DNA from: Armatimonadota bacterium
GTDB taxonomy: Bacteria > Armatimonadota > Fimbriimonadia > Fimbriimonadales > Fimbriimonadaceae
Direction of reading: 5' to 3'
DNA length: 64,000 nt
Assembly: GCA_017303935.1 (NCBI GenBank)
Contig: JAFLBD010000002.1
Coordinates: 62,001-126,000 of the forward strand
A program made the position numbers and the translations under genes. The stretch's first letter is position 1, and each line of letters begins with the position of its first letter. Below the pieces are notes generated by a model. It saw nothing but the letters and a program-made list of their open reading frames with translations. It did not search any database and was not told where the DNA came from. This document shows, one piece after another, positions 1 to 64,000 of the stretch.

Positions 1-663
1 CCCATCGAATCTGGACAAGCCCGTAATTCAGTCTGCGTCAGTAACCTCAAGTATTTTGGAACGGCACTTACCATGTATGTCGATGACTGCGACGGTCGAA
101 TGCCTGACCGTCGTGACCTAAAAACTGAGCTTGGATTTCGACCGTGGACTTCGTGGCCGCCTACAGACCCAAGGGTTGGTTGGGCGTGGTCGATACTTGG
201 CGTTTATGAACATCGGTACGGCCTCAATTGCATCCTTTCAAGAGAAATGTTCGCCGATGTGCCACAAGTTAAGCAAGCCGTCAAAAAGAGCGAATTCACT
301 TACGATTTGAGGCGGAAGTTGAATGGTGTTAGCTCAATTGGTAAGCCAGTCAGCACTGAAGAATCGTTCACCTATTTTTGGATGTGGGGGTTCGATCGCA
401 TCGAGTATCCAGTTCCGAGTAATAATTTTTGGGGGAAAACCATCGACCAAGCCGTGATGGACTTGCAAGCAACCACAAAAATTGGTGTCAATAATTCGGA
501 CGCCTTATCACAAGTTGAACTGATTTCAGACCCATACTTTCCATCAGATATCCCGACAGTGCTGCCGGAGCTCAGAGGGAAGACTCCACACACGAAGGGC
601 ATAAGCACCTTGTTTCTAGACCTCCGAGCAAAGTTTGTTCCTGTCCCTAAAACAACAAACTAA
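1..663 (+). CDS. Prepilin-like (type II pseudopilin-related) protein, 5' end outside window
   Basis: The frame is open from base 1 to the TAA at 661-663, so only the C-terminal 220 codons are present. The first visible residues read ARNSVCVSNLKYFGTALTMY followed by a VDDCDGRMPDRR segment. That is the usual sequence just after the N-terminal helix in prepilin-like proteins of Planctomycetes and Armatimonadota, where the form is roughly AR..C.SNLKQ.G.A..MY..D..G..P. The cleavage motif and helix would lie upstream of the window. The first internal ATG (position 73) falls after this conserved segment and is not the true start. The rest of the protein (W-rich, ending VPVPKTTN) has no feature I recognise. 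Such proteins are expected to be processed by prepilin peptidase and held in the envelope. A strong hairpin follows the stop. Confidence 0.7.
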   Translation, partial: PIESGQARNSVCVSNLKYFGTALTMYVDDCDGRMPDRRDLKTELGFRPWTSWPPTDPRVGWAWSILGVYEHRYGLNCILSREMFADVPQVKQAVKKSEFTYDLRRKLNGVSSIGKPVSTEESFTYFWMWGFDRIEYPVPSNNFWGKTIDQAVMDLQATTKIGVNNSDALSQVELISDPYFPSDIPTVLPELRGKTPHTKGISTLFLDLRAKFVPVPKTTN

Positions 664-665
664 AA

Positions 666-693
666 TGCCCTGGACCAAAGTCGGCCCAGGGCA
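666..693. terminator. Hairpin between convergent genes
   Basis: TGCCCTGG (666-673) pairs exactly with CCAGGGCA (686-693) across a 12-base loop. It lies 3 bases after the stop of the prepilin-like gene and 44 bases before the end of the convergent gene at 737. The plus-strand tail is only moderately T-rich. It probably serves as a terminator for the plus-strand gene, perhaps in both directions. Confidence 0.65.
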
Positions 694-736
694 CTTCGTA
701 TTTTGCGAAAGGTTAGTTAGGCTGAGTTCCGCCTGA

Positions 737-1513
737 TCACGGGCGTCCGCCGCCTGGTCGACCAGTACCGGTTCCGTTACCTTGACCGTTTGCACCCGCG
801 GTTGCCTTGAAAGGCGCGCCACCGAGCTTCTTGAGGTTTTCGAGGTCAGTTTCTGTCAGAAGTGACTTCAACTTTTCGTCCAGACTCTTGTTCGCGGCCT
901 CCATCTTGGCTTGCATATCTTCTCGGGACATGCCTTGACCACCATTTTGTCGAGCAGCCCGCATTTCGTCCATCATCGCTTGATTTGCGTTCTTGGCATC
1001 TCGGAATGCGTTGTTGATCTTCGTTCGAACAGCAGGATCCAGGTTCAACGCCTTTTGAACGTCTGCACTTTGAACCGCTCGGATTCCAGCGATTTGGACT
1101 CGGATTTCGAAGAATCGGGATTCTTGTTCGTCAGTCAAGACCTTCTTAATTTCGCTAGCTACTTCTTTGTCGAGTTGAGCAGCGATCTCTTGTGGATTCT
1201 CGCCATTTTGACGAGCAGCCATCAATCGCTCGCGCATCACCGACATGTAGTCTTGCTGCAGCTTGTCGAGCTTGCCGATTTGCTCTTCAGTGAGCTTCAG
1301 ATCAGCGCGAACATCCGCTCGGTTCAGCAGTTGGAAACCACTGCCTTCCATCACGTTGTTCTGCATCATGCCCATTCGACCGCCACCTTGCTGGCGACCG
1401 TTCTGGCCATTTCCTCGTTGTGGTGGAGCGGTTTGACCGCTGTCTTGAGCGAATGCCGATCCAACCAAAATCACGCCCATGGCGAGCACGAAAAATGTTC
1501 TTAAAGCCTTCAT
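737..1513 (-). CDS. Exported LTXXQ/Spy-like periplasmic protein
   Basis: The 258-residue protein begins with a clear signal peptide (MKALRTFFVLAMGVILVGSAFA, cut after about residue 22). A Gln/Gly/Asn-rich linker follows, then helical sequence with repeated L-T-x-E-Q-type motifs: LKLTEEQIGKLDKLQ near residue 72 and VLTDEQESRFFEI near 127. These resemble the LTXXQ motif of Spy/CpxP periplasmic proteins, which act as chaperones or stress sensors. The C-terminus is a Gly/Thr/Asn-rich tail (NGQGNGTGTGRPGGGRP). The start is supported by a GAGGAGAGG ribosome site upstream. The family link is based on motif and composition only; a simple structural secreted protein is also possible. No partner genes adjoin it. 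Confidence 0.55.
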   Translation of the reverse strand: MKALRTFFVLAMGVILVGSAFAQDSGQTAPPQRGNGQNGRQQGGGRMGMMQNNVMEGSGFQLLNRADVRADLKLTEEQIGKLDKLQQDYMSVMRERLMAARQNGENPQEIAAQLDKEVASEIKKVLTDEQESRFFEIRVQIAGIRAVQSADVQKALNLDPAVRTKINNAFRDAKNANQAMMDEMRAARQNGGQGMSREDMQAKMEAANKSLDEKLKSLLTETDLENLKKLGGAPFKATAGANGQGNGTGTGRPGGGRP

Positions 1514-1601
1514 ATCTTTATCTACCTCTCCTCAAAACTGGAGAACTGTATGGCTCAGACGCACAACAGTTTCACTTGTTCTGTAAAAAGAACTCGAATT
1601 C

Positions 1602-2147
1602 TTAAACCTTTGTTCCCGAAAGTACTCGGTGAACGGCCTCGGCCTGATTCAAGTGGCGGTTTCCATGCTTACAAACGATCATCAGGACGTCAAATCCATT
1701 CCACTTGATGAACTTGGCCCCATCGCTTTGCACGCGGACCTTTGCCAAATCGGCGGTCATCGCTCGTGGCAGCATCGCCTTTACCTTTCGAAGGTTCGCT
1801 ACATATTGCTCGACCACCGAATGATCGTATTGCCGCTTCTCCGGTTCAAACGCGGGCGGGACCGGAACATTGGGCCGCAACATGCCGCCAAGAATGAACT
1901 TCGCCAACATCGTGTGCCGTGCGTCCGAGTCATTAACTCCGCTGCCTGAAGCTAACGCCGTCTCTAGTCGCTGGGTCGCGTTCAAATCAGCTTTAACCAA
2001 GTGGTTAAATATCTGTCCGAGGCTCCAATCGTGAGCTGGCGTAACCTTGTTGATCGCAGCCGAATCGAGTCCAACAAACGCCTCAGCGCGGGCGATCAAG
2101 TTATCGACTTCTGCGGAAACTTCTTCGAAAAACAACTTCCGATCCAT
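1602..2147 (-). CDS. DinB-like four-helix protein
   Basis: A 181-residue protein with the DinB/YfiT pattern of three widely spaced histidines that bind a divalent metal. One is in the motif WSLGQIFNHLVKAD near residue 41, and a pair lies in CKHGNRHLNQAEAV near the C-terminus (HxxxH). Members of this superfamily include thiol-dependent S-transferases and damage-inducible proteins of unknown function, so no substrate can be given. Its ATG lies one base after the cysS stop, so it is probably translated from the cysS message. The segment NHLVK is encoded by one copy of the palindrome TTTAACCA-AG-TGGTTAAA (1992-2009). Confidence 0.7.
   Translation of the reverse strand: MDRKLFFEEVSAEVDNLIARAEAFVGLDSAAINKVTPAHDWSLGQIFNHLVKADLNATQRLETALASGSGVNDSDARHTMLAKFILGGMLRPNVPVPPAFEPEKRQYDHSVVEQYVANLRKVKAMLPRAMTADLAKVRVQSDGAKFIKWNGFDVLMIVCKHGNRHLNQAEAVHRVLSGTKV
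1992..2009. repeat. Interspersed palindrome TNACCNNNNGGTNA, copy in DinB-like gene
   Basis: TTTAACCA-AG-TGGTTAAA is a perfect 18-bp inverted repeat apart from the two central bases. It is the longest perfect copy of the window-wide motif and lies inside coding sequence. Confidence 0.8.
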
Positions 2148-2148
2148 C

Positions 2149-3609
2149 TTATTGCTTCCTCCAGACGGTGCCCGTTGGCGTGTCGCGGAGTTCGTACCCT
2201 TTCGCTTCCCACTTGAGCCGGATTTCGTCCGCTTCAGCGAACTTCTTGTCCTTTTTCAACTGGATTCTGAGTTCGATGTCGGCTTGCAACTCCGCTTCCA
2301 CCGAACCGCCTTCCTCTTTCTGAAGCTTTGGCGCGATTCCGAGCAGCGCATCGATCTTGTCCAAGAATGCCTTACCAGCTGAGGCGTCTTCTGCCGTCAT
2401 CTCAGCCGATTTTCGGAAGAGGACCGCCGTGCCTTCTAAAGCTTTCGCCAATGCCACACTTGTGTTCAAGTCTTCGCACATAGCGCCCAAGCATTCGTCG
2501 TAGATTCGCTCGAGTTCCTCGGACACATGATCCTCGCCAGAGGGGTACTCGGTTTCTTCCACCAGTCGACGGCATTCTTGTATGCGATCTACGTTCTTTT
2601 TAGCATCGTCGAGCCCTTGCAAGGTGAAATTGAGTGGCTTGCCGTAAGGCACCGCAATCAGTGAATACCGCAACGCAGTAGGATCGGCTCCCCTACCCTC
2701 GATCAAATCGCGAACGGTGTAGTAATTCCCTTTGCTCTTGCTCATCTTCTCGCCGTTCACCAGCAAGAATCGAACGTGCATCCAGTGATTTGAAAACGCC
2801 TTGCCTGTCAAGCATTCGCTCTGAGCGATCTCCGACTCGTGGTGAGGGAACACGAGGTCTTCTCCGCCCGCGTGGAGGTCAATCGTGCTTCCTAGGTATT
2901 TCATCGCCATCGCAGAGCATTCGATGTGCCATCCCGGGAAACCCCATCCCCACGGCGAGAACCATTGCATCAAGTGCTTGTCGTCCTTCTTCCAAAGAGC
3001 GAAATCTCCAGGATGCTCCTTATTGTCATCCACGACGACGTCTCGGACTGCGACTTGGAGCTGATCCTTATCCCGGTTACCGCTCAATTTTCCGTGCTCG
3101 GGGAAGCTGCTCAGACGGAAGTAAACGCCAGTATCGGTGACATAGGCATGCCCCTTTTCGATGAGGTCTTGCACGGCGATGATCTGTTCACGCATGTGCT
3201 CAGTCGCACGTGGACGAACCGTCGGCTCGTTGAGATACAGCCTAGCCCAATCTTCCTCAAAGGCATCTCCGTAATATCGGGCCAGATCCCATACGTTCTG
3301 GAAATTTGCGCCTTCCTTGCTCTTGAGCGCCTTTTCCATCTTGTCTTCGCCAGCGGCATCAGCAACGTCATCTTGAGTCAAGTGTCCAACGTCGGTGATG
3401 TTGCTGACATACATCACCTGCCAACCGAGCGCGGTCGCAGTTCGAACAACCAGATCCGCGCACAAAAACGTTCGGAAGTTGCCAATGTGGGCAAAGCTAT
3501 AGACCGTCGGTCCGCAGCTATAAAATTTGAGGACCCCAGGCGTTACCGTCTCGATCGGTTTTACTGTTCTCGAGAGGGTGTCATACAGTTTGAACGGTCG
3601 ATTACTCAC
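2149..3609 (-). CDS. cysS: Cysteine--tRNA ligase
   Basis: A 486-residue class I aminoacyl-tRNA synthetase that attaches cysteine to tRNA-Cys in the cytoplasm. The CGPTVYSFAHIGN segment carries the zinc-ligand Cys and the HIGH-type signature (HIGN, near residue 41). KMSKS is at residues 288-292. WHIECSAMAMKYLG and GGEDLVFPHHESEIAQSE supply the other residues of the Cys/His zinc site typical of CysRS. The C-terminal helical domain follows, with the usual IQLRIQLKKDKKFAEADEIR-type end. Length fits the family. A terminator separates it from the upstream gap gene, so it should have its own promoter in 3610-3686. The DinB-like gene follows almost without a gap. Confidence 0.97.
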   Translation of the reverse strand: MSNRPFKLYDTLSRTVKPIETVTPGVLKFYSCGPTVYSFAHIGNFRTFLCADLVVRTATALGWQVMYVSNITDVGHLTQDDVADAAGEDKMEKALKSKEGANFQNVWDLARYYGDAFEEDWARLYLNEPTVRPRATEHMREQIIAVQDLIEKGHAYVTDTGVYFRLSSFPEHGKLSGNRDKDQLQVAVRDVVVDDNKEHPGDFALWKKDDKHLMQWFSPWGWGFPGWHIECSAMAMKYLGSTIDLHAGGEDLVFPHHESEIAQSECLTGKAFSNHWMHVRFLLVNGEKMSKSKGNYYTVRDLIEGRGADPTALRYSLIAVPYGKPLNFTLQGLDDAKKNVDRIQECRRLVEETEYPSGEDHVSEELERIYDECLGAMCEDLNTSVALAKALEGTAVLFRKSAEMTAEDASAGKAFLDKIDALLGIAPKLQKEEGGSVEAELQADIELRIQLKKDKKFAEADEIRLKWEAKGYELRDTPTGTVWRKQ

Positions 3610-3633
3610 TTCGAAGTAAGGATACCCGTCGAC

Positions 3634-3667
3634 AAAAATGGTCCTAGCGAATCGCTCGCCAGGACCA
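3634..3667 (-). terminator. gap: Rho-independent terminator after gap
   Basis: Read on the minus strand, the stem TGGTCCT (rc of 3661-3667) pairs with AGGACCA (rc of 3639-3645) and is followed directly by TTTTT (3634-3638). The loop contains a further short pairing (AGCGA/TCGCT). It lies 20 bases after the gap stop codon. Confidence 0.85.
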
Positions 3668-3686
3668 TACCGAGGTTTAGTTGAAT

Positions 3687-4697
3687 TTACAGTCCCTTAT
3701 CAGAAAGGAACTTGACCAAGTCTGCGATTCTGCAGCTGTAGCCCCATTCGTTGTCGTACCAGGCGACGACTTTCATAAGGTTGCCGAGCCCGACTGTGTC
3801 GACAGAACTGAAGATTGAACTGTATTCGTTGCCCTTCAGGTCGGTGCTCACCAACGCTTCATCGCTGTACTGCAGAATTCCCTTCATCGGGCCTTCGGCG
3901 TATTCCTTCATCGCAGCGTTGACTTCTTCCACGGTTACGTCTCGCGATAGCAAGGCAGTGAAGTCGACTACGGAAACCGTTGGGGTTGGGACTCGGAAGG
4001 CCATGCCGGTGAATTTGCCCTTGAGTTCTGGGATGACCAGTCCGACTGCCTTTGCGGCTCCGGTGCTGCTAGGAACGATGTTCTCGGCTGCGGCTCGGCT
4101 ATCGCGCAAGTCCTTCTTAGCGGTATCGACTGTCGACTGAGAATTCGTGTAGGCGTGGACGGTTGTCAGAAGGCCTTTCTCGATTCCAAATCGCTCGTGA
4201 AGAACCTTCGCCACCGGTGCAAGACCGTTTGTGGTGCAGCTCGCGTTCGAAACGATGTGATGCTTGGAAGGGTCGTACATGCCTTCGTTCACACCCAAAA
4301 CCATCGTCAAGTCTTCATTCTTTGCAGGTGCGCTGATAATGACCTTCTTGGCTCCAGCAGCGCGGTGTGCTGCGGCCAAAGTTGCATCTGTGAATCGGCC
4401 CGTAGCTTCAATCACGATATCGCAACCCATGTCTCCCCAAGGAATCAGTGCTGGGTCTGTCTGGGCAAAAACCTTGATCGCATCGCCATCAACAGTGATT
4501 TCCGAGTCCGAACTCGTCACCGAACCTTTGAATGGACCGTAAGTAGAGTCGTACTTAAAGAGGTACGCGTTGGTCCTCGTGTCGGTTAAGTCGTTGATCG
4601 CAACCACGTCAAATTGACCCTTGTACTTTTCTTGAAGGGTGCGAAGAGAAAGGCGACCAATGCGCCCAAAGCCGTTAATTCCTACGCGTACTGCCAT
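3687..4697 (-). CDS. gap: Glyceraldehyde-3-phosphate dehydrogenase
   Basis: A 336-residue type I GAPDH, which oxidises and phosphorylates glyceraldehyde 3-phosphate with NAD(P) in glycolysis and gluconeogenesis. The N-terminus has the nucleotide-binding motif INGFGRIGR. The catalytic cysteine is Cys154 in [33 protein letters not shown] closes the C-terminus as usual. Full length, with no missing residues. An AGGAGG-type site (TTAGGAGGC) lies 7-15 bases before the ATG. It stands alone, with terminators on both sides, so it is monocistronic; pgk and tpi are not adjacent. Confidence 0.98.
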
Positions 4698-4742
4698 TGA
4701 TGAATTGCCTCCTAAGCAATATCACTAGTTTACCGGGAAGAA

Positions 4743-4780
4743 GAAAAACGCCGGGGAAGATTTGATCTCGCCCCGGCGTT
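4743..4780 (-). terminator. Rho-independent terminator after homogentisate dioxygenase gene
   Basis: AACGCCGGGG (4747-4756) and CCCCGGCGTT (4771-4780) form a perfect 10-bp stem. On the minus strand it is followed by TTTTTCTTCTT. It ends the transcript of the gene at 4801-5961. Confidence 0.92.
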
Positions 4781-4793
4781 CACCATTTGGTTA
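4780..4793. repeat. Interspersed palindrome, non-coding copy
   Basis: TCACCATTTGGTTA, an exact match to TNACCNNNNGGTNA. It lies between the stop codon of the homogentisate dioxygenase gene and its terminator stem, and is one of only two copies outside genes. Confidence 0.75.
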
Positions 4794-4800
4794 GGTCGCT

Positions 4801-5961
4801 TTAGTTACGCGGCTGCCAGGATTTCCAGTAATCGGCGTCTTCGATTTCCAACGCTTCTTTGGTCATAAAGAGCGGCTTCGTCGTGTCTAACATCACTGCA
4901 AGCTCCTCGGTCTTTGTGTGACCGAATGAGGCTTCAACTGCGCCTGGCTGTGGTCCGTGCGGAATTCCGAGCGGGTGCATCGTGATCGAACCTTCTTGGA
5001 TTCCTTTACGCGAGCCAAATTTGTCGTTGCAGTAATACAGCACCTCGTCCGAATCGACGTTTGAGTGGACGTATGGAACCACAACTGCTTCCGGATGGAA
5101 GTCAAGCATTCTCGGACAGAACGAGCAGATCACAAAACCGGGCGAATGGAATGTCTGGTGAATCGGCGGCGGCATGTGCAGTTTTCCGACGATTGGGCAG
5201 AACGCATGAATGCTAAATGCCCACGGGTAGACATAGCCATCCCAACCTACGATATCGAACGGATGATAATTGTAGGTGTACTTCGTCAGCCGTTCGCGAG
5301 CCTTCACGACGACATGATAAGTTCCTTTTTCATCATGAGTCTTGAGCTCGTGTGGCGGGCGAATATCGCGCTCGTGGTACGGCGCGTGCTCTTGGAGCTG
5401 GCCAATGTTGTTCTTGTACCGTTTCGGAATCGTGACTTCCCCATGGCTTTCGAACGTGAGCATTCGGACCGGGAACGACTCAAATCGAATCCGCCAAATG
5501 GTTCCTCGCGGGACGATGATGTAATCCCCAGGATGGACGTCGATGTCTCCGTACATGGATTCGAAAACGCCTTTGCCGTCATGAACAAACAGAACTTCAT
5601 CCGCTTCGGCGTTCTTGAAGTAATCCTCCATCTGTTCATTCGCTACGATCGAATTCCAGATGACGTCGGAGTTACCCATAAGCGGCACACGCCCGGTCAC
5701 CGCATTCCCCTTCGGACTCATTTTCGCAGTCAGAAGATGTCGGTGGCGCAAGGGCTCTTCTGTCAAGAGATTGGGCTTGCATGGCCCCATATCCTCCCAA
5801 CTGGCCACTTCCGTGGGTTGATTGATGTGATACAGCAAACTCATCGGTCCGCTGAATCCAAAAGTCGAGAACAACTGTTCCGTGTACAGTCCTCCGTCAG
5901 GCTTTTGGAATCGAATGTGCCGCTGTGGCGGTAAGTTTCCTAATCGGTGATATCGTGGCAT
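4801..5961 (-). CDS. hmgA: Homogentisate 1,2-dioxygenase family protein
   Basis: The 386-residue protein matches the bacterial homogentisate dioxygenase type throughout. It opens YHRLGNLPPQRHIRFQKPDG and contains LYTEQLFSTFGFSGPMSLLYH, an HPGDYIIVPRGTIWRI cupin segment, KLHMPPPIHQTFHSPGFVIC and TMHPLGIPHGPQPG. The enzyme opens the ring of homogentisate with iron and oxygen during tyrosine and phenylalanine breakdown. Candidate iron ligands sit in HSNVDSDEVLYY and the HPLGIPHGP loop, but I did not assign them individually. It is shorter than the roughly 430-440 residues of classical enzymes. No fumarylacetoacetase or HPPD gene adjoins it, so the exact substrate is inferred. GTAGAGGAATAGG upstream can serve as ribosome site. 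Confidence 0.82.
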   Translation of the reverse strand: MPRYHRLGNLPPQRHIRFQKPDGGLYTEQLFSTFGFSGPMSLLYHINQPTEVASWEDMGPCKPNLLTEEPLRHRHLLTAKMSPKGNAVTGRVPLMGNSDVIWNSIVANEQMEDYFKNAEADEVLFVHDGKGVFESMYGDIDVHPGDYIIVPRGTIWRIRFESFPVRMLTFESHGEVTIPKRYKNNIGQLQEHAPYHERDIRPPHELKTHDEKGTYHVVVKARERLTKYTYNYHPFDIVGWDGYVYPWAFSIHAFCPIVGKLHMPPPIHQTFHSPGFVICSFCPRMLDFHPEAVVVPYVHSNVDSDEVLYYCNDKFGSRKGIQEGSITMHPLGIPHGPQPGAVEASFGHTKTEELAVMLDTTKPLFMTKEALEIEDADYWKSWQPRN

Positions 5962-6008
5962 CGTCGCCTATTCCTCTACTCTCGATTTTAGCTGTTTTGG
6001 ACACCCGA

Positions 6009-8018
6009 CTAGCGCAGGGTTTCCTCCCACCAATCGAGAATTTGTTGCAATCTGTGCCGCTTCATGTCCGCTGGGCCGTTACGGCTCATCCCGTGGCTTG
6101 TTGACGCAGGGTACCGAATGAAGCGAGTCTTCACTCCCATATGCTGGAGCGCGGCAAAGACTTGTTCGCTCTGCTCGATATTGCATCGCAAGTCTCCTTC
6201 GCTATGGATCACGAGCGTCGGTGTAACCACTTGGTTAAAATAGGCGATCGGCGATTGGTTCCAGAGCACTTTGATGCTATCGAGATCGCCAAACGCTTCC
6301 CCAGGCCAGTAACCGTTCGGCCGCCAGATATAGTCGCTATTGCCGGCTTTGCTGACCAGATTGCTCACGCATCGATCCGTAATCGCTGATTTGAACTCCT
6401 TAGTGTGGCCTACGGCCCAGTTGGTCATGTAACCGCCATAGCTTCCGCCCATGATCCCGATTCGGCTAGCATCACACCAAGACTGCTGCATGGTCCATTC
6501 GAGCACGGTTTGAATATCCTGCCAGTCCTCGACGCCCCACGAGCCGCGGATGGCTTTCGTGTGAGCTTCGCCGTATCCCTTGCTTCCCCTTGGATTGCTG
6601 TACACCACGTGATAGCCTGCCGCCGCAAGTAGCTGGAACTCATGCATGAAGGTGTAGCCATACATCATGTGCGGCCCGCCGTGAACCTCGATCACAGTTG
6701 GACAGTTCGGCTTGCTGCTCTGGATGTACCACGCCTGAAGTGGAGTACCTTCTTCGGTTTTTAACCAAATGGTTGAAGGCTGAAACACTTCTATTTCACC
6801 CAACAATTCATCATTGAAGTGGGATATGACTTTGGGTTGGTGGTTGGCGTCGTCAAGGTCAAGAACGGCTACTTCCATCAGCCTCGTGGAGCTTCCGACA
6901 ACGCAGGCAAACTTAGATCCATCAGCGGAAATGTTCCCGTTGAGAAGCACTTGTTCGCCTTCGGTCAACAGGTGATACTCCCCAGTTTCAACGTTAACAA
7001 ACGATAGGTTGACCGCCCCATGCTCGGCGTGCTGGAGATAAATTGCTTTTGAGTCAGGACTCCACATCAATCCACGGCCATCGTCGGATTTGGTGTCGCT
7101 ATTCACCCCGGTACTGAAGCAAACATCCACGTTTTCGGTGAGACAGCGGACGCCAGAACCATCTTTCTGCATCAAGAACACCCGCCGGTTCAGGTCCCCT
7201 CGATCGTCTGAATCGTCGGCATATCCGATGTATGCGATCCACTCACCATTTGGTGAAACTTCAACTTCGTCTTTCGAACCGATCGGTAATGATGTTAACT
7301 CGTGGAATTCACCAGTTAGCCTGACCCGCACGGCCACATCGTTAGCAGGCTCTCGCGAATATATTTTCTCGAACTTGGAATGGGTCAGCACGAGCGATTC
7401 CGAGCCCGGCTCCCAGCTAAATGCATAGTGTCCGAAAGGACATTGGGTGTAGAGCTCGTTCGTCGATCCGCTTGCCAAATCAACGATCCAAACCGTGTAG
7501 CGGTCGTCACAGAAATAGCCATCGCCATCCATGCGAAAGCTGATCGAATTGATCACCTTCGGAGGTTCGCTTTCGCCAGATTCTGCCCTCGCCTTGGCAG
7601 CCGCTTGCGTTCGATCTTCGCCTAGTTTTCGGAAAACCACCGCAAGTTTTTGACCATCTGGTGAAAGCTTCACACCACCGATGGAGCCTTCTGGAAAGTT
7701 CGATACCTTGCTTGCTTCGCCTCCTAAAAGTGAGAGCTGATAGATTTGGGACGATTCTTCGGGCTCGCGCTTTGAAACAAAGAAGATGCGCTCTCCATCT
7801 CTACTCCAGATTGGATTTGAGTTAGAACTCCCTGAACTGGTGATTTGGCGCTGCTCACCAGTCGCCAAATCGGTCAAGTAGAGGTGAGTGATATATTTGT
7901 TCTTGGGGCCAAGTTTCTTGGCAGCAAATACTACATGCTCACCATTTGGTGAAATGCGTGGTTGCTGAACAAAAATGAACCGGTCGAGGTCAGAAACAGT
8001 GATCGGGCGAGCACTCAT
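6009..8018 (-). CDS. S9 family prolyl oligopeptidase-like serine peptidase
   Basis: A 669-residue two-domain peptidase. The N-terminal 400 residues form a TolB/DPP-type beta-propeller with repeated ISPNGEH, LSPDGQK and VSPNGEW blades. The C-terminal alpha/beta hydrolase domain carries the triad: Ser526 in GIMGGSYGGYMTNW, Asp609 in HSEGDLRCN and His642 in STSHGMSRNG. These features fit acylaminoacyl peptidases or dipeptidyl peptidases that cut small peptides. No signal peptide is visible, so it is probably cytoplasmic. The gene holds five copies of the window-wide palindrome. Three encode S-P-N/D-G in the propeller; two, in a different codon phase, encode FNQVV and TIWLK. Other blades with similar residues (WSPDSK, WSRDGE) use different codons. 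Confidence 0.93.
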   Translation of the reverse strand: MSARPITVSDLDRFIFVQQPRISPNGEHVVFAAKKLGPKNKYITHLYLTDLATGEQRQITSSGSSNSNPIWSRDGERIFFVSKREPEESSQIYQLSLLGGEASKVSNFPEGSIGGVKLSPDGQKLAVVFRKLGEDRTQAAAKARAESGESEPPKVINSISFRMDGDGYFCDDRYTVWIVDLASGSTNELYTQCPFGHYAFSWEPGSESLVLTHSKFEKIYSREPANDVAVRVRLTGEFHELTSLPIGSKDEVEVSPNGEWIAYIGYADDSDDRGDLNRRVFLMQKDGSGVRCLTENVDVCFSTGVNSDTKSDDGRGLMWSPDSKAIYLQHAEHGAVNLSFVNVETGEYHLLTEGEQVLLNGNISADGSKFACVVGSSTRLMEVAVLDLDDANHQPKVISHFNDELLGEIEVFQPSTIWLKTEEGTPLQAWYIQSSKPNCPTVIEVHGGPHMMYGYTFMHEFQLLAAAGYHVVYSNPRGSKGYGEAHTKAIRGSWGVEDWQDIQTVLEWTMQQSWCDASRIGIMGGSYGGYMTNWAVGHTKEFKSAITDRCVSNLVSKAGNSDYIWRPNGYWPGEAFGDLDSIKVLWNQSPIAYFNQVVTPTLVIHSEGDLRCNIEQSEQVFAALQHMGVKTRFIRYPASTSHGMSRNGPADMKRHRLQQILDWWEETLR
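6224..7952. repeat. Cluster of five interspersed palindromes in the S9 peptidase gene
   Basis: Copies are at 6224-6237 (TAACCACTTGGTTA), 6762-6775 (TAACCAAATGGTTG, one change), 7243-7256 (TCACCATTTGGTGA), 7651-7664 (TGACCATCTGGTGA) and 7939-7952 (TCACCATTTGGTGA). They fall in two codon phases of one gene. Confidence 0.85.
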
Positions 8019-8042
8019 GTGCCCAGCTTACCTAGCTCCGGA

Positions 8043-9341
8043 TTACGCGGCTTTAGGCTGATCAGATTCGAGCCCAGGGTGCCAAATGGTGCACTGGTTT
8101 CGGCCGTTATGCTTGGAGGCATAAAGCGCCTTATCTGCCTGCTCGATAAGTTCTGCGGTCGTGATTGTGCCCGGAATTGCACTCGATACACCAAAGCTCG
8201 CAGTCGCTCCGTGGAGGTCAAGCGTATACGCTTCGATGCACTTTCGAACTTCGTCGGCGAACTCGAATGCCTCTTCTGCATTGTGCTCAGGCAAGAGCAT
8301 GATGAATTCCTCTCCGCCGTATCGCCCTGGGGTAACGGATTCACCGCAGTTTTGTGAAATCAGTTCACCCACACGTCGCAACAATGCGTCGCCTGCCGGG
8401 TGCCCATAAGTGTCGTTATAAACTTTGAACTTGTCGACGTCCATCAGCACCACCGAAATGTTGCTGTCTGGCGTGCAGTCCCATTGGTCTTGAAGTGTGT
8501 TCAAGAACGCTCGTTGATTAAAGAGACCGGTCAGTGCGTCTTTGAACGCCATATCGCGCAATCTCAGCTCTTGCTGGACGCGCTCAGTGATGTCAACCGC
8601 CGTCATCAAAATGCTGGTGACTTCGCCCTTTGCACTGCGCATCGGCATGACGTTCCATTCAATGGTGACGCGGTTGCCAATCTTGGTTTCGCATGGAAGC
8701 GCAAAGGTGTTCGCTTGATCCTCGTAAATCGCTTGTTGCAGACGACTGACGAACTCCTCGCGGTCCTCGAGACCAACGATGAATTCGTGGACGGGCTGCT
8801 CAAAAACTTCGAATTGGTTGTAGCCGAAGGTCTTTTGGGCAGCATCATTCCATTCATAAACATTGCCGCTCGTATCCACGCCGATGTATGCGATGGGGAT
8901 CGTAGAGAGCACTTTTTGAAGCCGAGTCGTGGCGATCTGCAAGTTTTCGGCGATCAGCTGATTATCACGAAGACTGTCTTCAAGCTGAACCTGTTTGGCC
9001 TCCAAAACATGCTCACGATCCAAAAATTCAGTTTCCTTTGCACGAAAGGTCTCTTGAATGATCTTGATTCGGGCCTTTTGGTCCGTCACCAAAGTGCGCA
9101 GAGGCTTATGGACGAACCGATATTGTAGGAACGAGTTGGTCCACAAACCAAGCAGCGAAAGCCACATGAACGCCGATTTTGCGCTGATCTCTCGGTAATC
9201 CGCGACATAAAGCGCTTCAAAACTGAGTGAAATCGAGCAACAAAGGGCTAGGCCTGCCAAAAGAAGCCAGTTTCTAAATGCCGCGTCAGGGCAAATGGTC
9301 TTTGCCCTACGCTCTATCTGAGTCGATTCCAATTTCGGCAT
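8043..9341 (-). CDS. Membrane-anchored PAS-GGDEF diguanylate cyclase
   Basis: A 432-residue signalling protein. Two hydrophobic segments (about residues 24-45 and 55-75) are followed by a coiled linker. A PAS domain comes next (IPIAYIGVDTSGNVYEWNDAAQKTFGY, about 150-270, with a PAC-like TAVDITERVQQEL end), then a GGDEF domain with the active-site signature GGEEF at 342-346. It should make cyclic di-GMP from two GTP at the inner membrane. The stretch before GGEEF (CGESVTPGRY) lacks the RxxD inhibitory site, so product feedback is probably absent. It lies 24 bases upstream of the S9 peptidase gene on the same strand. The HD-GYP protein at 15.1 kb may read the same second messenger. Confidence 0.93.
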   Translation of the reverse strand: MPKLESTQIERRAKTICPDAAFRNWLLLAGLALCCSISLSFEALYVADYREISAKSAFMWLSLLGLWTNSFLQYRFVHKPLRTLVTDQKARIKIIQETFRAKETEFLDREHVLEAKQVQLEDSLRDNQLIAENLQIATTRLQKVLSTIPIAYIGVDTSGNVYEWNDAAQKTFGYNQFEVFEQPVHEFIVGLEDREEFVSRLQQAIYEDQANTFALPCETKIGNRVTIEWNVMPMRSAKGEVTSILMTAVDITERVQQELRLRDMAFKDALTGLFNQRAFLNTLQDQWDCTPDSNISVVLMDVDKFKVYNDTYGHPAGDALLRRVGELISQNCGESVTPGRYGGEEFIMLLPEHNAEEAFEFADEVRKCIEAYTLDLHGATASFGVSSAIPGTITTAELIEQADKALYASKHNGRNQCTIWHPGLESDQPKAA

Positions 9342-9474
9342 CCTGCTTAGTTTTCATTGTCGGCAACACGATTCCCGAATCGCAGTTGCCTACGGTGTGA
9401 TTCCACACTTTTGGATAAAACTCGCTTAATTCTAAGCCAAAAGGGTACATTCTTCAGGTTCCCCAACGGCTCTT

Positions 9475-11271
9475 ATGGATCAATCGCATATCCGAAATTT
9501 TTGTATCATTGCCCACATTGATCACGGCAAGTCCACGCTGGCAGACCGGATCATCGAAAAGTGCGGGCTGATTCGTGGCACCGCCCAAGAGCAGATGCTG
9601 GACAGCATGGATATCGAACGGGAACGCGGTATCACCATCAAAATGGCCGCTGTTCGGCTGGACTACAAGGCTAAAGATGGTCAGGACTATCAGTTGAACC
9701 TGATCGATACTCCGGGCCACGTCGACTTCACTTACGAAGTTTCGAGGGCATTGGCTGCTTGCGAAGGCGCACTCTTGATCGTCGATGCGAGCCAGGGCGT
9801 CGAAGCACAGACTATCGCCAATGCCAATATGGCGATGAACCAGAACTTGGAGATCGTCCCGGTGATCAACAAGATCGACCTACCTCACGCCGACGTGACC
9901 CGAGCAAGAGAAGAGATCGAATCCTCGGTTGTGATTCCAGCGGACGACGCCGTTCTCGCGAGCGCAAAGTCAGGCATCGGAATTGAGGACATTCTAGAGG
10001 CGGTCGTCACCAGAATGCCATCGCCGCGTGGCAACCCGGAAGCTCCGCTCCAAGCTCTGATCTACGACTCTCATTTTGATTCCTACCAAGGCGCCGTAGC
10101 TTATATTCGAGTCGTTGATGGTTCCGTCAAGCCGGGAGATCGGATCAAGATGATGTCCACCGGCAACGAATTCGTCGTTGACACGGTCGGGGTTTTTCGC
10201 CCGCAATTAGATCGCACACAAGTGCTGAATCCTGGCGAAGTTGGATTCATTACGGCGGCGATGAAGACGATCGGCGACGCGCGCGTTGGCGACACCGTGA
10301 CCAGCGCGGAAAATCCTGCTCCAACAGCTCTGCCGGGATATCGCGAGGCCAAACCGATGGTTTTCTGCGGTCTTTATCCGAGCGACGGGGATCAATACGA
10401 GGAACTTCGCGATGCGATCGAGAAGCTCCGTTTGAACGACGCATCGCTCAGCTTTGAACCTGAAACCTCAGCGGCCCTTGGCTTTGGATTCCGTTGCGGA
10501 TTCTTAGGGCTACTCCACATGGAAATCGCCCGTGAGCGGCTGGAGCGCGAATTCGGATTGGATCTGATCTTGACTGCTCCGTCGGTAGATTACGTGGTCC
10601 ACAAGACCAACATGGATGCCGAACACATCAGCAATCCAAGCGAGTTTCCATCACCCAACGAGATTCGGTACATCGAGGAACCAACCGTCAAGGCAACGAT
10701 CATGGCCCCGCAAGAATACGTCGGCGCGGTGATGACCCTTTGCCAAGAACGCCGCGGAGTTTACGAAAAGAGCGAGTATCCGTCCCAAACGCGCGTCATG
10801 TTGCACTACTCGTTGCCGCTGGCAGAGATTCTGCTCGACTTTTTTGACAAGCTCAAGTCTGGCACTCGCGGCTATGCCTCTTTCGATTACGAATTGGGTG
10901 AATACGCTCAGTCCGACTTGGTCAAAGTGGATGTGCTGCTCAATGGCGATATCGTCGACGCGCTCTCCTTCATTGTCAACAAACAATTCGCCTACCAACG
11001 TGGTCGAGCAATGGTGGAGCAGCTTCGTAAAGTCGTTCCACGGCAACAATACGAAGTCCGTATTCAAGCTGCGATTGGCTCGAAGGTGATTGCCGCCGAT
11101 ACCGTCAAGCCATTCCGAAAGAACGTGATTGCCAAATGCTACGGCGGTGACGTAACCCGAAAGCGAAAGTTGCTTGAAAAGCAGAAAGAAGGCAAGAAGC
11201 GAATGAAGCAGATCGGAAGCGTCGAACTTCCGCAAGAGGCCTTCCTTTCCGTGCTGAAAGTTGTGGAGTAA
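9475..11271 (+). CDS. lepA: Elongation factor 4 (LepA) GTPase
   Basis: A 598-residue translational GTPase that acts on stalled or mis-positioned ribosomes. The G1 loop AHIDHGKST is at residues 14-22, [12 protein letters not shown] gives G3 and NKIDLPHAD gives G4. The LepA-specific C-terminal domain ends with [24 protein letters not shown], a diagnostic motif. It is full length. The ATG at 9475 gives the standard N-terminus ([19 protein letters not shown]). It is divergent from the GGDEF gene; the 133-bp gap must hold both promoters, but I could not pick convincing -35/-10 pairs there. Confidence 0.98.
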
Positions 11272-11291
11272 CGCAAAGTTAGCGTTACTCC
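11265..11291 (+). terminator. lepA: Hairpin overlapping the lepA stop codon
   Basis: GGAGTAACGC (11265-11274) pairs perfectly with GCGTTACTCC (11282-11291); the lepA TAA lies within the 5' arm. The downstream tail (AACATTTGTTGCTTT) is only partly T-rich. It probably acts as a terminator between lepA and the convergent WD40 gene. Confidence 0.7.
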
Positions 11292-11304
11292 AACATTTGT
11301 TGCT

Positions 11305-12273
11305 TTAGCGTCGGCGAGTAGAAACGACTGCTGCTTGGCTCGGAGTAACCGAGTTGATTTGCAATCCATCGTTGATCGACACGGTGACCACGTATTTTCC
11401 ATCGCCAGTGAATGCAATCGGCGAACCTATTGCGGACGCATCGTTCAGAATCGCGACCTGTTTGTTAGAATTCAGATCCCAGAAGCGAACGGTACGATCA
11501 TTGGCGCTACTGGCTGCCAACTTACCATTTGGTGAAATTGCAACTCGCTGAACCCAATCTTGGTGGCCGCCAAGCTTGGCACTTAGCGTCTTCTTCGCGA
11601 CGTCCCAAACTCCAACAAAGTTATCTCGCCCAGCAGTGATGACCCGTGTTCCTGCTGCGTTTGCAACCAAATCATTGACTCCTGTTCCTCCCGTGAAGTC
11701 CTTGCGGAACGAGATCCCGTAACTGGGTAGCCCTCGATAGTGAATTCCCTCGGTGAGGGTAGCAGCGATCAGATTGGATTTTACGAGCACCGCACTGGCG
11801 AAGACCACGCCATTTCCTGCGATTCGATATTTGGGCTTCGCGTCCGCGAAATTCCAAACGATGATCACATCATCCTTGCCAGTTGAGTACATCGTTTTAC
11901 CATCTGGTGAAAAACTGATTGATTGGATGCCGCGGGCGTGGCTTTGGACGCCGCGAGGAAACTCGCGGAGCTTCTTTCCAGTCTTCACGTCCCAAACGTA
12001 CATCCTTGAAGTTTCATCACCGGAGACGATCTGTTGACCATTTGGTGTAAAACTCAGCGCGTAGCAAGCCTGAGGATGCCCTGTTAGGGTCTGGGTGGTG
12101 GCTTTTGTTGCGGCATTCATCAATCGGACTTGTCCGTTTTCTAATGCTGCCGCAAACATTGCTGACTTCGGCCCAGTCGCAAAAGCGACGGGCTTGAGCG
12201 AATCAAAAGTCTGAATTCTGGTTACTGCAATAGGTTGTGCGCTGATGACAGCCGCAAGTGCGATCGATAACAT
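11305..12273 (-). CDS. Exported WD40-repeat beta-propeller protein
   Basis: A 322-residue protein with a short N-terminal signal sequence (MLSIALAAVISAQ) and WD40 repeats from about residue 30 to 300. Examples are GHPQACYALSFTPNG...MYVWDVKTGKK, ISFSPDGKTMYSTGKDDVIIVWNF and GHQDWVQRVAISPNGKL...VRFWDLNSNKQ. WD40 propellers act as binding platforms; there is no catalytic domain, so its partner is unknown. The C-terminus is basic (VVSTRRR). Three window-wide palindromes lie in the blades, encoding SPNG, SPDG and TPNG. It lies on the same strand as the lipoprotein and GH57 genes upstream, separated by 58 bases. Confidence 0.85.
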   Translation of the reverse strand: MLSIALAAVISAQPIAVTRIQTFDSLKPVAFATGPKSAMFAAALENGQVRLMNAATKATTQTLTGHPQACYALSFTPNGQQIVSGDETSRMYVWDVKTGKKLREFPRGVQSHARGIQSISFSPDGKTMYSTGKDDVIIVWNFADAKPKYRIAGNGVVFASAVLVKSNLIAATLTEGIHYRGLPSYGISFRKDFTGGTGVNDLVANAAGTRVITAGRDNFVGVWDVAKKTLSAKLGGHQDWVQRVAISPNGKLAASSANDRTVRFWDLNSNKQVAILNDASAIGSPIAFTGDGKYVVTVSINDGLQINSVTPSQAAVVSTRRR

Positions 12274-13266
12274 GGTTGGTTCTCCTAAAGCTAAGGACGC
12301 ACCATGCCCTGAAAGAATTACGGTGTAATTTCTATTGCATCAACTCTGCGATCTGTTTTTCATTAACCTTTTGGTCAAATCCCCATAATCCACGCCATTC
12401 GGAGCTTCGATTTTGCCCTTTGGAATCAATGCCCGTCGTACGAATCGTCAAGGGGACGAATCGACCGCCATCGATCACGATTTCAAGGCCAGTCAAACCT
12501 TTGCCTTTACGAGTGCCAATGATTCGGTAAAACGGCCGCTTTTCTCCCCAAACTTCCATCTCCTTGGTATCGGATTTGAAAGTCATGCCTTCCTTGCTCA
12601 AAGCTTGTAGAGCAGGGCTCCAGAATCCTGTTCCGCGATAGAGTGGAGCAAAGATTTCCCGTGAATACACTTCTTCGAAATCGAGTGCGGTCAATTTGGG
12701 CTGGGATGGAGTCGCAGCAGGCTCAGATTGACCCCACTTGCCAAGTTCCATCTTGCGTTTCTTATCCCCATAGCGCACAAGACGGCAAATGATCGTCGGA
12801 TCCGAAGTCAGGAAATAATCCACCGAAAACTTATCCTTCGACAGGATGTTGATCGTACCGTTCGTCATGCCTGAGATCGAGGAGTTTTTAACCAAAAGGT
12901 CAAATTTCCCGCCGACCTTCGTCATTTTTGCAATGGACCCGTCGACCTTACTTGCCAGTTCGATGATGTCCTGATCCACGGTTTTCCATCCGTCGGTTCC
13001 AGGCTTTCGAATAGCAATGGCTTCGGCCTTTTTGCCCGCTTCCTTTGCGGCATCAAACTGCTTCTTGATCTCGTCCGGGGTAGGGTTCTCTGCGCTCGTC
13101 GAAGAGTTCTGTGCCGGATTTTGACCATCTACCTTTGGATCGGCTGCCGGTTTGGACCCATCCACTTTAGTATCGGATGGACGACTGCCGTCTTCGACTT
13201 TCGTTTGCTGGGTGCTGTTGCACCCGAGAACGACTAGCCCTGCGGCCAAAACTAACCAATTGGTAA
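11522..13266. repeat. Cluster of six interspersed palindromes in WD40 and lipoprotein genes
   Basis: Copies are 11522-11535 (TTACCATTTGGTGA), 11897-11910 (TTACCATCTGGTGA), 12035-12048 (TGACCATTTGGTGT, one change), 12364-12377 (TAACCTTTTGGTCA), 12889-12902 (TAACCAAAAGGTCA) and 13253-13266 (TAACCAATTGGTAA). The last three encode FDQKV, FDLLVK and TNWLV in the lipoprotein, unrelated to the propeller motif. Confidence 0.85.
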
Positions 13267-13273
13267 ATTTCAT
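12332..13273 (-). CDS. Lipoprotein of unknown function
   Basis: A 313-residue protein with a lipoprotein signal peptide: MKFTNWLVLAAGLVVLGC, with a VLGC lipobox giving Cys18. A Lys/Asp/Ser/Pro-rich tether of about 60 residues follows. The body has beta-rich segments (GGKFDLLVKNSSISGMTNGT, FSVDYFLTSDPTIICRLV) and ends GFDQKVNEKQIAELMQ. The general layout recalls outer-membrane lipoprotein-sorting folds, but I recognise no specific family. Its ATG overlaps the TGA of the GH57 gene (ATGA), so the two are translationally coupled. Whether it has anything to do with glycogen is unknown. Confidence 0.7.
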   Translation of the reverse strand: MKFTNWLVLAAGLVVLGCNSTQQTKVEDGSRPSDTKVDGSKPAADPKVDGQNPAQNSSTSAENPTPDEIKKQFDAAKEAGKKAEAIAIRKPGTDGWKTVDQDIIELASKVDGSIAKMTKVGGKFDLLVKNSSISGMTNGTINILSKDKFSVDYFLTSDPTIICRLVRYGDKKRKMELGKWGQSEPAATPSQPKLTALDFEEVYSREIFAPLYRGTGFWSPALQALSKEGMTFKSDTKEMEVWGEKRPFYRIIGTRKGKGLTGLEIVIDGGRFVPLTIRTTGIDSKGQNRSSEWRGLWGFDQKVNEKQIAELMQ

Positions 13274-14985
13274 TTTTCAGGAATTAGCATTTGCTGTAGC
13301 GGATATTCCAACTTCGCCCAGTCCGAAAGGTCGATGGTCTTAGAAAACGGCGCATCCTTTTGCTTGCAATCTTCAAGGTAAGACCGCTCCTCCGCCGTGA
13401 TCGTTCCCTTGGCCAATGCAGATTCGGCCATTTCTGCGAGCTTGAAAAATCTATCCATATGGTCAGCAATGCGGATTTCAGCGTAGTCTCGTGCGGCCCA
13501 AGTAGAGATCAAGAACTGCCAGTCCGACGCTTCAGCCAAAAGCAACTCGCGCGCAGCCTGCTCGGCAATCTCTTTACAAAGCCCTTCTTGGCAAGAGTTT
13601 GCAAGCTCGATCATCTTTCGCTGAGCAGGATACAGCCGTTGCCAAGTCCAGAGGTTGTCGTTGTTCAGCCAAATAAAGTGATACCCACCTTCGCCCCACG
13701 ACCCTTCAGGAAGGTGAATCATGTGCCGGGCAGGTTCCTCGTCAATCACATCGCCCCCAGAAACGGATTCCAATTCAGGTTCTGCGGCCATGGCTCGCCC
13801 CATTTCGTAAAGGAATTCCGGACCTTCCCACCACCAATGACCAAAGAGCTCGGTGTCATACATCGCCACAAGCGTTCCTGTTCGACCCGCAACATCCTTA
13901 TAGTTCTGCATTGTGGATTTAACCAATTGGACAAAATCCTCGGCGTGACTCTGAATGTTTTCGTATGCGTTCCACGGGTTGTACTGTTGTTTCTGCCCGA
14001 GGTCCGCCTTATTCGGGCTGATGCGCCAATAGCGCAGCCTGCCTGGATAGAACTGCTTGTGAAACTCTAAGTACCACTCGTTTCCGGGATAACCCACCTC
14101 ACCGCTCCACACTTTCACCGTCGTGTGCGGATCGCGAGCAAAACAGATCACACCATTGGGCAGAGCGTAATGTTCATACTCGCTCCGATATTCGTCGGGA
14201 GGCGTGAACATCTTCTTGGATCGTTCAAAAAGATCGGCGAGTTGTGGAAACTGAGTACCGTAAGTTCCGAGCGGTTCTCCACCTCGAATCATGTGGCTAT
14301 CGACGAAGAAATACTCGATCCCATTCTCGTACAGAAAGTCTTCTACCGATTTTCGAGGCCACGGCTCGACATCATCCACCGGGCCAACCCAATCATATCC
14401 GGGGCGATAGGCGCATTCCGGAAGCCAAATTCCGCGAGGGTTCTTGCCGAATCGCTCAACGTGAGATCGAACGGCTAGCTTAACCTGAGCTTGGATCGAA
14501 TGATCCGTGTTGGCCAGTGGGAAATAACCATGTGTCGCACCACATGTGATGAGCTCGATTGAGCCTTCATCTTGAAAATAGCGAAATCCCTCGTTGATTG
14601 AGCGTCCCCATTGATGCTTAAAAGCAACCAGCGCCCTAGTGTAGTAGCGCTGCCACATGGCAGCAAGACCTTCCATCCCTTCCGGGCCTTCTTTTCGGAA
14701 CAGCTCGCCATCAGCAATTGCGGCATCGATTTTCTCCTGGCAATACTCCTCAAACCCAGCCTTGAACGACGGATCATCCAGTTGCTCCGCCAAGATCGGA
14801 GTCATGTTGATCGTCCAGCGTGGCTTGATTCCTTGACCATTGAGTCGGTCGAGCGCATCCAAGATCGGCAAGTAGCACTCCGCGGCGGATTCATTCAGCC
14901 AGTCGGTACCGTGCGGCGATTTTCCGTGCGAGAGCACATACGGCATGTGCGAGTGCAAACAAAGGAGAAATCGGCCAACTGCCAT
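13270..14985 (-). CDS. GH57 1,4-alpha-glucan branching enzyme
   Basis: A glycoside hydrolase family 57 protein of 571 residues from the ATG at 14985. This start gives the typical AVGRFLLCLHSHMPYVLSHG N-terminus; the frame stays open to 15075, but the added 30 residues do not resemble the family. The family nucleophile Glu190 lies in GIWLPECAYRPG and the acid/base Asp377 in MYDTELFGHWWWEGPEFL. Both match the spacing known for GH57 branching enzymes, as does the C-terminal DUF1957-like region. It is expected to form alpha-1,6 branches in glycogen in the cytoplasm. It overlaps the downstream lipoprotein gene by four bases and is divergent from the GAF/HD-GYP gene. One imperfect window palindrome (13920-13933) encodes VQLVK. 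Confidence 0.9.
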   Translation of the reverse strand: MAVGRFLLCLHSHMPYVLSHGKSPHGTDWLNESAAECYLPILDALDRLNGQGIKPRWTINMTPILAEQLDDPSFKAGFEEYCQEKIDAAIADGELFRKEGPEGMEGLAAMWQRYYTRALVAFKHQWGRSINEGFRYFQDEGSIELITCGATHGYFPLANTDHSIQAQVKLAVRSHVERFGKNPRGIWLPECAYRPGYDWVGPVDDVEPWPRKSVEDFLYENGIEYFFVDSHMIRGGEPLGTYGTQFPQLADLFERSKKMFTPPDEYRSEYEHYALPNGVICFARDPHTTVKVWSGEVGYPGNEWYLEFHKQFYPGRLRYWRISPNKADLGQKQQYNPWNAYENIQSHAEDFVQLVKSTMQNYKDVAGRTGTLVAMYDTELFGHWWWEGPEFLYEMGRAMAAEPELESVSGGDVIDEEPARHMIHLPEGSWGEGGYHFIWLNNDNLWTWQRLYPAQRKMIELANSCQEGLCKEIAEQAARELLLAEASDWQFLISTWAARDYAEIRIADHMDRFFKLAEMAESALAKGTITAEERSYLEDCKQKDAPFSKTIDLSDWAKLEYPLQQMLIPEK

Positions 14986-15129
14986 GGCCTTATTATAACG
15001 TTGGATTTGACCGTCCCGGATAATCGCTCGATTTGAGGGGGCTAATCTTTTTGTCAATTGCTCCCGAATATTCAATTTGAATACCCGGCAACCTTGCTGG
15101 GCATTGCGAATTGAGGATTTATTGAAGCC

Positions 15130-16371
15130 ATGAACACTGGCGAATGGAGTAATTACGGCAATTGGGCGATTTTGGCGACAGGCATTTTGCTTATCGCTTG
15201 GTCGGGGATTTTGTTCGCTAAGTCAAAGAATCGTTCAAAGTCTGAATTGATCGACTTTTTGCAAGATGCCGACCACTACACAGAGATTGGTCGTGCTATT
15301 GGAAAGGCGATTGAATTTGGATTAAAGGAAACCGGCGCAGATGCAGGTTATCTACTGTTAACAGGCAACCGAAACTCGACCGAACTTGCATTGGTCGCAG
15401 ATCGTTCGACCGATCCGGGATTTATCGCTCCAACGATGTTGACGATTGGCGACGGAATTTCAGGACGAGCGTTCAATGGGAGGCAACCATTACTAGTCCG
15501 ATCGAAGAAGCAGGCTGAGGCACTCGCACAAGAGTTTGCGCATCCGCCTCATTCGGTCCTTTCGATCCCAATCGAAGTCGTTGATAGCTCTTCGCCCGAA
15601 GGCCATTCGGTACGTCGCCCCGTCGGCGTGCTGACATTTGTGGTGACTAAGCCTAAATCGAGGCTTACAAAGAACGCCATGTCGGTTGGAGCAGCCTATT
15701 CCAGCATCGTCTCGCTCTTGGTCAACAATCTCATGATGATGCAGTTTGCCCATGAAACGATCATGGATTCGCTGCAAGAAATTTCTCACCTTATCGAGGC
15801 TAAAGATCCGCTTTCTGTGGGCCACGCAAGGCGTACGGGCGAATTGGCCTTGGTGATCGCGGAACACATGGGGCTCGATAACGGAATTCAAAACGACATT
15901 CGAAATGCTGCAGCACTGATCGACCTCGGCAAGGTAGCGATTCCAGATTACATCCTGCGAAAGGATGGCCAGCTTACCGATGAAGAACTCGCAGTCGTGA
16001 AGGAACACCCGCTGGTTAGCTACAACATCTGCAACAAACTTCGGCTTCCCGAATCTGTTTTGATGCTTGTTCGGAACCACCACGAACGACTTGATGGCAG
16101 TGGATATCCAGATGGACTGAAGGCCGGCGAGTTGCCGTTGCCTCTTCGCGTGCTGAGTATCGCCGACACGTTCGATGCGATGAAGTGCAACCGGTATCAC
16201 CGCCAGGGCATGTCAAACCCCGAAATCATCACGACTCTGGTTCGCGAATCGGGCACCAAATTTGATCCAGCGGTCGTCCAGGCAGTCCAGCAATTGCTTG
16301 AGTCCGGCGCAATTGACCAGATTTACAGCGGATTCGCTGAACAGAACGGCACTTTCCTGAGGGCAGCATGA
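15130..16371 (+). CDS. GAF/HD-GYP domain protein with a substituted HD motif
   Basis: A 413-residue protein: a membrane segment at about residues 10-30, a GAF-like domain (about 55-205, e.g. GADAGYLLLTGNRNSTELAL) and an HD-GYP domain (about 215-400). HD-GYP proteins degrade cyclic di-GMP. Here the first metal ligand His232 (GHARRTGEL) and HHERLDGSGYP (GYP at 325-327) are intact. In the central HDxGK motif, however, the codon for His is ATC: the protein reads LIDLGK, with Ile264-Asp265. It may therefore be catalytically impaired and act as a sensor or scaffold. It overlaps pilM by ATGA at 16368-16371, so it is the first gene of the pilus operon and probably links cyclic di-GMP to pilus function. 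Confidence 0.9.
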   Translation: MNTGEWSNYGNWAILATGILLIAWSGILFAKSKNRSKSELIDFLQDADHYTEIGRAIGKAIEFGLKETGADAGYLLLTGNRNSTELALVADRSTDPGFIAPTMLTIGDGISGRAFNGRQPLLVRSKKQAEALAQEFAHPPHSVLSIPIEVVDSSSPEGHSVRRPVGVLTFVVTKPKSRLTKNAMSVGAAYSSIVSLLVNNLMMMQFAHETIMDSLQEISHLIEAKDPLSVGHARRTGELALVIAEHMGLDNGIQNDIRNAAALIDLGKVAIPDYILRKDGQLTDEELAVVKEHPLVSYNICNKLRLPESVLMLVRNHHERLDGSGYPDGLKAGELPLPLRVLSIADTFDAMKCNRYHRQGMSNPEIITTLVRESGTKFDPAVVQAVQQLLESGAIDQIYSGFAEQNGTFLRAA

Positions 16372-17498
16372 AGAACCAGGTCGTCGGTGTAGAGATTGGT
16401 AGCGGAGCGGTACGAATTGTGACCGCGATTCCCGATCGATTCCCGATCGTGACCGGAGTCCATCACTTGCCTTTTCATGGATTGCGGCACGGCGCACTGG
16501 AAGAACAGCAGGTTCTTGTCGCGACGTTGCTGAAGGACTTCGTCAAACAGCACGATTTGGTTGGACTGCCCACTGTTTTCAGCGTCCCTTCTGAATTTGC
16601 AAGCTTGTATTGGACCAAGCTCCCGAAAGTGCGCCGCGAAGAACTCGCGGAACTTGCGATTTATAAGCTCAAAGACCAGCTGGTCGGTGATTCGTCGGAC
16701 CTTTCGGTCGGCGTCGTTCCCGTCAGTGTGGACGAGCACGACAACTACGAGTCTTTGGTGATTTCTATCCCCAAGGGCCTCGTACGCGAGCGAGCTGACG
16801 CCATCATCGAGTCCGGACTCGTTCCTGCAGGATGCGAGCTTGAAGCACAGTCGCTCCTTCGCCTGATGCAACACGACCTCGAGTCGATGAGCAGCCTGGC
16901 ACGACAGATGTCCATGACCCTGGTCGATATCGGTTTGGAACGAACTCGATTCTTGGTGATGCAGAACCTCAGGCTGCAATTTGTCCGTGGAATTCGATTT
17001 GGCGCACGCCGAGTCCTTGAAGCCATCGCCGAGCAAGGTGGGTTTTCTGAAGTCGAAGCGGCTGAAATTTTGGATTCAGGCAAGGCAAAGTTGACCCTGA
17101 CTGCTCAGCTTGAAGTCGAGCACAACGGAAACCACGTCACTTATGACCTGAAGGAACCGATGGAATCGCTCATTCGCGAACTCCAAAGACTGTCTAGCTA
17201 CTTCCGCACGCTGAAGTCCGACCGGAGCTATTCAGGCATTCTTGAGCGCTTGGTTCTAGCCGGAGAATTGGTGTCAGTCGAAGGTTTTGCCGAATTCATT
17301 GGCAAGATGATGCACACCCGAATCCAGCTCATCAACCCGTTTGATGCTGCCCGACTGGAAATCGATATTGACCAATTGGACAGCGTGAGCAAGACGCCGC
17401 ACCGATTCGCCGTTGCCACAGGATTGGCACTTAGCCCCTACACCCTCGAAAAGGAGAATTCTCATGGTCGCCGAGCGACAGACGCAATCGCTGCCTAA
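16368..17498 (+). CDS. pilM: PilM-like actin-fold pilus assembly ATPase (set 1)
   Basis: A 376-residue protein with the PilM/FtsA actin-like fold. VVGVEIGSGAVRIVTAIPD at the N-terminus is the phosphate 1 loop. The central TLVDIGLERTRFLVM is the second nucleotide-binding segment, and LERLVLAGELVSVEGFAEFI the adenosine-binding region. PilM sits on the cytoplasmic face and binds PilN to join the inner-membrane pilus complex. The order of following genes (N, O, P, Q, B, C, pilin) confirms the role. A second, divergent copy is at 40097-41173. The end overlaps pilN by 35 bases. Confidence 0.88.
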   Translation: MKNQVVGVEIGSGAVRIVTAIPDRFPIVTGVHHLPFHGLRHGALEEQQVLVATLLKDFVKQHDLVGLPTVFSVPSEFASLYWTKLPKVRREELAELAIYKLKDQLVGDSSDLSVGVVPVSVDEHDNYESLVISIPKGLVRERADAIIESGLVPAGCELEAQSLLRLMQHDLESMSSLARQMSMTLVDIGLERTRFLVMQNLRLQFVRGIRFGARRVLEAIAEQGGFSEVEAAEILDSGKAKLTLTAQLEVEHNGNHVTYDLKEPMESLIRELQRLSSYFRTLKSDRSYSGILERLVLAGELVSVEGFAEFIGKMMHTRIQLINPFDAARLEIDIDQLDSVSKTPHRFAVATGLALSPYTLEKENSHGRRATDAIAA

Positions 17499-18117
17499 AC
17501 AAGAGATCGTCGATATTTCGGTGAATCTGCTTCACCAGATCTTTTCTGATCAAGCTGCCACGCGCGCGAAGAAGACCCGCGAAACGCTGATTTCGATCGG
17601 CGCAATGTTGGTTGCTAGCCTCTTTGTCGGGGGACTCGCGATCGAGTTTTTGGGCGAGCGCGAACATTCTGCTTCATTGGCCACAGAACTCGACAAGGAG
17701 AAATCCAAGCTCAAACAGCTCGGAGGCGTCCCCGTCGAAGAGATCAGCGAAGAAGTGAAGCGACTTCCTGGGCAGTACAAGGATCACAACTCCAATCTTG
17801 TGCTGTGGATGGGGTCGGTGCTTGCTAATGTCGAAGGCCCGATGAATCTTCTCAACATGAAGTTCTCGACCTCTGAGACAGGCTCCTTGAGCTTGACCGG
17901 TTCGGCCAAAACAAACGACATCACAGCGGTTCGAACCATGCTGGACAAAGTTCAAGGAGACGTTCCAACCGTGCTTGGAATGATCTCCGGAGTCACCCAC
18001 GACTCGACCGAACAAGTCGGGATCGTCACCGTTCAATTTGAGATTCAACAAAAGCCTTCTGAGTTGAAGGCTGCAACACCACCATCGGAGGATACAAATG
18101 CCAAAACTACCAACTAA
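17464..18117 (+). CDS. pilN: PilN-like inner-membrane pilus assembly protein (set 1)
   Basis: 217 residues from the ATG at 17464, which has a good AAGGAG site; an upstream in-frame start at 17413 lies deep in pilM and is unlikely. A short cytoplasmic N-terminus contains VDISVNLL, similar to the PilN segment INLLP that docks on PilM. One membrane helix follows (about residues 43-65: LISIGAMLVASLFVGGLAIE), then a coiled coil and a ferredoxin-like periplasmic domain. It overlaps both neighbours. PilN pairs with PilO in the periplasm. Confidence 0.82.
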   Translation: MVAERQTQSLPKQEIVDISVNLLHQIFSDQAATRAKKTRETLISIGAMLVASLFVGGLAIEFLGEREHSASLATELDKEKSKLKQLGGVPVEEISEEVKRLPGQYKDHNSNLVLWMGSVLANVEGPMNLLNMKFSTSETGSLSLTGSAKTNDITAVRTMLDKVQGDVPTVLGMISGVTHDSTEQVGIVTVQFEIQQKPSELKAATPPSEDTNAKTTN

Positions 18118-18646
18118 CCCTTTGGTTAAATTCGCGTTAGGAATTGGAGTCATCGGCTCGATCGCCCTAGGCGGGTTGATCTACCTCGAGAAGGGTAACC
18201 AAGACGGAATTTCTGCCGAGATCGCTAAGAACAAGCTAGCTGTTGATGCTGCTGAGAACCACCAATCAAGCGTGGCCAGCATCGGAATCACACAGCAAGG
18301 CCCGAGGATGCGAGTACTCGGAGAATTTGGAACCAAGATCGAATCGACGGTTTTGGATTCCGGCGCGACGCTGACGCAAATGCAGTTTCAGCCGAACGCA
18401 GTGCCTCTAACGATCGGGTCGCGACGAAAGAAGACGCCCACCGGCTGGGAGCAAAACTCCCTAGGCTTCGTTGTCGAAGGAACGACGATGCAAGTTTTCC
18501 TTGCTCTTCGAGCCATATCACAAATCGATGCCCCGTTCAGAATGAACGAAGTTGGATTTAACCGTTTGGTTAAACCTTCTGGTCAATCGGTTTTGACAGC
18601 GAATGTTTCACTCACTCTTCTAGCCCGAAAGGAAGGCTCAGTATGA
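18098..18646 (+). CDS. pilO: PilO-like pilus assembly protein (set 1)
   Basis: A 182-residue protein with one N-terminal membrane segment (FALGIGVIGSIALGGLIYL, about residues 12-30) and a periplasmic part. It is named by position between pilN and pilP and by architecture; sequence resemblance to canonical PilO is weak. It starts inside the end of pilN and overlaps the next gene by ATGA at 18643-18646. The gene carries three window palindromes. Two almost abut (18559-18572 and 18572-18585), spelling NRLVKPSGQS. Confidence 0.72.
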   Translation: MPKLPTNPLVKFALGIGVIGSIALGGLIYLEKGNQDGISAEIAKNKLAVDAAENHQSSVASIGITQQGPRMRVLGEFGTKIESTVLDSGATLTQMQFQPNAVPLTIGSRRKKTPTGWEQNSLGFVVEGTTMQVFLALRAISQIDAPFRMNEVGFNRLVKPSGQSVLTANVSLTLLARKEGSV

Positions 18647-19605
18647 AGAACAATCAACGCACTCTGCTCATTGCGATGGGCGTAGTTTTTGTTGGAGCGA
18701 TCGGCTACATGCTCACCACCATGGGCTCTGGTCCGGCTCCGGCCCAATCAGCGACGAAGGATGGAAAAGGATCCGGCAAATCGGCTTCTGGTCATTCTGA
18801 GCCGGTCGTTCGGATCGCACCATTCGAGAAAGACCCGTTTGCAGATTGGCAAGCCTCAACGGCTTCGGTCGAGACGGTCACTCAACAGCCTACTGGCGAA
18901 ATTCAGCAACCTGCACCAAGTGCAAGCGGAGTTTCACCAAATGGTCAATCTGGCCCGGCGAACGAAATCGTGCCGATCTCACCTGGACAAATCCAAGGCA
19001 GCTTGCCAAGCAATTTGCCAAATCTGCCCAATGCAACGAACCCCGCAACCGGAGCGCCAAATGGTCCTGACTTAGGGGACTATCCGAAGCTTGCGGTTCG
19101 AGGAGTGATGGGCTCAAAGAATGAAACCAAGGTGTACATCAGCATCGACGGTGGAACCGCCGAAGCTTTTGTTCTGAATGCTGCCGTGGAAGACCTCGGA
19201 AGAATCGTTGCGATCACCGAAAACGCTATCGAATTTACTTACAAGAATAAGACAATCCGGATCAAGGTTGGTCAGGAGATTGAACTGAAATGAAAAACCT
19301 GCGATTATTGATGTTGGCGACCTGGACCTTGCTTTCTGCAACGGCTGCCGTTTCGCAAGCTGACCAAGTTTCAACAAGCACCGGCGAGACGATTCAAACC
19401 GTCACGACGGTGACCGCGCTTGAACCAGAAGTGAGCCACACCGTGGTTCGAAAACACTCGACTTCATCGCGACGAACTCGATCTAACCATTCGGTTAAAT
19501 CGGCTAGCGTGCGAAGTAGTGCTCCACAAGAAGCTGTTGTCAAACCGCTTTCTTATACAAAGGGCGAGCTTGTCGGACCGATTGGCAACTCTAACCAATT
19601 GGTTA
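18115..19605. repeat. Cluster of six interspersed palindromes in pilO, pilP and pilQ (set 1)
   Basis: Copies are 18115-18128 (TAACCCTTTGGTTA), 18559-18572 (TAACCGTTTGGTTA), 18572-18585 (AAACCTTCTGGTCA, one change, sharing a base with the previous copy), 18934-18947 (TCACCAAATGGTCA), 19484-19497 (TAACCATTCGGTTA) and 19592-19605 (TAACCAATTGGTTA, fully palindromic). Confidence 0.87.
18643..19293 (+). CDS. pilP: PilP/GspC-like periplasmic linker protein (set 1)
   Basis: 216 residues: an N-terminal membrane helix (TLLIAMGVVFVGAIGYML), a long Pro/Ser/Gly/Gln-rich tether carrying FEKDPFADW (compare the DPF motif of PilP), and a C-terminal small beta domain. That domain (LAVRGVMGSKNETKVYISIDGG...ENAIEFTYKNKTIRIKVGQEIELK) has the PilP/GspC homology-region pattern. 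It is expected to bridge PilN/PilO to the secretin. It overlaps pilO and pilQ by ATGA on both sides. Confidence 0.8.
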   Translation: MKNNQRTLLIAMGVVFVGAIGYMLTTMGSGPAPAQSATKDGKGSGKSASGHSEPVVRIAPFEKDPFADWQASTASVETVTQQPTGEIQQPAPSASGVSPNGQSGPANEIVPISPGQIQGSLPSNLPNLPNATNPATGAPNGPDLGDYPKLAVRGVMGSKNETKVYISIDGGTAEAFVLNAAVEDLGRIVAITENAIEFTYKNKTIRIKVGQEIELK

Positions 19606-21032
19606 GCGATGTCGTGAATTCAGCTGTTGTTGAGCTCAACATCGCAGGCGATTCCTCCGAAAAGCCAGCATCAAAATCTGACAACAAGTCCGATGCTGAT
19701 AAGCCAAAGGAGATCGCAATTCACGTGGTGGATTGGTCGCTGGCAGAGGTCGTCGCAAGCATCACACACGAAACAGGTGTGAATATTGTTTTGGCATCTC
19801 CTGCGAATCCGAAGGTCACTCTTCGATTGGAAATGATGCCAGTAGGAGATGTAGTCCGAGTCTTGGCTTCAGTTGCTGCAATGCAAAGTGTGCAACTCAA
19901 GAGTGGCGGATATGTAATCGCGCCGACCGAGATTCTGAAGAATTCATTCCCTGCGGAATATGAAGAGCAAATCGGATCGCTAAATCCAACTGCAGCACCC
20001 AATGGTGGAACGAAGCCTGCTGTCAAGGCGGAAGATATGGCAATCGAGATCTACGAGGTCCAGCATGTCAAACCTTCCGAATTGGCCGAAGCCATTCAAA
20101 GCGTCTTCCCAGATACCGGTCTCATCATCCGCGTCGGGCCAGGCAAGCGATTGCCTTCCGCGATTGATGGAACAAAATCGGGCTCTGGTTCTGGATCAGG
20201 CGGTTCGGGTTCTGGCAGCGGCTCTGCACCAACGCCAACCGGAATCACCACTAGCACATCTGGCAATGGTGGACGCACGCTCATCTTCCGAGGTCCAAAA
20301 GGGATCGTTCAATCGGCATCTCAGCTTGCCAAACAGCTCGATGTCAAGTTGCCGCAAGTTGGTCTGAAGGTCCAGATCCACGACATTACTGATGACTCTT
20401 TACGAGATCTCGGCGTGTCTTGGCAAGATTCGACCGGTACAAAAATCACGGAAGACAACTCGACGCGAAGCGACATCAACTTCGGAAGTTTCGCGCGATC
20501 GCCACTCGCTTTCAATGCGACTTTGCGACACCTCGAAAAGACGAACAAGGCCAAGCTTCTTGCCCAACCAAACGTCACCGCTTTGGATGGCGAGAACGCC
20601 TACATTCTGATCGGTGATCGACTCAACTATCCAGTTGTGACCAGCTTCACCGATGCCGGACAACCAATTTTTGACGTCCGCGAAGAGCGTGTGGGTATCT
20701 ACCTTCAGTTCAGCGCGACGGTGAATGACGGTAACTTGATCACTCTCAATCTGTACCCACAGGTTTCGACTGTCACCGGGTTCTTGGAAGTCGGCAATCA
20801 AGGCAGCTATCCACAAATCTCAACTCGAGAAGCTAAGACTTCGGTCCGGGTGAAGAACGGTGAAACAGTGGTCATTGGCGGACTCTTGCGCGACGAAGAA
20901 ATTCGATCAATCGAACGAGTTCCTGTCCTTGGCAAGATTCCAATCTTGGGCGAGCTCTTTACCCGCCGAAAGAACACAAAAGAGAAGTCACAGGTTGTGA
21001 TCTCGATCACACCGACGATCATCGGAGACTAA
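19290..21032 (+). CDS. pilQ: Secretin, PilQ/GspD family (set 1)
   Basis: A 580-residue outer-membrane secretin forming the ring through which pilus or pseudopilus substrates pass. A signal peptide (about residues 1-25) is followed by a Ser/Arg/Lys-rich region. An STN/N0-like domain comes next (IAIHVVDWSLAEVVASITHETGVNIVL, from about residue 143), then N1-like domains, a Gly/Ser linker near residues 290-306 and the C-terminal secretin domain. The last includes LLAQPNVTALDG, VGIYLQFSATVNDG and the signature VKNGETVVIGGLLRDEE. It lacks an AMIN domain, unlike the second secretin at 35609-38167. Seven bases separate it from pilB. Confidence 0.92.
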   Translation: MKNLRLLMLATWTLLSATAAVSQADQVSTSTGETIQTVTTVTALEPEVSHTVVRKHSTSSRRTRSNHSVKSASVRSSAPQEAVVKPLSYTKGELVGPIGNSNQLVSDVVNSAVVELNIAGDSSEKPASKSDNKSDADKPKEIAIHVVDWSLAEVVASITHETGVNIVLASPANPKVTLRLEMMPVGDVVRVLASVAAMQSVQLKSGGYVIAPTEILKNSFPAEYEEQIGSLNPTAAPNGGTKPAVKAEDMAIEIYEVQHVKPSELAEAIQSVFPDTGLIIRVGPGKRLPSAIDGTKSGSGSGSGGSGSGSGSAPTPTGITTSTSGNGGRTLIFRGPKGIVQSASQLAKQLDVKLPQVGLKVQIHDITDDSLRDLGVSWQDSTGTKITEDNSTRSDINFGSFARSPLAFNATLRHLEKTNKAKLLAQPNVTALDGENAYILIGDRLNYPVVTSFTDAGQPIFDVREERVGIYLQFSATVNDGNLITLNLYPQVSTVTGFLEVGNQGSYPQISTREAKTSVRVKNGETVVIGGLLRDEEIRSIERVPVLGKIPILGELFTRRKNTKEKSQVVISITPTIIGD

Positions 21033-21038
21033 CAAAAG

Positions 21039-22751
21039 ATGCTCTCAGAGCGAACTCTAGAAGATATCTTGATTGACGAGGGCTTGGTTCAGCCCTCCGA
21101 AATCCACTCGCTGCTCGATTCTCGGTTAACCACCGATGAATCGATCATCGATGTACTTGCGCGTACCAACCGCATCACTGATTTTCAACGGATCAAGTGT
21201 CTCGGGTTAGCGACGGGCATTCCGGTATGCGATATCAAGAATATCGAGCTTGATTCGGGCCTCGTCAAGATGATTCCAAAGCGGCTGGCGACACGTCGGA
21301 TGTGCGTCGTCTTGGACGCCACCGATTCGGCAGCAACCGTTGCAATGGCGAATCCGCTTGATTTGAGCGCGATTGACGAACTCAGCAAGGAACTTGATCT
21401 CGACGTTGACCCGATGTGGGCGGTCGAGGCCGATTTGTTGGAGATTCTCGCGAATGTCCACGGAGGCACCAGCGACGTTCAAGAGATCATCTTGGAGGCT
21501 AGCCGAGACCTAGAAGCGTCCGGCATCGAGCTCAATAAGGGCGAGCAGGAAGAAGAAGCGGTTAACCTGGTTGAGCTGCGCGAGGTGGCCGAAGGTGGCC
21601 CTGTCGTCCAGTTGGCCAACGCCCTCTTTGCCCAGGCAATCAAGTACCGCGCTAGCGATATTCATGTGGAACCCTCAAAGGGCAATGTCCGAGTTCGATT
21701 CCGAATCGACGGCGTGCTCAAAGAGATCATGGAGTTTCCAAGGGAAGTCCACCGAGCGGTGGTTTCTCGCGTCAAGATCGTAAGCGGCCTCGATATTGCA
21801 GAGCGACGCGTGCCACAAGACGGTCGCTGTTCGCTGGTCACTGCAGAAGGCGAGTTCGACTTCCGTGTCGCGACATACCCGAGTGTCAACGGCGAAAAAA
21901 TTTGTATTCGCGTACTCGATAAGCGAAAGAGCAATCAGGACGTTGAACTATTAGGAATTCACCCGACGGTCGTCCAACAAATCAAGCAATGCGCCGAGTC
22001 TTCGCAAGGTTTGATCCTGGTGAACGGCCCGACGGGAAGCGGTAAGACAACCACGCTCTATTCGTTGTTGAATTACCTGAACAACTCTCAGCGGCACATC
22101 ATCACGGTCGAAGATCCTGTGGAGTACCAACTCGACGGCATCATTCAAGGCAATGTCAACAAGGCGGCCGGGATGACGTTTGCCACCGGACTCAGGGCGA
22201 TGCTGCGGCAAGACCCAGACGTTATTCTCGTCGGTGAAAGTCGTGACCCCGAAACAGCAAAAACGGCTATCGAAGCCGCGCTCACTGGGCACATGGTTTT
22301 GACCAGTCTTCACGCCAACGATTCCGCGGCAGCGGTCACCCGATTGCTAGAAATGGGAATCGAAGACTTTTTGCTGAGCGCTTCACTTACTTGTTCGATG
22401 GCACAGCGACTTGTGCGGACTATTTGTCCAAAGTGCACCGCAACTTATAAGCCAGACCCGACTCTGATTTCACGTCTTAAGCTGGACCCTGATCGGGAGC
22501 ATGTACACGGTGCTGGATGCGATTTCTGCGCTGGAACTGGCTACAAGGGCCGAATGGGTGTCTACGAGCTTTTGATCGCGGACAATGAGGTTCGGCAGAT
22601 GATCTCTGATCATAAAACCAGCACCGAAATCATGCAACGGATGATTGCCAGGGGCATGAGAACGATGCTGGACGATGCCAAAGACAAACTGCTCCAGGGC
22701 AAGACCACTGTCGAAGAAGTTCTGAGAGTTGTCGCGGTGGAGGTCGAGTAA
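21039..22751 (+). CDS. pilB: PilB/GspE type assembly ATPase
   Basis: A 570-residue AAA-type motor that powers pilus or pseudopilus assembly from the cytoplasmic face. The N-terminal GspE-N domain (LSERTLEDILIDEGLVQPSEI) is followed by the ATPase: Walker A GPTGSGKT at 330-337, an Asp-box ITVEDPVEYQLDG, Walker B VILVGESRDPETA and a His-box LTGHMVLTSLHAND. A zinc tetracysteine motif (CPKC ... CDFCAGTGYKG) near 460-505 marks the PilB/GspE type rather than the retraction ATPase PilT. No pilT is present in the window. Confidence 0.96.
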   Translation: MLSERTLEDILIDEGLVQPSEIHSLLDSRLTTDESIIDVLARTNRITDFQRIKCLGLATGIPVCDIKNIELDSGLVKMIPKRLATRRMCVVLDATDSAATVAMANPLDLSAIDELSKELDLDVDPMWAVEADLLEILANVHGGTSDVQEIILEASRDLEASGIELNKGEQEEEAVNLVELREVAEGGPVVQLANALFAQAIKYRASDIHVEPSKGNVRVRFRIDGVLKEIMEFPREVHRAVVSRVKIVSGLDIAERRVPQDGRCSLVTAEGEFDFRVATYPSVNGEKICIRVLDKRKSNQDVELLGIHPTVVQQIKQCAESSQGLILVNGPTGSGKTTTLYSLLNYLNNSQRHIITVEDPVEYQLDGIIQGNVNKAAGMTFATGLRAMLRQDPDVILVGESRDPETAKTAIEAALTGHMVLTSLHANDSAAAVTRLLEMGIEDFLLSASLTCSMAQRLVRTICPKCTATYKPDPTLISRLKLDPDREHVHGAGCDFCAGTGYKGRMGVYELLIADNEVRQMISDHKTSTEIMQRMIARGMRTMLDDAKDKLLQGKTTVEEVLRVVAVEVE

Positions 22752-22755
22752 GTCG

Positions 22756-24003
22756 ATGCACGCCTACAAGTACACCGCGATCAACCCTAGCGGCAAGCGA
22801 GTCACGGGTGAAATCACCTCGGCTTCATCCGCTGAGGCAGAACGAACTTTGGCTGAGCAACAAGTGTTTGTCACCAAAATTGAACCTGCGGGTCCAAACT
22901 TGGTGGTGAAAGAAGGCGGCGCAGACAAAGAACGCTCTGGGATCAATCGTCAAATCGGCAAAACCAAGCCACCGAAAATTGACGACGTGTGCGAGATGCT
23001 GCGTGCGCTATCAGTGATGGTCGAATCCGGTGTTCCCGTTGTCGAAGGGCTCCAGTCCATTGTCGAGAATGGCAGCACCAAGGGCATTCAGGATGTCGCG
23101 AAAGCGGTTCGATCCGATGTCATGGGCGGTCTAACTCTCAGCCAGGCGCTTTCCAAACACCCGCGTGTGTTTCCGCAAGTTGTGGTGGATATGATCGCCG
23201 TTTCGGACGAAAACGGCAAGATGGTCGAAACGTTCAACAACGTGATCGCCTATCTCGACCGCAACAGCGCTGTCAAAAAGAACATCATCGCTTCGTTGAC
23301 CTACCCAGGAATCTTGATCGGCGCATCCGGCACCGCTTTCATGGTGTTGATCGTGGTCATTTTGCCGACCTTCCATGAGGCATTTGGCTCTCTCGGTGTC
23401 CAGCTTCCGTGGTTTACGGTGCGGCTGATGGAACTCGGAATTTTCATCAAGTCCAAGCCATTGTATATCCTTGCTGGGATGGTCGGTGGCTACTTTGGCA
23501 TCAAAAAAGCGCTACGCGTCCCGAAGGTGGGCCGCTATGTAGCGCTAGTTTTATACAAACTTCCGATCGTTGGCGCAATTATCACTGATATCGCCCGAAA
23601 TCGATCTCTTCGAACGCTGGGGTCATTGCTATCCACAAGTGTTCCGATTATTGATGCGATTCGATACGCGAGCCGCGTTTCTGGGCACCTGTTGCTGCAG
23701 AACGCATGGGACCATGTCGCGATCTCAGTAGGTAATGGCGGAACAGTTTCCGAATCCATGGCGGCCACCAAGATGTTCCCCAAAATGGTGATCCAAATGG
23801 TTGCCGTTGGCGAGCGGTCTGGGCGCGTCGCTGAAATGATCACCACCCTCACCGAGCACAGCGAAAATCAAACCGAGCGCAAGATCAAATCTGCAGTTTC
23901 AATGCTCGAACCGTTGGTCATCATCGGAATGGGAATTTTGGTCGGAATGATCACGATGTCCATCTTGATGCCACTGTTCTCGATCAGTAACAACGTTCAA
24001 TAA
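22756..24003 (+). CDS. pilC: PilC/GspF inner-membrane platform protein
   Basis: 415 residues from the ATG at 22756 (MHAYKYTAINPSGKRVTGEI, the standard GspF N-terminus). Two T2SSF domains are visible: KPPKIDDVCEMLRALSVMVESGVPVVEGLQ and DIARNRSLRTLGSLLSTSVPIIDAI. There are three membrane segments at about 190-215, 235-255 and 385-408. It is the inner-membrane platform on which PilB acts. The gene begins 4 bases after the pilB stop. Confidence 0.94.
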   Translation: MHAYKYTAINPSGKRVTGEITSASSAEAERTLAEQQVFVTKIEPAGPNLVVKEGGADKERSGINRQIGKTKPPKIDDVCEMLRALSVMVESGVPVVEGLQSIVENGSTKGIQDVAKAVRSDVMGGLTLSQALSKHPRVFPQVVVDMIAVSDENGKMVETFNNVIAYLDRNSAVKKNIIASLTYPGILIGASGTAFMVLIVVILPTFHEAFGSLGVQLPWFTVRLMELGIFIKSKPLYILAGMVGGYFGIKKALRVPKVGRYVALVLYKLPIVGAIITDIARNRSLRTLGSLLSTSVPIIDAIRYASRVSGHLLLQNAWDHVAISVGNGGTVSESMAATKMFPKMVIQMVAVGERSGRVAEMITTLTEHSENQTERKIKSAVSMLEPLVIIGMGILVGMITMSILMPLFSISNNVQ

Positions 24004-24007
24004 ACTC

Positions 24008-24436
24008 ATGAAACGACTTCGAAAAGGATTTACACTCACCGAAATCATGACCGTCGTGTCGATCATTGGATTGCTTTCTGCGATGGCAGTGCCGCAATAC
24101 ATGACATCAGTTCGACGGTCTCGTGAAAATTCGCTTCGAGCCACCTTGGCCGTCGTTAGGAGCGCTGTAGATGCGTATCGAAACGATACTGGAGCATTCC
24201 CAGCCGCGATCTCGGACCTGTCATCGACATCGGCGCCTGCATCAGGTCTCAGCAGCACCGCCGCGACCGTCACGATCACTTCGTCAGACTGGCGCGGGCC
24301 GTACCTGCGCGCAGTTCCGACCGATCCCGTTTCTGGAAGCGCATTCACCTACTCGACTACCTCTGGAACCGTCGGGAACGTGAGCTCTTCTGCCAGCGGG
24401 AACGATTCGCGGGGTACCGCATTTTCAACGTACTGA
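24008..24436 (+). CDS. Type IV pilin / GspG-like pseudopilin
   Basis: A 142-residue prepilin. KRLRKGFTLTEIMTVVSIIG is the class III signal with cleavage after Gly8; the mature protein begins FTLTE with the conserved Glu at position 5, followed by the hydrophobic helix. The body (TLAVVRSAVDAYRNDTGAFPAAISDL ... WRGPYLRAVPTDPVSG) resembles GspG major pseudopilins: a short globular domain in which aligned DxxG/P motifs bind calcium in known examples. It is the last gene of the operon and probably the filament subunit. A terminator follows. Confidence 0.92.
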   Translation: MKRLRKGFTLTEIMTVVSIIGLLSAMAVPQYMTSVRRSRENSLRATLAVVRSAVDAYRNDTGAFPAAISDLSSTSAPASGLSSTAATVTITSSDWRGPYLRAVPTDPVSGSAFTYSTTSGTVGNVSSSASGNDSRGTAFSTY

Positions 24437-24456
24437 ACCCGTAAACTCGGAACGAG

Positions 24457-24492
24457 TCTCGCGAGCCAAACGTCTCTTGTTTGCTCGCGAGA
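24457..24492 (+). terminator. Terminator ending pil operon 1
   Basis: TCTCGCGAGC (24457-24466) pairs perfectly with GCTCGCGAGA (24483-24492), followed by TTTGTGCATTT. An in-frame TTG at 24477 for the next gene lies within this hairpin, which argues for the later ATG at 24504. Confidence 0.8.
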
Positions 24493-24503
24493 TTTGTGCA
24501 TTT

Positions 24504-27500
24504 ATGGGCCCTCTCAATAGGATCACCAAAAGGCTTGCGGGGCTGAGCGCCAACACACTGGTTCTGCCCCCGCTGCTCCTCGGTGCCTGGGCCGCGATCT
24601 ACTTTTTCGAAACCTATAACTTCATTTCCGCTCCTGGTTTGGGCGCAAATTTCGAATATGAAAGCGCTAAAGGCAAGGTCAAAGTACGCGCAAAATCCTA
24701 TTCCTTCGACGCGAAAGCGCAACGGCTAGAGGCTCTGGGGCTGCGAATTGAAGATCCTGCGGGCAAAATTATTGCTTCTGCCAGGCGAGTCGTCGTTTTG
24801 CGCGAGACAACAGGGAACGTCCACGTTGAAGCGTTTGGCGTCCTCGGAGACATCACCCGATTCAAAGACGGCAGTTTCTCATTTGACTCAATTCTGCCAA
24901 AGCCCACAGAGGAGAAGGGTCCCGAGAATGCGGTTACGGTCGTCGTTCACGAAGCAAATTTAAAGTACACCGACGAATCTAGAAGCAAAGTTCTTCGGAT
25001 GAATATCAGCGTGGATGAACTCGAGGCTCTTGGTGCGGGCAACAACTGGCTGGCCAAAGGCAAAGTGAGCATCCCAGGGTCAGGTACATTCCCCGCCCGA
25101 TTCTTAGTGGCCGACGACCAGTCGGCTCAAGCGGACCTGTTTCTCAAAAACACCACCATTGATCCGATCCTTCCATTGATTGAACGATACTTACCAAATG
25201 GTGAAACTCTGCCGTTCTCAGGCAAAGGGATCACGGCAAGCGGGAAATTGCAGGTCGACGCGGCAGCCAGGCTTGCCCCGAAGTTCTATGGTTCTATCAG
25301 TTTGGTTGCTAACCAATTGGTTAATAATGAGATCATCGCGCAGTCAGTTCGGTCGAATTTGAATCTGTATGGTCAACGAACAGTGTTCCGGGGAGACGCG
25401 ATCTTGAACCGGGCAAAAGTTCAAGTCGAGCAAGGTTCGCTGGATTGGACAAAGCAAATGCGTGTCGTGGCTCAACTGAAATCAGAGTTCGGTTCCTTAA
25501 ACGACCTTCCAGAGATTGCTAAGCGAAGAATCCCCAAAGAAGTTAAGGGGAACCGATTTTCTGCTCGCGTACTGGTCGGTTACGACCCAACATCATGGTC
25601 CATCGACGGCGATCTTTCCGCCACTGACATCGGTTACGGGACCACAACGATCACTAACCCTTTGGTGAAATTTGCTGGTGGGGCTAGCGGTGTAAGCGCG
25701 ACACTTATCAAGGGCAAACTGAACAATTCGGCGGTGACGGCCGCCGTACAGTTCGAGCCTAGAACCCAGAAATACAGAGGATTGGCGAACCTCAAGAGAG
25801 CAAATTTGCAGCAACTCGCTCGAAATTCCAGGCTACCGTTATCGGGGAGTGGCGACGTCCATCTCATTTTCGAAGGGAGCCCAAAATCAACCCAACTTTG
25901 GGCTGGTAGTAACGGCGAAGCACGCTACAAATTGGACAGCGGCAAAACGATTTCAGGCAAGTACATCGCTCGCTTGCAGGGCACCCCGAATCAACTCGAC
26001 CTCAATCGCCTTGTGATTTCCTCACCAAATGGTGAAATCGCCGCAAAGGGCAAGATCAGCCTCAGTAAGCAGTCGCTCGATTTGACGGTCATTGGAACCG
26101 GCATCAACATTGCGGCTTTCGCGCCGGACATTGAGGGCAAGGGCTACCTCTCCGGAGAACTCAAAGGAAAGTTCACCGACCCAACATTTGAGTCCAAAGT
26201 CGAGTTGATCAATATACAATCGGGTGAAACGGCGCTACCTTGGGTTCGCTTTGTTGCCTCTGGGAATCAGCACCGGATCGCATTTGAAGGACTTTCCGCG
26301 CAATACGGATTCACGCAATTCACTGGCAAAGGCACCTATGATCCAAAGTCGAGCCGGATTGCAGGAACGTTTGAAGCGCCGGCCATCCAAATTGCCGAGT
26401 TTTCACAGGGCCAAGCAGCTGGGCTGGTCAAACTTTCGGAAGGCAAGTTCTCGGGAACGCTAAAAAGTCCGTCCGCCACCGCCAAGCTCACGGGTGGCCC
26501 ACTGGCATTTTACGGCGCGTCGCTACAAGGACTCTCTGCCGACCTCAGCTTCCAAAAAGACACCGTTAGCATCCAGGGAGGGCGAGTGACTGTTGCTGAT
26601 GGAGACCAGGAAGGTGCCTTGTCCCTCAACGGAAAGTACTCGCTAGCCAATCGAGACGGCAATCTCAACGCTTGGTGGAAAGACATCCCGATTCGCCCAA
26701 TCGCCCAATTTGATGATCGGTTTGCATTTAAGGGTCAGTCCAGTGGCGAGTCGAAATTGACAATTCAAAACGGCAATATCGCATCCGGCAACGTGAAGAC
26801 CGGATTCAAAGACCTGTTTGTGAATGGTCAGGCGACTGGCTCTGGAAGCTTCGAGGCGAATGTCAACAACGGTGAGTGGCTCGCAAGCGGTTCGGTGGGC
26901 TCGATCGAGCGATTCTTGATGCTCAATCAAGTCCAAGTTGACAAGAATGCAAACGTCAAAGGCAACCTTGTCGCCTTCAACATCGATGGTCGCAACCTCC
27001 TTCAATTGGCAAAGCCGCTGTGGGAGGACGCCGATCCAGACGCAAAGCGAATTCTCAACGATCTCAGTGGCAACTTCTCGGGAGGTGGCACATTTGAGTG
27101 GAAGAATGACGACCTTGGAATCGCGTTTAACGAAGTCACTTTGAGCGAGATTCAATTAGGCACTCGCGCTGCAGGCCAGATTCAAGGCGACTTTTCTCGG
27201 TCGGACAAAGCTTGGCAAATCGCGAACCTCGCTTGGAAAACCGATGAGCAAATCGTGAAGGGCGGAGCGAAGATCGCTGACAATGGCCAGCTCACCGCAT
27301 CGTTGGAAGCAAGCAATTTTGACCTGAACTGGCTTAATGCGATCAACAGCAAAGTGCCGCCGATCGCTGCAAAATTGGACACATCCATCGAAATCGGTGG
27401 TTCGATCGAAAGCCCTACTGGCCGCGGCTCTGCAAAGATCACGAGCATTTTGAAGGGCACAGACACGGCCGAGCCACCGACACTGGATCTGTTCGACGTT

Positions 27501-29021
27501 TCGCTTGAAAAGGATGCCTTCTCTGTCGAAGGGCGGTTCCAAGCGCGAGGATTCACGGGCCAGATTCGCGGCAGTGGCCCAGTGGAAGCTCTGTCGACTC
27601 AAGAGAAAGCGAATTCAAACAACTCGCTTCGGCTACAGGCCAATCTCGACGCCCGGCCGATTGCAGACTTCAAGGATCTTCTCGGGGCGATTGATCTGGA
27701 GAAAAGCCGCGGTGTCGTCGGAGGCGGACTCACCCTCCAAGGCACTCTTTCGGACTACACACTTGATGGGGGCGTGACTTTCGGTGGAACGCCGACCGAA
27801 TCGGCCAAGATCGCGTTTCGCAATGCAGCGACAGAGATTCTTGACCCCAGTTTTAGCCTGAACGCCAGTAAAGACACGATTTCGATCACGGGTAGAGCCA
27901 CCAGTAGTCGCGGCGGCGATGTATCGCTCGCGGCGAGCACGCCATTCCGATTGCCAGAAGACAATGCGAGTTCGGATTGGTACAAAAATCTTCCAATTCT
28001 TGGCTCGATACGGATCAACAATTTTAGAGTCTCGGAGGGCGAAGCCATCAAGAACAACTTGATCGAATCCACCATCGCTTCTCAGAATTTAGAAATTCGT
28101 GGCTCCATCGGCGAGCCTGAAATCTCAGGGGACCTTGCAGTGGCAGGCACCCAGTTCGATATCCCCGAATTTAAATCAAACGGTGATCCATTCTCTCCAC
28201 CGGTGAATCCAAAGTTCGCGCTCAGCCTCACCTCGGTCGATCCACTCATCATTCGCACCGGAACTGCGATGATTGCGGCTAATGGCAGCGGAAGGCTGGA
28301 CGGCACGTTGATGACCCCGATCGCAACCGGAACACTAACCGTTAAGAACGGAGTGCTAAAGCTTCCCAATGCGCGGATCAATCTTGAAGAAGGGGGCTCT
28401 ATTGGAGTCAACTACCGCGGAATGTCGAACGGCGAAAGCGACATGTCTGTTCCGGTCAGCATCAGCGGGCGCACCAACGTCACCGCTCGGCGCGGTACAC
28501 AGAGTTACGAACGATACGACGTCACGATCTATGTGACTGGTGACCTGCTAAAGACAGGTGATCTCAACCTGATTGGTCAAAGCGATCCGCCAGATCTTTC
28601 CAGCGCTGAAATTCTCGCGCTCCTCGGGCAGAAGGACCTACTGGAAGCTCTTGCGACTGGCGCGAGGGACACACGTTCAAGCGAATTCCGCGACGCCTTG
28701 ATAGGACTCGTGGTGCCAAGCCTCACCGACCAATTCACCAGTTCGCTAGCCCAAGCGTTCAAGCTGGACTACTTTGCGGTGGAATACAACCCGTTCGAAG
28801 GCGTGGTGGTTAGCGGTGCGAAGTCGATCAATCGCTTCCTTACATTGCAGGGCCGGCGGCAGGTCACTGCGAAGAACGCATTTGAAAAGACAAAGTACGA
28901 ACTCAAGCTCGTTTATCGAATTCCTTCGAAGAACGTGCTGCTGAGTCGGGCGAGATTCGGTCTCAGTACCGACCAAGACCGTCCTTGGCGCATCACGATT
29001 GAATACTCCTTCCGTCCATAA
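24504..29021 (+). CDS. tamB: TamB-like AsmA-superfamily envelope protein
   Basis: A 1505-residue protein with an N-terminal membrane anchor (TLVLPPLLLGAWAAIYFF) and very long beta-rich sequence of repeated xGxxxx-type strands. This is typical of TamB/YhdP bridge proteins that carry phospholipid or help insert outer-membrane proteins. The C-terminal DUF490 domain is clear: GTLTVKNGVLKLPNARINLEEGGSIGVNYRG, LIGQSDPPDLSSAEILALLG, AQAFKLDYFAVEYNPFEG and YRIPSKNVLLSRARFGL. The gene precedes bamA, as tamB precedes or follows Omp85 genes elsewhere. The ATG at 24504 is preferred because the alternative TTG lies in a terminator stem. Four window palindromes lie in its first third. Confidence 0.88.
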   Translation: MGPLNRITKRLAGLSANTLVLPPLLLGAWAAIYFFETYNFISAPGLGANFEYESAKGKVKVRAKSYSFDAKAQRLEALGLRIEDPAGKIIASARRVVVLRETTGNVHVEAFGVLGDITRFKDGSFSFDSILPKPTEEKGPENAVTVVVHEANLKYTDESRSKVLRMNISVDELEALGAGNNWLAKGKVSIPGSGTFPARFLVADDQSAQADLFLKNTTIDPILPLIERYLPNGETLPFSGKGITASGKLQVDAAARLAPKFYGSISLVANQLVNNEIIAQSVRSNLNLYGQRTVFRGDAILNRAKVQVEQGSLDWTKQMRVVAQLKSEFGSLNDLPEIAKRRIPKEVKGNRFSARVLVGYDPTSWSIDGDLSATDIGYGTTTITNPLVKFAGGASGVSATLIKGKLNNSAVTAAVQFEPRTQKYRGLANLKRANLQQLARNSRLPLSGSGDVHLIFEGSPKSTQLWAGSNGEARYKLDSGKTISGKYIARLQGTPNQLDLNRLVISSPNGEIAAKGKISLSKQSLDLTVIGTGINIAAFAPDIEGKGYLSGELKGKFTDPTFESKVELINIQSGETALPWVRFVASGNQHRIAFEGLSAQYGFTQFTGKGTYDPKSSRIAGTFEAPAIQIAEFSQGQAAGLVKLSEGKFSGTLKSPSATAKLTGGPLAFYGASLQGLSADLSFQKDTVSIQGGRVTVADGDQEGALSLNGKYSLANRDGNLNAWWKDIPIRPIAQFDDRFAFKGQSSGESKLTIQNGNIASGNVKTGFKDLFVNGQATGSGSFEANVNNGEWLASGSVGSIERFLMLNQVQVDKNANVKGNLVAFNIDGRNLLQLAKPLWEDADPDAKRILNDLSGNFSGGGTFEWKNDDLGIAFNEVTLSEIQLGTRAAGQIQGDFSRSDKAWQIANLAWKTDEQIVKGGAKIADNGQLTASLEASNFDLNWLNAINSKVPPIAAKLDTSIEIGGSIESPTGRGSAKITSILKGTDTAEPPTLDLFDVSLEKDAFSVEGRFQARGFTGQIRGSGPVEALSTQEKANSNNSLRLQANLDARPIADFKDLLGAIDLEKSRGVVGGGLTLQGTLSDYTLDGGVTFGGTPTESAKIAFRNAATEILDPSFSLNASKDTISITGRATSSRGGDVSLAASTPFRLPEDNASSDWYKNLPILGSIRINNFRVSEGEAIKNNLIESTIASQNLEIRGSIGEPEISGDLAVAGTQFDIPEFKSNGDPFSPPVNPKFALSLTSVDPLIIRTGTAMIAANGSGRLDGTLMTPIATGTLTVKNGVLKLPNARINLEEGGSIGVNYRGMSNGESDMSVPVSISGRTNVTARRGTQSYERYDVTIYVTGDLLKTGDLNLIGQSDPPDLSSAEILALLGQKDLLEALATGARDTRSSEFRDALIGLVVPSLTDQFTSSLAQAFKLDYFAVEYNPFEGVVVSGAKSINRFLTLQGRRQVTAKNAFEKTKYELKLVYRIPSKNVLLSRARFGLSTDQDRPWRITIEYSFRP
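25191..26035. repeat. Cluster of four interspersed palindromes in tamB
   Basis: Copies are 25191-25204 (TTACCAAATGGTGA), 25310-25323 (TAACCAATTGGTTA), 25655-25668 (TAACCCTTTGGTGA) and 26022-26035 (TCACCAAATGGTGA). They encode LPNGE, NQLVN, NPLVK and SPNGE, thus two codon phases in one gene with no propeller fold. Confidence 0.87.
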
Positions 29022-29108
29022 TGCAGGTACACCGTACAAATATCGGCAGTGCATGATAACGTCCTTTGGTGGCGGCCGTCTAAACTACCGTAATCGGAGG
29101 GATTAGTT

Positions 29109-30881
29109 TTGACAAAAGGAGTTGGTTCTTTTCTGTTTTTAGCTTTGGCCGTCGCTACTTATGGCCAAAGTGCAGTGATTAAGGAAATCGTCGTTCGAGG
29201 GAACGAGCGAGTTCAATCGGAGGCGATTCGCGCGGCAATGCGTTCCGCCGAAGGTCGCCCGTATATTGAAAGCGAACTCGAGCGCGATCGGCAAAGCCTT
29301 TACAATTTGGGTGTTTTCAAGGATGTTAAGATCTTTGGCCGACCTCTCAATGACACTGAAGTTCAAGTGATCGTTGATGTCGCCGAAAACCCAGTGATCA
29401 AGGAGATCAGCGTCATTGGAAACTCGGTCATCAAAACCGAAGACATCTTGAAAGTGGTCACTCAGCAAAAGGATCAATTGCTGAATCTGAACTCTCGCCG
29501 ACCGACGGCAGACGCCATCCGGGCGCTTTACGATTCGAAGGGGTACTTCGCTGAAGTTGACTTCCCAACAAATCCGGATCAGCCTGGCTCGATGGTCATT
29601 ATGGTGATCGAGACCACCGTCAACGACATCGTCATCACCGGACTTACACGAACTCGAAAGCGAGTACTTGACCGACTCATCAAGACGGAAATTGGCAAGC
29701 CGCTCAACGAAGTCACCTGGGCAAACGATTTCCGACGCGTGAACAGCACTCAGTGGTTTGAGCGCGTCCAACCGGGCATTCGGCCCGCGCAAGAAATCGG
29801 TAAGGTCGATCTGCTGCTGGACTTGAAAGAAACGCGTACCGCACGGTTTGACGTAGGTGTCGCGTTGGACCCTCGGAGCAAGCTCGCTGGCACGTTCCGA
29901 ATTAGCGATACCAACTTCCGCGGTCAAGGTCAAACCTTCGGTGCCAGCCTCCAGCAGGATACTTTTGGAAGTGGTGCGAGCGCTACGCTCGACTTCACAG
30001 ACCCGTTTTACGACCGGTTTGACACCACGATGACGGCGCAGGTTTACAGCCGCGTCAACAACTACTTTGCCGATTTCGGTACTGGAAGCTCACTGAACTC
30101 GGACGAGCGATTCGACGAACGACGAACCGGCGCGTCGCTCAGCTTTACTCGGCCGATCAAAGGGATCGACTTCACCCTAGGCACCCAATTTGATACGGTC
30201 GAAGCCGTCAACCTCAGCCTTAGGAATCCGACCTACGTTCGCCAAGATGGTCAGGTCACCAAGTTCTTGATTCAGGCCTCTCGAGATCGCCGAGACGTTC
30301 CGCTCGATCCGTTCGAGGGTGATTATTTCCGTGCGAGCATCGAACCTGGCATTAGCAAGATCAACAAGATTGGCGGCGAGGTAGCCAGCTACACCGATGC
30401 TCTCGGTACGAATTCGTTCATGCGAACTACCGTCGAGTACAAGGCGTTTTTCAGCAAGCGACCCGCAGATCGGCGCAAGCTGAGCGACCCACGCCCAGTC
30501 CTCGCCACCCGAGCTCGGTTTGGCACCATCACCGGCACCGTTCCGTTCTACGAGCAACTGTTCGTGGGAGGATCGGATTCATTGCGCGGGTATCCGGATC
30601 AGCGATTCTGGGGCAAAACCGCGCTTTCTGGATCGCTCGAAATGCGCATCCCAGCGCCAGGCACAGACGCACTGACCATGGTCGGGTTTATCGACTATGG
30701 CGGAGCATGGGGCGGCTATTCCGGAATTTCAACATTTGATCAGAGTTCTGCGTTCAAAATGCATTTGGGCTACGGCGCGGGGCTCGGATTCCGTACTCCT
30801 CTCGGGCTTATCCGAGTTGACTTTGGTTTCACGCCAGAAGGCAAATCTCGAACTCACTTCACCGTAGGTGGCACGTTCTAA
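29109..30881 (+). CDS. bamA: BamA/Omp85 outer-membrane assembly protein
   Basis: A 590-residue Omp85 protein. The start is TTG at 29109, supported by CGGAGGG about 10 bases upstream. After the signal peptide (to about residue 20, ending TYGQ), three POTRA domains can be traced: IKEIVVRGNERVQSEAIRAAM, IKEISVIGNSVIKTEDILKVV and VNDIVITGLTRTRKRVLDRLI. A 16-strand barrel follows, carrying GGSDSLRGYPDQRFWG (the conserved [V/I]RG[F/Y] loop 6 motif is RGY here) and ending in VGGTF with a C-terminal aromatic residue. It inserts beta-barrel proteins into the outer membrane. With three POTRA domains it is shorter than proteobacterial BamA (five). Confidence 0.94.
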   Translation: MTKGVGSFLFLALAVATYGQSAVIKEIVVRGNERVQSEAIRAAMRSAEGRPYIESELERDRQSLYNLGVFKDVKIFGRPLNDTEVQVIVDVAENPVIKEISVIGNSVIKTEDILKVVTQQKDQLLNLNSRRPTADAIRALYDSKGYFAEVDFPTNPDQPGSMVIMVIETTVNDIVITGLTRTRKRVLDRLIKTEIGKPLNEVTWANDFRRVNSTQWFERVQPGIRPAQEIGKVDLLLDLKETRTARFDVGVALDPRSKLAGTFRISDTNFRGQGQTFGASLQQDTFGSGASATLDFTDPFYDRFDTTMTAQVYSRVNNYFADFGTGSSLNSDERFDERRTGASLSFTRPIKGIDFTLGTQFDTVEAVNLSLRNPTYVRQDGQVTKFLIQASRDRRDVPLDPFEGDYFRASIEPGISKINKIGGEVASYTDALGTNSFMRTTVEYKAFFSKRPADRRKLSDPRPVLATRARFGTITGTVPFYEQLFVGGSDSLRGYPDQRFWGKTALSGSLEMRIPAPGTDALTMVGFIDYGGAWGGYSGISTFDQSSAFKMHLGYGAGLGFRTPLGLIRVDFGFTPEGKSRTHFTVGGTF

Positions 30882-30891
30882 ACTCATCAAC

Positions 30892-31536
30892 ATGAAAAAC
30901 ACATCAAACTTCTTCAAAACGTACATGGGCTGGGTTGTCGCCGCCTCCATGATGGTCTTCTTCGTCGGTTCTGGTTTCCAGCCTGCACAAGAAAAGACGG
31001 GCGTCGTTGACCTTAACAAGGTCATCCAAGAATCCAATCTCGGCAAGCAAAATTCAACCAAGTTGAACAATGCACTCGCCGTCCGCCGTGGACTGCTGGA
31101 CTTCGTTACCACTTACCCGGTGGTCACGATGGAGCAAGCCAACCGGCTCAAAACACTGACGCTCAAGGATCCTCAAACCGACGCTGACAAGAAAGAAATC
31201 GACAAAATTAAGGCGGATGTTCTGGATTCGGATAAGCGACGAGCCGAACTGATGACACGGCAAAACCTCACCGAAGCTGATCGACGACAAATCGCCGAGT
31301 ACTCTCAGCGAGCAGATGCAGCAGAACAGCTGGCAGCTGCGTGGGATCGTGAATTCAGCAGCGACTTGAGCAATCTGCGCGAAGAACTGCAACAGCAGAC
31401 CATCGATCAAGCCAAGGCCTCGCTCGCCGCTGTCGCCAAGCAACAAGGTTTCACTACCGTGCTAGAAACCACCGTGGCTCCATACGGCGCAAACGACTTG
31501 ACGACCCCAACGATCGCCGCGCTCAACAAGCGCTGA
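30892..31536 (+). CDS. OmpH/Skp-like periplasmic chaperone
   Basis: 214 residues from the ATG at 30892. A signal or anchor segment (WVVAASMMVFFVGSGFQPAQ) is followed by the Skp-type start TGVVDLNKVIQESNLGKQ. Long charged helices (KEIDKIKADVLDSDKRRAEL, RQIAEYSQRADAAEQLAAAW) form the tentacle coiled coil and return strands. Skp holds unfolded outer-membrane proteins on their way to BamA, and the position directly after bamA is the usual one. A strong terminator follows. Confidence 0.85.
   Translation: MKNTSNFFKTYMGWVVAASMMVFFVGSGFQPAQEKTGVVDLNKVIQESNLGKQNSTKLNNALAVRRGLLDFVTTYPVVTMEQANRLKTLTLKDPQTDADKKEIDKIKADVLDSDKRRAELMTRQNLTEADRRQIAEYSQRADAAEQLAAAWDREFSSDLSNLREELQQQTIDQAKASLAAVAKQQGFTTVLETTVAPYGANDLTTPTIAALNKR
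31113..31126. repeat. Possible isolated palindrome copy
   Basis: TTACCCGGTGGTCA matches TNACCNNNNGGTNA, but its centre is GC-rich unlike most copies. It may be a chance match. Confidence 0.35.
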
Positions 31537-31544
31537 ATCCGTTT

Positions 31545-31582
31545 AATGCCACCGAGTCCATTCAAACTCGGTGGCATTTTCT
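31545..31582 (+). terminator. Strong terminator between skp-like gene and lipoprotein gene
   Basis: AATGCCACCGAGT (31545-31557) pairs perfectly with ACTCGGTGGCATT (31566-31578), followed by TTCTT. The next start codon (31589) lies only about 7 bases after the tail, leaving no room for a separate promoter and little for a ribosome site. Confidence 0.9.
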
Positions 31583-31588
31583 TGAACC

Positions 31589-32575
31589 ATGTCCCGAAAA
31601 TGGACACTTTTGATCTGCGCCTGCATCTCGTTGGGCGGGTGCCTCAGTCATAAACCAGAAGCGGTTTATGTCGATATCAACGCGCTAAAGAAGAACTTGC
31701 CAGGAACCTCGGCTGTCGCCGCTACGAACTCAAATCAACCCGGTTCGTCATCTGGCTCCATCCCCGGGACGTCTTCAACAACCATCTTCCTGGGTCTTTC
31801 CGAAACACAGATTGGCGATCAGCTGGAACAGCTCAAGCAAAATCAAGACAAGGCCATCCAGATCATTTTCAAGCAGCGCTTGCTCGTGCTGAATCAAGAA
31901 ATCGACTCGGCCATCGCCGCGTTCGAAAAGCAAGCGGAACCCACCCACAAAGCACTGCTTGACGATGCCGTCGAACGGACCCGAATTCCATTTGATAAAT
32001 ACGCGCCCCAAATCGGCAAGCGGGCGATTGAATTGACAACCCTGGTTGGATTTCCCGATCCAAAAACGAATCCGCCCGAAGGAGATGATCCACAATCCAA
32101 CCGCATTCGAACCAGAACCCAGGCTCTCCGGGCAGAGATTCAAGACCTCAACCGAAGCTATGAACTTGAGAGGCAGGCAATTTTAGAAAGCGCGTTCCAA
32201 GCGATCTCTGATGATTTGCGAAAGATTCGAAACAACGCCGCCACGGTTCGCCAGCAGGAATCCATCAAGCTCCTTGCCGAACTCAGGAAGATCGCAAAGT
32301 CGACCACAGAATCCATCTCCACGAGCAGCTTAAGCGGAAAATCCGATCGATTCCAATCCGTACCGCCGAAATCGATCGAGATCAAAGGCAAAGCGGGCGA
32401 GCCAATCACAATCCCCGAATTGCCAAAGTCGACAAGCTCGGACTGGTCAGCTGAGAGAATGGCGAAACTGTTCGCAACGTCCAAAGGGTACATCTTGGTA
32501 GACTCCCCATCGAAAGGGCGCGATGCGACCGCCGAATGTCGCGAATGGATGACCGTGCAATGGAGTGGACGCTAG
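31589..32575 (+). CDS. Lipoprotein with coiled-coil region, unknown function
   Basis: A 328-residue protein with a lipoprotein signal (MSRKWTLLICACISLGGC; lipobox LGGC, Cys18). A Ser/Pro/Gly tether is followed by charged helical stretches from about residue 70 to 240 (IGDQLEQLKQNQDKAIQIIF, IRTRTQALRAEIQDLNRSYEL) that should form a coiled coil. The C-terminus is EWMTVQWSGR. Placed between a Skp-like chaperone and lpxD, it may belong to outer-membrane assembly, perhaps another Skp-like factor, but I recognise no family. Its end overlaps the lpxD start. The gene begins just after a terminator hairpin, so its expression probably depends on read-through. Confidence 0.72.
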   Translation: MSRKWTLLICACISLGGCLSHKPEAVYVDINALKKNLPGTSAVAATNSNQPGSSSGSIPGTSSTTIFLGLSETQIGDQLEQLKQNQDKAIQIIFKQRLLVLNQEIDSAIAAFEKQAEPTHKALLDDAVERTRIPFDKYAPQIGKRAIELTTLVGFPDPKTNPPEGDDPQSNRIRTRTQALRAEIQDLNRSYELERQAILESAFQAISDDLRKIRNNAATVRQQESIKLLAELRKIAKSTTESISTSSLSGKSDRFQSVPPKSIEIKGKAGEPITIPELPKSTSSDWSAERMAKLFATSKGYILVDSPSKGRDATAECREWMTVQWSGR

Positions 32576-33582
32576 CACAGATCGCCGAGATCATCGGCGG
32601 AGAATTGAATGGACCGCCTGACCTCAAGGTTGCGCGCCTTGTCCCCGTGCATCAGGCGTTTCCAGAAGGAATTTCATTCGCAGAAGACGATAGCTTTCTA
32701 GAAAAGGCGATCCAAAACGGGATTGGCGCGATCCTCATCAAGCCTGATATGGATGCACGTGGCATCCCTTCCATAAAGGTCGGTTCGCCTCGCCTAGCAT
32801 TCGCAAAACTCCTCGCGATCTCTCAGCGGCCAGTTCCATTCGAAATCGGAATTCATCCCCAAGCAACCGTTCACCCCTCGGCAAACGTCAGTCCGACTGC
32901 CAGCATCGGCGCAGGTGCCAGAGTCGGCGCAAATTCAAGCGTGGGCGCAGGCTGCATTCTGTACCCAAATTCGGTCATCGGCGACAATTGCCACTTGGGC
33001 GAATCTGTGATTCTCCACCCAGGGGTCGTCCTGGTCCAAGATGTCACGATCGGAGATCGCACGATCATTCACGCCAATTCAGTAATCGGCGCCGACGGAT
33101 TTGGCTACTATCATGATGGCACTAGGCGGGTCAAAATCCCGCAGGTCGGCGGTGTACGAATTGGAGCAGATGTCGAAATCGGCGCTTGCACCTGTGTGGA
33201 CCGCGCGATGTGCGGAGACACGATCATCGGAGATGGCACCAAACTCGATAACTTGGTCCAAATCGCCCACAACGATGTGGTGGGGAGCCATACCGTCATT
33301 GCTGGTCACACTTCACTAGCCGGATCTGTAACCGTGGGGGACCATGTCACTATCGGCGGTCAGGCGGCGATCAAAGAACAAGTCAAGATCACAGACCGCG
33401 TCGCAATGGGCGGTCGAACTGGCGTGATGCAAGACATCGATCAGCCAGGAGAGTATTTCGGTACTCCTGCAGTTCCGGTCCGCGAAGAACTTCGTCGTAT
33501 GGCCGCGCTTCGCCAACTGCCGGATTTGCTCAAGCGCGTCAAGGACCTCGAGCGTGAACTGGAGAAGCTCAAACAGCCATGA
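32560..33582 (+). CDS. lpxD: UDP-3-O-acylglucosamine N-acyltransferase
   Basis: 340 residues from the ATG at 32560 (MEWTLAQIAEIIGGELNGPP, matching the family N-terminus); a start at 32536 would add eight residues. The N-terminal uridine-binding domain is followed by a left-handed parallel beta-helix of hexapeptide repeats (residues about 105-300, e.g. VHPSANVSPTASIGAGARVG). The catalytic histidine region is LVQIAHNDVVGSHTVIAGHTSLAGS, and a C-terminal helix ends the protein. It adds the N-linked acyl chain in lipid A synthesis. It overlaps the preceding lipoprotein gene by 16 bases and lpxC by ATGA. Confidence 0.96.
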   Translation: MEWTLAQIAEIIGGELNGPPDLKVARLVPVHQAFPEGISFAEDDSFLEKAIQNGIGAILIKPDMDARGIPSIKVGSPRLAFAKLLAISQRPVPFEIGIHPQATVHPSANVSPTASIGAGARVGANSSVGAGCILYPNSVIGDNCHLGESVILHPGVVLVQDVTIGDRTIIHANSVIGADGFGYYHDGTRRVKIPQVGGVRIGADVEIGACTCVDRAMCGDTIIGDGTKLDNLVQIAHNDVVGSHTVIAGHTSLAGSVTVGDHVTIGGQAAIKEQVKITDRVAMGGRTGVMQDIDQPGEYFGTPAVPVREELRRMAALRQLPDLLKRVKDLERELEKLKQP

Positions 33583-34400
33583 AGCCACGGGAGTTTGAGC
33601 GGCTTTCGCCACGGGTGGAAATTGAACTTGAAGGACCCGGGCTCCACACCGGTGCGAGTTGCAGCGTGCTCATCGCTCCAGGCAAGAACGGAATTCGGTT
33701 TTCGGATGGTGAGCGGTGGTTTAAGGCATCACCAGAGAACGTGACTGACACCCGAAGGAGTACGATGCTCGGCACGATCTCCACGATCGAGCACCTGATG
33801 AGCGCCTTTGCAGGGTTGGGGGTCACCGACGCCGATGTGTTGGTGAAAGGCGGTGAGTTGCCAGCCGCTGATGGATGCTCACAGCCCTATACACGTGCAT
33901 TACTTGAAGTCGGAATGACCTACCAAGGCGTCCTTGTGGCTACTCCACCTTTTTCGCGCGTGTACGACAAGACTGAAGATCACAGCATTGCCGTCGCGGT
34001 CGGCAATGGCCACTGGCGGTACGACTACATCAACGGCACGGAATGGCCCAGACTCCAGAGCTTCGAAATCGAACTGAGCCCCGAATCCTACATGCGTGAA
34101 GTCGCGCCCGCTCGAACCTTTGGCCTCGAAGAAGAATTGCCCATCATCCGGCAAGCAGGTTTGGCACGTGGACTCGATGAGAACTCCGCCCTCGTGATCG
34201 GGACTTCGGGCTATCTCAATGCAAGCCGCTTTGACGATGAACCTGCACGCCACAAATTACTAGATCTGATCGGCGATCTGTACCTCTCTGGGTTTCCGAT
34301 TCTCGGGCTAGATGTTATCGGCGAGAAGAGTGGACACCGTGCGCATGTCGGAGCAGCGGCAAAGCTCGTCCAGCATTGTAAAGTCGAGCTGTTGAGCTAG
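33579..34400 (+). CDS. lpxC: UDP-3-O-acyl-N-acetylglucosamine deacetylase
   Basis: 273 residues; the zinc enzyme of the committed step of lipid A synthesis. It begins with the family motif VEIELEGPGLHTGASCSVLI. STIEHLMSAFAGLG carries the Glu/His pair of the active site. ARHKLLDLIGDLYLSG carries the second zinc His and the Asp, and SGHRAHVGAAAKLVQH the catalytic His. It is shorter than the roughly 305 residues of E. coli LpxC. The pair lpxD-lpxC shows that this organism makes lipid A. The gene ends 4 bases into the convergent nitroreductase gene. Confidence 0.95.
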   Translation: MKPREFERLSPRVEIELEGPGLHTGASCSVLIAPGKNGIRFSDGERWFKASPENVTDTRRSTMLGTISTIEHLMSAFAGLGVTDADVLVKGGELPAADGCSQPYTRALLEVGMTYQGVLVATPPFSRVYDKTEDHSIAVAVGNGHWRYDYINGTEWPRLQSFEIELSPESYMREVAPARTFGLEEELPIIRQAGLARGLDENSALVIGTSGYLNASRFDDEPARHKLLDLIGDLYLSGFPILGLDVIGEKSGHRAHVGAAAKLVQHCKVELLS

Positions 34401-35149
34401 CGGACGCCAAATCCGATCGAAATCAGAAATTCCTTTAGGGTTTCTCGTCCTTCCAGATTTGGACTACTGATCCGCTTTGAAGAGTGAGTGCGCCAGCTGG
34501 TTCCGAGTCCGCGCCTGGCATAAAAAGGCTCCATTCGCTGGTCATAGTCCCCGATCCCAGCTTCTGGATCATAGCTTTCCTTGAACCAGACCACTTTTTG
34601 GCTCAGTCGAGGCTTGACGCTTGGCAATCGGTCTAGATCGGGATATCCCAGGCAGAGGCCAAATGGGGAAAATGTTCCTTCTGGGAGTCCCAGCAACGCC
34701 CTAATTTCCGACGGATGGTTCCGCATTGCGCCGATATAACAAACGCCCAATCCGGCCGATTCAGCCGCGCAGACAAACCGTTCTGCCGCCAATGCGACAT
34801 CGATGTACGCCATCAGCGCAAATTCTGTGTAGTCCAGTGATTCGGCTGTTCCATCGACTTGCCATGAGGCTTGGCGGATTCGATGATGGTCTGCAATAAA
34901 GGCAAAAAACCATGGCGCGTGATGCACCTGATCCTGGTCTGAACAAAATTCGGCGATCTTCTTGCGCCGCGCGGCATCTTGTACGGAGACAATCGACCAA
35001 AGCTGTAAATTGCTGCTTGTCGATGCCGATTGCGCAGCAGCAACTAATCCGGAGATCAGAGATTCTGGTACCGGCTCATCCGAGAACTTACGAACCGATC
35101 GATGCGACCAGAATGCTGAGAAATCTGGGACATCTTCTGGAAGAGTGGC
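34397..35149 (-). pseudogene. Nitroreductase-family flavoprotein lacking a start codon
   Basis: The reading frame from 35149 down to 34397 encodes a nitroreductase (FMN-dependent NAD(P)H oxidoreductase, NfsA/YcnD type). FWSHRSVRKFSDEPVPESLI and AAAQSASTSSNLQLWS are the FMN-binding N-terminal half. ERFVCAAESAGLGVCYIGAM and LGLPEGTFSPFGLCLGYPD follow. The frame is closed upstream by TGA at 35150-35152, and no ATG, GTG or TTG occurs until a GTG at 34927, which would delete the FMN-binding half. An ATG overlapping that TGA lies in a different frame. Either a one-base change near 35130-35155 disabled the gene, an unusual start is used, or the sequence has an error there. The rest of the frame is intact. 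Confidence 0.7.
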
Positions 35150-35195
35150 TCATAGCGGCTACTCCAGATTTCAGCCGCAGATTCCTGCCCTGGCA

Positions 35196-35612
35196 TTACG
35201 GCCTTCCGGAAGGAACCGATAAAGTGAAGTTGGCAGTGCCAGAAACGGCTCCACCGCTATAGTTAAAGACTCCTATGATCCCGCTCGAGGTCTTCGTCAT
35301 TGTGCCGTGGACAGACGTGTAATCTTGCCCGGTGGTGAAGTCCACGGTTACGTTGAACGTGCCTTCCCGATCTACCGTGCCAGTGACGGTTCCACTCACG
35401 CCGTCCGAGATTCTGGAAGTCGTTCCAGTGATCACACCGAGCCGCGAAACGTTAATGTCAAACGAGCCACCTTCGGTCGTGCTAGTGTCGTCCCACGGTC
35501 CGACCCACGAACCCATGTAGGCGCTATCGACGTTGGCATTGAACAGTTCGCCGCCGCAACCAGATAGGGATGCGGCAACGAACAATGGAGCTAAGAACCG
35601 AGCCGCTTTCAT
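35196..35612 (-). CDS. Small beta-rich lipoprotein
   Basis: A 138-residue protein with a lipoprotein signal (MKAARFLAPLFVAASLSGC; lipobox LSGC, Cys19). A compact domain of repeated Gly/Thr/Ser-rich strands follows (GSFDINVSRLGVITGTTSRI, GTVTGTVDREGTFNVTVDF), resembling small beta-barrel or lipocalin-like lipoproteins. I recognise no family. It overlaps the secretin gene by ATGA (35609-35612), so it is the last gene of pil operon 2. A pilotin-like role for the secretin is a plausible guess from position only; known pilotins are mostly helical. Confidence 0.7.
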   Translation of the reverse strand: MKAARFLAPLFVAASLSGCGGELFNANVDSAYMGSWVGPWDDTSTTEGGSFDINVSRLGVITGTTSRISDGVSGTVTGTVDREGTFNVTVDFTTGQDYTSVHGTMTKTSSGIIGVFNYSGGAVSGTANFTLSVPSGRP

Positions 35613-38167
35613 GGCTTTGGCCTTTCTGGTGTAGCTCGCTCATCCATTGCGGAAGTGAGCGGCCCGGTCAACGATTTCGCAGAAACAAAGATCACCAGCT
35701 CTCGGCGAACCTTGGTTGTCGTTGTTCTTCGGAAGAGTTGCCCCACCAGTGGAAGGTCCATCAGAATCGGCACGCCGCTCATTTGCTTTGTGTCTTGATC
35801 TTGGATCAATCCGCTGATAGCAAATGTCTCACCACTCTTCATGGTGATTGTTTGCTGGGTGATGCGTTCGCTGGTTTGCGGCAGTTCTGCAGCAAATCCC
35901 TGAACGCTGACCTTGTTAAATCCGCGCAGGAAGCTGACCACAGGTCGCATGTCCAGAGTGACCGTTCCGTCGTCAGAAATCCGCGGCAGAACCGCCAAGT
36001 TGATTCCAACGCGGACCGTTCCGATTTGAACCGAAGGACCATTTGTGCTCGACGTGATCGACTCGACATATCGAATCGCGTCACCGATAAACAGTTCTGA
36101 TTCTCGGCCATCCGGCGCGATCATGTTTGGCCGCGCGATCAGATTCGAATCGTTGGCAACTCGGTCCAATGTTCCAATGACGTCACCTTGGAAGTTCTTG
36201 TCGTTGATGTTCACACCAACCGAGTTCTTTGGATTATCGTAGGTGTTGCTCAACTTAATGAACTTCACCGCGCCGCCAGTAAAGATGCTCCAGTCGAGTC
36301 CGATGTTGTTCGCATCGTCCTTGCTGAGTTCCATAATGCGCACCTCGAGCGCCACCATTTTCGGCGGAATATCGAGTTGCTTCAGCACCTTCATTGCGTT
36401 GCTGATCTGCTCATCGCTACCGCGCAAAATCAATCGCATTGGCTGGGCATTCGGCTCCATTTTATTGAATGGCTGACCTAAGCCACCATTGAAACCGTCA
36501 GTTCCCTTTGGACCGCCCTTGTCTTCGTTCGTCGTTGATCCAGAGCCGCCGCCATTCTCCTTGACTTGAGGCGAATTGACGGTATTACCGACTGATACAC
36601 TGGCTCCGCGATTATTGTAGAGCCGTGGAGTACCGACCGTGCCCGGAGCGATGCTGGCTCGTACACCTGGTACGAGGCTGACGATTTCATCGCGCAGTGA
36701 TCGAGGCTCGGTGTAGCTGATTTCGTAAACGGTGAACTTGTCTGTAGCGAGGCCGGTGCCATCGAGTTCTTCGAGGGCTTCCACCAAGCGATTGACTTCA
36801 TGCTCGCGACCAACGAGAACAACCATTTGAGGGCTGTTGCTCTCAGCAGGAGTTGCGCGCACTTGAACGTCGCCTACCTTTCCTTCTTTTGCTCCGAGAG
36901 CGTTCACCAATGAAAGCGCATTAACGCCCTTTACTGCGTAAGTCTTCTGAACGATGGCCGTGCTAGTTGGGACTTCAATCCCGAGTGCATCGCAAAGTTG
37001 GTTGTCGATCTCTCGCACAATTCGTTCGACTTCATCGAGTCGTGCGCGCTGACCAACCACCATCACGTAGTCTTCGGGCTTAGCTTCAGACGAAGCAGCC
37101 GATTTTGTATCTGCTGGTTTCGTCTCTTCACCCTTTGTTGCACCATCAGTTGGCGCGCCTTGCAATCCTGGGATAGGATTCGGGACATTCTCGGACGGAA
37201 GGATGATCTCATATCGTCCGGTCTTCGTGACTTGGTTGACCTGGCGATAAGCCAGATTCTTGACCTGCTTGGCCTGCTTGCTATAAATCGGAATGACGCG
37301 AGTTTCCGTGGCGATGTCGAGCGAAGGATCGCTCTTGCTAATCGCGCTCAAAATCTCGCCGATGCGATCTGGAGTCGCGACCACGATGGTCTTTCCGACG
37401 CGTCCATAGCGCAGTCCAGAAACTGCAGTGATCACGCTCAAAGCCTCATCCACTGAAACGCGGTCGAGCTTGATCGTGACTTCACCCTTTACTCCAGGCG
37501 CGGTGACAATGTTCAAACCAGCCTGGATTGCGAGCGCCTTGAGCACTTGATTGACGTCCGCATTATCGAATTCGAGAATGACGGTCTTATCGGTCGCTCC
37601 GGTGATTGTGTTCAGGAATGGATTGACCGGCGTGACAACCGAGCCACCTTTGACCACTTTGCCAGGGTTGTTGGCGACAGGACCTTCGTCGATGGACGGC
37701 AGATTGTTGCCGTTCGAAACCGGAGTTACTGAAGATCGGGAATTCGAATTTGGATTGGCGATCGGATTGTTGACCGTGTTTGCGGGGTCCACGGTGATCT
37801 TCCAACCATCATCGGTTTGAGACAGAACAGGCTTGTCGGTAGGGCGTAATCGAAGTACGACTCGGCATACCGGTGGCTTGGTGGTGAACTGCACCCACTG
37901 CACATTGGTCACACCGCCATGATTAAGCTTGACGGTCTGAGCCGGTGCCTTCAATACGCCGCGATAGGACGAGATGAAAACGGTGCCTTTGTTTGCGCGG
38001 GTCAAGGTTGGCTGGGCCAGTCCTTCTCCTCGAACAAATACTTCAACACCCGCTTCCGTCTTTCGAACATCAACTCCGGTTAAAACGCCTTGAGCTGCAG
38101 CAACAGAAGCTGCAGCCAAAAGGCTGATCCCAAACAAATTCTTGAAAAGAACGTTATTCTTTTGCAT
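35609..38167 (-). CDS. pilQ: Type IV pilus secretin PilQ with AMIN domain (set 2)
   Basis: An 852-residue secretin. The signal peptide (about residues 1-25) is followed by an AMIN peptidoglycan-binding domain (GVDVRKTEAGVEVFVRGEGL, about 28-120). An STN domain comes next (VILEFDNADVNQVLKALAIQAG, about 195-275), then N1 repeats with Gln/Gly/Asn-rich linkers and a C-terminal secretin domain. The last includes VGINLAVLPRISDDGTVTLD and ITMKSGETFAISGLIQD. The AMIN domain is the hallmark of type IV pilus PilQ, which anchors the ring in the cell wall. It is clearly distinct from the shorter secretin of set 1. It overlaps the PilP-like gene by 14 bases. Confidence 0.93.
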   Translation of the reverse strand: MQKNNVLFKNLFGISLLAAASVAAAQGVLTGVDVRKTEAGVEVFVRGEGLAQPTLTRANKGTVFISSYRGVLKAPAQTVKLNHGGVTNVQWVQFTTKPPVCRVVLRLRPTDKPVLSQTDDGWKITVDPANTVNNPIANPNSNSRSSVTPVSNGNNLPSIDEGPVANNPGKVVKGGSVVTPVNPFLNTITGATDKTVILEFDNADVNQVLKALAIQAGLNIVTAPGVKGEVTIKLDRVSVDEALSVITAVSGLRYGRVGKTIVVATPDRIGEILSAISKSDPSLDIATETRVIPIYSKQAKQVKNLAYRQVNQVTKTGRYEIILPSENVPNPIPGLQGAPTDGATKGEETKPADTKSAASSEAKPEDYVMVVGQRARLDEVERIVREIDNQLCDALGIEVPTSTAIVQKTYAVKGVNALSLVNALGAKEGKVGDVQVRATPAESNSPQMVVLVGREHEVNRLVEALEELDGTGLATDKFTVYEISYTEPRSLRDEIVSLVPGVRASIAPGTVGTPRLYNNRGASVSVGNTVNSPQVKENGGGSGSTTNEDKGGPKGTDGFNGGLGQPFNKMEPNAQPMRLILRGSDEQISNAMKVLKQLDIPPKMVALEVRIMELSKDDANNIGLDWSIFTGGAVKFIKLSNTYDNPKNSVGVNINDKNFQGDVIGTLDRVANDSNLIARPNMIAPDGRESELFIGDAIRYVESITSSTNGPSVQIGTVRVGINLAVLPRISDDGTVTLDMRPVVSFLRGFNKVSVQGFAAELPQTSERITQQTITMKSGETFAISGLIQDQDTKQMSGVPILMDLPLVGQLFRRTTTTKVRRELVIFVSAKSLTGPLTSAMDERATPERPKP

Positions 38168-38828
38168 CGCTATTGATGGCGAGCGTCACGCGCTCACCGC
38201 TCCCGCTTAGTACAACCTTGTTCTTGGTGATCGAAACAACCCGGTGACCCGAGACCGTATCGCCCACTCGAAGAACTCGCTGCTTACCGCTTTCATCCTG
38301 AATAACTGCGAGCGCAGTATCCCCAAGGACAACACCGGTTAATTTGAGAGACGGAGCTTCAGGTTGATTCGAATCGCCAAGACCGGTATTTTCGCCTGGA
38401 TTTCCACCATGGACGTTTGGCATCGGCTGAATATCCCCTGGCATCGGCGGCATCGGCGGGTTTTCAGTGGGCTGATATCCCACCGGCTGATTGCTCGCGG
38501 TAGTCGTCGGATTTGCTGAAGGCATGGTCGGCGTACCCGTTGTTGCACCTGTTGGTGAGTTCGATTGGACCGCACCTGGTGCCAAGAAAGGATCGCGCTG
38601 TGGCAATTTTCCAGCGATCAAATCGCCTTCGCCAGTATCTTCGGCATTGCCCGGATCAGATTCCGTGCCTGTGCCAGCCGCGACCGAAGGCTTATCCTTT
38701 TTGGCTTCTGGCGCAGGAGCACTGCCACCGCCACCAATGATCTGGAATGCACCGACGCCCAAGAGCAGAAGCCCCAAAACGCCGATGATCGCTAATTTCT
38801 TCTTTTCATTTGCATTAGACGCCTTCAT
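38154..38828 (-). CDS. pilP: PilP-like pilus assembly protein (set 2)
   Basis: 224 residues from the ATG at 38828, which has a GGAGGC site 8-13 bases upstream. An N-terminal membrane helix (LAIIGVLGLLLLGVGAFQII) is followed by a Pro/Gly/Asn/Thr-rich tether containing QRDPFLAPG (the DPF motif again). The C-terminal beta domain (LKLTGVVLGDTALAVIQDES ... HRVVSITKNKVVLSGSGERV) has the GspC/PilP homology fold. It should connect PilN/O to PilQ. The domain order equals that of the set 1 protein at 18643-19293, suggesting ancient duplication or convergence of two systems. Confidence 0.82.
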   Translation of the reverse strand: MKASNANEKKKLAIIGVLGLLLLGVGAFQIIGGGGSAPAPEAKKDKPSVAAGTGTESDPGNAEDTGEGDLIAGKLPQRDPFLAPGAVQSNSPTGATTGTPTMPSANPTTTASNQPVGYQPTENPPMPPMPGDIQPMPNVHGGNPGENTGLGDSNQPEAPSLKLTGVVLGDTALAVIQDESGKQRVLRVGDTVSGHRVVSITKNKVVLSGSGERVTLAINSDAKE

Positions 38829-39474
38829 GTTGATTGCCTCCAAATGTCACAGGTTTGCTTGATCCCTGCTGAGTTTCAGGGAAGAGGAATGCTTTGATTT
38901 CAATCGTGATTTCCAACGAGGAATCCACAGCCGCGCCAGTCTGGCTACCGTCCTTGATCGGCTTCAACGTGACCGAGGTCACAGCAACAATCTTCGGAAA
39001 CTTCTCGAGTTCGGTAAGGAATGCCAAGACACGCAAGTAGTATCCGGTTCCCTTGACTTCGACATACTGTTCTTCGTAAGTCTTAGCGACAGGAGCCGAT
39101 TTCCCACCTTCTTCATCCGTTTTTGGCGGCGGAGTTGGGAACTTGTTTGGCAGCGGTCGAACACCAGTCACAACGATGCCATTCTGCTTACCAAGGGTTT
39201 CCAATTCGGTCATCAGAGTCGGCATATAGGCACGTGGCGGGACACCTTGCTCCAAGTGATCCAGCTTTTCTCGCGATTCCGAAACCTTGAGTGTGATCTG
39301 GTCCAACTCGGTGCGAAGATCATCTTGGCGATCGACTTGCGCCTTAAGCTCCTTGATCTTTGCGACTTGGTCGTTCATAGTTCCGAACTGCAAGTACGAT
39401 GCACCGGACGCCAAGACGAACGTGAGTGCGCTCATCGCGACATATAGCTTTGTGTTTACGCGTTTGATGTTCAT
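38815..39474 (-). CDS. pilO: PilO-like pilus assembly protein (set 2)
   Basis: 219 residues with a membrane helix near the N-terminus (LYVAMSALTFVLASGASYL) and a coiled coil (VAKIKELKAQVDRQDDLRTE, LKVSESREKLDHLEQGVPPR). The ferredoxin-like PilO domain follows (MPTLMTELETLGKQNGIVV, YEEQYVEVKGTGYYLRVLAFLTELEKFPKI). The last motif is characteristic of PilO. It overlaps pilN by 4 bases and pilP by 14. Confidence 0.88.
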   Translation of the reverse strand: MNIKRVNTKLYVAMSALTFVLASGASYLQFGTMNDQVAKIKELKAQVDRQDDLRTELDQITLKVSESREKLDHLEQGVPPRAYMPTLMTELETLGKQNGIVVTGVRPLPNKFPTPPPKTDEEGGKSAPVAKTYEEQYVEVKGTGYYLRVLAFLTELEKFPKIVAVTSVTLKPIKDGSQTGAAVDSSLEITIEIKAFLFPETQQGSSKPVTFGGNQHEGV

Positions 39475-40085
39475 GCGCCATTCTCCTTAGTGTCGCCTTC
39501 CTTCTTTTCGGTGATCGGAGGCAACTTGGCCGATCCTGCGATCTGTGCAGCCACTTCGAATCGAATGCTCTTGTTTTCAGCAGCGACGTCGCCCTGGGTG
39601 TACTTGAGCATCACGTTCTCAAGGTCCTTAGTTCCTTGTAAACGAAGAATCAGTTCTGAAACGAGTTCTTGAGTCGGGCCAAATCCTTGAACCTCGACGG
39701 TCACCGGATCTTGCTCCGAAGGCTGGTTGCAACGCATCGAGATCAGCCAGATACCCTCTGGGACCGATCTTGAAATGTGATCGAGAACTCGTGCCCATCG
39801 CTGGGTAGTGATTCCCGCATCTTCCAAGGTGGTCAATCGCGGCGAGAGCACAGCAAACTGTTGCTCGTTCGCCTCGATGGCGTCCACCAACGGCTTCATC
39901 TTGTCAACCTTGGACTGATAATCAGCTCTTTGGCCCAAAAGCGATTCGGTCTGCAAAAAGAGGCCACTGTAGATGCCCCCGCCAACCAAGAATGTGCTCA
40001 TAAATGTTGTGAGCAAAACGCGTCGCTTCTTCAGCTCATTGCTGACCAGGTTCCGTTGTTCTTGAATTAAGTTGATTTTTGGCAT
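39471..40085 (-). CDS. pilN: PilN-like pilus assembly protein (set 2)
   Basis: 204 residues: the N-terminal MPKINLIQEQR matches the PilN tail that binds PilM. A membrane helix (LLTTFMSTFLVGGGIYSGLF) and a coiled coil follow. The PF05137-type domain includes RWARVLDHISRSVPEGIWLI and VEVQGFGPTQELVSELILRL. It begins 11 bases after the pilM stop. Confidence 0.9.
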   Translation of the reverse strand: MPKINLIQEQRNLVSNELKKRRVLLTTFMSTFLVGGGIYSGLFLQTESLLGQRADYQSKVDKMKPLVDAIEANEQQFAVLSPRLTTLEDAGITTQRWARVLDHISRSVPEGIWLISMRCNQPSEQDPVTVEVQGFGPTQELVSELILRLQGTKDLENVMLKYTQGDVAAENKSIRFEVAAQIAGSAKLPPITEKKEGDTKENGA

Positions 40086-40096
40086 GATCGGTCTCC

Positions 40097-41173
40097 TTAT
40101 GCGGCAGGCATCAACGGCCGGATGGCCAGCCCTCCTGCAACGCTAAGGTCGAGCCCCGCTCCAAATTCATGAGGCGTGCAATTGGCAAAATGTGGTGAGC
40201 TGAAAATGCCCAAATTGGTCACTGGCAAACCAAGCTTCTCGCTCAGATATCGATCGATTCCTTGCAGTTTCGCACCGCCACCCGTCAACACAATCGAGGT
40301 CACTGGCATCGGCTGTTGGCCATCTACTTGCTGCGATTCGTAATAGTTGATCGATCGTCGAATTTCGCGGACCAACTCTTCTAGTCGTGGGTGCAAAACT
40401 CGAAGCGGCGGGTTGTCCGTCGGTTTCGAATCAAGCAGTTCGGCGACGTTCAAAAGACTCTTGCCGGTTTCTGCGTCTTCTTCAGAAAGGTCAAAGAACG
40501 TCCTCAGCGCTTCTGTGAATTCGCTACCGTTTCCTTGTGAAATCGTACGAGTCATCACAAAGATGCTCTTGCTGATGATCGAAACGTTGTTGCCACCGGC
40601 GCCGAGATCGATCAGCGCGAAGGTCTCGTCGCCCCAAGCTCGGCTGTAGTCAGCTTCGATGAGTGAACGGTACGAAGAGAATGGGCTGACGTCCACAACC
40701 TGGACTTCCATTCCGAGTTCTTCGCAAACCTTAACGCGTGATTCCACAACGTCGCGCGGTGCGGCAACGATCAAGACTTCCATCTGAGTTTCGTCAACGT
40801 CACCCAGAATTTCAAATTCAACAAAACTATCTTCGACCGAAGTGGGGATGTACCGACCAGCTTCAAATCGAATGGACTTTCTCAAGATTGCCTCGGACAT
40901 CTTCGGCATTCGGACAGACCGCACGACGACGGTACTGCCTTGCACGCTGATGATCGCGTCCTTGCAAGTGACTCCCGCATGGCGCAAAACCGATTTGGTC
41001 ACTGCCGCAATCGCCTCGACATTGGTGACGATGCCGTCCCGAATGCAGTCCTTGGGGGTTGGTGCCCAGCCTGCTTTGACGACTTTGAATCCGCCAGGGG
41101 TCCGCTCCGCTTGGACCACCTTGATGGTGTGATGTCCAAAGTCTAGGCCAACAAAACTCTTTTTTCCAAACAT
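40097..41173 (-). CDS. pilM: PilM type IV pilus actin-like ATPase (set 2)
   Basis: A 358-residue, canonical PilM. It opens FVGLDFGHHTIKVVQAERTPGG (phosphate 1). SIRFEAGRYIPTSVEDSFVEF, FALIDLGAGGNNVSIISKSI (phosphate 2) and SIVLTGGGAKLQGIDRYLSE (adenosine site) follow. It binds PilN at the inner membrane. It is the first large gene of minus-strand operon 2 (pilM-N-O-P-Q plus a lipoprotein); no motor ATPase or pilin follows, so this set must share the PilB and PilC at 21-24 kb or use others outside the window. Confidence 0.95.
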   Translation of the reverse strand: MFGKKSFVGLDFGHHTIKVVQAERTPGGFKVVKAGWAPTPKDCIRDGIVTNVEAIAAVTKSVLRHAGVTCKDAIISVQGSTVVVRSVRMPKMSEAILRKSIRFEAGRYIPTSVEDSFVEFEILGDVDETQMEVLIVAAPRDVVESRVKVCEELGMEVQVVDVSPFSSYRSLIEADYSRAWGDETFALIDLGAGGNNVSIISKSIFVMTRTISQGNGSEFTEALRTFFDLSEEDAETGKSLLNVAELLDSKPTDNPPLRVLHPRLEELVREIRRSINYYESQQVDGQQPMPVTSIVLTGGGAKLQGIDRYLSEKLGLPVTNLGIFSSPHFANCTPHEFGAGLDLSVAGGLAIRPLMPAA

Positions 41174-41207
41174 GAGATTCTCGATTGGATGATGTGATCC
41201 GGGCGAA

Positions 41208-41369
41208 TTACGCCGAATGAACCCTCTGAACGGTGCTCCTCAACCGTCGAAATAGCCACTCAATAGAGTCAATCGCGACCCGCTCTGAGGTCTGCAAGCT
41301 ATCAAGCTGAACTTCCCATCTTTCCAAGATGGTCCGCGTTGCAGGTGTTTCCATTTGTTGTTGATTCAT
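41208..41369 (-). CDS. Possible 53-residue protein upstream of pilM (set 2)
   Basis: A short frame starts at ATG 41369 (MNQQQMETPATRTILERW) and ends at TAA 41208-41210, 34 bases before the pilM start. Its composition is protein-like: an amphipathic helix could form in QLDSLQTSERVAIDSIEWLF and the C-terminus is Arg-rich (FRRLRSTVQRVHSA). Codon choice resembles the neighbours by eye. The ribosome site is weak (GGATGTGCGCC). It could be a small operon leader protein or non-coding. Beyond it, 41370-41488 holds only the divergent promoter region toward the ABC-F gene. Confidence 0.4.
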   Translation of the reverse strand: MNQQQMETPATRTILERWEVQLDSLQTSERVAIDSIEWLFRRLRSTVQRVHSA

Positions 41370-41488
41370 GGCGCACATCCAAAACCCATAGGGGCTCTAA
41401 TCCAATCTTCGGAAAGCCCCAGTAAAAACCACAGGGAATTTGTGATGTTTTCTAGTTCAATCGTTTGGCGCAAGGTCGGCAAAGTAAA

Positions 41489-43423
41489 ATGGGAGGGTTG
41501 CTGCTCAACGTTTCCAAACTCTCCAAACATTTCGGGGCCGATATCGTGCTCGACGAAGTCTCATTTCGGTTGGACCGGAAAGAAAAAGTCGCGCTTGTTG
41601 GTCGAAATGGAACGGGCAAGACAACGCTCCTAAAAATCATCACTGGGGATTACGAACCGGATGGCGGTTCCGCGACTTTAGAGCGTGGCGTTACGGTCGG
41701 CTATCTGTCGCAGGTGAGTCTTCCGGACAGTTCGCGGACCGTGCTACAGGTTGCCACTGAGGCGCGAGCGCACTTGGTCGAAACGCAAGCCCGCATCAAC
41801 CAGCTTGAGGCTCAAATGGAACAAGAGGTCACAACCGAAGACCTCGATGAATATAGTCTGCTCCTCGAGCACTTCAACGCTCAAGGCGGCTACAGCATTG
41901 AGAACGATCTCAAGGTTGTCCTCAAAAAACTCGGCTTTCTCGAATCGGAGTTTGACAAGCCGGTCAGTGCTTTAAGCGGCGGAGAGCGAACCCGACTTCT
42001 CCTGGCAAAGCTCCTGCTCGAAGAGCCAGAAATTTTGATCCTCGACGAACCCACCAACCACCTCGATATCGATGCGATTGAGTGGCTAGAAGGCTGGATT
42101 CGAGGCTATGGTGGGGCGGTATTGGTCGTGAGCCACGACCGTGTATTCCTCAACAATGTTTGTCAGCGAGTGCTTGAGTTACGCCACCAGAAAATTGAGT
42201 CGTTTCCCGGCCCGTTCGATACCTATTTGAACCTGCAAAAAGAGCAAGACGCCCGGACAGAAGTGATGGCCGAGCGGCAGGCGGCAGAGATGGCCAAGCT
42301 CGATGAGTTTGTGCGCAGATTCATGAATAGCCAGCGCACCGCACAAGCGCGAGGGAGGCTCAAGATGCTTGAGCGAATGGAAGCGCAGCGGATCATCCCG
42401 CCTTCAGGCGAGCGAAATCTAGGTGCCACGCTGAAAGTTAAGAAGCGTGCCGGCGATCTTGTCTTCGAAGCCAAAAAGCTCACGATGGCTTTCGAGACTC
42501 AGAAGCTCTTTCAGGACTTGAATTGGCTGGCCCAATGGGGAGATCGATGGGGGATCATCGGCGCCAATGGGAGTGGTAAATCCACCTTGATGAAGCTGAT
42601 TTTGGGAGAACTTGAACCAATTTCTGGCACAACTCGAATTGGGGCGAATGTCGATTTGGGCTGGTTTCGGCAGGACGCCACTTTCCTCGATCCAGAACTC
42701 ACTCCGCTCCAAACAATCAACGAGATTCTTGGTCTCGAACATGGTCCAGCGCGCAACCTGTTAGGTCAATTCCTGATCTCCGGCGATGACTCTTTGCGCC
42801 CAATCAAGACTTTGAGCGGAGGCGAGAGAGTGAAAGTCGCCCTCGCCGTGATCACCGGCATGAGCCCAAATGTACTGGTGCTCGACGAACCCACAAACCA
42901 CCTCGACATCGCCAGCCGTGAAGCACTCGCGGAGGTTCTGAGCACGTTCAACGGCACCTTAGTAGTCATCAGCCACGACCGGTGGTTCCTCGACCAGGTC
43001 ACCCAAAAGACTCTAGACATTCGGCCAGAAGGAGTCGTTACGTTCGATGGTCCGGTGGGAGAATATCGACGGTGGAAGTCAGCTAGCAGCTCTCAGAACG
43101 TGCCTTCCGTCGCTCCGGCTGCTTCGCATCAACCCGAATTGCCGAAACTCAGTCCGCGCGATCTCAGCAAGGAGATCGGAAGACTCACCAAAGAAATCTC
43201 AAGTCAAGAATCCTTGATCGAGAAGCTGGAATCCGAACTCGATCAACATGAGAAAGTCATGTCGGTGCCCGATCCGAATGCGGACCACTACGCTCTCAGC
43301 GTGAAACACGCCGAGCTTTCTGGCAAGGTCAACGCCGCGCTCGAGCATTGGACCGAACTTAGCGAACAGCTCGAATCCTACAAAGCTCAACAAGGGGCTG
43401 GAGACCCTGCCCAATCAAGGTGA
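41489..43423 (+). CDS. ABC-F family ATPase
   Basis: About 644 residues from ATG 41489; an earlier TTG at 41465 is possible. There are two ATP-binding cassettes without membrane segments: Walker A GRNGTGKTTL and GANGSGKSTL, signatures LSGGERTRLLLA and LSGGERVKVALA, and Walker B LILDEPTNHLDID and LVLDEPTNHLDIA. An ABC-F linker (RFMNSQRTAQARGRLKMLERME) lies between the cassettes and a C-terminal coiled coil (about 565-635) ends the protein. ABC-F proteins act on the ribosome (EttA, Uup type); the C-terminal coiled coil favours a Uup-like type. mutS starts 11 bases later. Confidence 0.92.
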   Translation: MGGLLLNVSKLSKHFGADIVLDEVSFRLDRKEKVALVGRNGTGKTTLLKIITGDYEPDGGSATLERGVTVGYLSQVSLPDSSRTVLQVATEARAHLVETQARINQLEAQMEQEVTTEDLDEYSLLLEHFNAQGGYSIENDLKVVLKKLGFLESEFDKPVSALSGGERTRLLLAKLLLEEPEILILDEPTNHLDIDAIEWLEGWIRGYGGAVLVVSHDRVFLNNVCQRVLELRHQKIESFPGPFDTYLNLQKEQDARTEVMAERQAAEMAKLDEFVRRFMNSQRTAQARGRLKMLERMEAQRIIPPSGERNLGATLKVKKRAGDLVFEAKKLTMAFETQKLFQDLNWLAQWGDRWGIIGANGSGKSTLMKLILGELEPISGTTRIGANVDLGWFRQDATFLDPELTPLQTINEILGLEHGPARNLLGQFLISGDDSLRPIKTLSGGERVKVALAVITGMSPNVLVLDEPTNHLDIASREALAEVLSTFNGTLVVISHDRWFLDQVTQKTLDIRPEGVVTFDGPVGEYRRWKSASSSQNVPSVAPAASHQPELPKLSPRDLSKEIGRLTKEISSQESLIEKLESELDQHEKVMSVPDPNADHYALSVKHAELSGKVNAALEHWTELSEQLESYKAQQGAGDPAQSR

Positions 43424-43434
43424 GAGACTAGCTT

Positions 43435-46002
43435 ATGCGTGGCCGCACCCCGATGATGCAGCAATATATGGCCGCAAAGGATGCCCATCCTGGCGTCCTG
43501 ATCGCCATGCGTGTCGGGGACTTTTACGAGTTCTATTTTGAAGATGCGGAGGTTGCAGCATCCGTCCTCCAGATCACTTTGACCGGCCGCGAAGATGCAG
43601 AGAATGGTCGTATCGCCATGGCCGGAGTTCCGTACCACTCCGTCGAAAAGTACCTCGCGCGCCTGATTCAATCGGGTTATAAGGTTGCGCTGTGCGATCA
43701 AATCGAAGACCCCAAACAAGCCAAAGGGCTCGTCCGCCGCGCAGTTACTCGGGTCCTCACTCCTGGCACTGTCGTCGAGGAATCCATGGTGCCCGCGGGA
43801 GCGAACAATTACCTTTCTGCCATCTGCGTGTTGGATGGAAAAGTTGGGCTTGCAACGCTCGATTCGTCCACCGGAGAGTTCCTCGTTACCGAAATCGAGG
43901 GCGACGCAATCAAGGATTCCATCCTGCAGGAACTCGCACGAATCCGCCCAGCCGAACTCCTGCTGGACGATCAGACCGCTGACTTGGGCGAACTCGTCGG
44001 GAACGCTTTCGGAACGAGTGTCACCACGCTCGAACCGGAAGATTCTCGCCGCGCCGAAAAGAAAATCCTCCTTCGGTTCAACATTAATAACCTGTCGAGC
44101 TTTGGATTAGATGCAAAGCCGGTAGCCGTGATGGCCGCGAATATGGTGCTCCAGTACGCCGAGAAGGGCGGGCTAAAGCTCGAGCATCTGGAAACGATCG
44201 GAACCTATTCCATTGACAGCTTCATGGCGCTGGATCCTTCGACACGGCGTTCGCTTGAACTCACGACTAATCTCTCGGACGGTAGTCGCAAATTTACGCT
44301 GCTCAGCGTTCTCGACCAAACCGTGACTTCTATGGGGGCGCGACTCCTTCGAAAGTGGATTGAACAACCGCTGCTCGATGGGACTGCGATTCGGCAGCGG
44401 CTCGACTCAGTCCAACTTCTTTCCAAAGTGAATCTTGATCGCGCTGACCTTCGGGACGCTCTCAAAAAGGTGGGCGATATCGAACGGCTCGTTGGAAGGT
44501 GTGCGACTGGTGTCGCTACGCCGCGCGACCTTGTCGCCCTTCAAATCACGATCGGCAGTTTGCCCGAACTCCATGCTCCGCTCCAAAAAGTAGCCCAGGG
44601 CCGGATAGCCGAGTTAATGCCAATGCTGGGAAATCACAGTGACTTGGCAACTCTGTTGGCAAGGGCTCTTGCGCCAAATCCGCCAAACGCGCTTCGAGAT
44701 GGGGGAGTTATCGCCGATGGCTATGATCCCGGACTAGACCAACTTCGCGCACTCAGTCGCGATGGTCGAAAGTTCATCGCGGAACTCGAAGCTAAGGAAC
44801 GAGAATCAACGGGCATACCGAACCTAAAGGTCGGCTACAACAACGTTTTTGGTTACTTCCTCGAGGTCAACAAGCTCGCGGCCGATCGGGTGCCAGAACA
44901 TTACATCCGCAAGCAAACAGTCGCCAATGCTGAGCGGTATATCACCGCCGAACTAAAAGAATTTGAGTCTGCCGTACTCAGCGCATCGGAAAAAGCGCAG
45001 AACCTCGAGGCCGAAATCTTTGTTCGCATCCGCACCAGGATCAGCGAGAACAGTGCGAGTTTGCTCCAAGCCGCCAAAGCCATCGCCGAACTTGACACAC
45101 TTTGCTCGCTTGCTGAAGTGGCGGTTCGGCGCGATTACCGAAAACCAGAAGTGGTTGAGGACGAAGTTCTCGAGATTCAGCAAGGTCGGCACCCTGTTGT
45201 TGAGGCCAATGGCGCGAGCTTCGTTCCCAACGACCTTTGCATCAACAACGATCAGCGGATGATGATCCTGACCGGCCCAAACATGAGCGGAAAATCCACC
45301 TACTTACGGCAATCCGCGTTGATTGTGCTGATGGCTCAGATCGGATCGTTTGTACCAGCGCGCTCTTGCCGACTCGGGATTTGCGATCGTATCTTCGCGC
45401 GAATCGGAGCGAAAGACGAAATCGCGGTAGGACAGTCCACATTCATGGTGGAGATGGTCGAGAGCGCATTTATCCTGAACCACGCTTCATCAAGTTCGCT
45501 CGTGATTTTGGACGAAGTCGGGCGAGGAACAAGCACCTACGATGGCCTGGCCATCGCCTGGGCAATGCTAGAGCACCTTCACTTACTCGGTGCGAAGACG
45601 ATGTTCGCGACCCATTACCATCAGCTCAATGTGCTGGCCGATCAGCTCAAGGGAGTCGCCAATTTCCGGGCCAGTGTCAAAGAAGTTGGGGACGAAATTG
45701 TTTGGACCCACCGGATTCTCCCCGGCGGTACCGATAAGAGCTACGGTGTTCATGTCGCCAAAAAAGCCGGCGTACCCAAATCCGTACTTGTCCGCGCGAA
45801 TGAAATCTTAGCCAGTCTCGAAAGCCGAGAAGCGCTTCCAACGGTCGTCGCGACCTCAAACAATAAGCTCCAGCTCGCTCTGTTTGAGCCTGAGGAACCT
45901 TGGCTTGCCAAAGAACTCAAAGAACTGGACGTGGACGACATGACCCCATTGCAGGCGATCACTCTCTTGGGTGAATGGAAGAAGTTGATCCAAACCAACT
46001 AA
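43435..46002 (+). CDS. mutS: DNA mismatch repair protein MutS
   Basis: A full-length 855-residue MutS1. The mismatch-contact motif is shifted to GDFYEFYFEDAEVAA near residue 29 (Phe-Tyr-Glu-Phe, the canonical F-x-E). Connector, lever and clamp domains follow. The ATPase has Walker A TGPNMSGKST (Lys620), IGAKDEIAVGQSTFMVEM and LVILDEVGRGTSTYDG (Walker B), ending with the helix-turn-helix dimer region. It recognises base mismatches and recruits MutL. No mutL adjoins it; it is coupled to the ABC-F gene. tRNA-Leu lies convergent 20 bases beyond. Confidence 0.98.
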   Translation: MRGRTPMMQQYMAAKDAHPGVLIAMRVGDFYEFYFEDAEVAASVLQITLTGREDAENGRIAMAGVPYHSVEKYLARLIQSGYKVALCDQIEDPKQAKGLVRRAVTRVLTPGTVVEESMVPAGANNYLSAICVLDGKVGLATLDSSTGEFLVTEIEGDAIKDSILQELARIRPAELLLDDQTADLGELVGNAFGTSVTTLEPEDSRRAEKKILLRFNINNLSSFGLDAKPVAVMAANMVLQYAEKGGLKLEHLETIGTYSIDSFMALDPSTRRSLELTTNLSDGSRKFTLLSVLDQTVTSMGARLLRKWIEQPLLDGTAIRQRLDSVQLLSKVNLDRADLRDALKKVGDIERLVGRCATGVATPRDLVALQITIGSLPELHAPLQKVAQGRIAELMPMLGNHSDLATLLARALAPNPPNALRDGGVIADGYDPGLDQLRALSRDGRKFIAELEAKERESTGIPNLKVGYNNVFGYFLEVNKLAADRVPEHYIRKQTVANAERYITAELKEFESAVLSASEKAQNLEAEIFVRIRTRISENSASLLQAAKAIAELDTLCSLAEVAVRRDYRKPEVVEDEVLEIQQGRHPVVEANGASFVPNDLCINNDQRMMILTGPNMSGKSTYLRQSALIVLMAQIGSFVPARSCRLGICDRIFARIGAKDEIAVGQSTFMVEMVESAFILNHASSSSLVILDEVGRGTSTYDGLAIAWAMLEHLHLLGAKTMFATHYHQLNVLADQLKGVANFRASVKEVGDEIVWTHRILPGGTDKSYGVHVAKKAGVPKSVLVRANEILASLESREALPTVVATSNNKLQLALFEPEEPWLAKELKELDVDDMTPLQAITLLGEWKKLIQTN

Positions 46003-46022
46003 GTCATCGTGCTTGAATCAAT

Positions 46023-46108
46023 TGGTGCCGGGGGAGGGACTCGAACCCTCACGAGTTTTAGCTCAACGGTGTTTGAGACCGCCGCGTCTACCATTCCGCC
46101 ACCCCGGC
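46023..46108 (-). tRNA. tRNA-Leu (anticodon CAA)
   Basis: 86 nt with encoded CCA. The acceptor GCCGGGG pairs with CCCCGGC. The anticodon loop CTCAAAC on a 5-bp stem gives anticodon CAA (reads UUG). A class II long variable arm (TTGAGCTAAAACTCGTGA region) and a standard T loop GGTTCGAGTCC are present. It lies 29 bases downstream of the glucoamylase gene on the same strand. Confidence 0.95.
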
Positions 46109-46137
46109 GAAGAACTCAGAGAATACCCAATTTCAGC

Positions 46138-49100
46138 TCACAGGGCGACGCTAGGCGTCACCCCGTTCGTCGAAGTCGTGTATTCAATCCTCACAGAGGT
46201 CACCGAATTTGGTGCTGTTGCCAACGCCGAATTGATCGTGACTTGATTGCTCAGTGAGTTCGTCGTGAATGTCACCGGAGTTCCGTTCACCGTCGCTCGA
46301 ATCGGAGACTTTCCAGGCGGGACCTTCATGGTCACCGAGAAGTTGAGCGGCCCACCAGTTCGATTCTTGATCGAGGTCTGTTGCCATTTCAACGCTTCCT
46401 TCACCTGGATGTCAAACCGCTTGCCACTTTGTCGGAGGCCAGTATAGGTCATTTGCGTCCATCCCGTCGGCAGTTTCGGCGAGAGGTTCAAGCTGTTTTC
46501 GGCAGGTTCGTAGTCGAGGAAGGCCATCACCGAATCCATGTAAGTTGACATTGATTCCCAAGCATTTGGCCACGCGGTTTGGATTCGGAAATCGGGATAG
46601 ACCTGGCTGAAACTCGCTGCGATCTGCTCTGAGCCTAGCCCAAGTGGTCCAACATAGTTGAACAGTCGATCCACTTTGTCCTTGAGAATGTTGATCGTCG
46701 CTGGACCCTGCTCGTAATCGGCCTTCTCGCTGTAAAACAGTCCGTACCAGAGCGTGCTTAGGAACCATGGTCCGCCATTCCAATAGTTGTCACCCCAATA
46801 CCGATTGACCAATCCGTCCCAATCGCCGCCCGAAATCAACAAGGGATGATTGTTGCCGTTTGCATCGTTTTGGGTGCCGTTGATTCGTCGCTCGACGACG
46901 CCCGCGCGATTATCGATGGGCGAAATTACCTGGAACGGGTAGACGATCCCCATTTGGCTGATGTCTGTGTTCTCCAGATTCCAATCGAGCCGAGCATTTA
47001 CGCCTGATCGGACCAAAGAAGCACGGCCGTTGAAGTTGCTCTGATCTGCGAAATATCCGCCTCCAGAACCTCCGGCATTCAGCCCCATCCTTTGCGCGAT
47101 CTTCGCAGCATCTTCCAGCCCGCGAACGACGTTCGCGTTGGAATAGATGAACGTGTCGAAACTATCTTCCCAAACACTCATGGAGTACAGCAGGTTGTAC
47201 GCTTCTTCGAATCGCAGACGGTTGTCCAAAGTCGAATCGGAACTCATCGCGAATGCCGAATCACGCACCATCGCATAGTTCGTGCTGAGTAGCGAGAAGT
47301 CGCCGGTTGCGCGGTAGATATACCAAAGTGCCCACGGCAAAACGGCAGTTTCGTCCACTTGCGGCGAATTCCAAACGATGTAACCATCGGTCGTGTACTT
47401 CTGATAGAAGAAGCCCTTGCCCCAAGGTTCATTTCCGCGATACGCCGTTGTGCGCATCCAGTTGATGCAGTTGATCGCTTCTTGAATGTGCCCAGCTTTT
47501 GCCAAGCTGACCGCAGCATACATCGCGTCTCGTGGCCAAACAAACGGGTACGCGCCATTGTGCATGCCAGCAATCACAGAACCGGTTGCGCCATCGATAT
47601 GCAACGCGGTAGCCAGCTTTGAGCGGGTCCAGAGTGTGTCATAGCGATTGTCAGGCAAGTCAACCATGACGCCGTCGTTGAGCCAGGTCTGCCAATACGT
47701 ATTGGTCTGGGATTGAAGTGCAGAGGTGTTCGACGATGCAAACCAATCCATGACCGGAGTGAGGTAGTAAGCGTACGTTCCGGTTTGGTTGGCTGGACGC
47801 TCCATGGCTCCCGCCACGATCATGTTGACCTCGCGCGGCACCCCTGGCTGCAGAGTGATCCGTGATCCGATCCACCCTCGATCTTGGTCTGAGCTGGAGT
47901 CGCTCCATGCGTCGGTCGCCCAAGTTCCGCCAGCAGATCCTGGCGTCCCAACAGTCTTCAATCCGACTGCCAGATAGAGTGAAACGTCCTTGTTATATCC
48001 TCCAAAACTGGTGGGGTTATATTCGCTTGGCGGTTGGATGTTGTTTCCGCCACCCGTCACGTTTCGCTGGGTTCGGTCGTAGGCGACCATCACTTTGCGC
48101 ACTGTATCGGTGGTTGCTCCGTCGTAGGAATCTCCACCGTTGAGTGCCCAGTCACCGTAGGCATAAAAGTTGATGGTCTTCGCGGTCGCTCCGTTGTTGG
48201 TCAGGATAAACCGCTTGATATAGATCGAACGCTGTTGACCGTTGCTTGGATCGTTCGGGAAGGTGATGCCTGCCGGGACAAAATCGAACTGATCGACCTT
48301 GATATTGTTTCCGCCGTAAGTTAGCGTGGCCGAACCTTGCAGTACGTTTGAATTCGGGACATAACTTTGGGTGACCGACGAGTAGCTGACGCCTGACGGA
48401 TTACTGAGCCAGTGAGTCAATCCGTCGACGCGAATCCCAGCCATGATCTGGTTCACGTGCATCTGACCGCGATGGTCAAGAGGCAGTCCTGGAGGGAAAG
48501 TATCGTTGCCGCCGCTATAACCTTCGTTACGTGTACCGACGCCATTGACTGCTCCAGCACCAGGGTAATAAAGATCAAAAACAGTGCCGTTTTGGTCCAG
48601 CATCACGTTCATGAATCCATTGCCAGTGACACCTTCTTCTTTCCAAAAATTGACGCCGGGATAGCCTGCATTGGGCGAACCCGAACCAGCACCTGCGCCG
48701 GGCCATGCCAATTTGTTGATGTATGAATACTCGCCGGCGGTACCTGGGTAAGTGCTGAATCGCTCAATGTTCTCGCCAGCGGTCCAAGCTGAGATCTTGT
48801 ACTTAATTATCTGACCGTAGGTTCGAGTGCTGACTGGAAGAGTGACCTTCCACCAATCGTCGTTGCCTCCACCAGAACGTGGCTCATTACGAACAAATTG
48901 CATCGTTCCCGGGAATCCAACGACTTGGGTCGTGCCCGTGCCGACACCGAGCGATCCTGTTGGAGACGAGCCGTCAATGGTGTAGTACACCGCTACCCGG
49001 TCGTAGGTGAAGGATGGGCCGAGTTTGGCCCAGATGACAACGGACTCTTCTTCGCGTGGAGCATCAGGCTCGCGCTGAGTGATGTTCGAAGGTTCACCAT

Positions 49101-49206
49101 AGACTCCGTTGGTCGGGTTGTGAAACACGGTGGATGGTGCCGCGCCCGCAATTGCAACCATGCCCAACGTCAGTGGAATCAACGACAGAAGTACTCGCGC
49201 CTTCAT
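46138..49206 (-). CDS. Exported GH15 glucoamylase-like glucosidase
   Basis: A 1022-residue secreted protein with signal peptide (MKARVLLSLIPLTLGMVAIAGA). The N-terminal part (about 25-150) has beta-sandwich sequence with VAVYYTIDGSSPTGSLGVG. A super-beta-sandwich region follows (about 190-470), as in bacterial glucoamylases and glucodextranases. The (alpha/alpha)6 catalytic domain includes WPRDAMYAAVSLAKAG (Trp557), a VDETAVLPWALWYIYRATGD segment that carries the acid residue region, and a C-terminal LSPKLPTGW segment. It should release glucose from starch-like or dextran polymers outside the cytoplasm. The C-terminal 90 residues form another beta domain. A glycogen role with the GH57 enzyme is possible, but the export signal suggests external polysaccharide. 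Confidence 0.85.
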   Translation of the reverse strand: MKARVLLSLIPLTLGMVAIAGAAPSTVFHNPTNGVYGEPSNITQREPDAPREEESVVIWAKLGPSFTYDRVAVYYTIDGSSPTGSLGVGTGTTQVVGFPGTMQFVRNEPRSGGGNDDWWKVTLPVSTRTYGQIIKYKISAWTAGENIERFSTYPGTAGEYSYINKLAWPGAGAGSGSPNAGYPGVNFWKEEGVTGNGFMNVMLDQNGTVFDLYYPGAGAVNGVGTRNEGYSGGNDTFPPGLPLDHRGQMHVNQIMAGIRVDGLTHWLSNPSGVSYSSVTQSYVPNSNVLQGSATLTYGGNNIKVDQFDFVPAGITFPNDPSNGQQRSIYIKRFILTNNGATAKTINFYAYGDWALNGGDSYDGATTDTVRKVMVAYDRTQRNVTGGGNNIQPPSEYNPTSFGGYNKDVSLYLAVGLKTVGTPGSAGGTWATDAWSDSSSDQDRGWIGSRITLQPGVPREVNMIVAGAMERPANQTGTYAYYLTPVMDWFASSNTSALQSQTNTYWQTWLNDGVMVDLPDNRYDTLWTRSKLATALHIDGATGSVIAGMHNGAYPFVWPRDAMYAAVSLAKAGHIQEAINCINWMRTTAYRGNEPWGKGFFYQKYTTDGYIVWNSPQVDETAVLPWALWYIYRATGDFSLLSTNYAMVRDSAFAMSSDSTLDNRLRFEEAYNLLYSMSVWEDSFDTFIYSNANVVRGLEDAAKIAQRMGLNAGGSGGGYFADQSNFNGRASLVRSGVNARLDWNLENTDISQMGIVYPFQVISPIDNRAGVVERRINGTQNDANGNNHPLLISGGDWDGLVNRYWGDNYWNGGPWFLSTLWYGLFYSEKADYEQGPATINILKDKVDRLFNYVGPLGLGSEQIAASFSQVYPDFRIQTAWPNAWESMSTYMDSVMAFLDYEPAENSLNLSPKLPTGWTQMTYTGLRQSGKRFDIQVKEALKWQQTSIKNRTGGPLNFSVTMKVPPGKSPIRATVNGTPVTFTTNSLSNQVTINSALATAPNSVTSVRIEYTTSTNGVTPSVAL

Positions 49207-49297
49207 AAACTTAACCTGGTAAACGAATCAACAAATCTCAGGCACACCAACTGTGCTGAGAATACGAATTCAGCGTACCAAACAAGGTTCAAAAATA

Positions 49298-49328
49298 CAA
49301 GAGTGAGAATGCTAGATTCTCACTCTTG
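49298..49328 (-). terminator. Terminator after DegT aminotransferase gene
   Basis: CAAGAGTGAGAAT (49298-49310) and ATTCTCACTCTTG (49316-49328) make a 13-bp perfect stem with a 5-base loop. On the minus strand TATTTTTG follows. The glucoamylase gene downstream must have its own promoter in 49207-49290. Confidence 0.92.
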
Positions 49329-49351
49329 AAGCGGGATTTTTTGATGAATGA

Positions 49352-50461
49352 TTAGGCTGTGACAGCGGAGAATTCTCGAACCGAACTCACCACATGGTTA
49401 ATCTCTTCATCTGTCAGATATTGATGCACTGGCAAGCTCAAAACCTCGTTGCTTGTCTGCTCCGTGATCGGAAGGCTGCCCTTCGCGGCGAGGTGCTGGT
49501 ACGGCTTGTGATAGTGCAGCGGCACCGGATAATAAATCATGGAGTCGATTTCCCGTTCCTTTAGATAGGCTTGCAACTCGTCCCGCCGACTAGATCGAAT
49601 GGTGAACTGGTGCCAGGTGTGGTTGTTGCCATTGAGAGTGACCGGCACCTCAACACCCGAACCTTGCAGCCCCGCAATGAGCTTAGCGGCAACGGCTTGA
49701 CGTGCTGTATTCCAACTTTCGAGCTGGGTCAACTTATGCCGGAGGATCGCTGCTTGAAGCTCTGCCATTCGGCTCGTGTAGCCAATGTGATCGTAGTAAT
49801 ATCGTTCGCGGCCCATTCCATGCACACGCATCGACCGGCAAGTTTCCGCGACACCGTCGTGATCAGTGATAATCATTCCGCCATCACCAGCCGCGCCGAG
49901 ATTCTTGGTGACATAGAAACTGATTCCGGCAGAGTGCCCGTATCGTCCGGCGTACTTGCCGTTGCAGTGGCTTCCAATGGCTTGAGCGGCATCTTCGAGC
50001 ACCAAAATTCCGTGCTTCTCGGCCACCGCATTGATGGCTGCCATATCAGCCAGCTGACCCCAAAGGTGCACCGGCACGATCGCCTTAGTTCGCGAAGTGA
50101 TCGCCGCTTCAATCTTTGTAGGGTCGATCATCTGATCTTCAGCGCGGATGTCGACGAAAACAGGAGTTGCGCCGGTCTGGATGATCGCCTCAATCGTTGC
50201 GACGAACGTGAAGGAAACAGTTATGACCTCATCACCAGGACCGATTCCGGCAGCGTCCATCATGATCCGCAGGGCATCCGTACCGCTGTTCACGGCAATC
50301 GCATGCTTCGCTCCGTGATACTTGGCGACCTCTTCTTCCAGCCCTTTGTTGTGCTTGCCCAGTACGTACGCGCCGGTCGACAAAATTTCTTTGAGGTCGG
50401 CATCGATCTTGTCTTGAAGGTCAATGTACTGGCGCTTAATGTCTAAGAATGGAACTCGCAT
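49352..50461 (-). CDS. DegT/DnrJ/EryC1/StrS sugar aminotransferase
   Basis: A 369-residue PLP enzyme of the family that aminates keto-sugars for polysaccharide or glycan precursors. VPFLDIKRQYIDLQDKI opens the protein. GTDALRIMMDAAGIGPGDEV binds phosphate, VLEDAAQAIGSHCNGKYAG is the cofactor Asp region and SFYVTKNLGAAGDGGMI carries the Schiff-base Lys186. It is full length. No other nucleotide-sugar gene adjoins it, so the substrate cannot be named. One window palindrome lies at 49387-49400 (encoding INHVV). It is divergent from the ABC permease gene over an 84-bp gap. Confidence 0.93.
   Translation of the reverse strand: MRVPFLDIKRQYIDLQDKIDADLKEILSTGAYVLGKHNKGLEEEVAKYHGAKHAIAVNSGTDALRIMMDAAGIGPGDEVITVSFTFVATIEAIIQTGATPVFVDIRAEDQMIDPTKIEAAITSRTKAIVPVHLWGQLADMAAINAVAEKHGILVLEDAAQAIGSHCNGKYAGRYGHSAGISFYVTKNLGAAGDGGMIITDHDGVAETCRSMRVHGMGRERYYYDHIGYTSRMAELQAAILRHKLTQLESWNTARQAVAAKLIAGLQGSGVEVPVTLNGNNHTWHQFTIRSSRRDELQAYLKEREIDSMIYYPVPLHYHKPYQHLAAKGSLPITEQTSNEVLSLPVHQYLTDEEINHVVSSVREFSAVTA
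49387..49400. repeat. Interspersed palindrome, isolated copy
   Basis: TCACCACATGGTTA, an exact match to TNACCNNNNGGTNA near the 3' end of the DegT gene. Apart from the weak match at 31113, it is the only copy between 26.1 and 53.2 kb. Confidence 0.7.
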
Positions 50462-50545
50462 CGGTTTCTCCGCACAACATTGTGTGATTGTCTCAATTGT
50501 ACTTCAACGCGCCATGCACCCCGACGTGTTAAACTGGTTTCTAGC

Positions 50546-52075
50546 ATGCCACTAGTAGGAAAGGTCGGCCGAAAACGAGCTCGGGCTCGAATCGCGATGG
50601 GAGTGATTTACACCATCTTGATTTTGGGCGCCTTGACGACGATCTACCCTTTCCTTCTCATGGTCACCACCGGATTCACCGGCCCCACTGACCAAAACGA
50701 GAACAAGCTCATTCCAGCGTTTTGGAGCGATGCACAGAAAGTTGAAGACAAGTTCTTCGACGACAAATATGCTGGTAACGCAAGTTATTTGGCGATGGTA
50801 AAAGCTAGGCCAGAAGACGGAAAGCAACTCGCCGAATACGAGAAATTCCTAACAGAGTTGGATCCGATGCAGTGGCACGCAGGATTTCGAACCGCGCCGA
50901 ACCAGGTGACCTCAAAACTATCCCTGAAATATCAATCTTGGTTGCGCGATAAATTTTCTTCAATTGACAAGCTCAACGTCGCCTACATCGAAGAGAACAT
51001 CGCGTTTCAAACTGTCCAGCCGCCAATAGAACAGCTCGACAAGAAAGGGTGGAAACCGCGCGTGGGGCAAAAATGGGCTGACTGGTTGGAATTCAAGAAG
51101 TCGCTCGGTCCCGAATTCCGAATCCCAATGCTCCGGTCCAGAATGGTCCAGGAGTACATTCGGGCCAAGTACCAGAACCAGATTGGACAAGTTCCGCCCG
51201 AAATCGCGGGTCCTGCCAAGACCTTTGAGGAACTGCGAATTGATCCCCAATCGGAAATTTTCAAAGAATTCGAGGCGAAGGCACTGCCAGATGGCCTGAA
51301 AGACGGTGGTCCGGAAGCTAGATGGGATGCCAAATTTGGAACGGTCATGCCGGTCCGGTCTTTCGATCAGCAATTCGTCGTCGCCCACAGTAGCGAGATC
51401 AAATCAGAATTCACCTCACGTAACTATCGCTACGTTCTGGACTACATGCTTATCAACGGGCGTGCGATCGCGAACACAGCGCTATTTTGTTGCCTTGTCA
51501 TCCTCACCCACCTCATCGTAAACCCTTTAGCGGCGTACGCGCTGAGCCGGTACCCGCTCCCCTCTTCTGGGAAGATTCTCATTTTCTTGCTCGCGACAAT
51601 GGCCTTTCCAGCAGAAGTGGCGATGATCCCCTCGTTCCTTTTGCTAAAGGACCTGCATTTGCTGAATACCTTTGCCGCGTTAGTTCTGCCCGGAGCGGCA
51701 AGCGGCTATATGATTTTCTTGCTCAAAGGGTTCTTTGACAGCTTGCCGCAGGAACTCTATGAGAGCGGTCAGCTTGATGGCGCTAAGGAGTGGACAATGC
51801 TGCGCAAGATCGCCTTGCCGTTGAGCAAGCCCGTATTGGGCTACCTCGCGTTGCTCAGCTTCATGGGTGCTTACGGTGCCTTCATGTATGCGTTTTTGGT
51901 CTGCCAAGACCGTTCGATGTGGACGATCATGGTGTTCATTTATCAACTCCAGAACACTGCACCAAAGGCCGTGATGATGGCCGCGGTCACCATCGCCGCT
52001 ATTCCAACTTTGATCGTGTTCTTGCTTTGCCAGCGCGTGATCATGCGTGGCATCGTTTTGCCGGGTGAACGCTGA
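50546..52075 (+). CDS. MalG-type ABC sugar permease with large extra domain
   Basis: 509 residues from ATG 50546; an upstream frame extension to 50480 has no support. The first membrane helix (MGVIYTILILGALTTIYPFLLMV) is followed by about 270 hydrophilic residues rich in Lys, Glu, Pro and Trp. Five helices of a carbohydrate permease follow (from about residue 305: IANTALFCCLVILTHLIVNP onward), with the EAA motif YESGQLDGAKEWTMLRKIALP that contacts the ATPase. Typical MalG proteins are about 280 residues, so the insertion between helices 1 and 2 doubles the protein, reminiscent of the periplasmic loop of MalF. No binding protein, ATPase or partner permease is next to it. Its stop lies 3 bases before the phosphorylase start. 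Confidence 0.85.
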   Translation: MPLVGKVGRKRARARIAMGVIYTILILGALTTIYPFLLMVTTGFTGPTDQNENKLIPAFWSDAQKVEDKFFDDKYAGNASYLAMVKARPEDGKQLAEYEKFLTELDPMQWHAGFRTAPNQVTSKLSLKYQSWLRDKFSSIDKLNVAYIEENIAFQTVQPPIEQLDKKGWKPRVGQKWADWLEFKKSLGPEFRIPMLRSRMVQEYIRAKYQNQIGQVPPEIAGPAKTFEELRIDPQSEIFKEFEAKALPDGLKDGGPEARWDAKFGTVMPVRSFDQQFVVAHSSEIKSEFTSRNYRYVLDYMLINGRAIANTALFCCLVILTHLIVNPLAAYALSRYPLPSSGKILIFLLATMAFPAEVAMIPSFLLLKDLHLLNTFAALVLPGAASGYMIFLLKGFFDSLPQELYESGQLDGAKEWTMLRKIALPLSKPVLGYLALLSFMGAYGAFMYAFLVCQDRSMWTIMVFIYQLQNTAPKAVMMAAVTIAAIPTLIVFLLCQRVIMRGIVLPGER

Positions 52076-52078
52076 TTT

Positions 52079-53413
52079 ATGAACATTGTTAGGCTCATCG
52101 AGAAGAAGCGTGACGGTGGAGAGCACACCAGAGAAGAGATTCAATTTATCGTCGAAGCGGCCGCCGCTTATGAAACGCGCCCAGACTATGAAGGATCGCC
52201 GAATGGTGTCAGCAAAGCTCAACTCGCGGCATGGCTGATGGCCGTAGTTTGGCGTGGAATGACTCTCGACGAGACCGCGCTGCTCACCCAAGCGATGGCA
52301 GAGTCGGGCGATCAGCTCAATCTCGATGGGCTTCCAAAACCGTGGGCCGATAAGCACAGCACTGGCGGAGTCGGTGACAAAACCACTTTGGTGGTGCTCC
52401 CAATGATGGCCGCGTGCGGTTTGACCTCCGTGAAAATGAGTGGTCGCGGACTTGGCAAAACCGGTGGAACCATCGACAAACTCGAGTCGATCCCAGGTTT
52501 TAGAACCAACTTGTCGCTTGAGGAAATGAAGTCACAGGCTGCAAAAATCGGGATTGCTTTGACGGGCCAGAGCGGGCAATTGACTCCTGCCGATAAAACC
52601 CTGTATGCATTGCGCGATGTGACGGGGACCGTTGCCAGCATCCCGCTCATCGCGAGTAGTGTCATCAGCAAGAAAATCGCTGGCGGGGCGGAAGTGATCT
52701 CAATCGACCTCAAATGCGGTTCTGGAGCCTTCATGGCGGACATCGAATCGGCCAGAAACTTAGGGCAGACGATGATCGAAATCGGGAAGCGGCTCGGACG
52801 AAAAGTGGGGGTCGAAATCACCGATATGGACCAGCCATTGGGGCGCGCCGCCGGAAATTTGAATGAAGTTCAGGAAGCAATTTGGACGCTTTCGAACGAC
52901 GGGCCGAAGCGGTTTACAGAGCTTTGTATCGAACTTTGCGCGGGCGCGCTGCTCGCCGCTGGAAAAGCAAACAACCCTGATGACGCTCGGGAGAAATCGG
53001 AACAATCGCTGATCAGCGGCCGAGCTCTTGCCTTGTGTGCAGAGTGGTTCAAAACTCAAGGGTCGACGCTTTCTCTAGAGGAGATTTGTGCCCTGCCGCT
53101 AGCGGCGCATGAGGTCAATGTTTGCGCGCCAAGAGCAGGTTGGATTTCGCGAATTTCAGCGGATGCTGTCGGTCAGGCAGTGGTAGATCTCGGAGGAGGA
53201 CGCCATGGTCTCGACGACCAAATTAACCATTTGGTTGGAATCAGCACCCTCAATGAGATCGGTGAGGAAGTAGAGTGTGGTCAGCCGATCTTTGAGATTC
53301 GTGCCGCGACTGAAGAAAGTGCTCAATCCGCCGAATTGGCACTATCCGCCGCGATCGAAATCTCCGATAATCCGGTTGAACGTCGCCCGGTTGTGATCGA
53401 AAAGCTGAGTTAA
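52079..53413 (+). CDS. deoA: Pyrimidine-nucleoside (thymidine) phosphorylase
   Basis: 444 residues. The family signature KHSTGGVGDKTTLVVLPMMA and SGRGLGKTGGTIDKLESIPG bind phosphate and nucleoside. A C-terminal PYNP domain (INHLVGISTLNEIGEEVECG) follows. It splits thymidine or uridine with phosphate into base and sugar phosphate. deoA versus pdp specificity cannot be decided by eye. It is probably coupled to the ABC permease, which then might import nucleosides rather than sugars (inference). An imperfect palindrome lies at 53224-53237. Confidence 0.92.
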   Translation: MNIVRLIEKKRDGGEHTREEIQFIVEAAAAYETRPDYEGSPNGVSKAQLAAWLMAVVWRGMTLDETALLTQAMAESGDQLNLDGLPKPWADKHSTGGVGDKTTLVVLPMMAACGLTSVKMSGRGLGKTGGTIDKLESIPGFRTNLSLEEMKSQAAKIGIALTGQSGQLTPADKTLYALRDVTGTVASIPLIASSVISKKIAGGAEVISIDLKCGSGAFMADIESARNLGQTMIEIGKRLGRKVGVEITDMDQPLGRAAGNLNEVQEAIWTLSNDGPKRFTELCIELCAGALLAAGKANNPDDAREKSEQSLISGRALALCAEWFKTQGSTLSLEEICALPLAAHEVNVCAPRAGWISRISADAVGQAVVDLGGGRHGLDDQINHLVGISTLNEIGEEVECGQPIFEIRAATEESAQSAELALSAAIEISDNPVERRPVVIEKLS

Positions 53414-55302
53414 GACCTGCATGAACCTTCCAAAAATTACCGTTATCACACCGAGTTTCAACCAGGGCCAGTATCTGGAGGAAACACTTTTTTCTATCAT
53501 TTCCCAGCGATATCCGAATCTCGAATTGATTGTGATTGATGGCGGTTCCACGGACAATTCCGTTGAAGTCATCAAGAAATTTGCTGATCAAATCACCTTT
53601 TGGGTCAGCGAAAAGGACTCGGGGCAGACGAATGCGATCAACAAGGGGCTCGCCAAAGCAACTGGTGATATCGTCGCGATCTTGAACTCCGATGACACCT
53701 ACCTTCCAGGAGCTTTGGACTTTGTTGGAGAGCAGTTTGCCGCTGATCCGAGCCTGAAATGGATGACCGCGCCAAGTTTGTACTTTGGCCCAAGTCGTGG
53801 CGAGCAAAAGACGGAAGTCATGATTCCGGAAGTACCGGATTCTCCGGGGAGGTGGTTGGTTCGACAGACGGTGGCGCACCCGTCGACTTTCCTAAGAAAA
53901 GAATTGCACGATAAATATGGTCCGTTTGACGAGAGCTTCTACTTTGGAATGGACTACGAGTATTGGTGCCGACTCGCTTTTGGCGGAGAAAAGTGCCGAA
54001 CATTTGGGCGACCGCTCTCGGGATACCGAATGCACGGAGATAGCAAATCGGTTTCGGCTGTCGAGCGAAAGACCGCCGATATGGCGCGCATTTTGGAAAT
54101 GTACGGGGCAAAATTGTCGCCACTGGAGCGAGCCAAGATCGAGCGGCAGCATCAACGGCAAAACGCTTCGAATGAACTGTACCAAGCTGTCTGGTTGTTG
54201 ATTGACGGAAACCGACCGGGTGCTATGCAAAAGTGGATGAATGCGGTCAAACGTCACCCGGATGTGCGGTTCACAAAGGCGTACTGGACAACGGGATTGC
54301 GCATTCTTTTGAATAAGCCGCCGAAGTAGATTCATAATAGGGGGATGTCCAAACCCCAGAACGTGCGCATCATCACGCTTGGATGCGCCAAAAATGAAGT
54401 GGACTCCGAAGAAATCGCCGGAGTCTTGCAAGGTTCTGGATATTCCGTGGACGGTGGAGCTCCCCACGCAGACGTCACCATCATCAACACTTGCGGCTTC
54501 TTGGAAGCAGCAAAAGCCGAGTCGATTGAGGCGATTAAGAAAGCTGTTCGATCAAAGGGGCAAGGAAAAGTCATCGTCGCTGGATGCCTTGCTCAACGTA
54601 TGGGTGAAGAGCTGGCACGTTTGGCACCAGGCGCCGACGCCTACATTGGTGTTGGACAGATGGGCCGATTTGACCAGATTGTCAAGACAACCCTAAACAG
54701 TTCCGAGCGGTTGATGGAAGTCGGTCCGCCGCACCATATCTGGGCTGAAGTGGAGACGCGCACGCGGCCCGGCAATCCGTGGTCTGCATACCTAAAGCTC
54801 AGCGAAGGGTGCGATCATCGCTGCACTTTTTGCACAATTCCAAGCTTCAGAGGCAATCACCAAAGCAAACCGATAGAGAGAGTTCTGCAGGAGGCTAACC
54901 ATTTGGTTAGAACCGGCGTTCAGGAACTCAACCTCATCGCGCAAGATGTCACGCAGTACGGGTTTGATCTCTACAAAGAATTTACGCTGCCGAAGCTGCT
55001 CAAAGAGCTTAACAAGATTGAGGGCCTGCGGTGGATTCGATTGCTGTACTTCTATCCGAATCGACTGACGCCTGAAGTCATTGATGCAATGGCGACCCTG
55101 GACAAGGTGTTGCATTACATCGACATCCCTCTCCAGCACACCCATCCAGAAACGCTCAGGCGAATGAAGCGACCGTGGGACGGTGATCGCTACCTGAAAC
55201 TGTTTGAAGACCTCCGATCGGCGATGCCAAACGCGGCGATTCGAACGACGTTCATCGTTGGATTTTTTGGAGAAACCGAAGAAGAATTCAACCATATGGT
55301 GA
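53224..55302. repeat. Three interspersed palindromes in phosphorylase and rimO genes
   Basis: Copies are 53224-53237 (TAACCATTTGGTTG, one change), 54896-54909 (TAACCATTTGGTTA) and 55289-55302 (CAACCATATGGTGA, one change). They encode NHLVG, NHLVR and NHMVK. Confidence 0.75.
53421..54329 (+). CDS. Family 2 glycosyltransferase
   Basis: A 302-residue GT-A enzyme. KITVITPSFNQGQYLEETLF opens the fold, LIVIDGGSTDNSVEVIKKFA follows, and ILNSDDTYLPGALDFV contains the DxD-like metal motif SDD. WLVRQTVAHPSTFLRKELHDKYG and YFGMDYEYWCRLAFGG are typical acceptor-side motifs. No membrane segments. It probably adds a sugar to a surface or lipid-linked glycan; the substrate is unknown. It lies 7 bases after the phosphorylase and 15 before rimO, so it is part of the same plus-strand run. 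Confidence 0.92.
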   Translation: MNLPKITVITPSFNQGQYLEETLFSIISQRYPNLELIVIDGGSTDNSVEVIKKFADQITFWVSEKDSGQTNAINKGLAKATGDIVAILNSDDTYLPGALDFVGEQFAADPSLKWMTAPSLYFGPSRGEQKTEVMIPEVPDSPGRWLVRQTVAHPSTFLRKELHDKYGPFDESFYFGMDYEYWCRLAFGGEKCRTFGRPLSGYRMHGDSKSVSAVERKTADMARILEMYGAKLSPLERAKIERQHQRQNASNELYQAVWLLIDGNRPGAMQKWMNAVKRHPDVRFTKAYWTTGLRILLNKPPK

Positions 55303-55730
55303 AATTTGTCCAGCAGGCTCAATTGGACCGTGTTGGCGCATTCCTGTTTAGCAAAGAACCTGGAACCCCTAGTTTTGACATGCCGAACCAGGTTCCGCAT
55401 CGCACCAAAACAAAGCGATACGACAAACTCATGCGCGTGCAACAAGGCATCAGCCTTCGAAAGAACCGTGATTGGGTCGGCAAAGAGATCGACGTGCTGG
55501 TCGAGGAAGTGAAGGATGGATGGAGTGCTGGAAGAAGCTTTAGAGACGCTCCAGAAATCGACGGCCTGACTTACGTCCGGGGCGAACATCCGCTAGGCAC
55601 TTTCCAACGCGTACGGATCGTCGATGGCGCCGAATATGATCTCTACGGTGAACTTGCATCAGAGCCTACGGGACCAGTTCAGAGGCAATTGAGGCCTTTG
55701 CGAATGGCATCACCCAACCGACCGCTATAG
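54345..55730 (+). CDS. rimO: Ribosomal protein S12 methylthiotransferase
   Basis: A 461-residue radical SAM enzyme that thiomethylates an aspartate of ribosomal protein S12. The N-terminal UPF0004 domain starts RIITLGCAKNEVDSEEIAGV, the signature that separates RimO from MiaB. The SAM cluster is Cys156, Cys160 and Cys163 in SEGCDHRCTFCTIPSFRG. The C-terminal TRAM domain runs from about residue 370 to 445. It is full length. It ends a plus-strand run from 50.5 kb and is followed by a strong terminator. Confidence 0.95.
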   Translation: MSKPQNVRIITLGCAKNEVDSEEIAGVLQGSGYSVDGGAPHADVTIINTCGFLEAAKAESIEAIKKAVRSKGQGKVIVAGCLAQRMGEELARLAPGADAYIGVGQMGRFDQIVKTTLNSSERLMEVGPPHHIWAEVETRTRPGNPWSAYLKLSEGCDHRCTFCTIPSFRGNHQSKPIERVLQEANHLVRTGVQELNLIAQDVTQYGFDLYKEFTLPKLLKELNKIEGLRWIRLLYFYPNRLTPEVIDAMATLDKVLHYIDIPLQHTHPETLRRMKRPWDGDRYLKLFEDLRSAMPNAAIRTTFIVGFFGETEEEFNHMVKFVQQAQLDRVGAFLFSKEPGTPSFDMPNQVPHRTKTKRYDKLMRVQQGISLRKNRDWVGKEIDVLVEEVKDGWSAGRSFRDAPEIDGLTYVRGEHPLGTFQRVRIVDGAEYDLYGELASEPTGPVQRQLRPLRMASPNRPL

Positions 55731-55746
55731 GTTCAAATGCAAAGAG

Positions 55747-55778
55747 GCCCGGCCAAAATTGGCCGGGCACTGCTTTTT
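55747..55778 (+). terminator. rimO: Terminator after rimO
   Basis: GCCCGGCCAA (55747-55756) pairs perfectly with TTGGCCGGGC (55759-55768) over a 2-base loop, followed by ACTGCTTTTT. The remaining stretch to 55935 holds no gene I can support. A weaker minus-strand hairpin (55886-55895 with 55913-55922, one mismatch) may end the flagellin message. Confidence 0.93.
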
Positions 55779-55935
55779 GTCTGTTGCGTCACGAACGGAA
55801 AAAAACCGAAATCAAAAGCTGGCGGCAAACGAAACGACTGAGCTCACGTTCAATCTTGCAACACAAAAATCGAATCAAACTGGTTGGACCCCTTCGACGA
55901 GATTCGGGCTCGGAAGGGATCCTTCAGTCTATAAA

Positions 55936-57381
55936 TTAACCTCTAAGTAGCGAGAGAACGCTTTGTGGAGCCTGGTTCGCTTGAGCAAGCATCGCCACAC
56001 CACTCTGCTGGAGGATTTGATACTTGGTCAAGGTCGTCATTTCTGCTGCAACATCAACGTCTCGGATAGTTGACTCAGTTGCTGCGAGATTCTCTCGTTG
56101 GATTCCCAAAGATCGGACGTTGGATTCCAGGATGTTTCGCATGAAGTTACCGATTCCGCCTCGGGCCGTTGCGATGTCCTGAATCGCCTTATCGATCACC
56201 TGAATGGCTTCTTGGGCACCGGCAGCGCTCATGATGTTGATGCTGCTCAAGTTCTTGCTGCTGACCACGCCTTTGCCGAGTTCCGATGCAGTGTAGTTGC
56301 CGAGCGACAAACTCGTTGTCTCGTTAGCATTTCCACCGATTTGGAATGTAGCGCTACCCGCCGTGACCGTGCCACGTGCTGCCGCAGCCATGCTGAGGTT
56401 GCCGTTTTCAGTCATTCGGATGACGTTGTTGTAGATGTCTCGAAGCTCCAATCCTTGACCCGAATTAAAGGTCACAGTGGTCAATCCACCTGCTGTGGAA
56501 CCATTGATATCAACGGTGACATCAGCCACAGCATCGACACCTGTGTCAGACACGGCGCCTGGCGATGTCAAGAGAATTCCAGTAGAGTCGACAAGATCCA
56601 CTCGGGCGTTCGAACCAAAGGCATTCGAAGAAAGAGTTACCGCACCGGATGGAGCCCAAGTTGCTGTAACACCGGTCTGTGCCGATGCTGTATTCACTCG
56701 GCTGACGATGTCAGCGATCGTGTCAGAACCGTTTGCAGTGAATGTCACGCCATTGATCGTGAACGATCCTGCGCTAACCACCGAAGTTGCCAAGGCATAG
56801 GTCGCGGTTGCAGCAACGCTTGCTCGCTCAGCCGAGGTGACCATATCTACAGTCACGGTCGTGTTCTGGTTCAGAGCATAGCCACCAAACACGCCGCTGA
56901 AGCTCATATTTTCCACGTTGGCGCCGCTCGTGCTGATTGCCACGGTTCCACTAGATCCGTCGAGCAACTTCTTCTTTCCGAAAGCGGTGCTTTGCGAAAT
57001 TCGAGTGATCGACTGGATGATCGAGTTAAGCTGGGTTTGGTTGGCTTGGCGTTGAGCTTCGTCCAAAGTCGCGGTGTTACCACTAGCAACCGAGAGCGAA
57101 CGGGCATCTCGAAGAAGTCGGTTGACTTCGTCCAAGGACGCTTCAGCCGTCTTTGAATAGTTGATGGCGTCTTGATTGTTGCGGATCGCTTGATCAATGC
57201 CAGAAATCTGTGCTCGGAACGATTCCGAGAGAATCAAACCGGCTGGATCATCACCAGCGTTGTTGATTCGAAGACCTGTCGAAAGACGGGTCATGCTGTT
57301 ACCATAGTTGTCGCCGGTCTGCTGCAGAATACGCAGCGAGGTCATAGCGAGAGTGTTCGTATTTACGCGAAATGCAGACAT
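55936..57381 (-). CDS. Flagellin
   Basis: 481 residues from ATG 57381, supported by CACGGAGGAAC just upstream; the frame extends to 57438 without homology. The conserved N-terminal D0/D1 domain is MSAFRVNTNTLAMTSLRILQ then RLSTGLRINNAGDDPAGLIL. The C-terminal D1/D0 is IRDVDVAAEMTTLTKYQILQ to QAPQSVLSLLRG. The central 200 residues are Thr/Val/Ala-rich and variable. It polymerises into the flagellar filament after export by the flagellar type III system. No chaperone, hook or basal-body gene is nearby, so this is a detached filament gene. The upstream region has several inverted repeats. Confidence 0.95.
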   Translation of the reverse strand: MSAFRVNTNTLAMTSLRILQQTGDNYGNSMTRLSTGLRINNAGDDPAGLILSESFRAQISGIDQAIRNNQDAINYSKTAEASLDEVNRLLRDARSLSVASGNTATLDEAQRQANQTQLNSIIQSITRISQSTAFGKKKLLDGSSGTVAISTSGANVENMSFSGVFGGYALNQNTTVTVDMVTSAERASVAATATYALATSVVSAGSFTINGVTFTANGSDTIADIVSRVNTASAQTGVTATWAPSGAVTLSSNAFGSNARVDLVDSTGILLTSPGAVSDTGVDAVADVTVDINGSTAGGLTTVTFNSGQGLELRDIYNNVIRMTENGNLSMAAAARGTVTAGSATFQIGGNANETTSLSLGNYTASELGKGVVSSKNLSSINIMSAAGAQEAIQVIDKAIQDIATARGGIGNFMRNILESNVRSLGIQRENLAATESTIRDVDVAAEMTTLTKYQILQQSGVAMLAQANQAPQSVLSLLRG

Positions 57382-57410
57382 GTTTTTTGTTCCTCCGTGA
57401 TCGCAACGTT

Positions 57411-57455
57411 CAACCATCCTTGGTTGGCTTCTGGGCACTGGTTGGGGGCCAGAAG
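57411..57455 (-). promoter_or_regulatory. Paired stem-loops in the flagellin leader
   Basis: In the 5' leader, CAACCA-TCCT-TGGTTG (57411-57426) is an exact inverted repeat ending about 15 bases upstream of the ribosome site. CTTCTGG (57428-57434) pairs with CCAGAAG (57449-57455) immediately before it. If transcribed, they form two adjacent RNA hairpins that could affect translation or stability of the flagellin message. Confidence 0.5.
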
Positions 57456-57484
57456 TGCTGCGCTCGAAAGGTGTATTCCAGGTA

Positions 57485-57540
57485 AACCTATCAGGTTAAC
57501 CTAGTAAAAATACTGGTATTAACGCATTTTTACCAGTATT
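57485..57540. promoter_or_regulatory. Inverted-repeat cluster between flagellin and rpmH
   Basis: AATACTGGTA (57509-57518) and TACCAGTATT (57531-57540) are perfect 10-bp arms around a 12-base AT-rich loop. Just before them, AACCT-ATC-AGGTT (57485-57497) overlaps GGTTAACC (57494-57501). AT-rich dyads of this size suggest an operator for flagellin control; an RNA hairpin is the alternative. The 340-bp region 57382-57721 holds no other gene that I see. Confidence 0.5.
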
Positions 57541-57634
57541 CGCAAAAAACAGTATTTTGATGGGGCATTTTGAACCTAATCCCTCTCTTTTGGACACTTG
57601 CAAAAAGTCAAAAAAGTTGAATCGTTTCCAGAAA

Positions 57635-57662
57635 TTGACCCATCGGTTGAGAACGCTAGATT
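57635..57662 (+). promoter_or_regulatory. Likely sigma-70-type promoter of the rpmH operon
   Basis: TTGACC (57635-57640) and TAGATT (57657-57662) are spaced by 16 bases, 60 bases before the rpmH start. The -35 element is part of an imperfect window palindrome (57636-57649, TGACCCATCGGTTG). Confidence 0.5.
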
Positions 57663-57721
57663 CACTGAGGTATCCTTTCGGTTCCTTATACAACTGGCCC
57701 TAAGTTGGCCCGGACAGATTT

Positions 57722-57859
57722 ATGAAGCGCACTTATCAGCCTAACAACCGCCACAAGTTCACCACGCACGGATTTCGAGTGCGAATGCGAACCACTGACG
57801 GACAAAACATCCTCAAGCGACGACGACTGAAGGGTCGACACCGACTGGCAGCACGATAA
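57722..57859 (+). CDS. rpmH: 50S ribosomal protein L34
   Basis: 45 residues, opening [20 protein letters not shown] and ending [10 protein letters not shown]. This is a textbook bacterial L34: small, Arg/Lys-rich, full length. It binds 23S rRNA in the large subunit. The start is preceded by CCCGGACAGATTT, with no strong ribosome site. It leads the conserved block rpmH-rnpA-yidD-yidC-jag, usually near the replication origin; no dnaA or DnaA-box cluster is visible here, and flagellin lies on the other side. Confidence 0.98.
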
Positions 57860-58188
57860 AGCAAAGCCTCAGCCCCAAACGATTCGACCAAGTCTTCCGT
57901 TCCTCATTGACCGCAAAGGGAGACTACATTCGGGTTGTTGCCACATCAGGGCAGGGCTATTTTGGTTTTGCCATCGCGCGCACCATTGGTTGCCACGCCC
58001 GAAGAAACAGACTCAGAAGGCGACTCCGATCCATCGTTGTATCCACGCCCACCCCAGCTCACCTCGACTTTTGTGTGGTGGGACTTCGAAACGCAGATCG
58101 CGCACCGCACGCAGTACTTAAGGAGGAATTCACCCAGCTCATTGCTAGGATCGAACAGGAATGGGAAGAAAGATCGGCATCTGGCTAA
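57856..58188 (+). CDS. rnpA: Ribonuclease P protein component, probable ATA start
   Basis: The frame encodes the RnpA fold: [18 protein letters not shown] is the conserved N-terminal helix region with F-x-x-[26 protein letters not shown] is the RNR signature that binds the catalytic RNA. It assists 5' processing of tRNA. The only standard start in the region is TTG at 57907, which would remove the first conserved segment. Upstream codons to the stop at 57796 include no ATG, GTG or TTG. An ATA at 57856 overlaps the rpmH stop as ATAA and gives a 110-residue protein of normal length, so a non-standard AUA start by coupled translation is the best reading. yidD starts 28 bases before its end. Confidence 0.85.
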
Positions 58189-58370
58189 TTCGGCTCTACC
58201 AAAAATCAACCCGTTGGAGGCCCGCTACTTGTCGCTACTCACCTACTTGCTCGGAATACACTCTTCAAGCGATTGAAAAATATGGCCTTATCAAAGGATC
58301 ATGGATGGGTTTCAAGCGGATTTGCCGCTGCAATCCATTCTTCCCAGGAGGCCATGACCCTGTCCCATAA
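58161..58370 (+). CDS. yidD: Membrane protein insertion efficiency factor YidD
   Basis: 69 residues with the full family pattern: [51 protein letters not shown]. It is a small membrane-associated protein that helps YidC-dependent insertion. It overlaps rnpA by 28 bases and ends 3 bases before yidC, as in most bacteria. Confidence 0.95.
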   Translation: MGRKIGIWLIRLYQKSTRWRPATCRYSPTCSEYTLQAIEKYGLIKGSWMGFKRICRCNPFFPGGHDPVP

Positions 58371-58373
58371 ATC

Positions 58374-59696
58374 ATGAGTCAACCTCAAAAACCCGGTTCA
58401 AATATCATGACGGCGTTGTTGCTTGCAGCAACCATCTTCTTGGGCATGAACATGCTCACTGGCGGCATGAACAAGCCGGCGGATGTCCGAAAGGCATCGG
58501 AGATTTACGCCAATCTACAAAAGATGAATGCTGAAGGGCGCGAGGTCAGCATCCAATCCGAGCTTCACGCCTACCAAGGCCGTTTGAATGAAGAAGCCCG
58601 GAATTCCAAGGAGGAAAAGGCTGTCACCGATTCAAAGCAGCTCAAAGCACTCTTGCTCGCTGCTCATGCCCAAACAAAGGCAGGACTCGATTTCAACAAA
58701 ATTGATCGCTTGCAAAACGCGTTCAACGCTCTTGATGGTGCCCGAAAGACGTACGGGTCAATGCCGATCTGGGAAAACTTGGAAGTGGGGGTGACGCCTG
58801 GAAAGAATTACCCAGACTCCCGAATCACTGCCTCTTCGCTGTACGAAAAGACGGTCACCGAACTAAGCGCCAGAAATAAGGTGGACTTGGTTTGGGGATT
58901 CTTCCCAGGCTATGCCGCGATTGACGGATTGGTCAAGCTCACCGGCAGCGCACCAAGTTTCAGCTACGCCTTCGCCGCATTTCTTCTCGCACTGGTGGTC
59001 CGTGCAATCGTTTATCCACTCGCTCAAAAACAGCTGATGTGGTCTAAGCAGATGATGCAGCTGCAGCCGCTGGTAAAAGAGATCAAGGAAAAGTACACCA
59101 ACAAGCAAGGCCAAGTCACGGATTCTGTCGCGATGCAGAAAGACACGATGGGCCTATACAGCGACTACGGGATCAACCCAGCCGCTGGATGTGGCCCCGC
59201 TCTGTTGCAGCTTCCATTGTTCCTATTGGTGTTCCAGTCGATGCTTCACTACCGATTTGAATTCCTTAAGGGCACCTTCCTCTGGATCAATCCAGGAACC
59301 CACGCGGCAATGGGCAATTTTGTCGCCCCAAATTTAGGGCAGTCGGACACTTTGCTACTCGTGATCTACGGCGTCTCGATGGTTGTTGCAACCTATCTTC
59401 AGCCTGTTAACGATCCCAGCAATGCCAAACAGCAACGCATCATGGGTGTGGCGGTTTCGGTCGCTGTCACCGTGATGATGTTCTTCTATCCTCTCCCAAG
59501 CGCGTTCGTGCTGTATTGGATTTTCTTAAACTTGTTCTCGACCGCGCAATCGCTCCGAGCGGCCAAGCTGCCTGTTCCACCACTGACCAAGGTGGCAACA
59601 TCGGCTGGTGGCGCAAGAGCTAAGAGCGGCTTCTTCCAAAAGCTTATGGAAGAGTCCGAACGCCAAATGAACGAGAAGAACAAGAACAAAAAATAA
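58374..59696 (+). CDS. yidC: Membrane protein insertase YidC
   Basis: A 440-residue Oxa1/YidC/Alb3 insertase. The N-terminal helix (IMTALLLAATIFLGMNMLTG) is followed by a modest, mostly helical periplasmic segment (about 30-200), smaller than in proteobacteria. The core follows: FLLALVVRAIVYPLAQKQL with the conserved Arg in the groove, LLQLPLFLLVFQSMLHY, and three more helices to about residue 400. A basic tail ends the protein (EKNKNKK). It inserts membrane proteins with or without SecYEG. Confidence 0.96.
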   Translation: MSQPQKPGSNIMTALLLAATIFLGMNMLTGGMNKPADVRKASEIYANLQKMNAEGREVSIQSELHAYQGRLNEEARNSKEEKAVTDSKQLKALLLAAHAQTKAGLDFNKIDRLQNAFNALDGARKTYGSMPIWENLEVGVTPGKNYPDSRITASSLYEKTVTELSARNKVDLVWGFFPGYAAIDGLVKLTGSAPSFSYAFAAFLLALVVRAIVYPLAQKQLMWSKQMMQLQPLVKEIKEKYTNKQGQVTDSVAMQKDTMGLYSDYGINPAAGCGPALLQLPLFLLVFQSMLHYRFEFLKGTFLWINPGTHAAMGNFVAPNLGQSDTLLLVIYGVSMVVATYLQPVNDPSNAKQQRIMGVAVSVAVTVMMFFYPLPSAFVLYWIFLNLFSTAQSLRAAKLPVPPLTKVATSAGGARAKSGFFQKLMEESERQMNEKNKNKK

Positions 59697-59732
59697 CAAT
59701 CGACAATTTGTAATCGCAAGGAAACAAAAAAC

Positions 59733-60575
59733 ATGGAAACATTGGAGCTTCAAGCCAAGACCATCGACGAAGCAAAGCAAGCTGCTGCAAAGCAACTTGG
59801 AGTAGCCGTCGATCAAATTGACCTCAAGGTCATCGAAGAAACCGCCGGGCTTTTCGGCAAGAAGAAAATGAAGGTCGAAGTGACCGTCATCGACAAAGAC
59901 GCCAAGGCACCTGCCAAGCCTGCCCGCGCAAAGAAATCCCCCGCCAAAGCAGAGCCAGAACCAGAGCCCGCGCCAGAAAAGGCTGTTGTGGAGTCTGCTG
60001 CGCCAGCAGAGAAGCCAAAACGCACCTCCAGAGCTTCGAGCAAGAGTGCTAAGGAAGAAAAGCCAGCTAAGGCAGAAGAGCCAAAGTCAGATGCGCCAGC
60101 TGAACCAGAAGTCATAGCTACAGAAGCTGATGCCGACGAAATCATGGAAATCGTTGGCGAAATTCTGGACTTTGCTGACTTCGATGTCGACATCACCCTC
60201 AAGAGCCTAACGGGTAAGTACGTGAATCTCGAACTCGCGGGCAAAGACGCCGCTCACGTGATCGGCAAGCACGGCGAAGTTATTAACTCGTTGCAATACC
60301 TTTCTAACCTCGTGATCTCCAAGAAGGTCGCCTCTGGTGCACGTGTGTCGATCGACGGCAACAACTATCGCCAGCGACGAGAAGAGACGCTCACCAAGCT
60401 TGCTCAGGAAGTCGCCGAAGAAGTTCTAAAGCGCGGCGAAGAAGCTGTGTTCGATTCGCTGCCAGCTTTCGAGCGACGCATCGTCCACAAGGCGCTCTCT
60501 GAATATGAAGGAGTTACAACGTACAGCGAAGGCGAAGAGCCAAATCGTCACGTTGTGATCGCACCGACAAAGTAA
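59733..60575 (+). CDS. jag: Jag/KhpB RNA-binding protein
   Basis: 280 residues with three domains. Jag-N (METLELQAKTIDEAKQAAAK, to about residue 55) comes first. A long Ala/Pro/Glu/Lys-rich linker (about 60-130) follows. The KH domain (DVDITLKSLTGKYVNLELAG, GKHGEVINSLQYL) and R3H domain (FERRIVHKALSEYEGVTTYSE...NRHVVI) complete it. It binds RNA in complex with KhpA and influences cell elongation and division in Gram-positive bacteria. The GTGE-type loop is GKHG here, as in the family. Confidence 0.92.
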   Translation: METLELQAKTIDEAKQAAAKQLGVAVDQIDLKVIEETAGLFGKKKMKVEVTVIDKDAKAPAKPARAKKSPAKAEPEPEPAPEKAVVESAAPAEKPKRTSRASSKSAKEEKPAKAEEPKSDAPAEPEVIATEADADEIMEIVGEILDFADFDVDITLKSLTGKYVNLELAGKDAAHVIGKHGEVINSLQYLSNLVISKKVASGARVSIDGNNYRQRREETLTKLAQEVAEEVLKRGEEAVFDSLPAFERRIVHKALSEYEGVTTYSEGEEPNRHVVIAPTK

Positions 60576-60599
60576 CCTCGAATCCTTGCGAGCGAAATG

Positions 60600-60624
60600 G
60601 GCCGAGAAGCTTGTCTTCTCGGCC
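60600..60624. terminator. Terminator after the rpmH-jag operon
   Basis: GGCCGAGAAG (60600-60609) pairs perfectly with CTTCTCGGCC (60615-60624), followed by TAATTTCGTTTCTC. It stands between jag and the convergent oxidoreductase gene and may serve both. Confidence 0.88.
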
Positions 60625-60636
60625 TAATTTCGTTTC

Positions 60637-61755
60637 TCAGCAAAGTTTTTCTGCGACAAGTTCGCCCACGATTGGCAAGAGGGCAACTCCCATCCCATTG
60701 CATCCAGCAACCGAAAGAACGCCACCCGCAATCTCTGTCAATTCGATTGTCTTCGACGGAGTAAAGCCCATCATCCCTGCCCAGCGATGTTCGATTTCGA
60801 ATGCTTCGCCCTGGACAAAATGCCGCGTGAGAAACTCCTCTAACCAGTTCTGAATTCGATCCGAGGTCTCCATCGCAGTAGTGCGCTCTTCGTCGAACGC
60901 TTGATTGCGCCCGCCACCTAGCAGGACTCGTCCGCCGGGCAAGTGCCGCCAGTAGACAAAGCCTTCATCCATGTGAAATGTGCCATTGAGCTGCAAGCCT
61001 GCTATTGGCTTCGTCACCATAACCTGGCCGCGAGCGGGTTCGATCTGGAGTTCTGGCACGATCAACGGTCCAAACGCATTCGTGCAGAGCAAAACTATCC
61101 GTCCACGGATTGAATGACCGTTCTTCAGAGAAGCTCGGTCCTTCTCCACTGCCTGTGCTTCGGCATTAAGCAGGATACGTGCGCCCATGCCTTGGATCAA
61201 TTGGTGTAGTTTGCTCAAGGCCCGACCGCTGTGAATCGCACCATCGAGCCGGTTTTTGACCATTAGGTCAAACTTCTTCATGCCCTGCGATGCGATCTCA
61301 TGGGTCGCATCCGAGAACACTTCCTCTTCTCCGAGGGCTCGCACTAGGTTAGAATTCAGGGCAGATATATTCGCCTTCACCGAATCGAAGAACGGCAGTT
61401 CTTGGGTCAATAGCTCGTATCCAAAGCACGGTTCGTATCCGACCGATTCAGGTCCGAGAACGTCTACGATTTTGCGAATCCCGCGCAGGCGCATTGCAGC
61501 ATTTTTGAGCGTATCCGCCTCGCCGATGCGTTCAAAATCGCTGATCATCTCGCTTGGACTGCCCATGCAAGCAAATCCAGCGTTCCTGATCGATGCACCA
61601 AAAGGCCGGCAATCTCGGTCGAGAATGACCAATTTGCAGCTTGGGAAGCGCTTGAGGATTTCGTACGCGCACCAGGACCCAGCAAAACCGGCACCGACGA
61701 TGACAAAGTCCCATTCGGTCTGAAACGGCTCCAGCTCCCACCAGCTCAGGTTCAT
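60637..61755 (-). CDS. FAD-dependent oxidoreductase, DAO family
   Basis: 372 residues from ATG 61755 (MNLSWWELEPFQTEWDFVIV). GAGFAGSWCAYEILKRF is the FAD-binding Rossmann motif. RNAGFACMGSPSEMISDFER resembles the start of the YurR/OrdL-like group. GRIVLLCTNAFGPLIVPELQIEPARGQVMV and WRHLPGGRVLLGGGRNQAFDE are substrate-domain motifs, and LSVAGCNGMGVALLPIVGELVAEKL the C-terminal FAD contact. It oxidises a secondary or primary amine such as an amino acid; substrate unknown. It lies 26 bases downstream of tRNA-Gly on the same strand. A palindrome copy is at 61257-61270. Confidence 0.88.
   Translation of the reverse strand: MNLSWWELEPFQTEWDFVIVGAGFAGSWCAYEILKRFPSCKLVILDRDCRPFGASIRNAGFACMGSPSEMISDFERIGEADTLKNAAMRLRGIRKIVDVLGPESVGYEPCFGYELLTQELPFFDSVKANISALNSNLVRALGEEEVFSDATHEIASQGMKKFDLMVKNRLDGAIHSGRALSKLHQLIQGMGARILLNAEAQAVEKDRASLKNGHSIRGRIVLLCTNAFGPLIVPELQIEPARGQVMVTKPIAGLQLNGTFHMDEGFVYWRHLPGGRVLLGGGRNQAFDEERTTAMETSDRIQNWLEEFLTRHFVQGEAFEIEHRWAGMMGFTPSKTIELTEIAGGVLSVAGCNGMGVALLPIVGELVAEKLC
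61257..61270. repeat. Interspersed palindrome, copy in oxidoreductase gene
   Basis: TGACCATTAGGTCA, an exact match and near-perfect inverted repeat (TTTGACC...GGTCAAA when flanks are counted), encoding FDLMVK. Confidence 0.75.
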
Positions 61756-61780
61756 TGTGATTGGCACCGATCGGTAGGGA

Positions 61781-61855
61781 TGGAGCGGGTGACGAGATTC
61801 GAACTCGCAACATCAACCTTGGGAAGGTCGCGCTCTACCATTGAACTACACCCGC
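61781..61855 (-). tRNA. tRNA-Gly (anticodon CCC)
   Basis: 75 nt with encoded CCA. The acceptor GCGGGTG pairs with its 3' partner (CACCCGC), discriminator T. The anticodon loop TTCCCAA on a 5-bp stem (CGACC/GGTTG) gives anticodon CCC. D arm GTTCAATGGTAGAGC and T loop GAGTTCGAATCTC are standard. Confidence 0.94.
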
Positions 61856-61913
61856 ATCCTTACGGATTCATTGTGCACCGTGGAGAGTTCGTTGTCAAGC
61901 TATACTGTTTGGC

Positions 61914-62657
61914 GTGGGAGATAGAGGCACAGCCTGGTACCGGTTCATTCGAGCGCTCGTTCGGACGCTGGTCTACCCTGCTTTAGGTGGCTTTCGCGTT
62001 CTTCGCCGTGAGCACGAACCCCTGGAGGGCCCGATTATTGTCGCACCAGTCCACTTCAGCTTCTTGGATCCGCCCATTGTTGCGTGTTCGATGAAGCGCG
62101 CCATCACCTTCATGGCCAAGGAAGAACTGTTTAAGCCGTTTCTATTTGGCCCTCTGATCAAGAGCCTGGGAGCGTTTAAGGTTCGCCGCGGTTCGGGGGA
62201 TACCGAAGCAATCAAGCTGGCGATCAAATTGTTGAAGGAAGGCCGCGCAGTCCTCATGTTCCCAGAAGGGACCCGTGGCAACGGCGAGACCCTTGGCCAG
62301 ATCACCGCGGGCGCAGCGATGCTCGCGAAGCGTACAGGAGCCAAAGTCCTGCCGGTGGGGATTCACGGAACCTACAACGTACTACCGAAGGGCCAGTCGA
62401 AACCCAAGCGACACCGGATGGTCGTAGCTTTCGGAGAACCATTTACCTATGCCGACTGCGAAATTGAGGGCGACGACAAGGCAACTCGCGAGAAATTTAA
62501 TCAACTCCTGGAGGATTGGCTTCTAGAAGCGACAAGAGCGGCTGGGCTAGAACTTAAAAGGCCACTTTCGCAGAAAAGCCCAGAAAAGTCTCTCGATCCC
62601 GCACCGTCCAACGAAGCAGTTGATCCCGCGAAATCTGAATCTCCATCCCACCCATGA
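61914..62657 (+). CDS. plsC: 1-acyl-sn-glycerol-3-phosphate acyltransferase
   Basis: 247 residues from GTG 61914. The acyltransferase motifs are in order: HFSFLDPP (HX4D catalytic pair), GAFKVRRGSGDTEAI, FPEGTRGNGE and LPVGIHGTYN. It places the second acyl chain on phosphatidate at the inner membrane. The last 40 residues are a Pro/Ser/Lys-rich tail (KRPLSQKSPEKSLDPAPS) without family similarity. The DNA of this tail overlaps the end of the opposite gene by 104 bases. Confidence 0.92.
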   Translation: MGDRGTAWYRFIRALVRTLVYPALGGFRVLRREHEPLEGPIIVAPVHFSFLDPPIVACSMKRAITFMAKEELFKPFLFGPLIKSLGAFKVRRGSGDTEAIKLAIKLLKEGRAVLMFPEGTRGNGETLGQITAGAAMLAKRTGAKVLPVGIHGTYNVLPKGQSKPKRHRMVVAFGEPFTYADCEIEGDDKATREKFNQLLEDWLLEATRAAGLELKRPLSQKSPEKSLDPAPSNEAVDPAKSESPSHP

Positions 62658-63171
62658 GCTGGTGCGAGTCATGTTCGGCGATTAGCCTCACATCGTTGGT
62701 GAATGGATATCGAAACGCTAAAAAGAATCCGTCAAACCTTCCCGTTCCGGCACCGATCGTAACATCCGTGGGAGTCATCCCATTGATATCCTGATCGTTG
62801 TTGAAACGCAACGTAGCCGCGCCATAAAAACCTCTGCCTCGAACCGTATTCCCGACGGTATCCACCACACCCAACGTGAACCCGAACCCGTAATCTGGAA
62901 TCGCAGGGACAAGGTTTATCGCTAAATCTAGGCTGGCATCACCTCGATCTTTACCTCTCAACTTTTCGTAGGTGAACCCGAACTCATACATGTTCCCGAA
63001 ACTACCGATCAACGAGAGATTTCTGTTGTTGATGCTGGCACCTTCAGCAAGAAAATCGAGGCGCAAAGTACCGAGTTGGGGGCGTACTGCGGTGGGCACA
63101 AACACCAATTTCTCAGCGCGAACCGACCCCACCAAGAAAATCGAAACCGCAAAACAAAGCAATTGGCGCAT
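62554..63171 (-). CDS. Exported beta-rich protein, possibly an outer-membrane barrel
   Basis: 205 residues from ATG 63171. A signal peptide (MRQLLCFAVSIFLVGSVRA) is followed by alternating strands with aromatic and Gly residues: LSLIGSFGNMYEFGFTYEKL, YGFGFTLGVVDTVGNTV, RFDGFFLAFRYPFTNDVRLI. It ends LGFSAKVAF, whose terminal Phe is the usual signal of BamA substrates. It looks like an 8-10 strand barrel or a YjbH-like lipoprotein domain, but I recognise no family. The 3' end overlaps plsC for 104 bp on the opposite strand; both frames look genuine here. Confidence 0.75.
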   Translation of the reverse strand: MRQLLCFAVSIFLVGSVRAEKLVFVPTAVRPQLGTLRLDFLAEGASINNRNLSLIGSFGNMYEFGFTYEKLRGKDRGDASLDLAINLVPAIPDYGFGFTLGVVDTVGNTVRGRGFYGAATLRFNNDQDINGMTPTDVTIGAGTGRFDGFFLAFRYPFTNDVRLIAEHDSHQLMGGMEIQISRDQLLRWTVRDRETFLGFSAKVAF

Positions 63172-63206
63172 CTTGCAGACCATACCAGAGTGTCTACACT
63201 AGGAGC

Positions 63207-64000
63207 ATGGCAAAAGAGTTGCCTAAACGACTGGAATTTATCGAAGGGATGCGCGGGATTGCTGCCCTTTATGTCGTGCTGCAACATATCGTTACACTCA
63301 CCGACCCCTACGGCAAGCTGCCTTTGCCTGGTGCGATCAAAGCGGTCATGGGGAGTCTGCTATACGGCCATTTCGCCGTCTCAGCGTTTATTGTGTTGTC
63401 AGGTTTTTGCCTTCAAATGGCACTATTCCAGCGAGGAGACGGCACCCTGACCGATGTCGAGTCGTTCCTGATCCGGCGGTGCCGCAGAATTCTTCCGCCG
63501 TACTACGCTTGCCTCGCGTTCTCAGTGCTGGTCGTCCTCACGGTGACGACCAAGCAATCTGGAATGCCGTGGGAGCAGTACTTGCCGCTCACCACAGAGA
63601 ACTTGATGGCTCATGTGCTGATGATTCATAACTTCAGCCGCGACTGGATGTATAAGATTAACGGTGTACTTTGGTCGATTTCAATCGAGTTTCAGCTGTA
63701 CTTTTTGTTCCCACTGATCTGCGCCGCGATGGTGAAATTCGGAATTTTGCGCAGCCTGATCTGTTCAGGTTTGATCGCAACCGGTTGTCTTTTGTTATTC
63801 CCGGTCACCGAGAAGTTGTACATTTGGTATTTCGGCCTCTTTGTGCTAGGCATGGCTTCGGCACGTTGGACATTTGATCAACAATTCCAGGGCTTAGGAC
63901 TGCGCAGATTTGGATTTGGGTCCTTCGGATTGTTCTTACTGGCCTGCCTTTCGACGCAATGGACCAAAGAACTCGCAATCCGAGATCTTCTGATGGGGGG
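63207..64000 (+). CDS. Acyltransferase 3 family membrane protein, truncated by window end
   Basis: The frame is open from ATG 63207, which has AGGAG just before it, to the last base, giving 264 codons. MAKELPKRLEFIEGMRGIAA and LYVVLQHIV are the family N-terminus with the catalytic-type His. FAVSAFIVLSGFCLQMALF, RRCRRILPPYYACL and LWSISIEFQLYFLFPLI follow, with several membrane helices. Such proteins O-acetylate or acylate surface polysaccharides, lipids or peptidoglycan. About a third of a typical 350-400-residue protein is missing. Confidence 0.92.
   Translation, partial: MAKELPKRLEFIEGMRGIAALYVVLQHIVTLTDPYGKLPLPGAIKAVMGSLLYGHFAVSAFIVLSGFCLQMALFQRGDGTLTDVESFLIRRCRRILPPYYACLAFSVLVVLTVTTKQSGMPWEQYLPLTTENLMAHVLMIHNFSRDWMYKINGVLWSISIEFQLYFLFPLICAAMVKFGILRSLICSGLIATGCLLLFPVTEKLYIWYFGLFVLGMASARWTFDQQFQGLGLRRFGFGSFGLFLLACLSTQWTKELAIRDLLMG

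Follow-up and report, generated by a model that had tools for sequence, protein, structure and literature searches.

Several propeller blades of an S9 peptidase gene are written with the same codons, which together form a palindrome, and the locus raises the question of whether these codons serve a repeated protein motif or a signal in the DNA itself. The gene lies in a stretch of 64,000 nucleotides from an Armatimonadota bacterium (the window; we refer to the whole genome as G000 and to contigs by C numbers). It carries five palindromic sites, each supported by its core and by a codon check and listed without strand:

6009..8018, minus strand: S9 family peptidase gene, carrier of the five sites (Pfam Peptidase_S9, 1.2e-44; PD40 propeller repeat, 1.2e-11)
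6222..6239: site TGTAACCACTTGGTTAAA in the S9 gene, at FNQVV
6760..6777: site TTTAACCAAATGGTTGAA in the S9 gene, at TIWLK
7241..7258: site ACTCACCATTTGGTGAAA in the S9 gene, at SPNGE
7649..7666: site TTTGACCATCTGGTGAAA in the S9 gene, at SPDGQ
7937..7954: site GCTCACCATTTGGTGAAA in the S9 gene, at SPNGE

The core ACCANNTGGT of these sites is found at 6226, 6764, 7245, 7653 and 7941. The palindrome-bearing blades read TCA CCA AAT GGT, TCA CCA GAT GGT and TCA CCA AAT GGT, and the blades WSPDSK (AGT CCT GAC TCA) and WSRDGE (AGT AGA GAT GGA) are without palindrome. Two further copies occupy the other two codon phases of the gene, at FNQVV (AAC CAA GTG GTT) and TIWLK (ACC ATT TGG TTA AAA). The first-pass annotation had described these spellings, all of which we find in the codons, and had taken them to argue against a codon preference for a protein repeat. 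Its reading is borne out: synonymous-codon shuffling of the gene predicts 0.64 core copies compared with the 5 observed (0 of 2000 shuffles reach 5), all three codon phases are used, and the palindrome recurs in unrelated genes. We also tabulated the codons of SP[ND]G motifs, as the annotation had suggested. The spelling TCA-CCA-NAT-GGT is used by 9 of 12 motifs in the site-rich domain described below, by 0 of 7 motifs elsewhere in G000 and by 5 of 10 on the corresponding contig of a second species (G003), and codon frequencies predict 0.04, 0.03 and 0.03 such spellings, respectively. The annotation would have failed had codon frequencies alone yielded the observed number of palindromes, and they miss it by two orders of magnitude. 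The tabulation covers only the genes of sampled stretches, and 3 of the domain's 9 spellings come from the S9 gene itself. The palindrome is thus a DNA-level signal and not protein-repeat codon usage. Three features go beyond the earlier description: many genes other than the propeller gene carry the palindrome, the motif extends a further 4 bp in both directions, and it is concentrated in one part of the chromosome.

The S9-gene copies exemplify a palindrome of 18 bp that reads approximately YTMACCAWWTGGTKAR. In 61 core copies from the sampled G000 domain the consensus half reads W-Y-T-M-A-C-C-A-W and is then mirrored, with 0.29, 0.79, 1.00 and 0.38 bits of information at positions -9 to -6. 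The G003 logo (39 copies) is similar but weaker, position -9 carrying nothing (0.02 bits). The spacer is 2 at 43 sites of the G000 domain and never 0, 1, 3, 4 or 5; on G003 contig C16 it is 2 at 20 sites, with one site each at 0 and 1. Motif variants with a single substitution in the ACC of one half-site occur 0–3 times each in the G000 domain, compared with 43. Across the whole of G000 we count 131 copies of ACCANNTGGT (59 for its reversal) and 66 of TNACCANNTGGTNA (4 for the reversed control), and the other four genomes of the genus contain 29, 43, 39 and 35 copies of TNACCANNTGGTNA, with 0, 1, 1 and 0 for the control. The position weight matrix used below was trained on the same sites and is therefore partly circular, as are the domain classes, which were likewise defined from sites. 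Tests that depend less on these definitions are the synonymous shuffles of the S9 gene and of G003 genes, the operators at TetR gene starts in other genera, the profile across genomes and the map on G095; apart from the S9 shuffle above, they are described below.

The window holds 21 core copies compared with 0.70 ± 0.86 in dinucleotide shuffles, and it falls in the densest part of the domain. Of its 28 matrix matches, 27 are inside genes; the middle of the window (about 27–49 kb) is empty of sites. The features outside the S9 gene, again without strand, are:

1992..2009: site TTTAACCAAGTGGTTAAA, at a position common to a G003 ortholog
4778..4795: intergenic site GTTCACCATTTGGTTAGG, upstream of a GAPDH-like gene (3687-4697, named by eye)
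11520..11537: site in a WD40-like gene (11305-12273, by eye), position and sequence common to a G003 ortholog
11895..11912: site in gene 11305-12273
12033..12050: site in gene 11305-12273
12362..12379: weaker site, matrix score 16.1
12887..12904: weaker site, matrix score 16.4
13251..13268: site at the 5' end of gene 12332-13273
13918..13935: weaker site, matrix score 16.8
16675..16684: core match ACCAGCTGGT with poor flanks and a matrix score <14, probably not a site
18113..18130: weaker site, matrix score 16.8
18557..18574: weaker site, matrix score 17.9
18932..18949: site in gene 18643-19293
19482..19499: weaker site, matrix score 17.2
19590..19607: site in gene 19290-21032
25189..25206: site in gene 24477-29021
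25308..25325: site in gene 24477-29021
25653..25670: weaker site, matrix score 16.2
26020..26037: site in gene 24477-29021
49385..49402: site in gene 49352-50461
53222..53239: site in gene 52079-53413
54894..54911: site in gene 54345-55730
55287..55304: site in gene 54345-55730
61255..61272: weakest listed site, matrix score 14.9

Pfam finds no family in the C-terminal part (26643-29021) of gene 24477-29021. One gene with three sites receives only a GNAT assignment from Pfam.

Core sites are found inside called genes in 65 of 73 cases in the G000 sample and in 36 of 39 on G003 C16 (300 kb), together 101 of 112, and this intragenic share, about 90%, matches the coding fraction, which is 0.91 in both. 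Only 8 of 73 and 3 of 39 sites, respectively, are intergenic, which does not meet the expectation of promoter-located sites for a regulon; the exception is the TetR gene's own operator, discussed below. In genomes beyond the genus, intragenic placement again holds for 23 of the 25 sites inspected. The 101 intragenic sites of the two species distribute over the codon phases as 69/26/6, a bias that would be expected if stop codons and the rare tryptophan restrict placement of the word. The signal overrides codon choice in many genes: synonymous shuffles of the G000 domain genes give 3.4 copies of TNACCANNTGGTNA compared with 38 observed (0 of 100 reach 38), and those of the G003 C16 genes give 1.6 compared with 18 (0 of 100 reach 18). 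Genes outside the domain contain 3 copies compared with 0.5 (2 of 100 shuffles), two of which lie at C1:750-757k in an intermediate segment (see below), and for the reversed core the domain genes stay at the shuffled level (4 compared with 3.8).

The S9 gene itself cannot be used to follow the conservation of positions, because its matches in the four other genus genomes (70–95% complete) are only partial and weak (E 4e-8 or worse); in a related-locus search the closest relative of the protein was only 31% identical, and all relatives were distant. Among 149 ortholog pairs between G000 and G003, the core lies at the same codons of the partner for 3 of 22 G000 sites and 3 of 29 G003 sites, and is missing at the equivalent position for 19 of 22 and 26 of 29, respectively; any eight such positions agree between orthologs by chance in 4.6%. 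Even proteins that are 82% identical may have a site in one species and another spelling or residue in the second. Two sites fall at equal aligned codons in the distant genome G009, in a recX gene (Pfam) and a HIT-like gene (by eye). Site density is thus common to both species, and individual positions mostly are not.

We mapped the G000 sites by means of a narrower pattern, which recovers 59 of the 66 places; the remaining seven have central pairs that it does not cover. C2:1-212,000 contains 34 of the 59 (4.9 expected), the 23-kb contig C4 5 and C1:33-165k 7; the rest are 5 at C1:722-826k, 7 on C3 (18-151k) and 1 at C2:672k. The site-poor segments, 1.90 Mb in all, hold 1 of the 59 compared with 43.9 expected. 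The segment borders were set after the sites were known, and the G000 terminus was not located. In sampled stretches the matrix density is 276 per Mb in C2 and C4, 117 in C1, about 100 in the intermediate segments C3:1-151k and C1:722-827k, and 8 in the rest; with the matrix reversed, total matches in these four classes number 2, 0, 1 and 0. G003 C16 has genes in common with C2:0-207k, C4, C1:0-71k and C1:808-812k, in scrambled order, as far as G000 was sampled. Site-specific recombination sites were considered because the domain is internally scrambled, and set aside because the sites are inside genes.

Two perfect parS sequences are present in G000, at C2:216,456 and C2:219,138, and the last matrix site (score 14 or more) before them is at C2:212,424 (matrix 17.9). 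In G003 the parS form TGTTCCACGTGGAACA is found at C8:105,865, 2.8 kb past the only extended site of that contig (C8:108,700). The site domain therefore stops about 3–4 kb before parS in both genomes, which could reflect shared gene order instead of cause. GC skew, GC3 skew, strand bias and DnaA boxes left the origin of G000 ambiguous, the skew being weak and the contig order unknown. We thus used a genome from another genus, G095 (one contig, 2.76 Mb), which has a clean skew whose sign turns positive at 1.87–2.00 Mb; its origin was taken as 1.93 Mb, and only 20 stretches of 20 kb of this genome were sampled. Skew sampling in a further genome, G011, was noisy. Of the sampled G095 orthologs, those of genes in the G000 domain lie no more than 350 kb from this origin in 39 of 47 cases, those of G003 C16 genes in 28 of 40, those from the two intermediate segments in 1 of 13 and those from the site-poor segments in 0 of 17. 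This evidence is indirect, coming by way of another genus, but it points to an origin-side position of the main domain and leaves the intermediate segments unexplained. The site-rich part of the chromosome thus probably lies near the start of replication.

A TetR-family protein, picked by eye among ten site-bearing proteins and without a screen of all regulators, is our candidate binder. Its gene in G000 (C1:120646-121242, outside the window) has a site at its first codons; the true start is likely a GTG near 120676, which would fall within the gene's own operator. The protein meets the TetR_N model (PF00440, E 6.7e-8, 32.6 bits with a cut-off of 24), and orthologs (E ≤ 1e-8) are present in 31 of 70 family genomes; no ortholog match was obtained in G001, which is 78% complete. 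A matrix match of ≥8 falls in the 105-bp start window at 17 of 33 ortholog loci compared with 0.70 expected, and one of ≥12 at 10 of 33 compared with 0.22, the expectations being derived from the same loci elsewhere; the other 16 of 33 have no start site of matrix score 8. Outside the genus, a match of ≥8 is found in 13 of 29 genomes and 7 of 14 genera (counted by hand). The four genus members with the gene have start matches scoring 22–23 that overlap the probable GTG start. In other genera the operator centre is mostly 14–21 bases upstream of the ATG, in several against a -10-like TTAVAAT (by eye), and a looser ACCN4GGT overlaps a TTGAC-like -35 in G014, G028, G020 and G082; loose matches total 19 of 33 compared with 2.7 expected. 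The stretch N-H-A-x-V-H-Y-Y of the helix-turn-helix is identical in 19 of 19 aligned orthologs. From these findings we infer, without binding data, that the palindrome's binder is likely the TetR-family protein of the same genome; that this binder is autoregulated is well supported but untested.

We consider it probable, though by no means settled in the absence of binding or phenotype data, that the palindrome is the binding site of a TetR dimer and that the protein marks the origin-side domain as nucleoid body. The protein would repress itself through the operator at its own gene start, and its dimer would coat or bridge the many intragenic sites, a marking of the domain that we infer. Its most likely role would be to position or anchor the domain or, in the manner of SlmA and RefZ, to exclude the division machinery from it. 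The present set of sites looks like an ancestral autoregulatory operator multiplied within the genus, and living relatives would then preserve the steps, from an operator with few sites (0 in G008) to up to 17 sites in other genera and 29–66 in this one. Sites would be kept by density, rewriting codons and even residues of the host proteins, with the domain marked for segregation or division control.

A conventional TetR regulon, in which a transcription factor has unusually many sites and the intragenic ones repress, attenuate or titrate, appears unlikely but retains real support. A promoter operator is present at the TetR gene in many genomes, site numbers in the 68 genomes of the family that lie outside the genus are no higher than 0–17, and 9 of 16 inspected loci have an alanine racemase gene divergent from the TetR gene (by eye; Pfam on the G011 copy only), which is a classical layout. 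In G011 a 2-hydroxyacid dehydrogenase lies beyond the racemase gene, an M28 peptidase adjoins the TetR gene in G002 and, by eye, in others, and an oligopeptide-type ABC ATPase is found 3' of it, convergent, in G003 and G002. By eye, no racemase adjoins the four TetR loci of the genus. However, the sites follow the coding fraction rather than promoters and are mostly missing from the equivalent positions of orthologs, and a regulon would not be expected to cluster mostly in one chromosomal domain.

We regard it as improbable that another, unfound chromosome-organising protein owns the sites and that the link to TetR is coincidental. Only this one candidate was tested. Several site-rich genomes with the gene lack an operator at its start (G005 with 17 sites, G009 with 14, G027 with 12 and G088 with 10), and sites occur without a TetR match in G069 and G081 (9 each), G066 (8) and G031, G061 and G075 (6 each). 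The gene is also present in G008, G014 and G082, which have 0–1 sites. Against this stand the excess of operators at the TetR start and the profile across genomes. Outside the genus, the 29 genomes with the gene have a mean of 7.03 sites and the 39 without it 3.03 (Mann-Whitney p = 2.4e-5); at the genus level the means are 7.04 (14 genera) and 2.60 (15 genera; p = 0.0013). No tree correction was made beyond this genus averaging. The reversed motif shows no difference (1.38 with and 1.64 without the gene).

A highly iterated palindrome kept by methylation, repair or mutational bias is very hard to support. HIP1 of cyanobacteria is an iterated palindrome of high frequency and is not known to be confined to a domain. 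The sequence described here is likewise palindromic and iterated, intragenic, able to override codons and far above chance. HIP-type words are described as genome-wide, however, and 1.9 Mb of G000 contain just 1 of the 59 places listed. The presence of such an operator at the start of one regulator gene moreover indicates a binding protein. Codon preference for a repeated protein motif, suggested by the 3 of 5 S9-gene sites on SP[ND]G blades, can practically be discarded given the tabulation, the shuffles and the three codon phases reported above.

To our knowledge, sequence-specific proteins that report chromosome position are known from few lineages (for example SlmA, RefZ, Noc, MatP and RacA). 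If the preferred reading, a TetR protein marking the origin-side domain, is correct, it adds a position-marking system for which both a distinct motif and a specific candidate binder can be named, and suggests how self-repression through a single operator can expand into such a system, traceable across living genera. The palindrome also illustrates clearly how a DNA signal at the level of the chromosome can prevail over the choice of codons, and in some cases of amino acids, in genes that are unrelated to one another.

MatP/matS and Noc/NBS are described, in the portions of the literature accessible to us, as systems with sequence-specific palindromes biased to a chromosomal domain, and the palindromes here are domain-biased too. 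MatP acts on Ter, and Noc belongs to the ParB family. A ParB- or Noc-type binder was considered and rejected, as G000 contains one ParB_N match (E ≤ 0.01), the ParB at C3:14,294 next to ParA (ParA by eye), and a second ParB-type protein was not found. In the open-licence literature we found no comparable system combining TetR, origin and coding sites, and nothing alike for TetR nucleoid occlusion, TetR with alanine racemase, the literal core or the Armatimonadota nucleoid; absence is therefore unproven.

RefZ, which acts in septum placement in Bacillus, is a TetR-family protein with near-palindromic motifs, a likeness to the system here. The available text on RefZ describes five near-palindromic RBMs, two per arm and one near oriC, with relative positions conserved across the genus (PMC6657595). 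In contrast, the 66 sites here mostly turn over, and membership in the RefZ family is not met (NF037937, 26.6 bits with a cut-off of 180). SlmA, which mediates nucleoid occlusion in E. coli, is also of the TetR family, and the accessible parts of the respective papers report its palindromic sites in E. coli 50 times, mainly coding and excluded from Ter (PMC3116907), or 24–52 times (PMC4726725). Here, too, a TetR-family protein accompanies many palindromic sites, most of them coding, and residues 12–173 of the G000 protein align with SlmA (4gct, E 8.8e-6), third behind two other TetR-type proteins. The motifs differ, however (GTGAGTACTCAC for SlmA compared with YTMACCAWWTGGTKAR), and the SlmA model is not met (NF007015, 29.2 bits with a cut-off of 120), the score being no better than for BetI (30.5 bits with a cut-off of 201.3). 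Residues F65, R73, L94, R101, N102 and L105 of SlmA are implicated in FtsZ control, and substitution of R73, R101 or N102 impairs it, according to the part of the source available (PMC3573117). The latter three correspond to D, P and T in the G000 protein, F65 to Y and L105 to F, and L94 is kept, so that the test of FtsZ-control residues is not met; this mapping rests on a weak pairwise alignment (E. coli number = 4gct chain number + 2). Whether we see here a third TetR nucleoid system, evolved independently of SlmA and RefZ by multiplication of an operator to about 60–70 mostly intragenic origin-side sites, we judge to be evenly balanced. The TetR protein probably resembles SlmA and RefZ in architecture, and any role in division must probably be exerted in another way.

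The chromosomal place of a gene, rather than the gene itself, may be what the sites follow, because site-bearing genes in a second species of the genus (G003) have orthologs in a site-free part of the window's genome (G000). The G003 stretch (L074, G003:C7:10001-30000) contains 7 core sites per 20 kb, matching the inner part of the palindrome, and several of these are located in orthologs of genes from the site-free G000:C1:204-207k.

Comparison of G003:C16 (L059-L073) with G000:C2:1-207k, C4 and C1:1-71k revealed that much of the gene content of the site-rich domain is common to these two species of one genus, and that its gene order is thoroughly scrambled. Inside the dense domain, a 22-kb interval (window 27000-49000) has zero sites at a matrix score of at least 14 and is flanked by site-rich sequence on both sides. 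Two further segments, G000:C3:1-151k and C1:722-827k, are of intermediate density (about 100 sites/Mb); their orthologs lie mostly far from the replication origin of the single-contig relative G095 (near it in 1 of 13).

The S9 peptidase gene (6009-8018, minus strand) has the highest core-site count among the site-bearing genes listed. We found no full-length match to it in the four other genomes of the genus, all of which are incomplete.

An alanine racemase gene is divergent from the TetR gene in 9 of the 16 loci examined (e.g. L137:3081-4666 in G011, from outside the genus), with the operator positioned between the two genes in several such loci. In G009, which belongs to a different genus, recX and a HIT-like gene (L083:2897-3295 and L085:2833-3351) have each retained the site, on the codons that align with those it occupies in G000.
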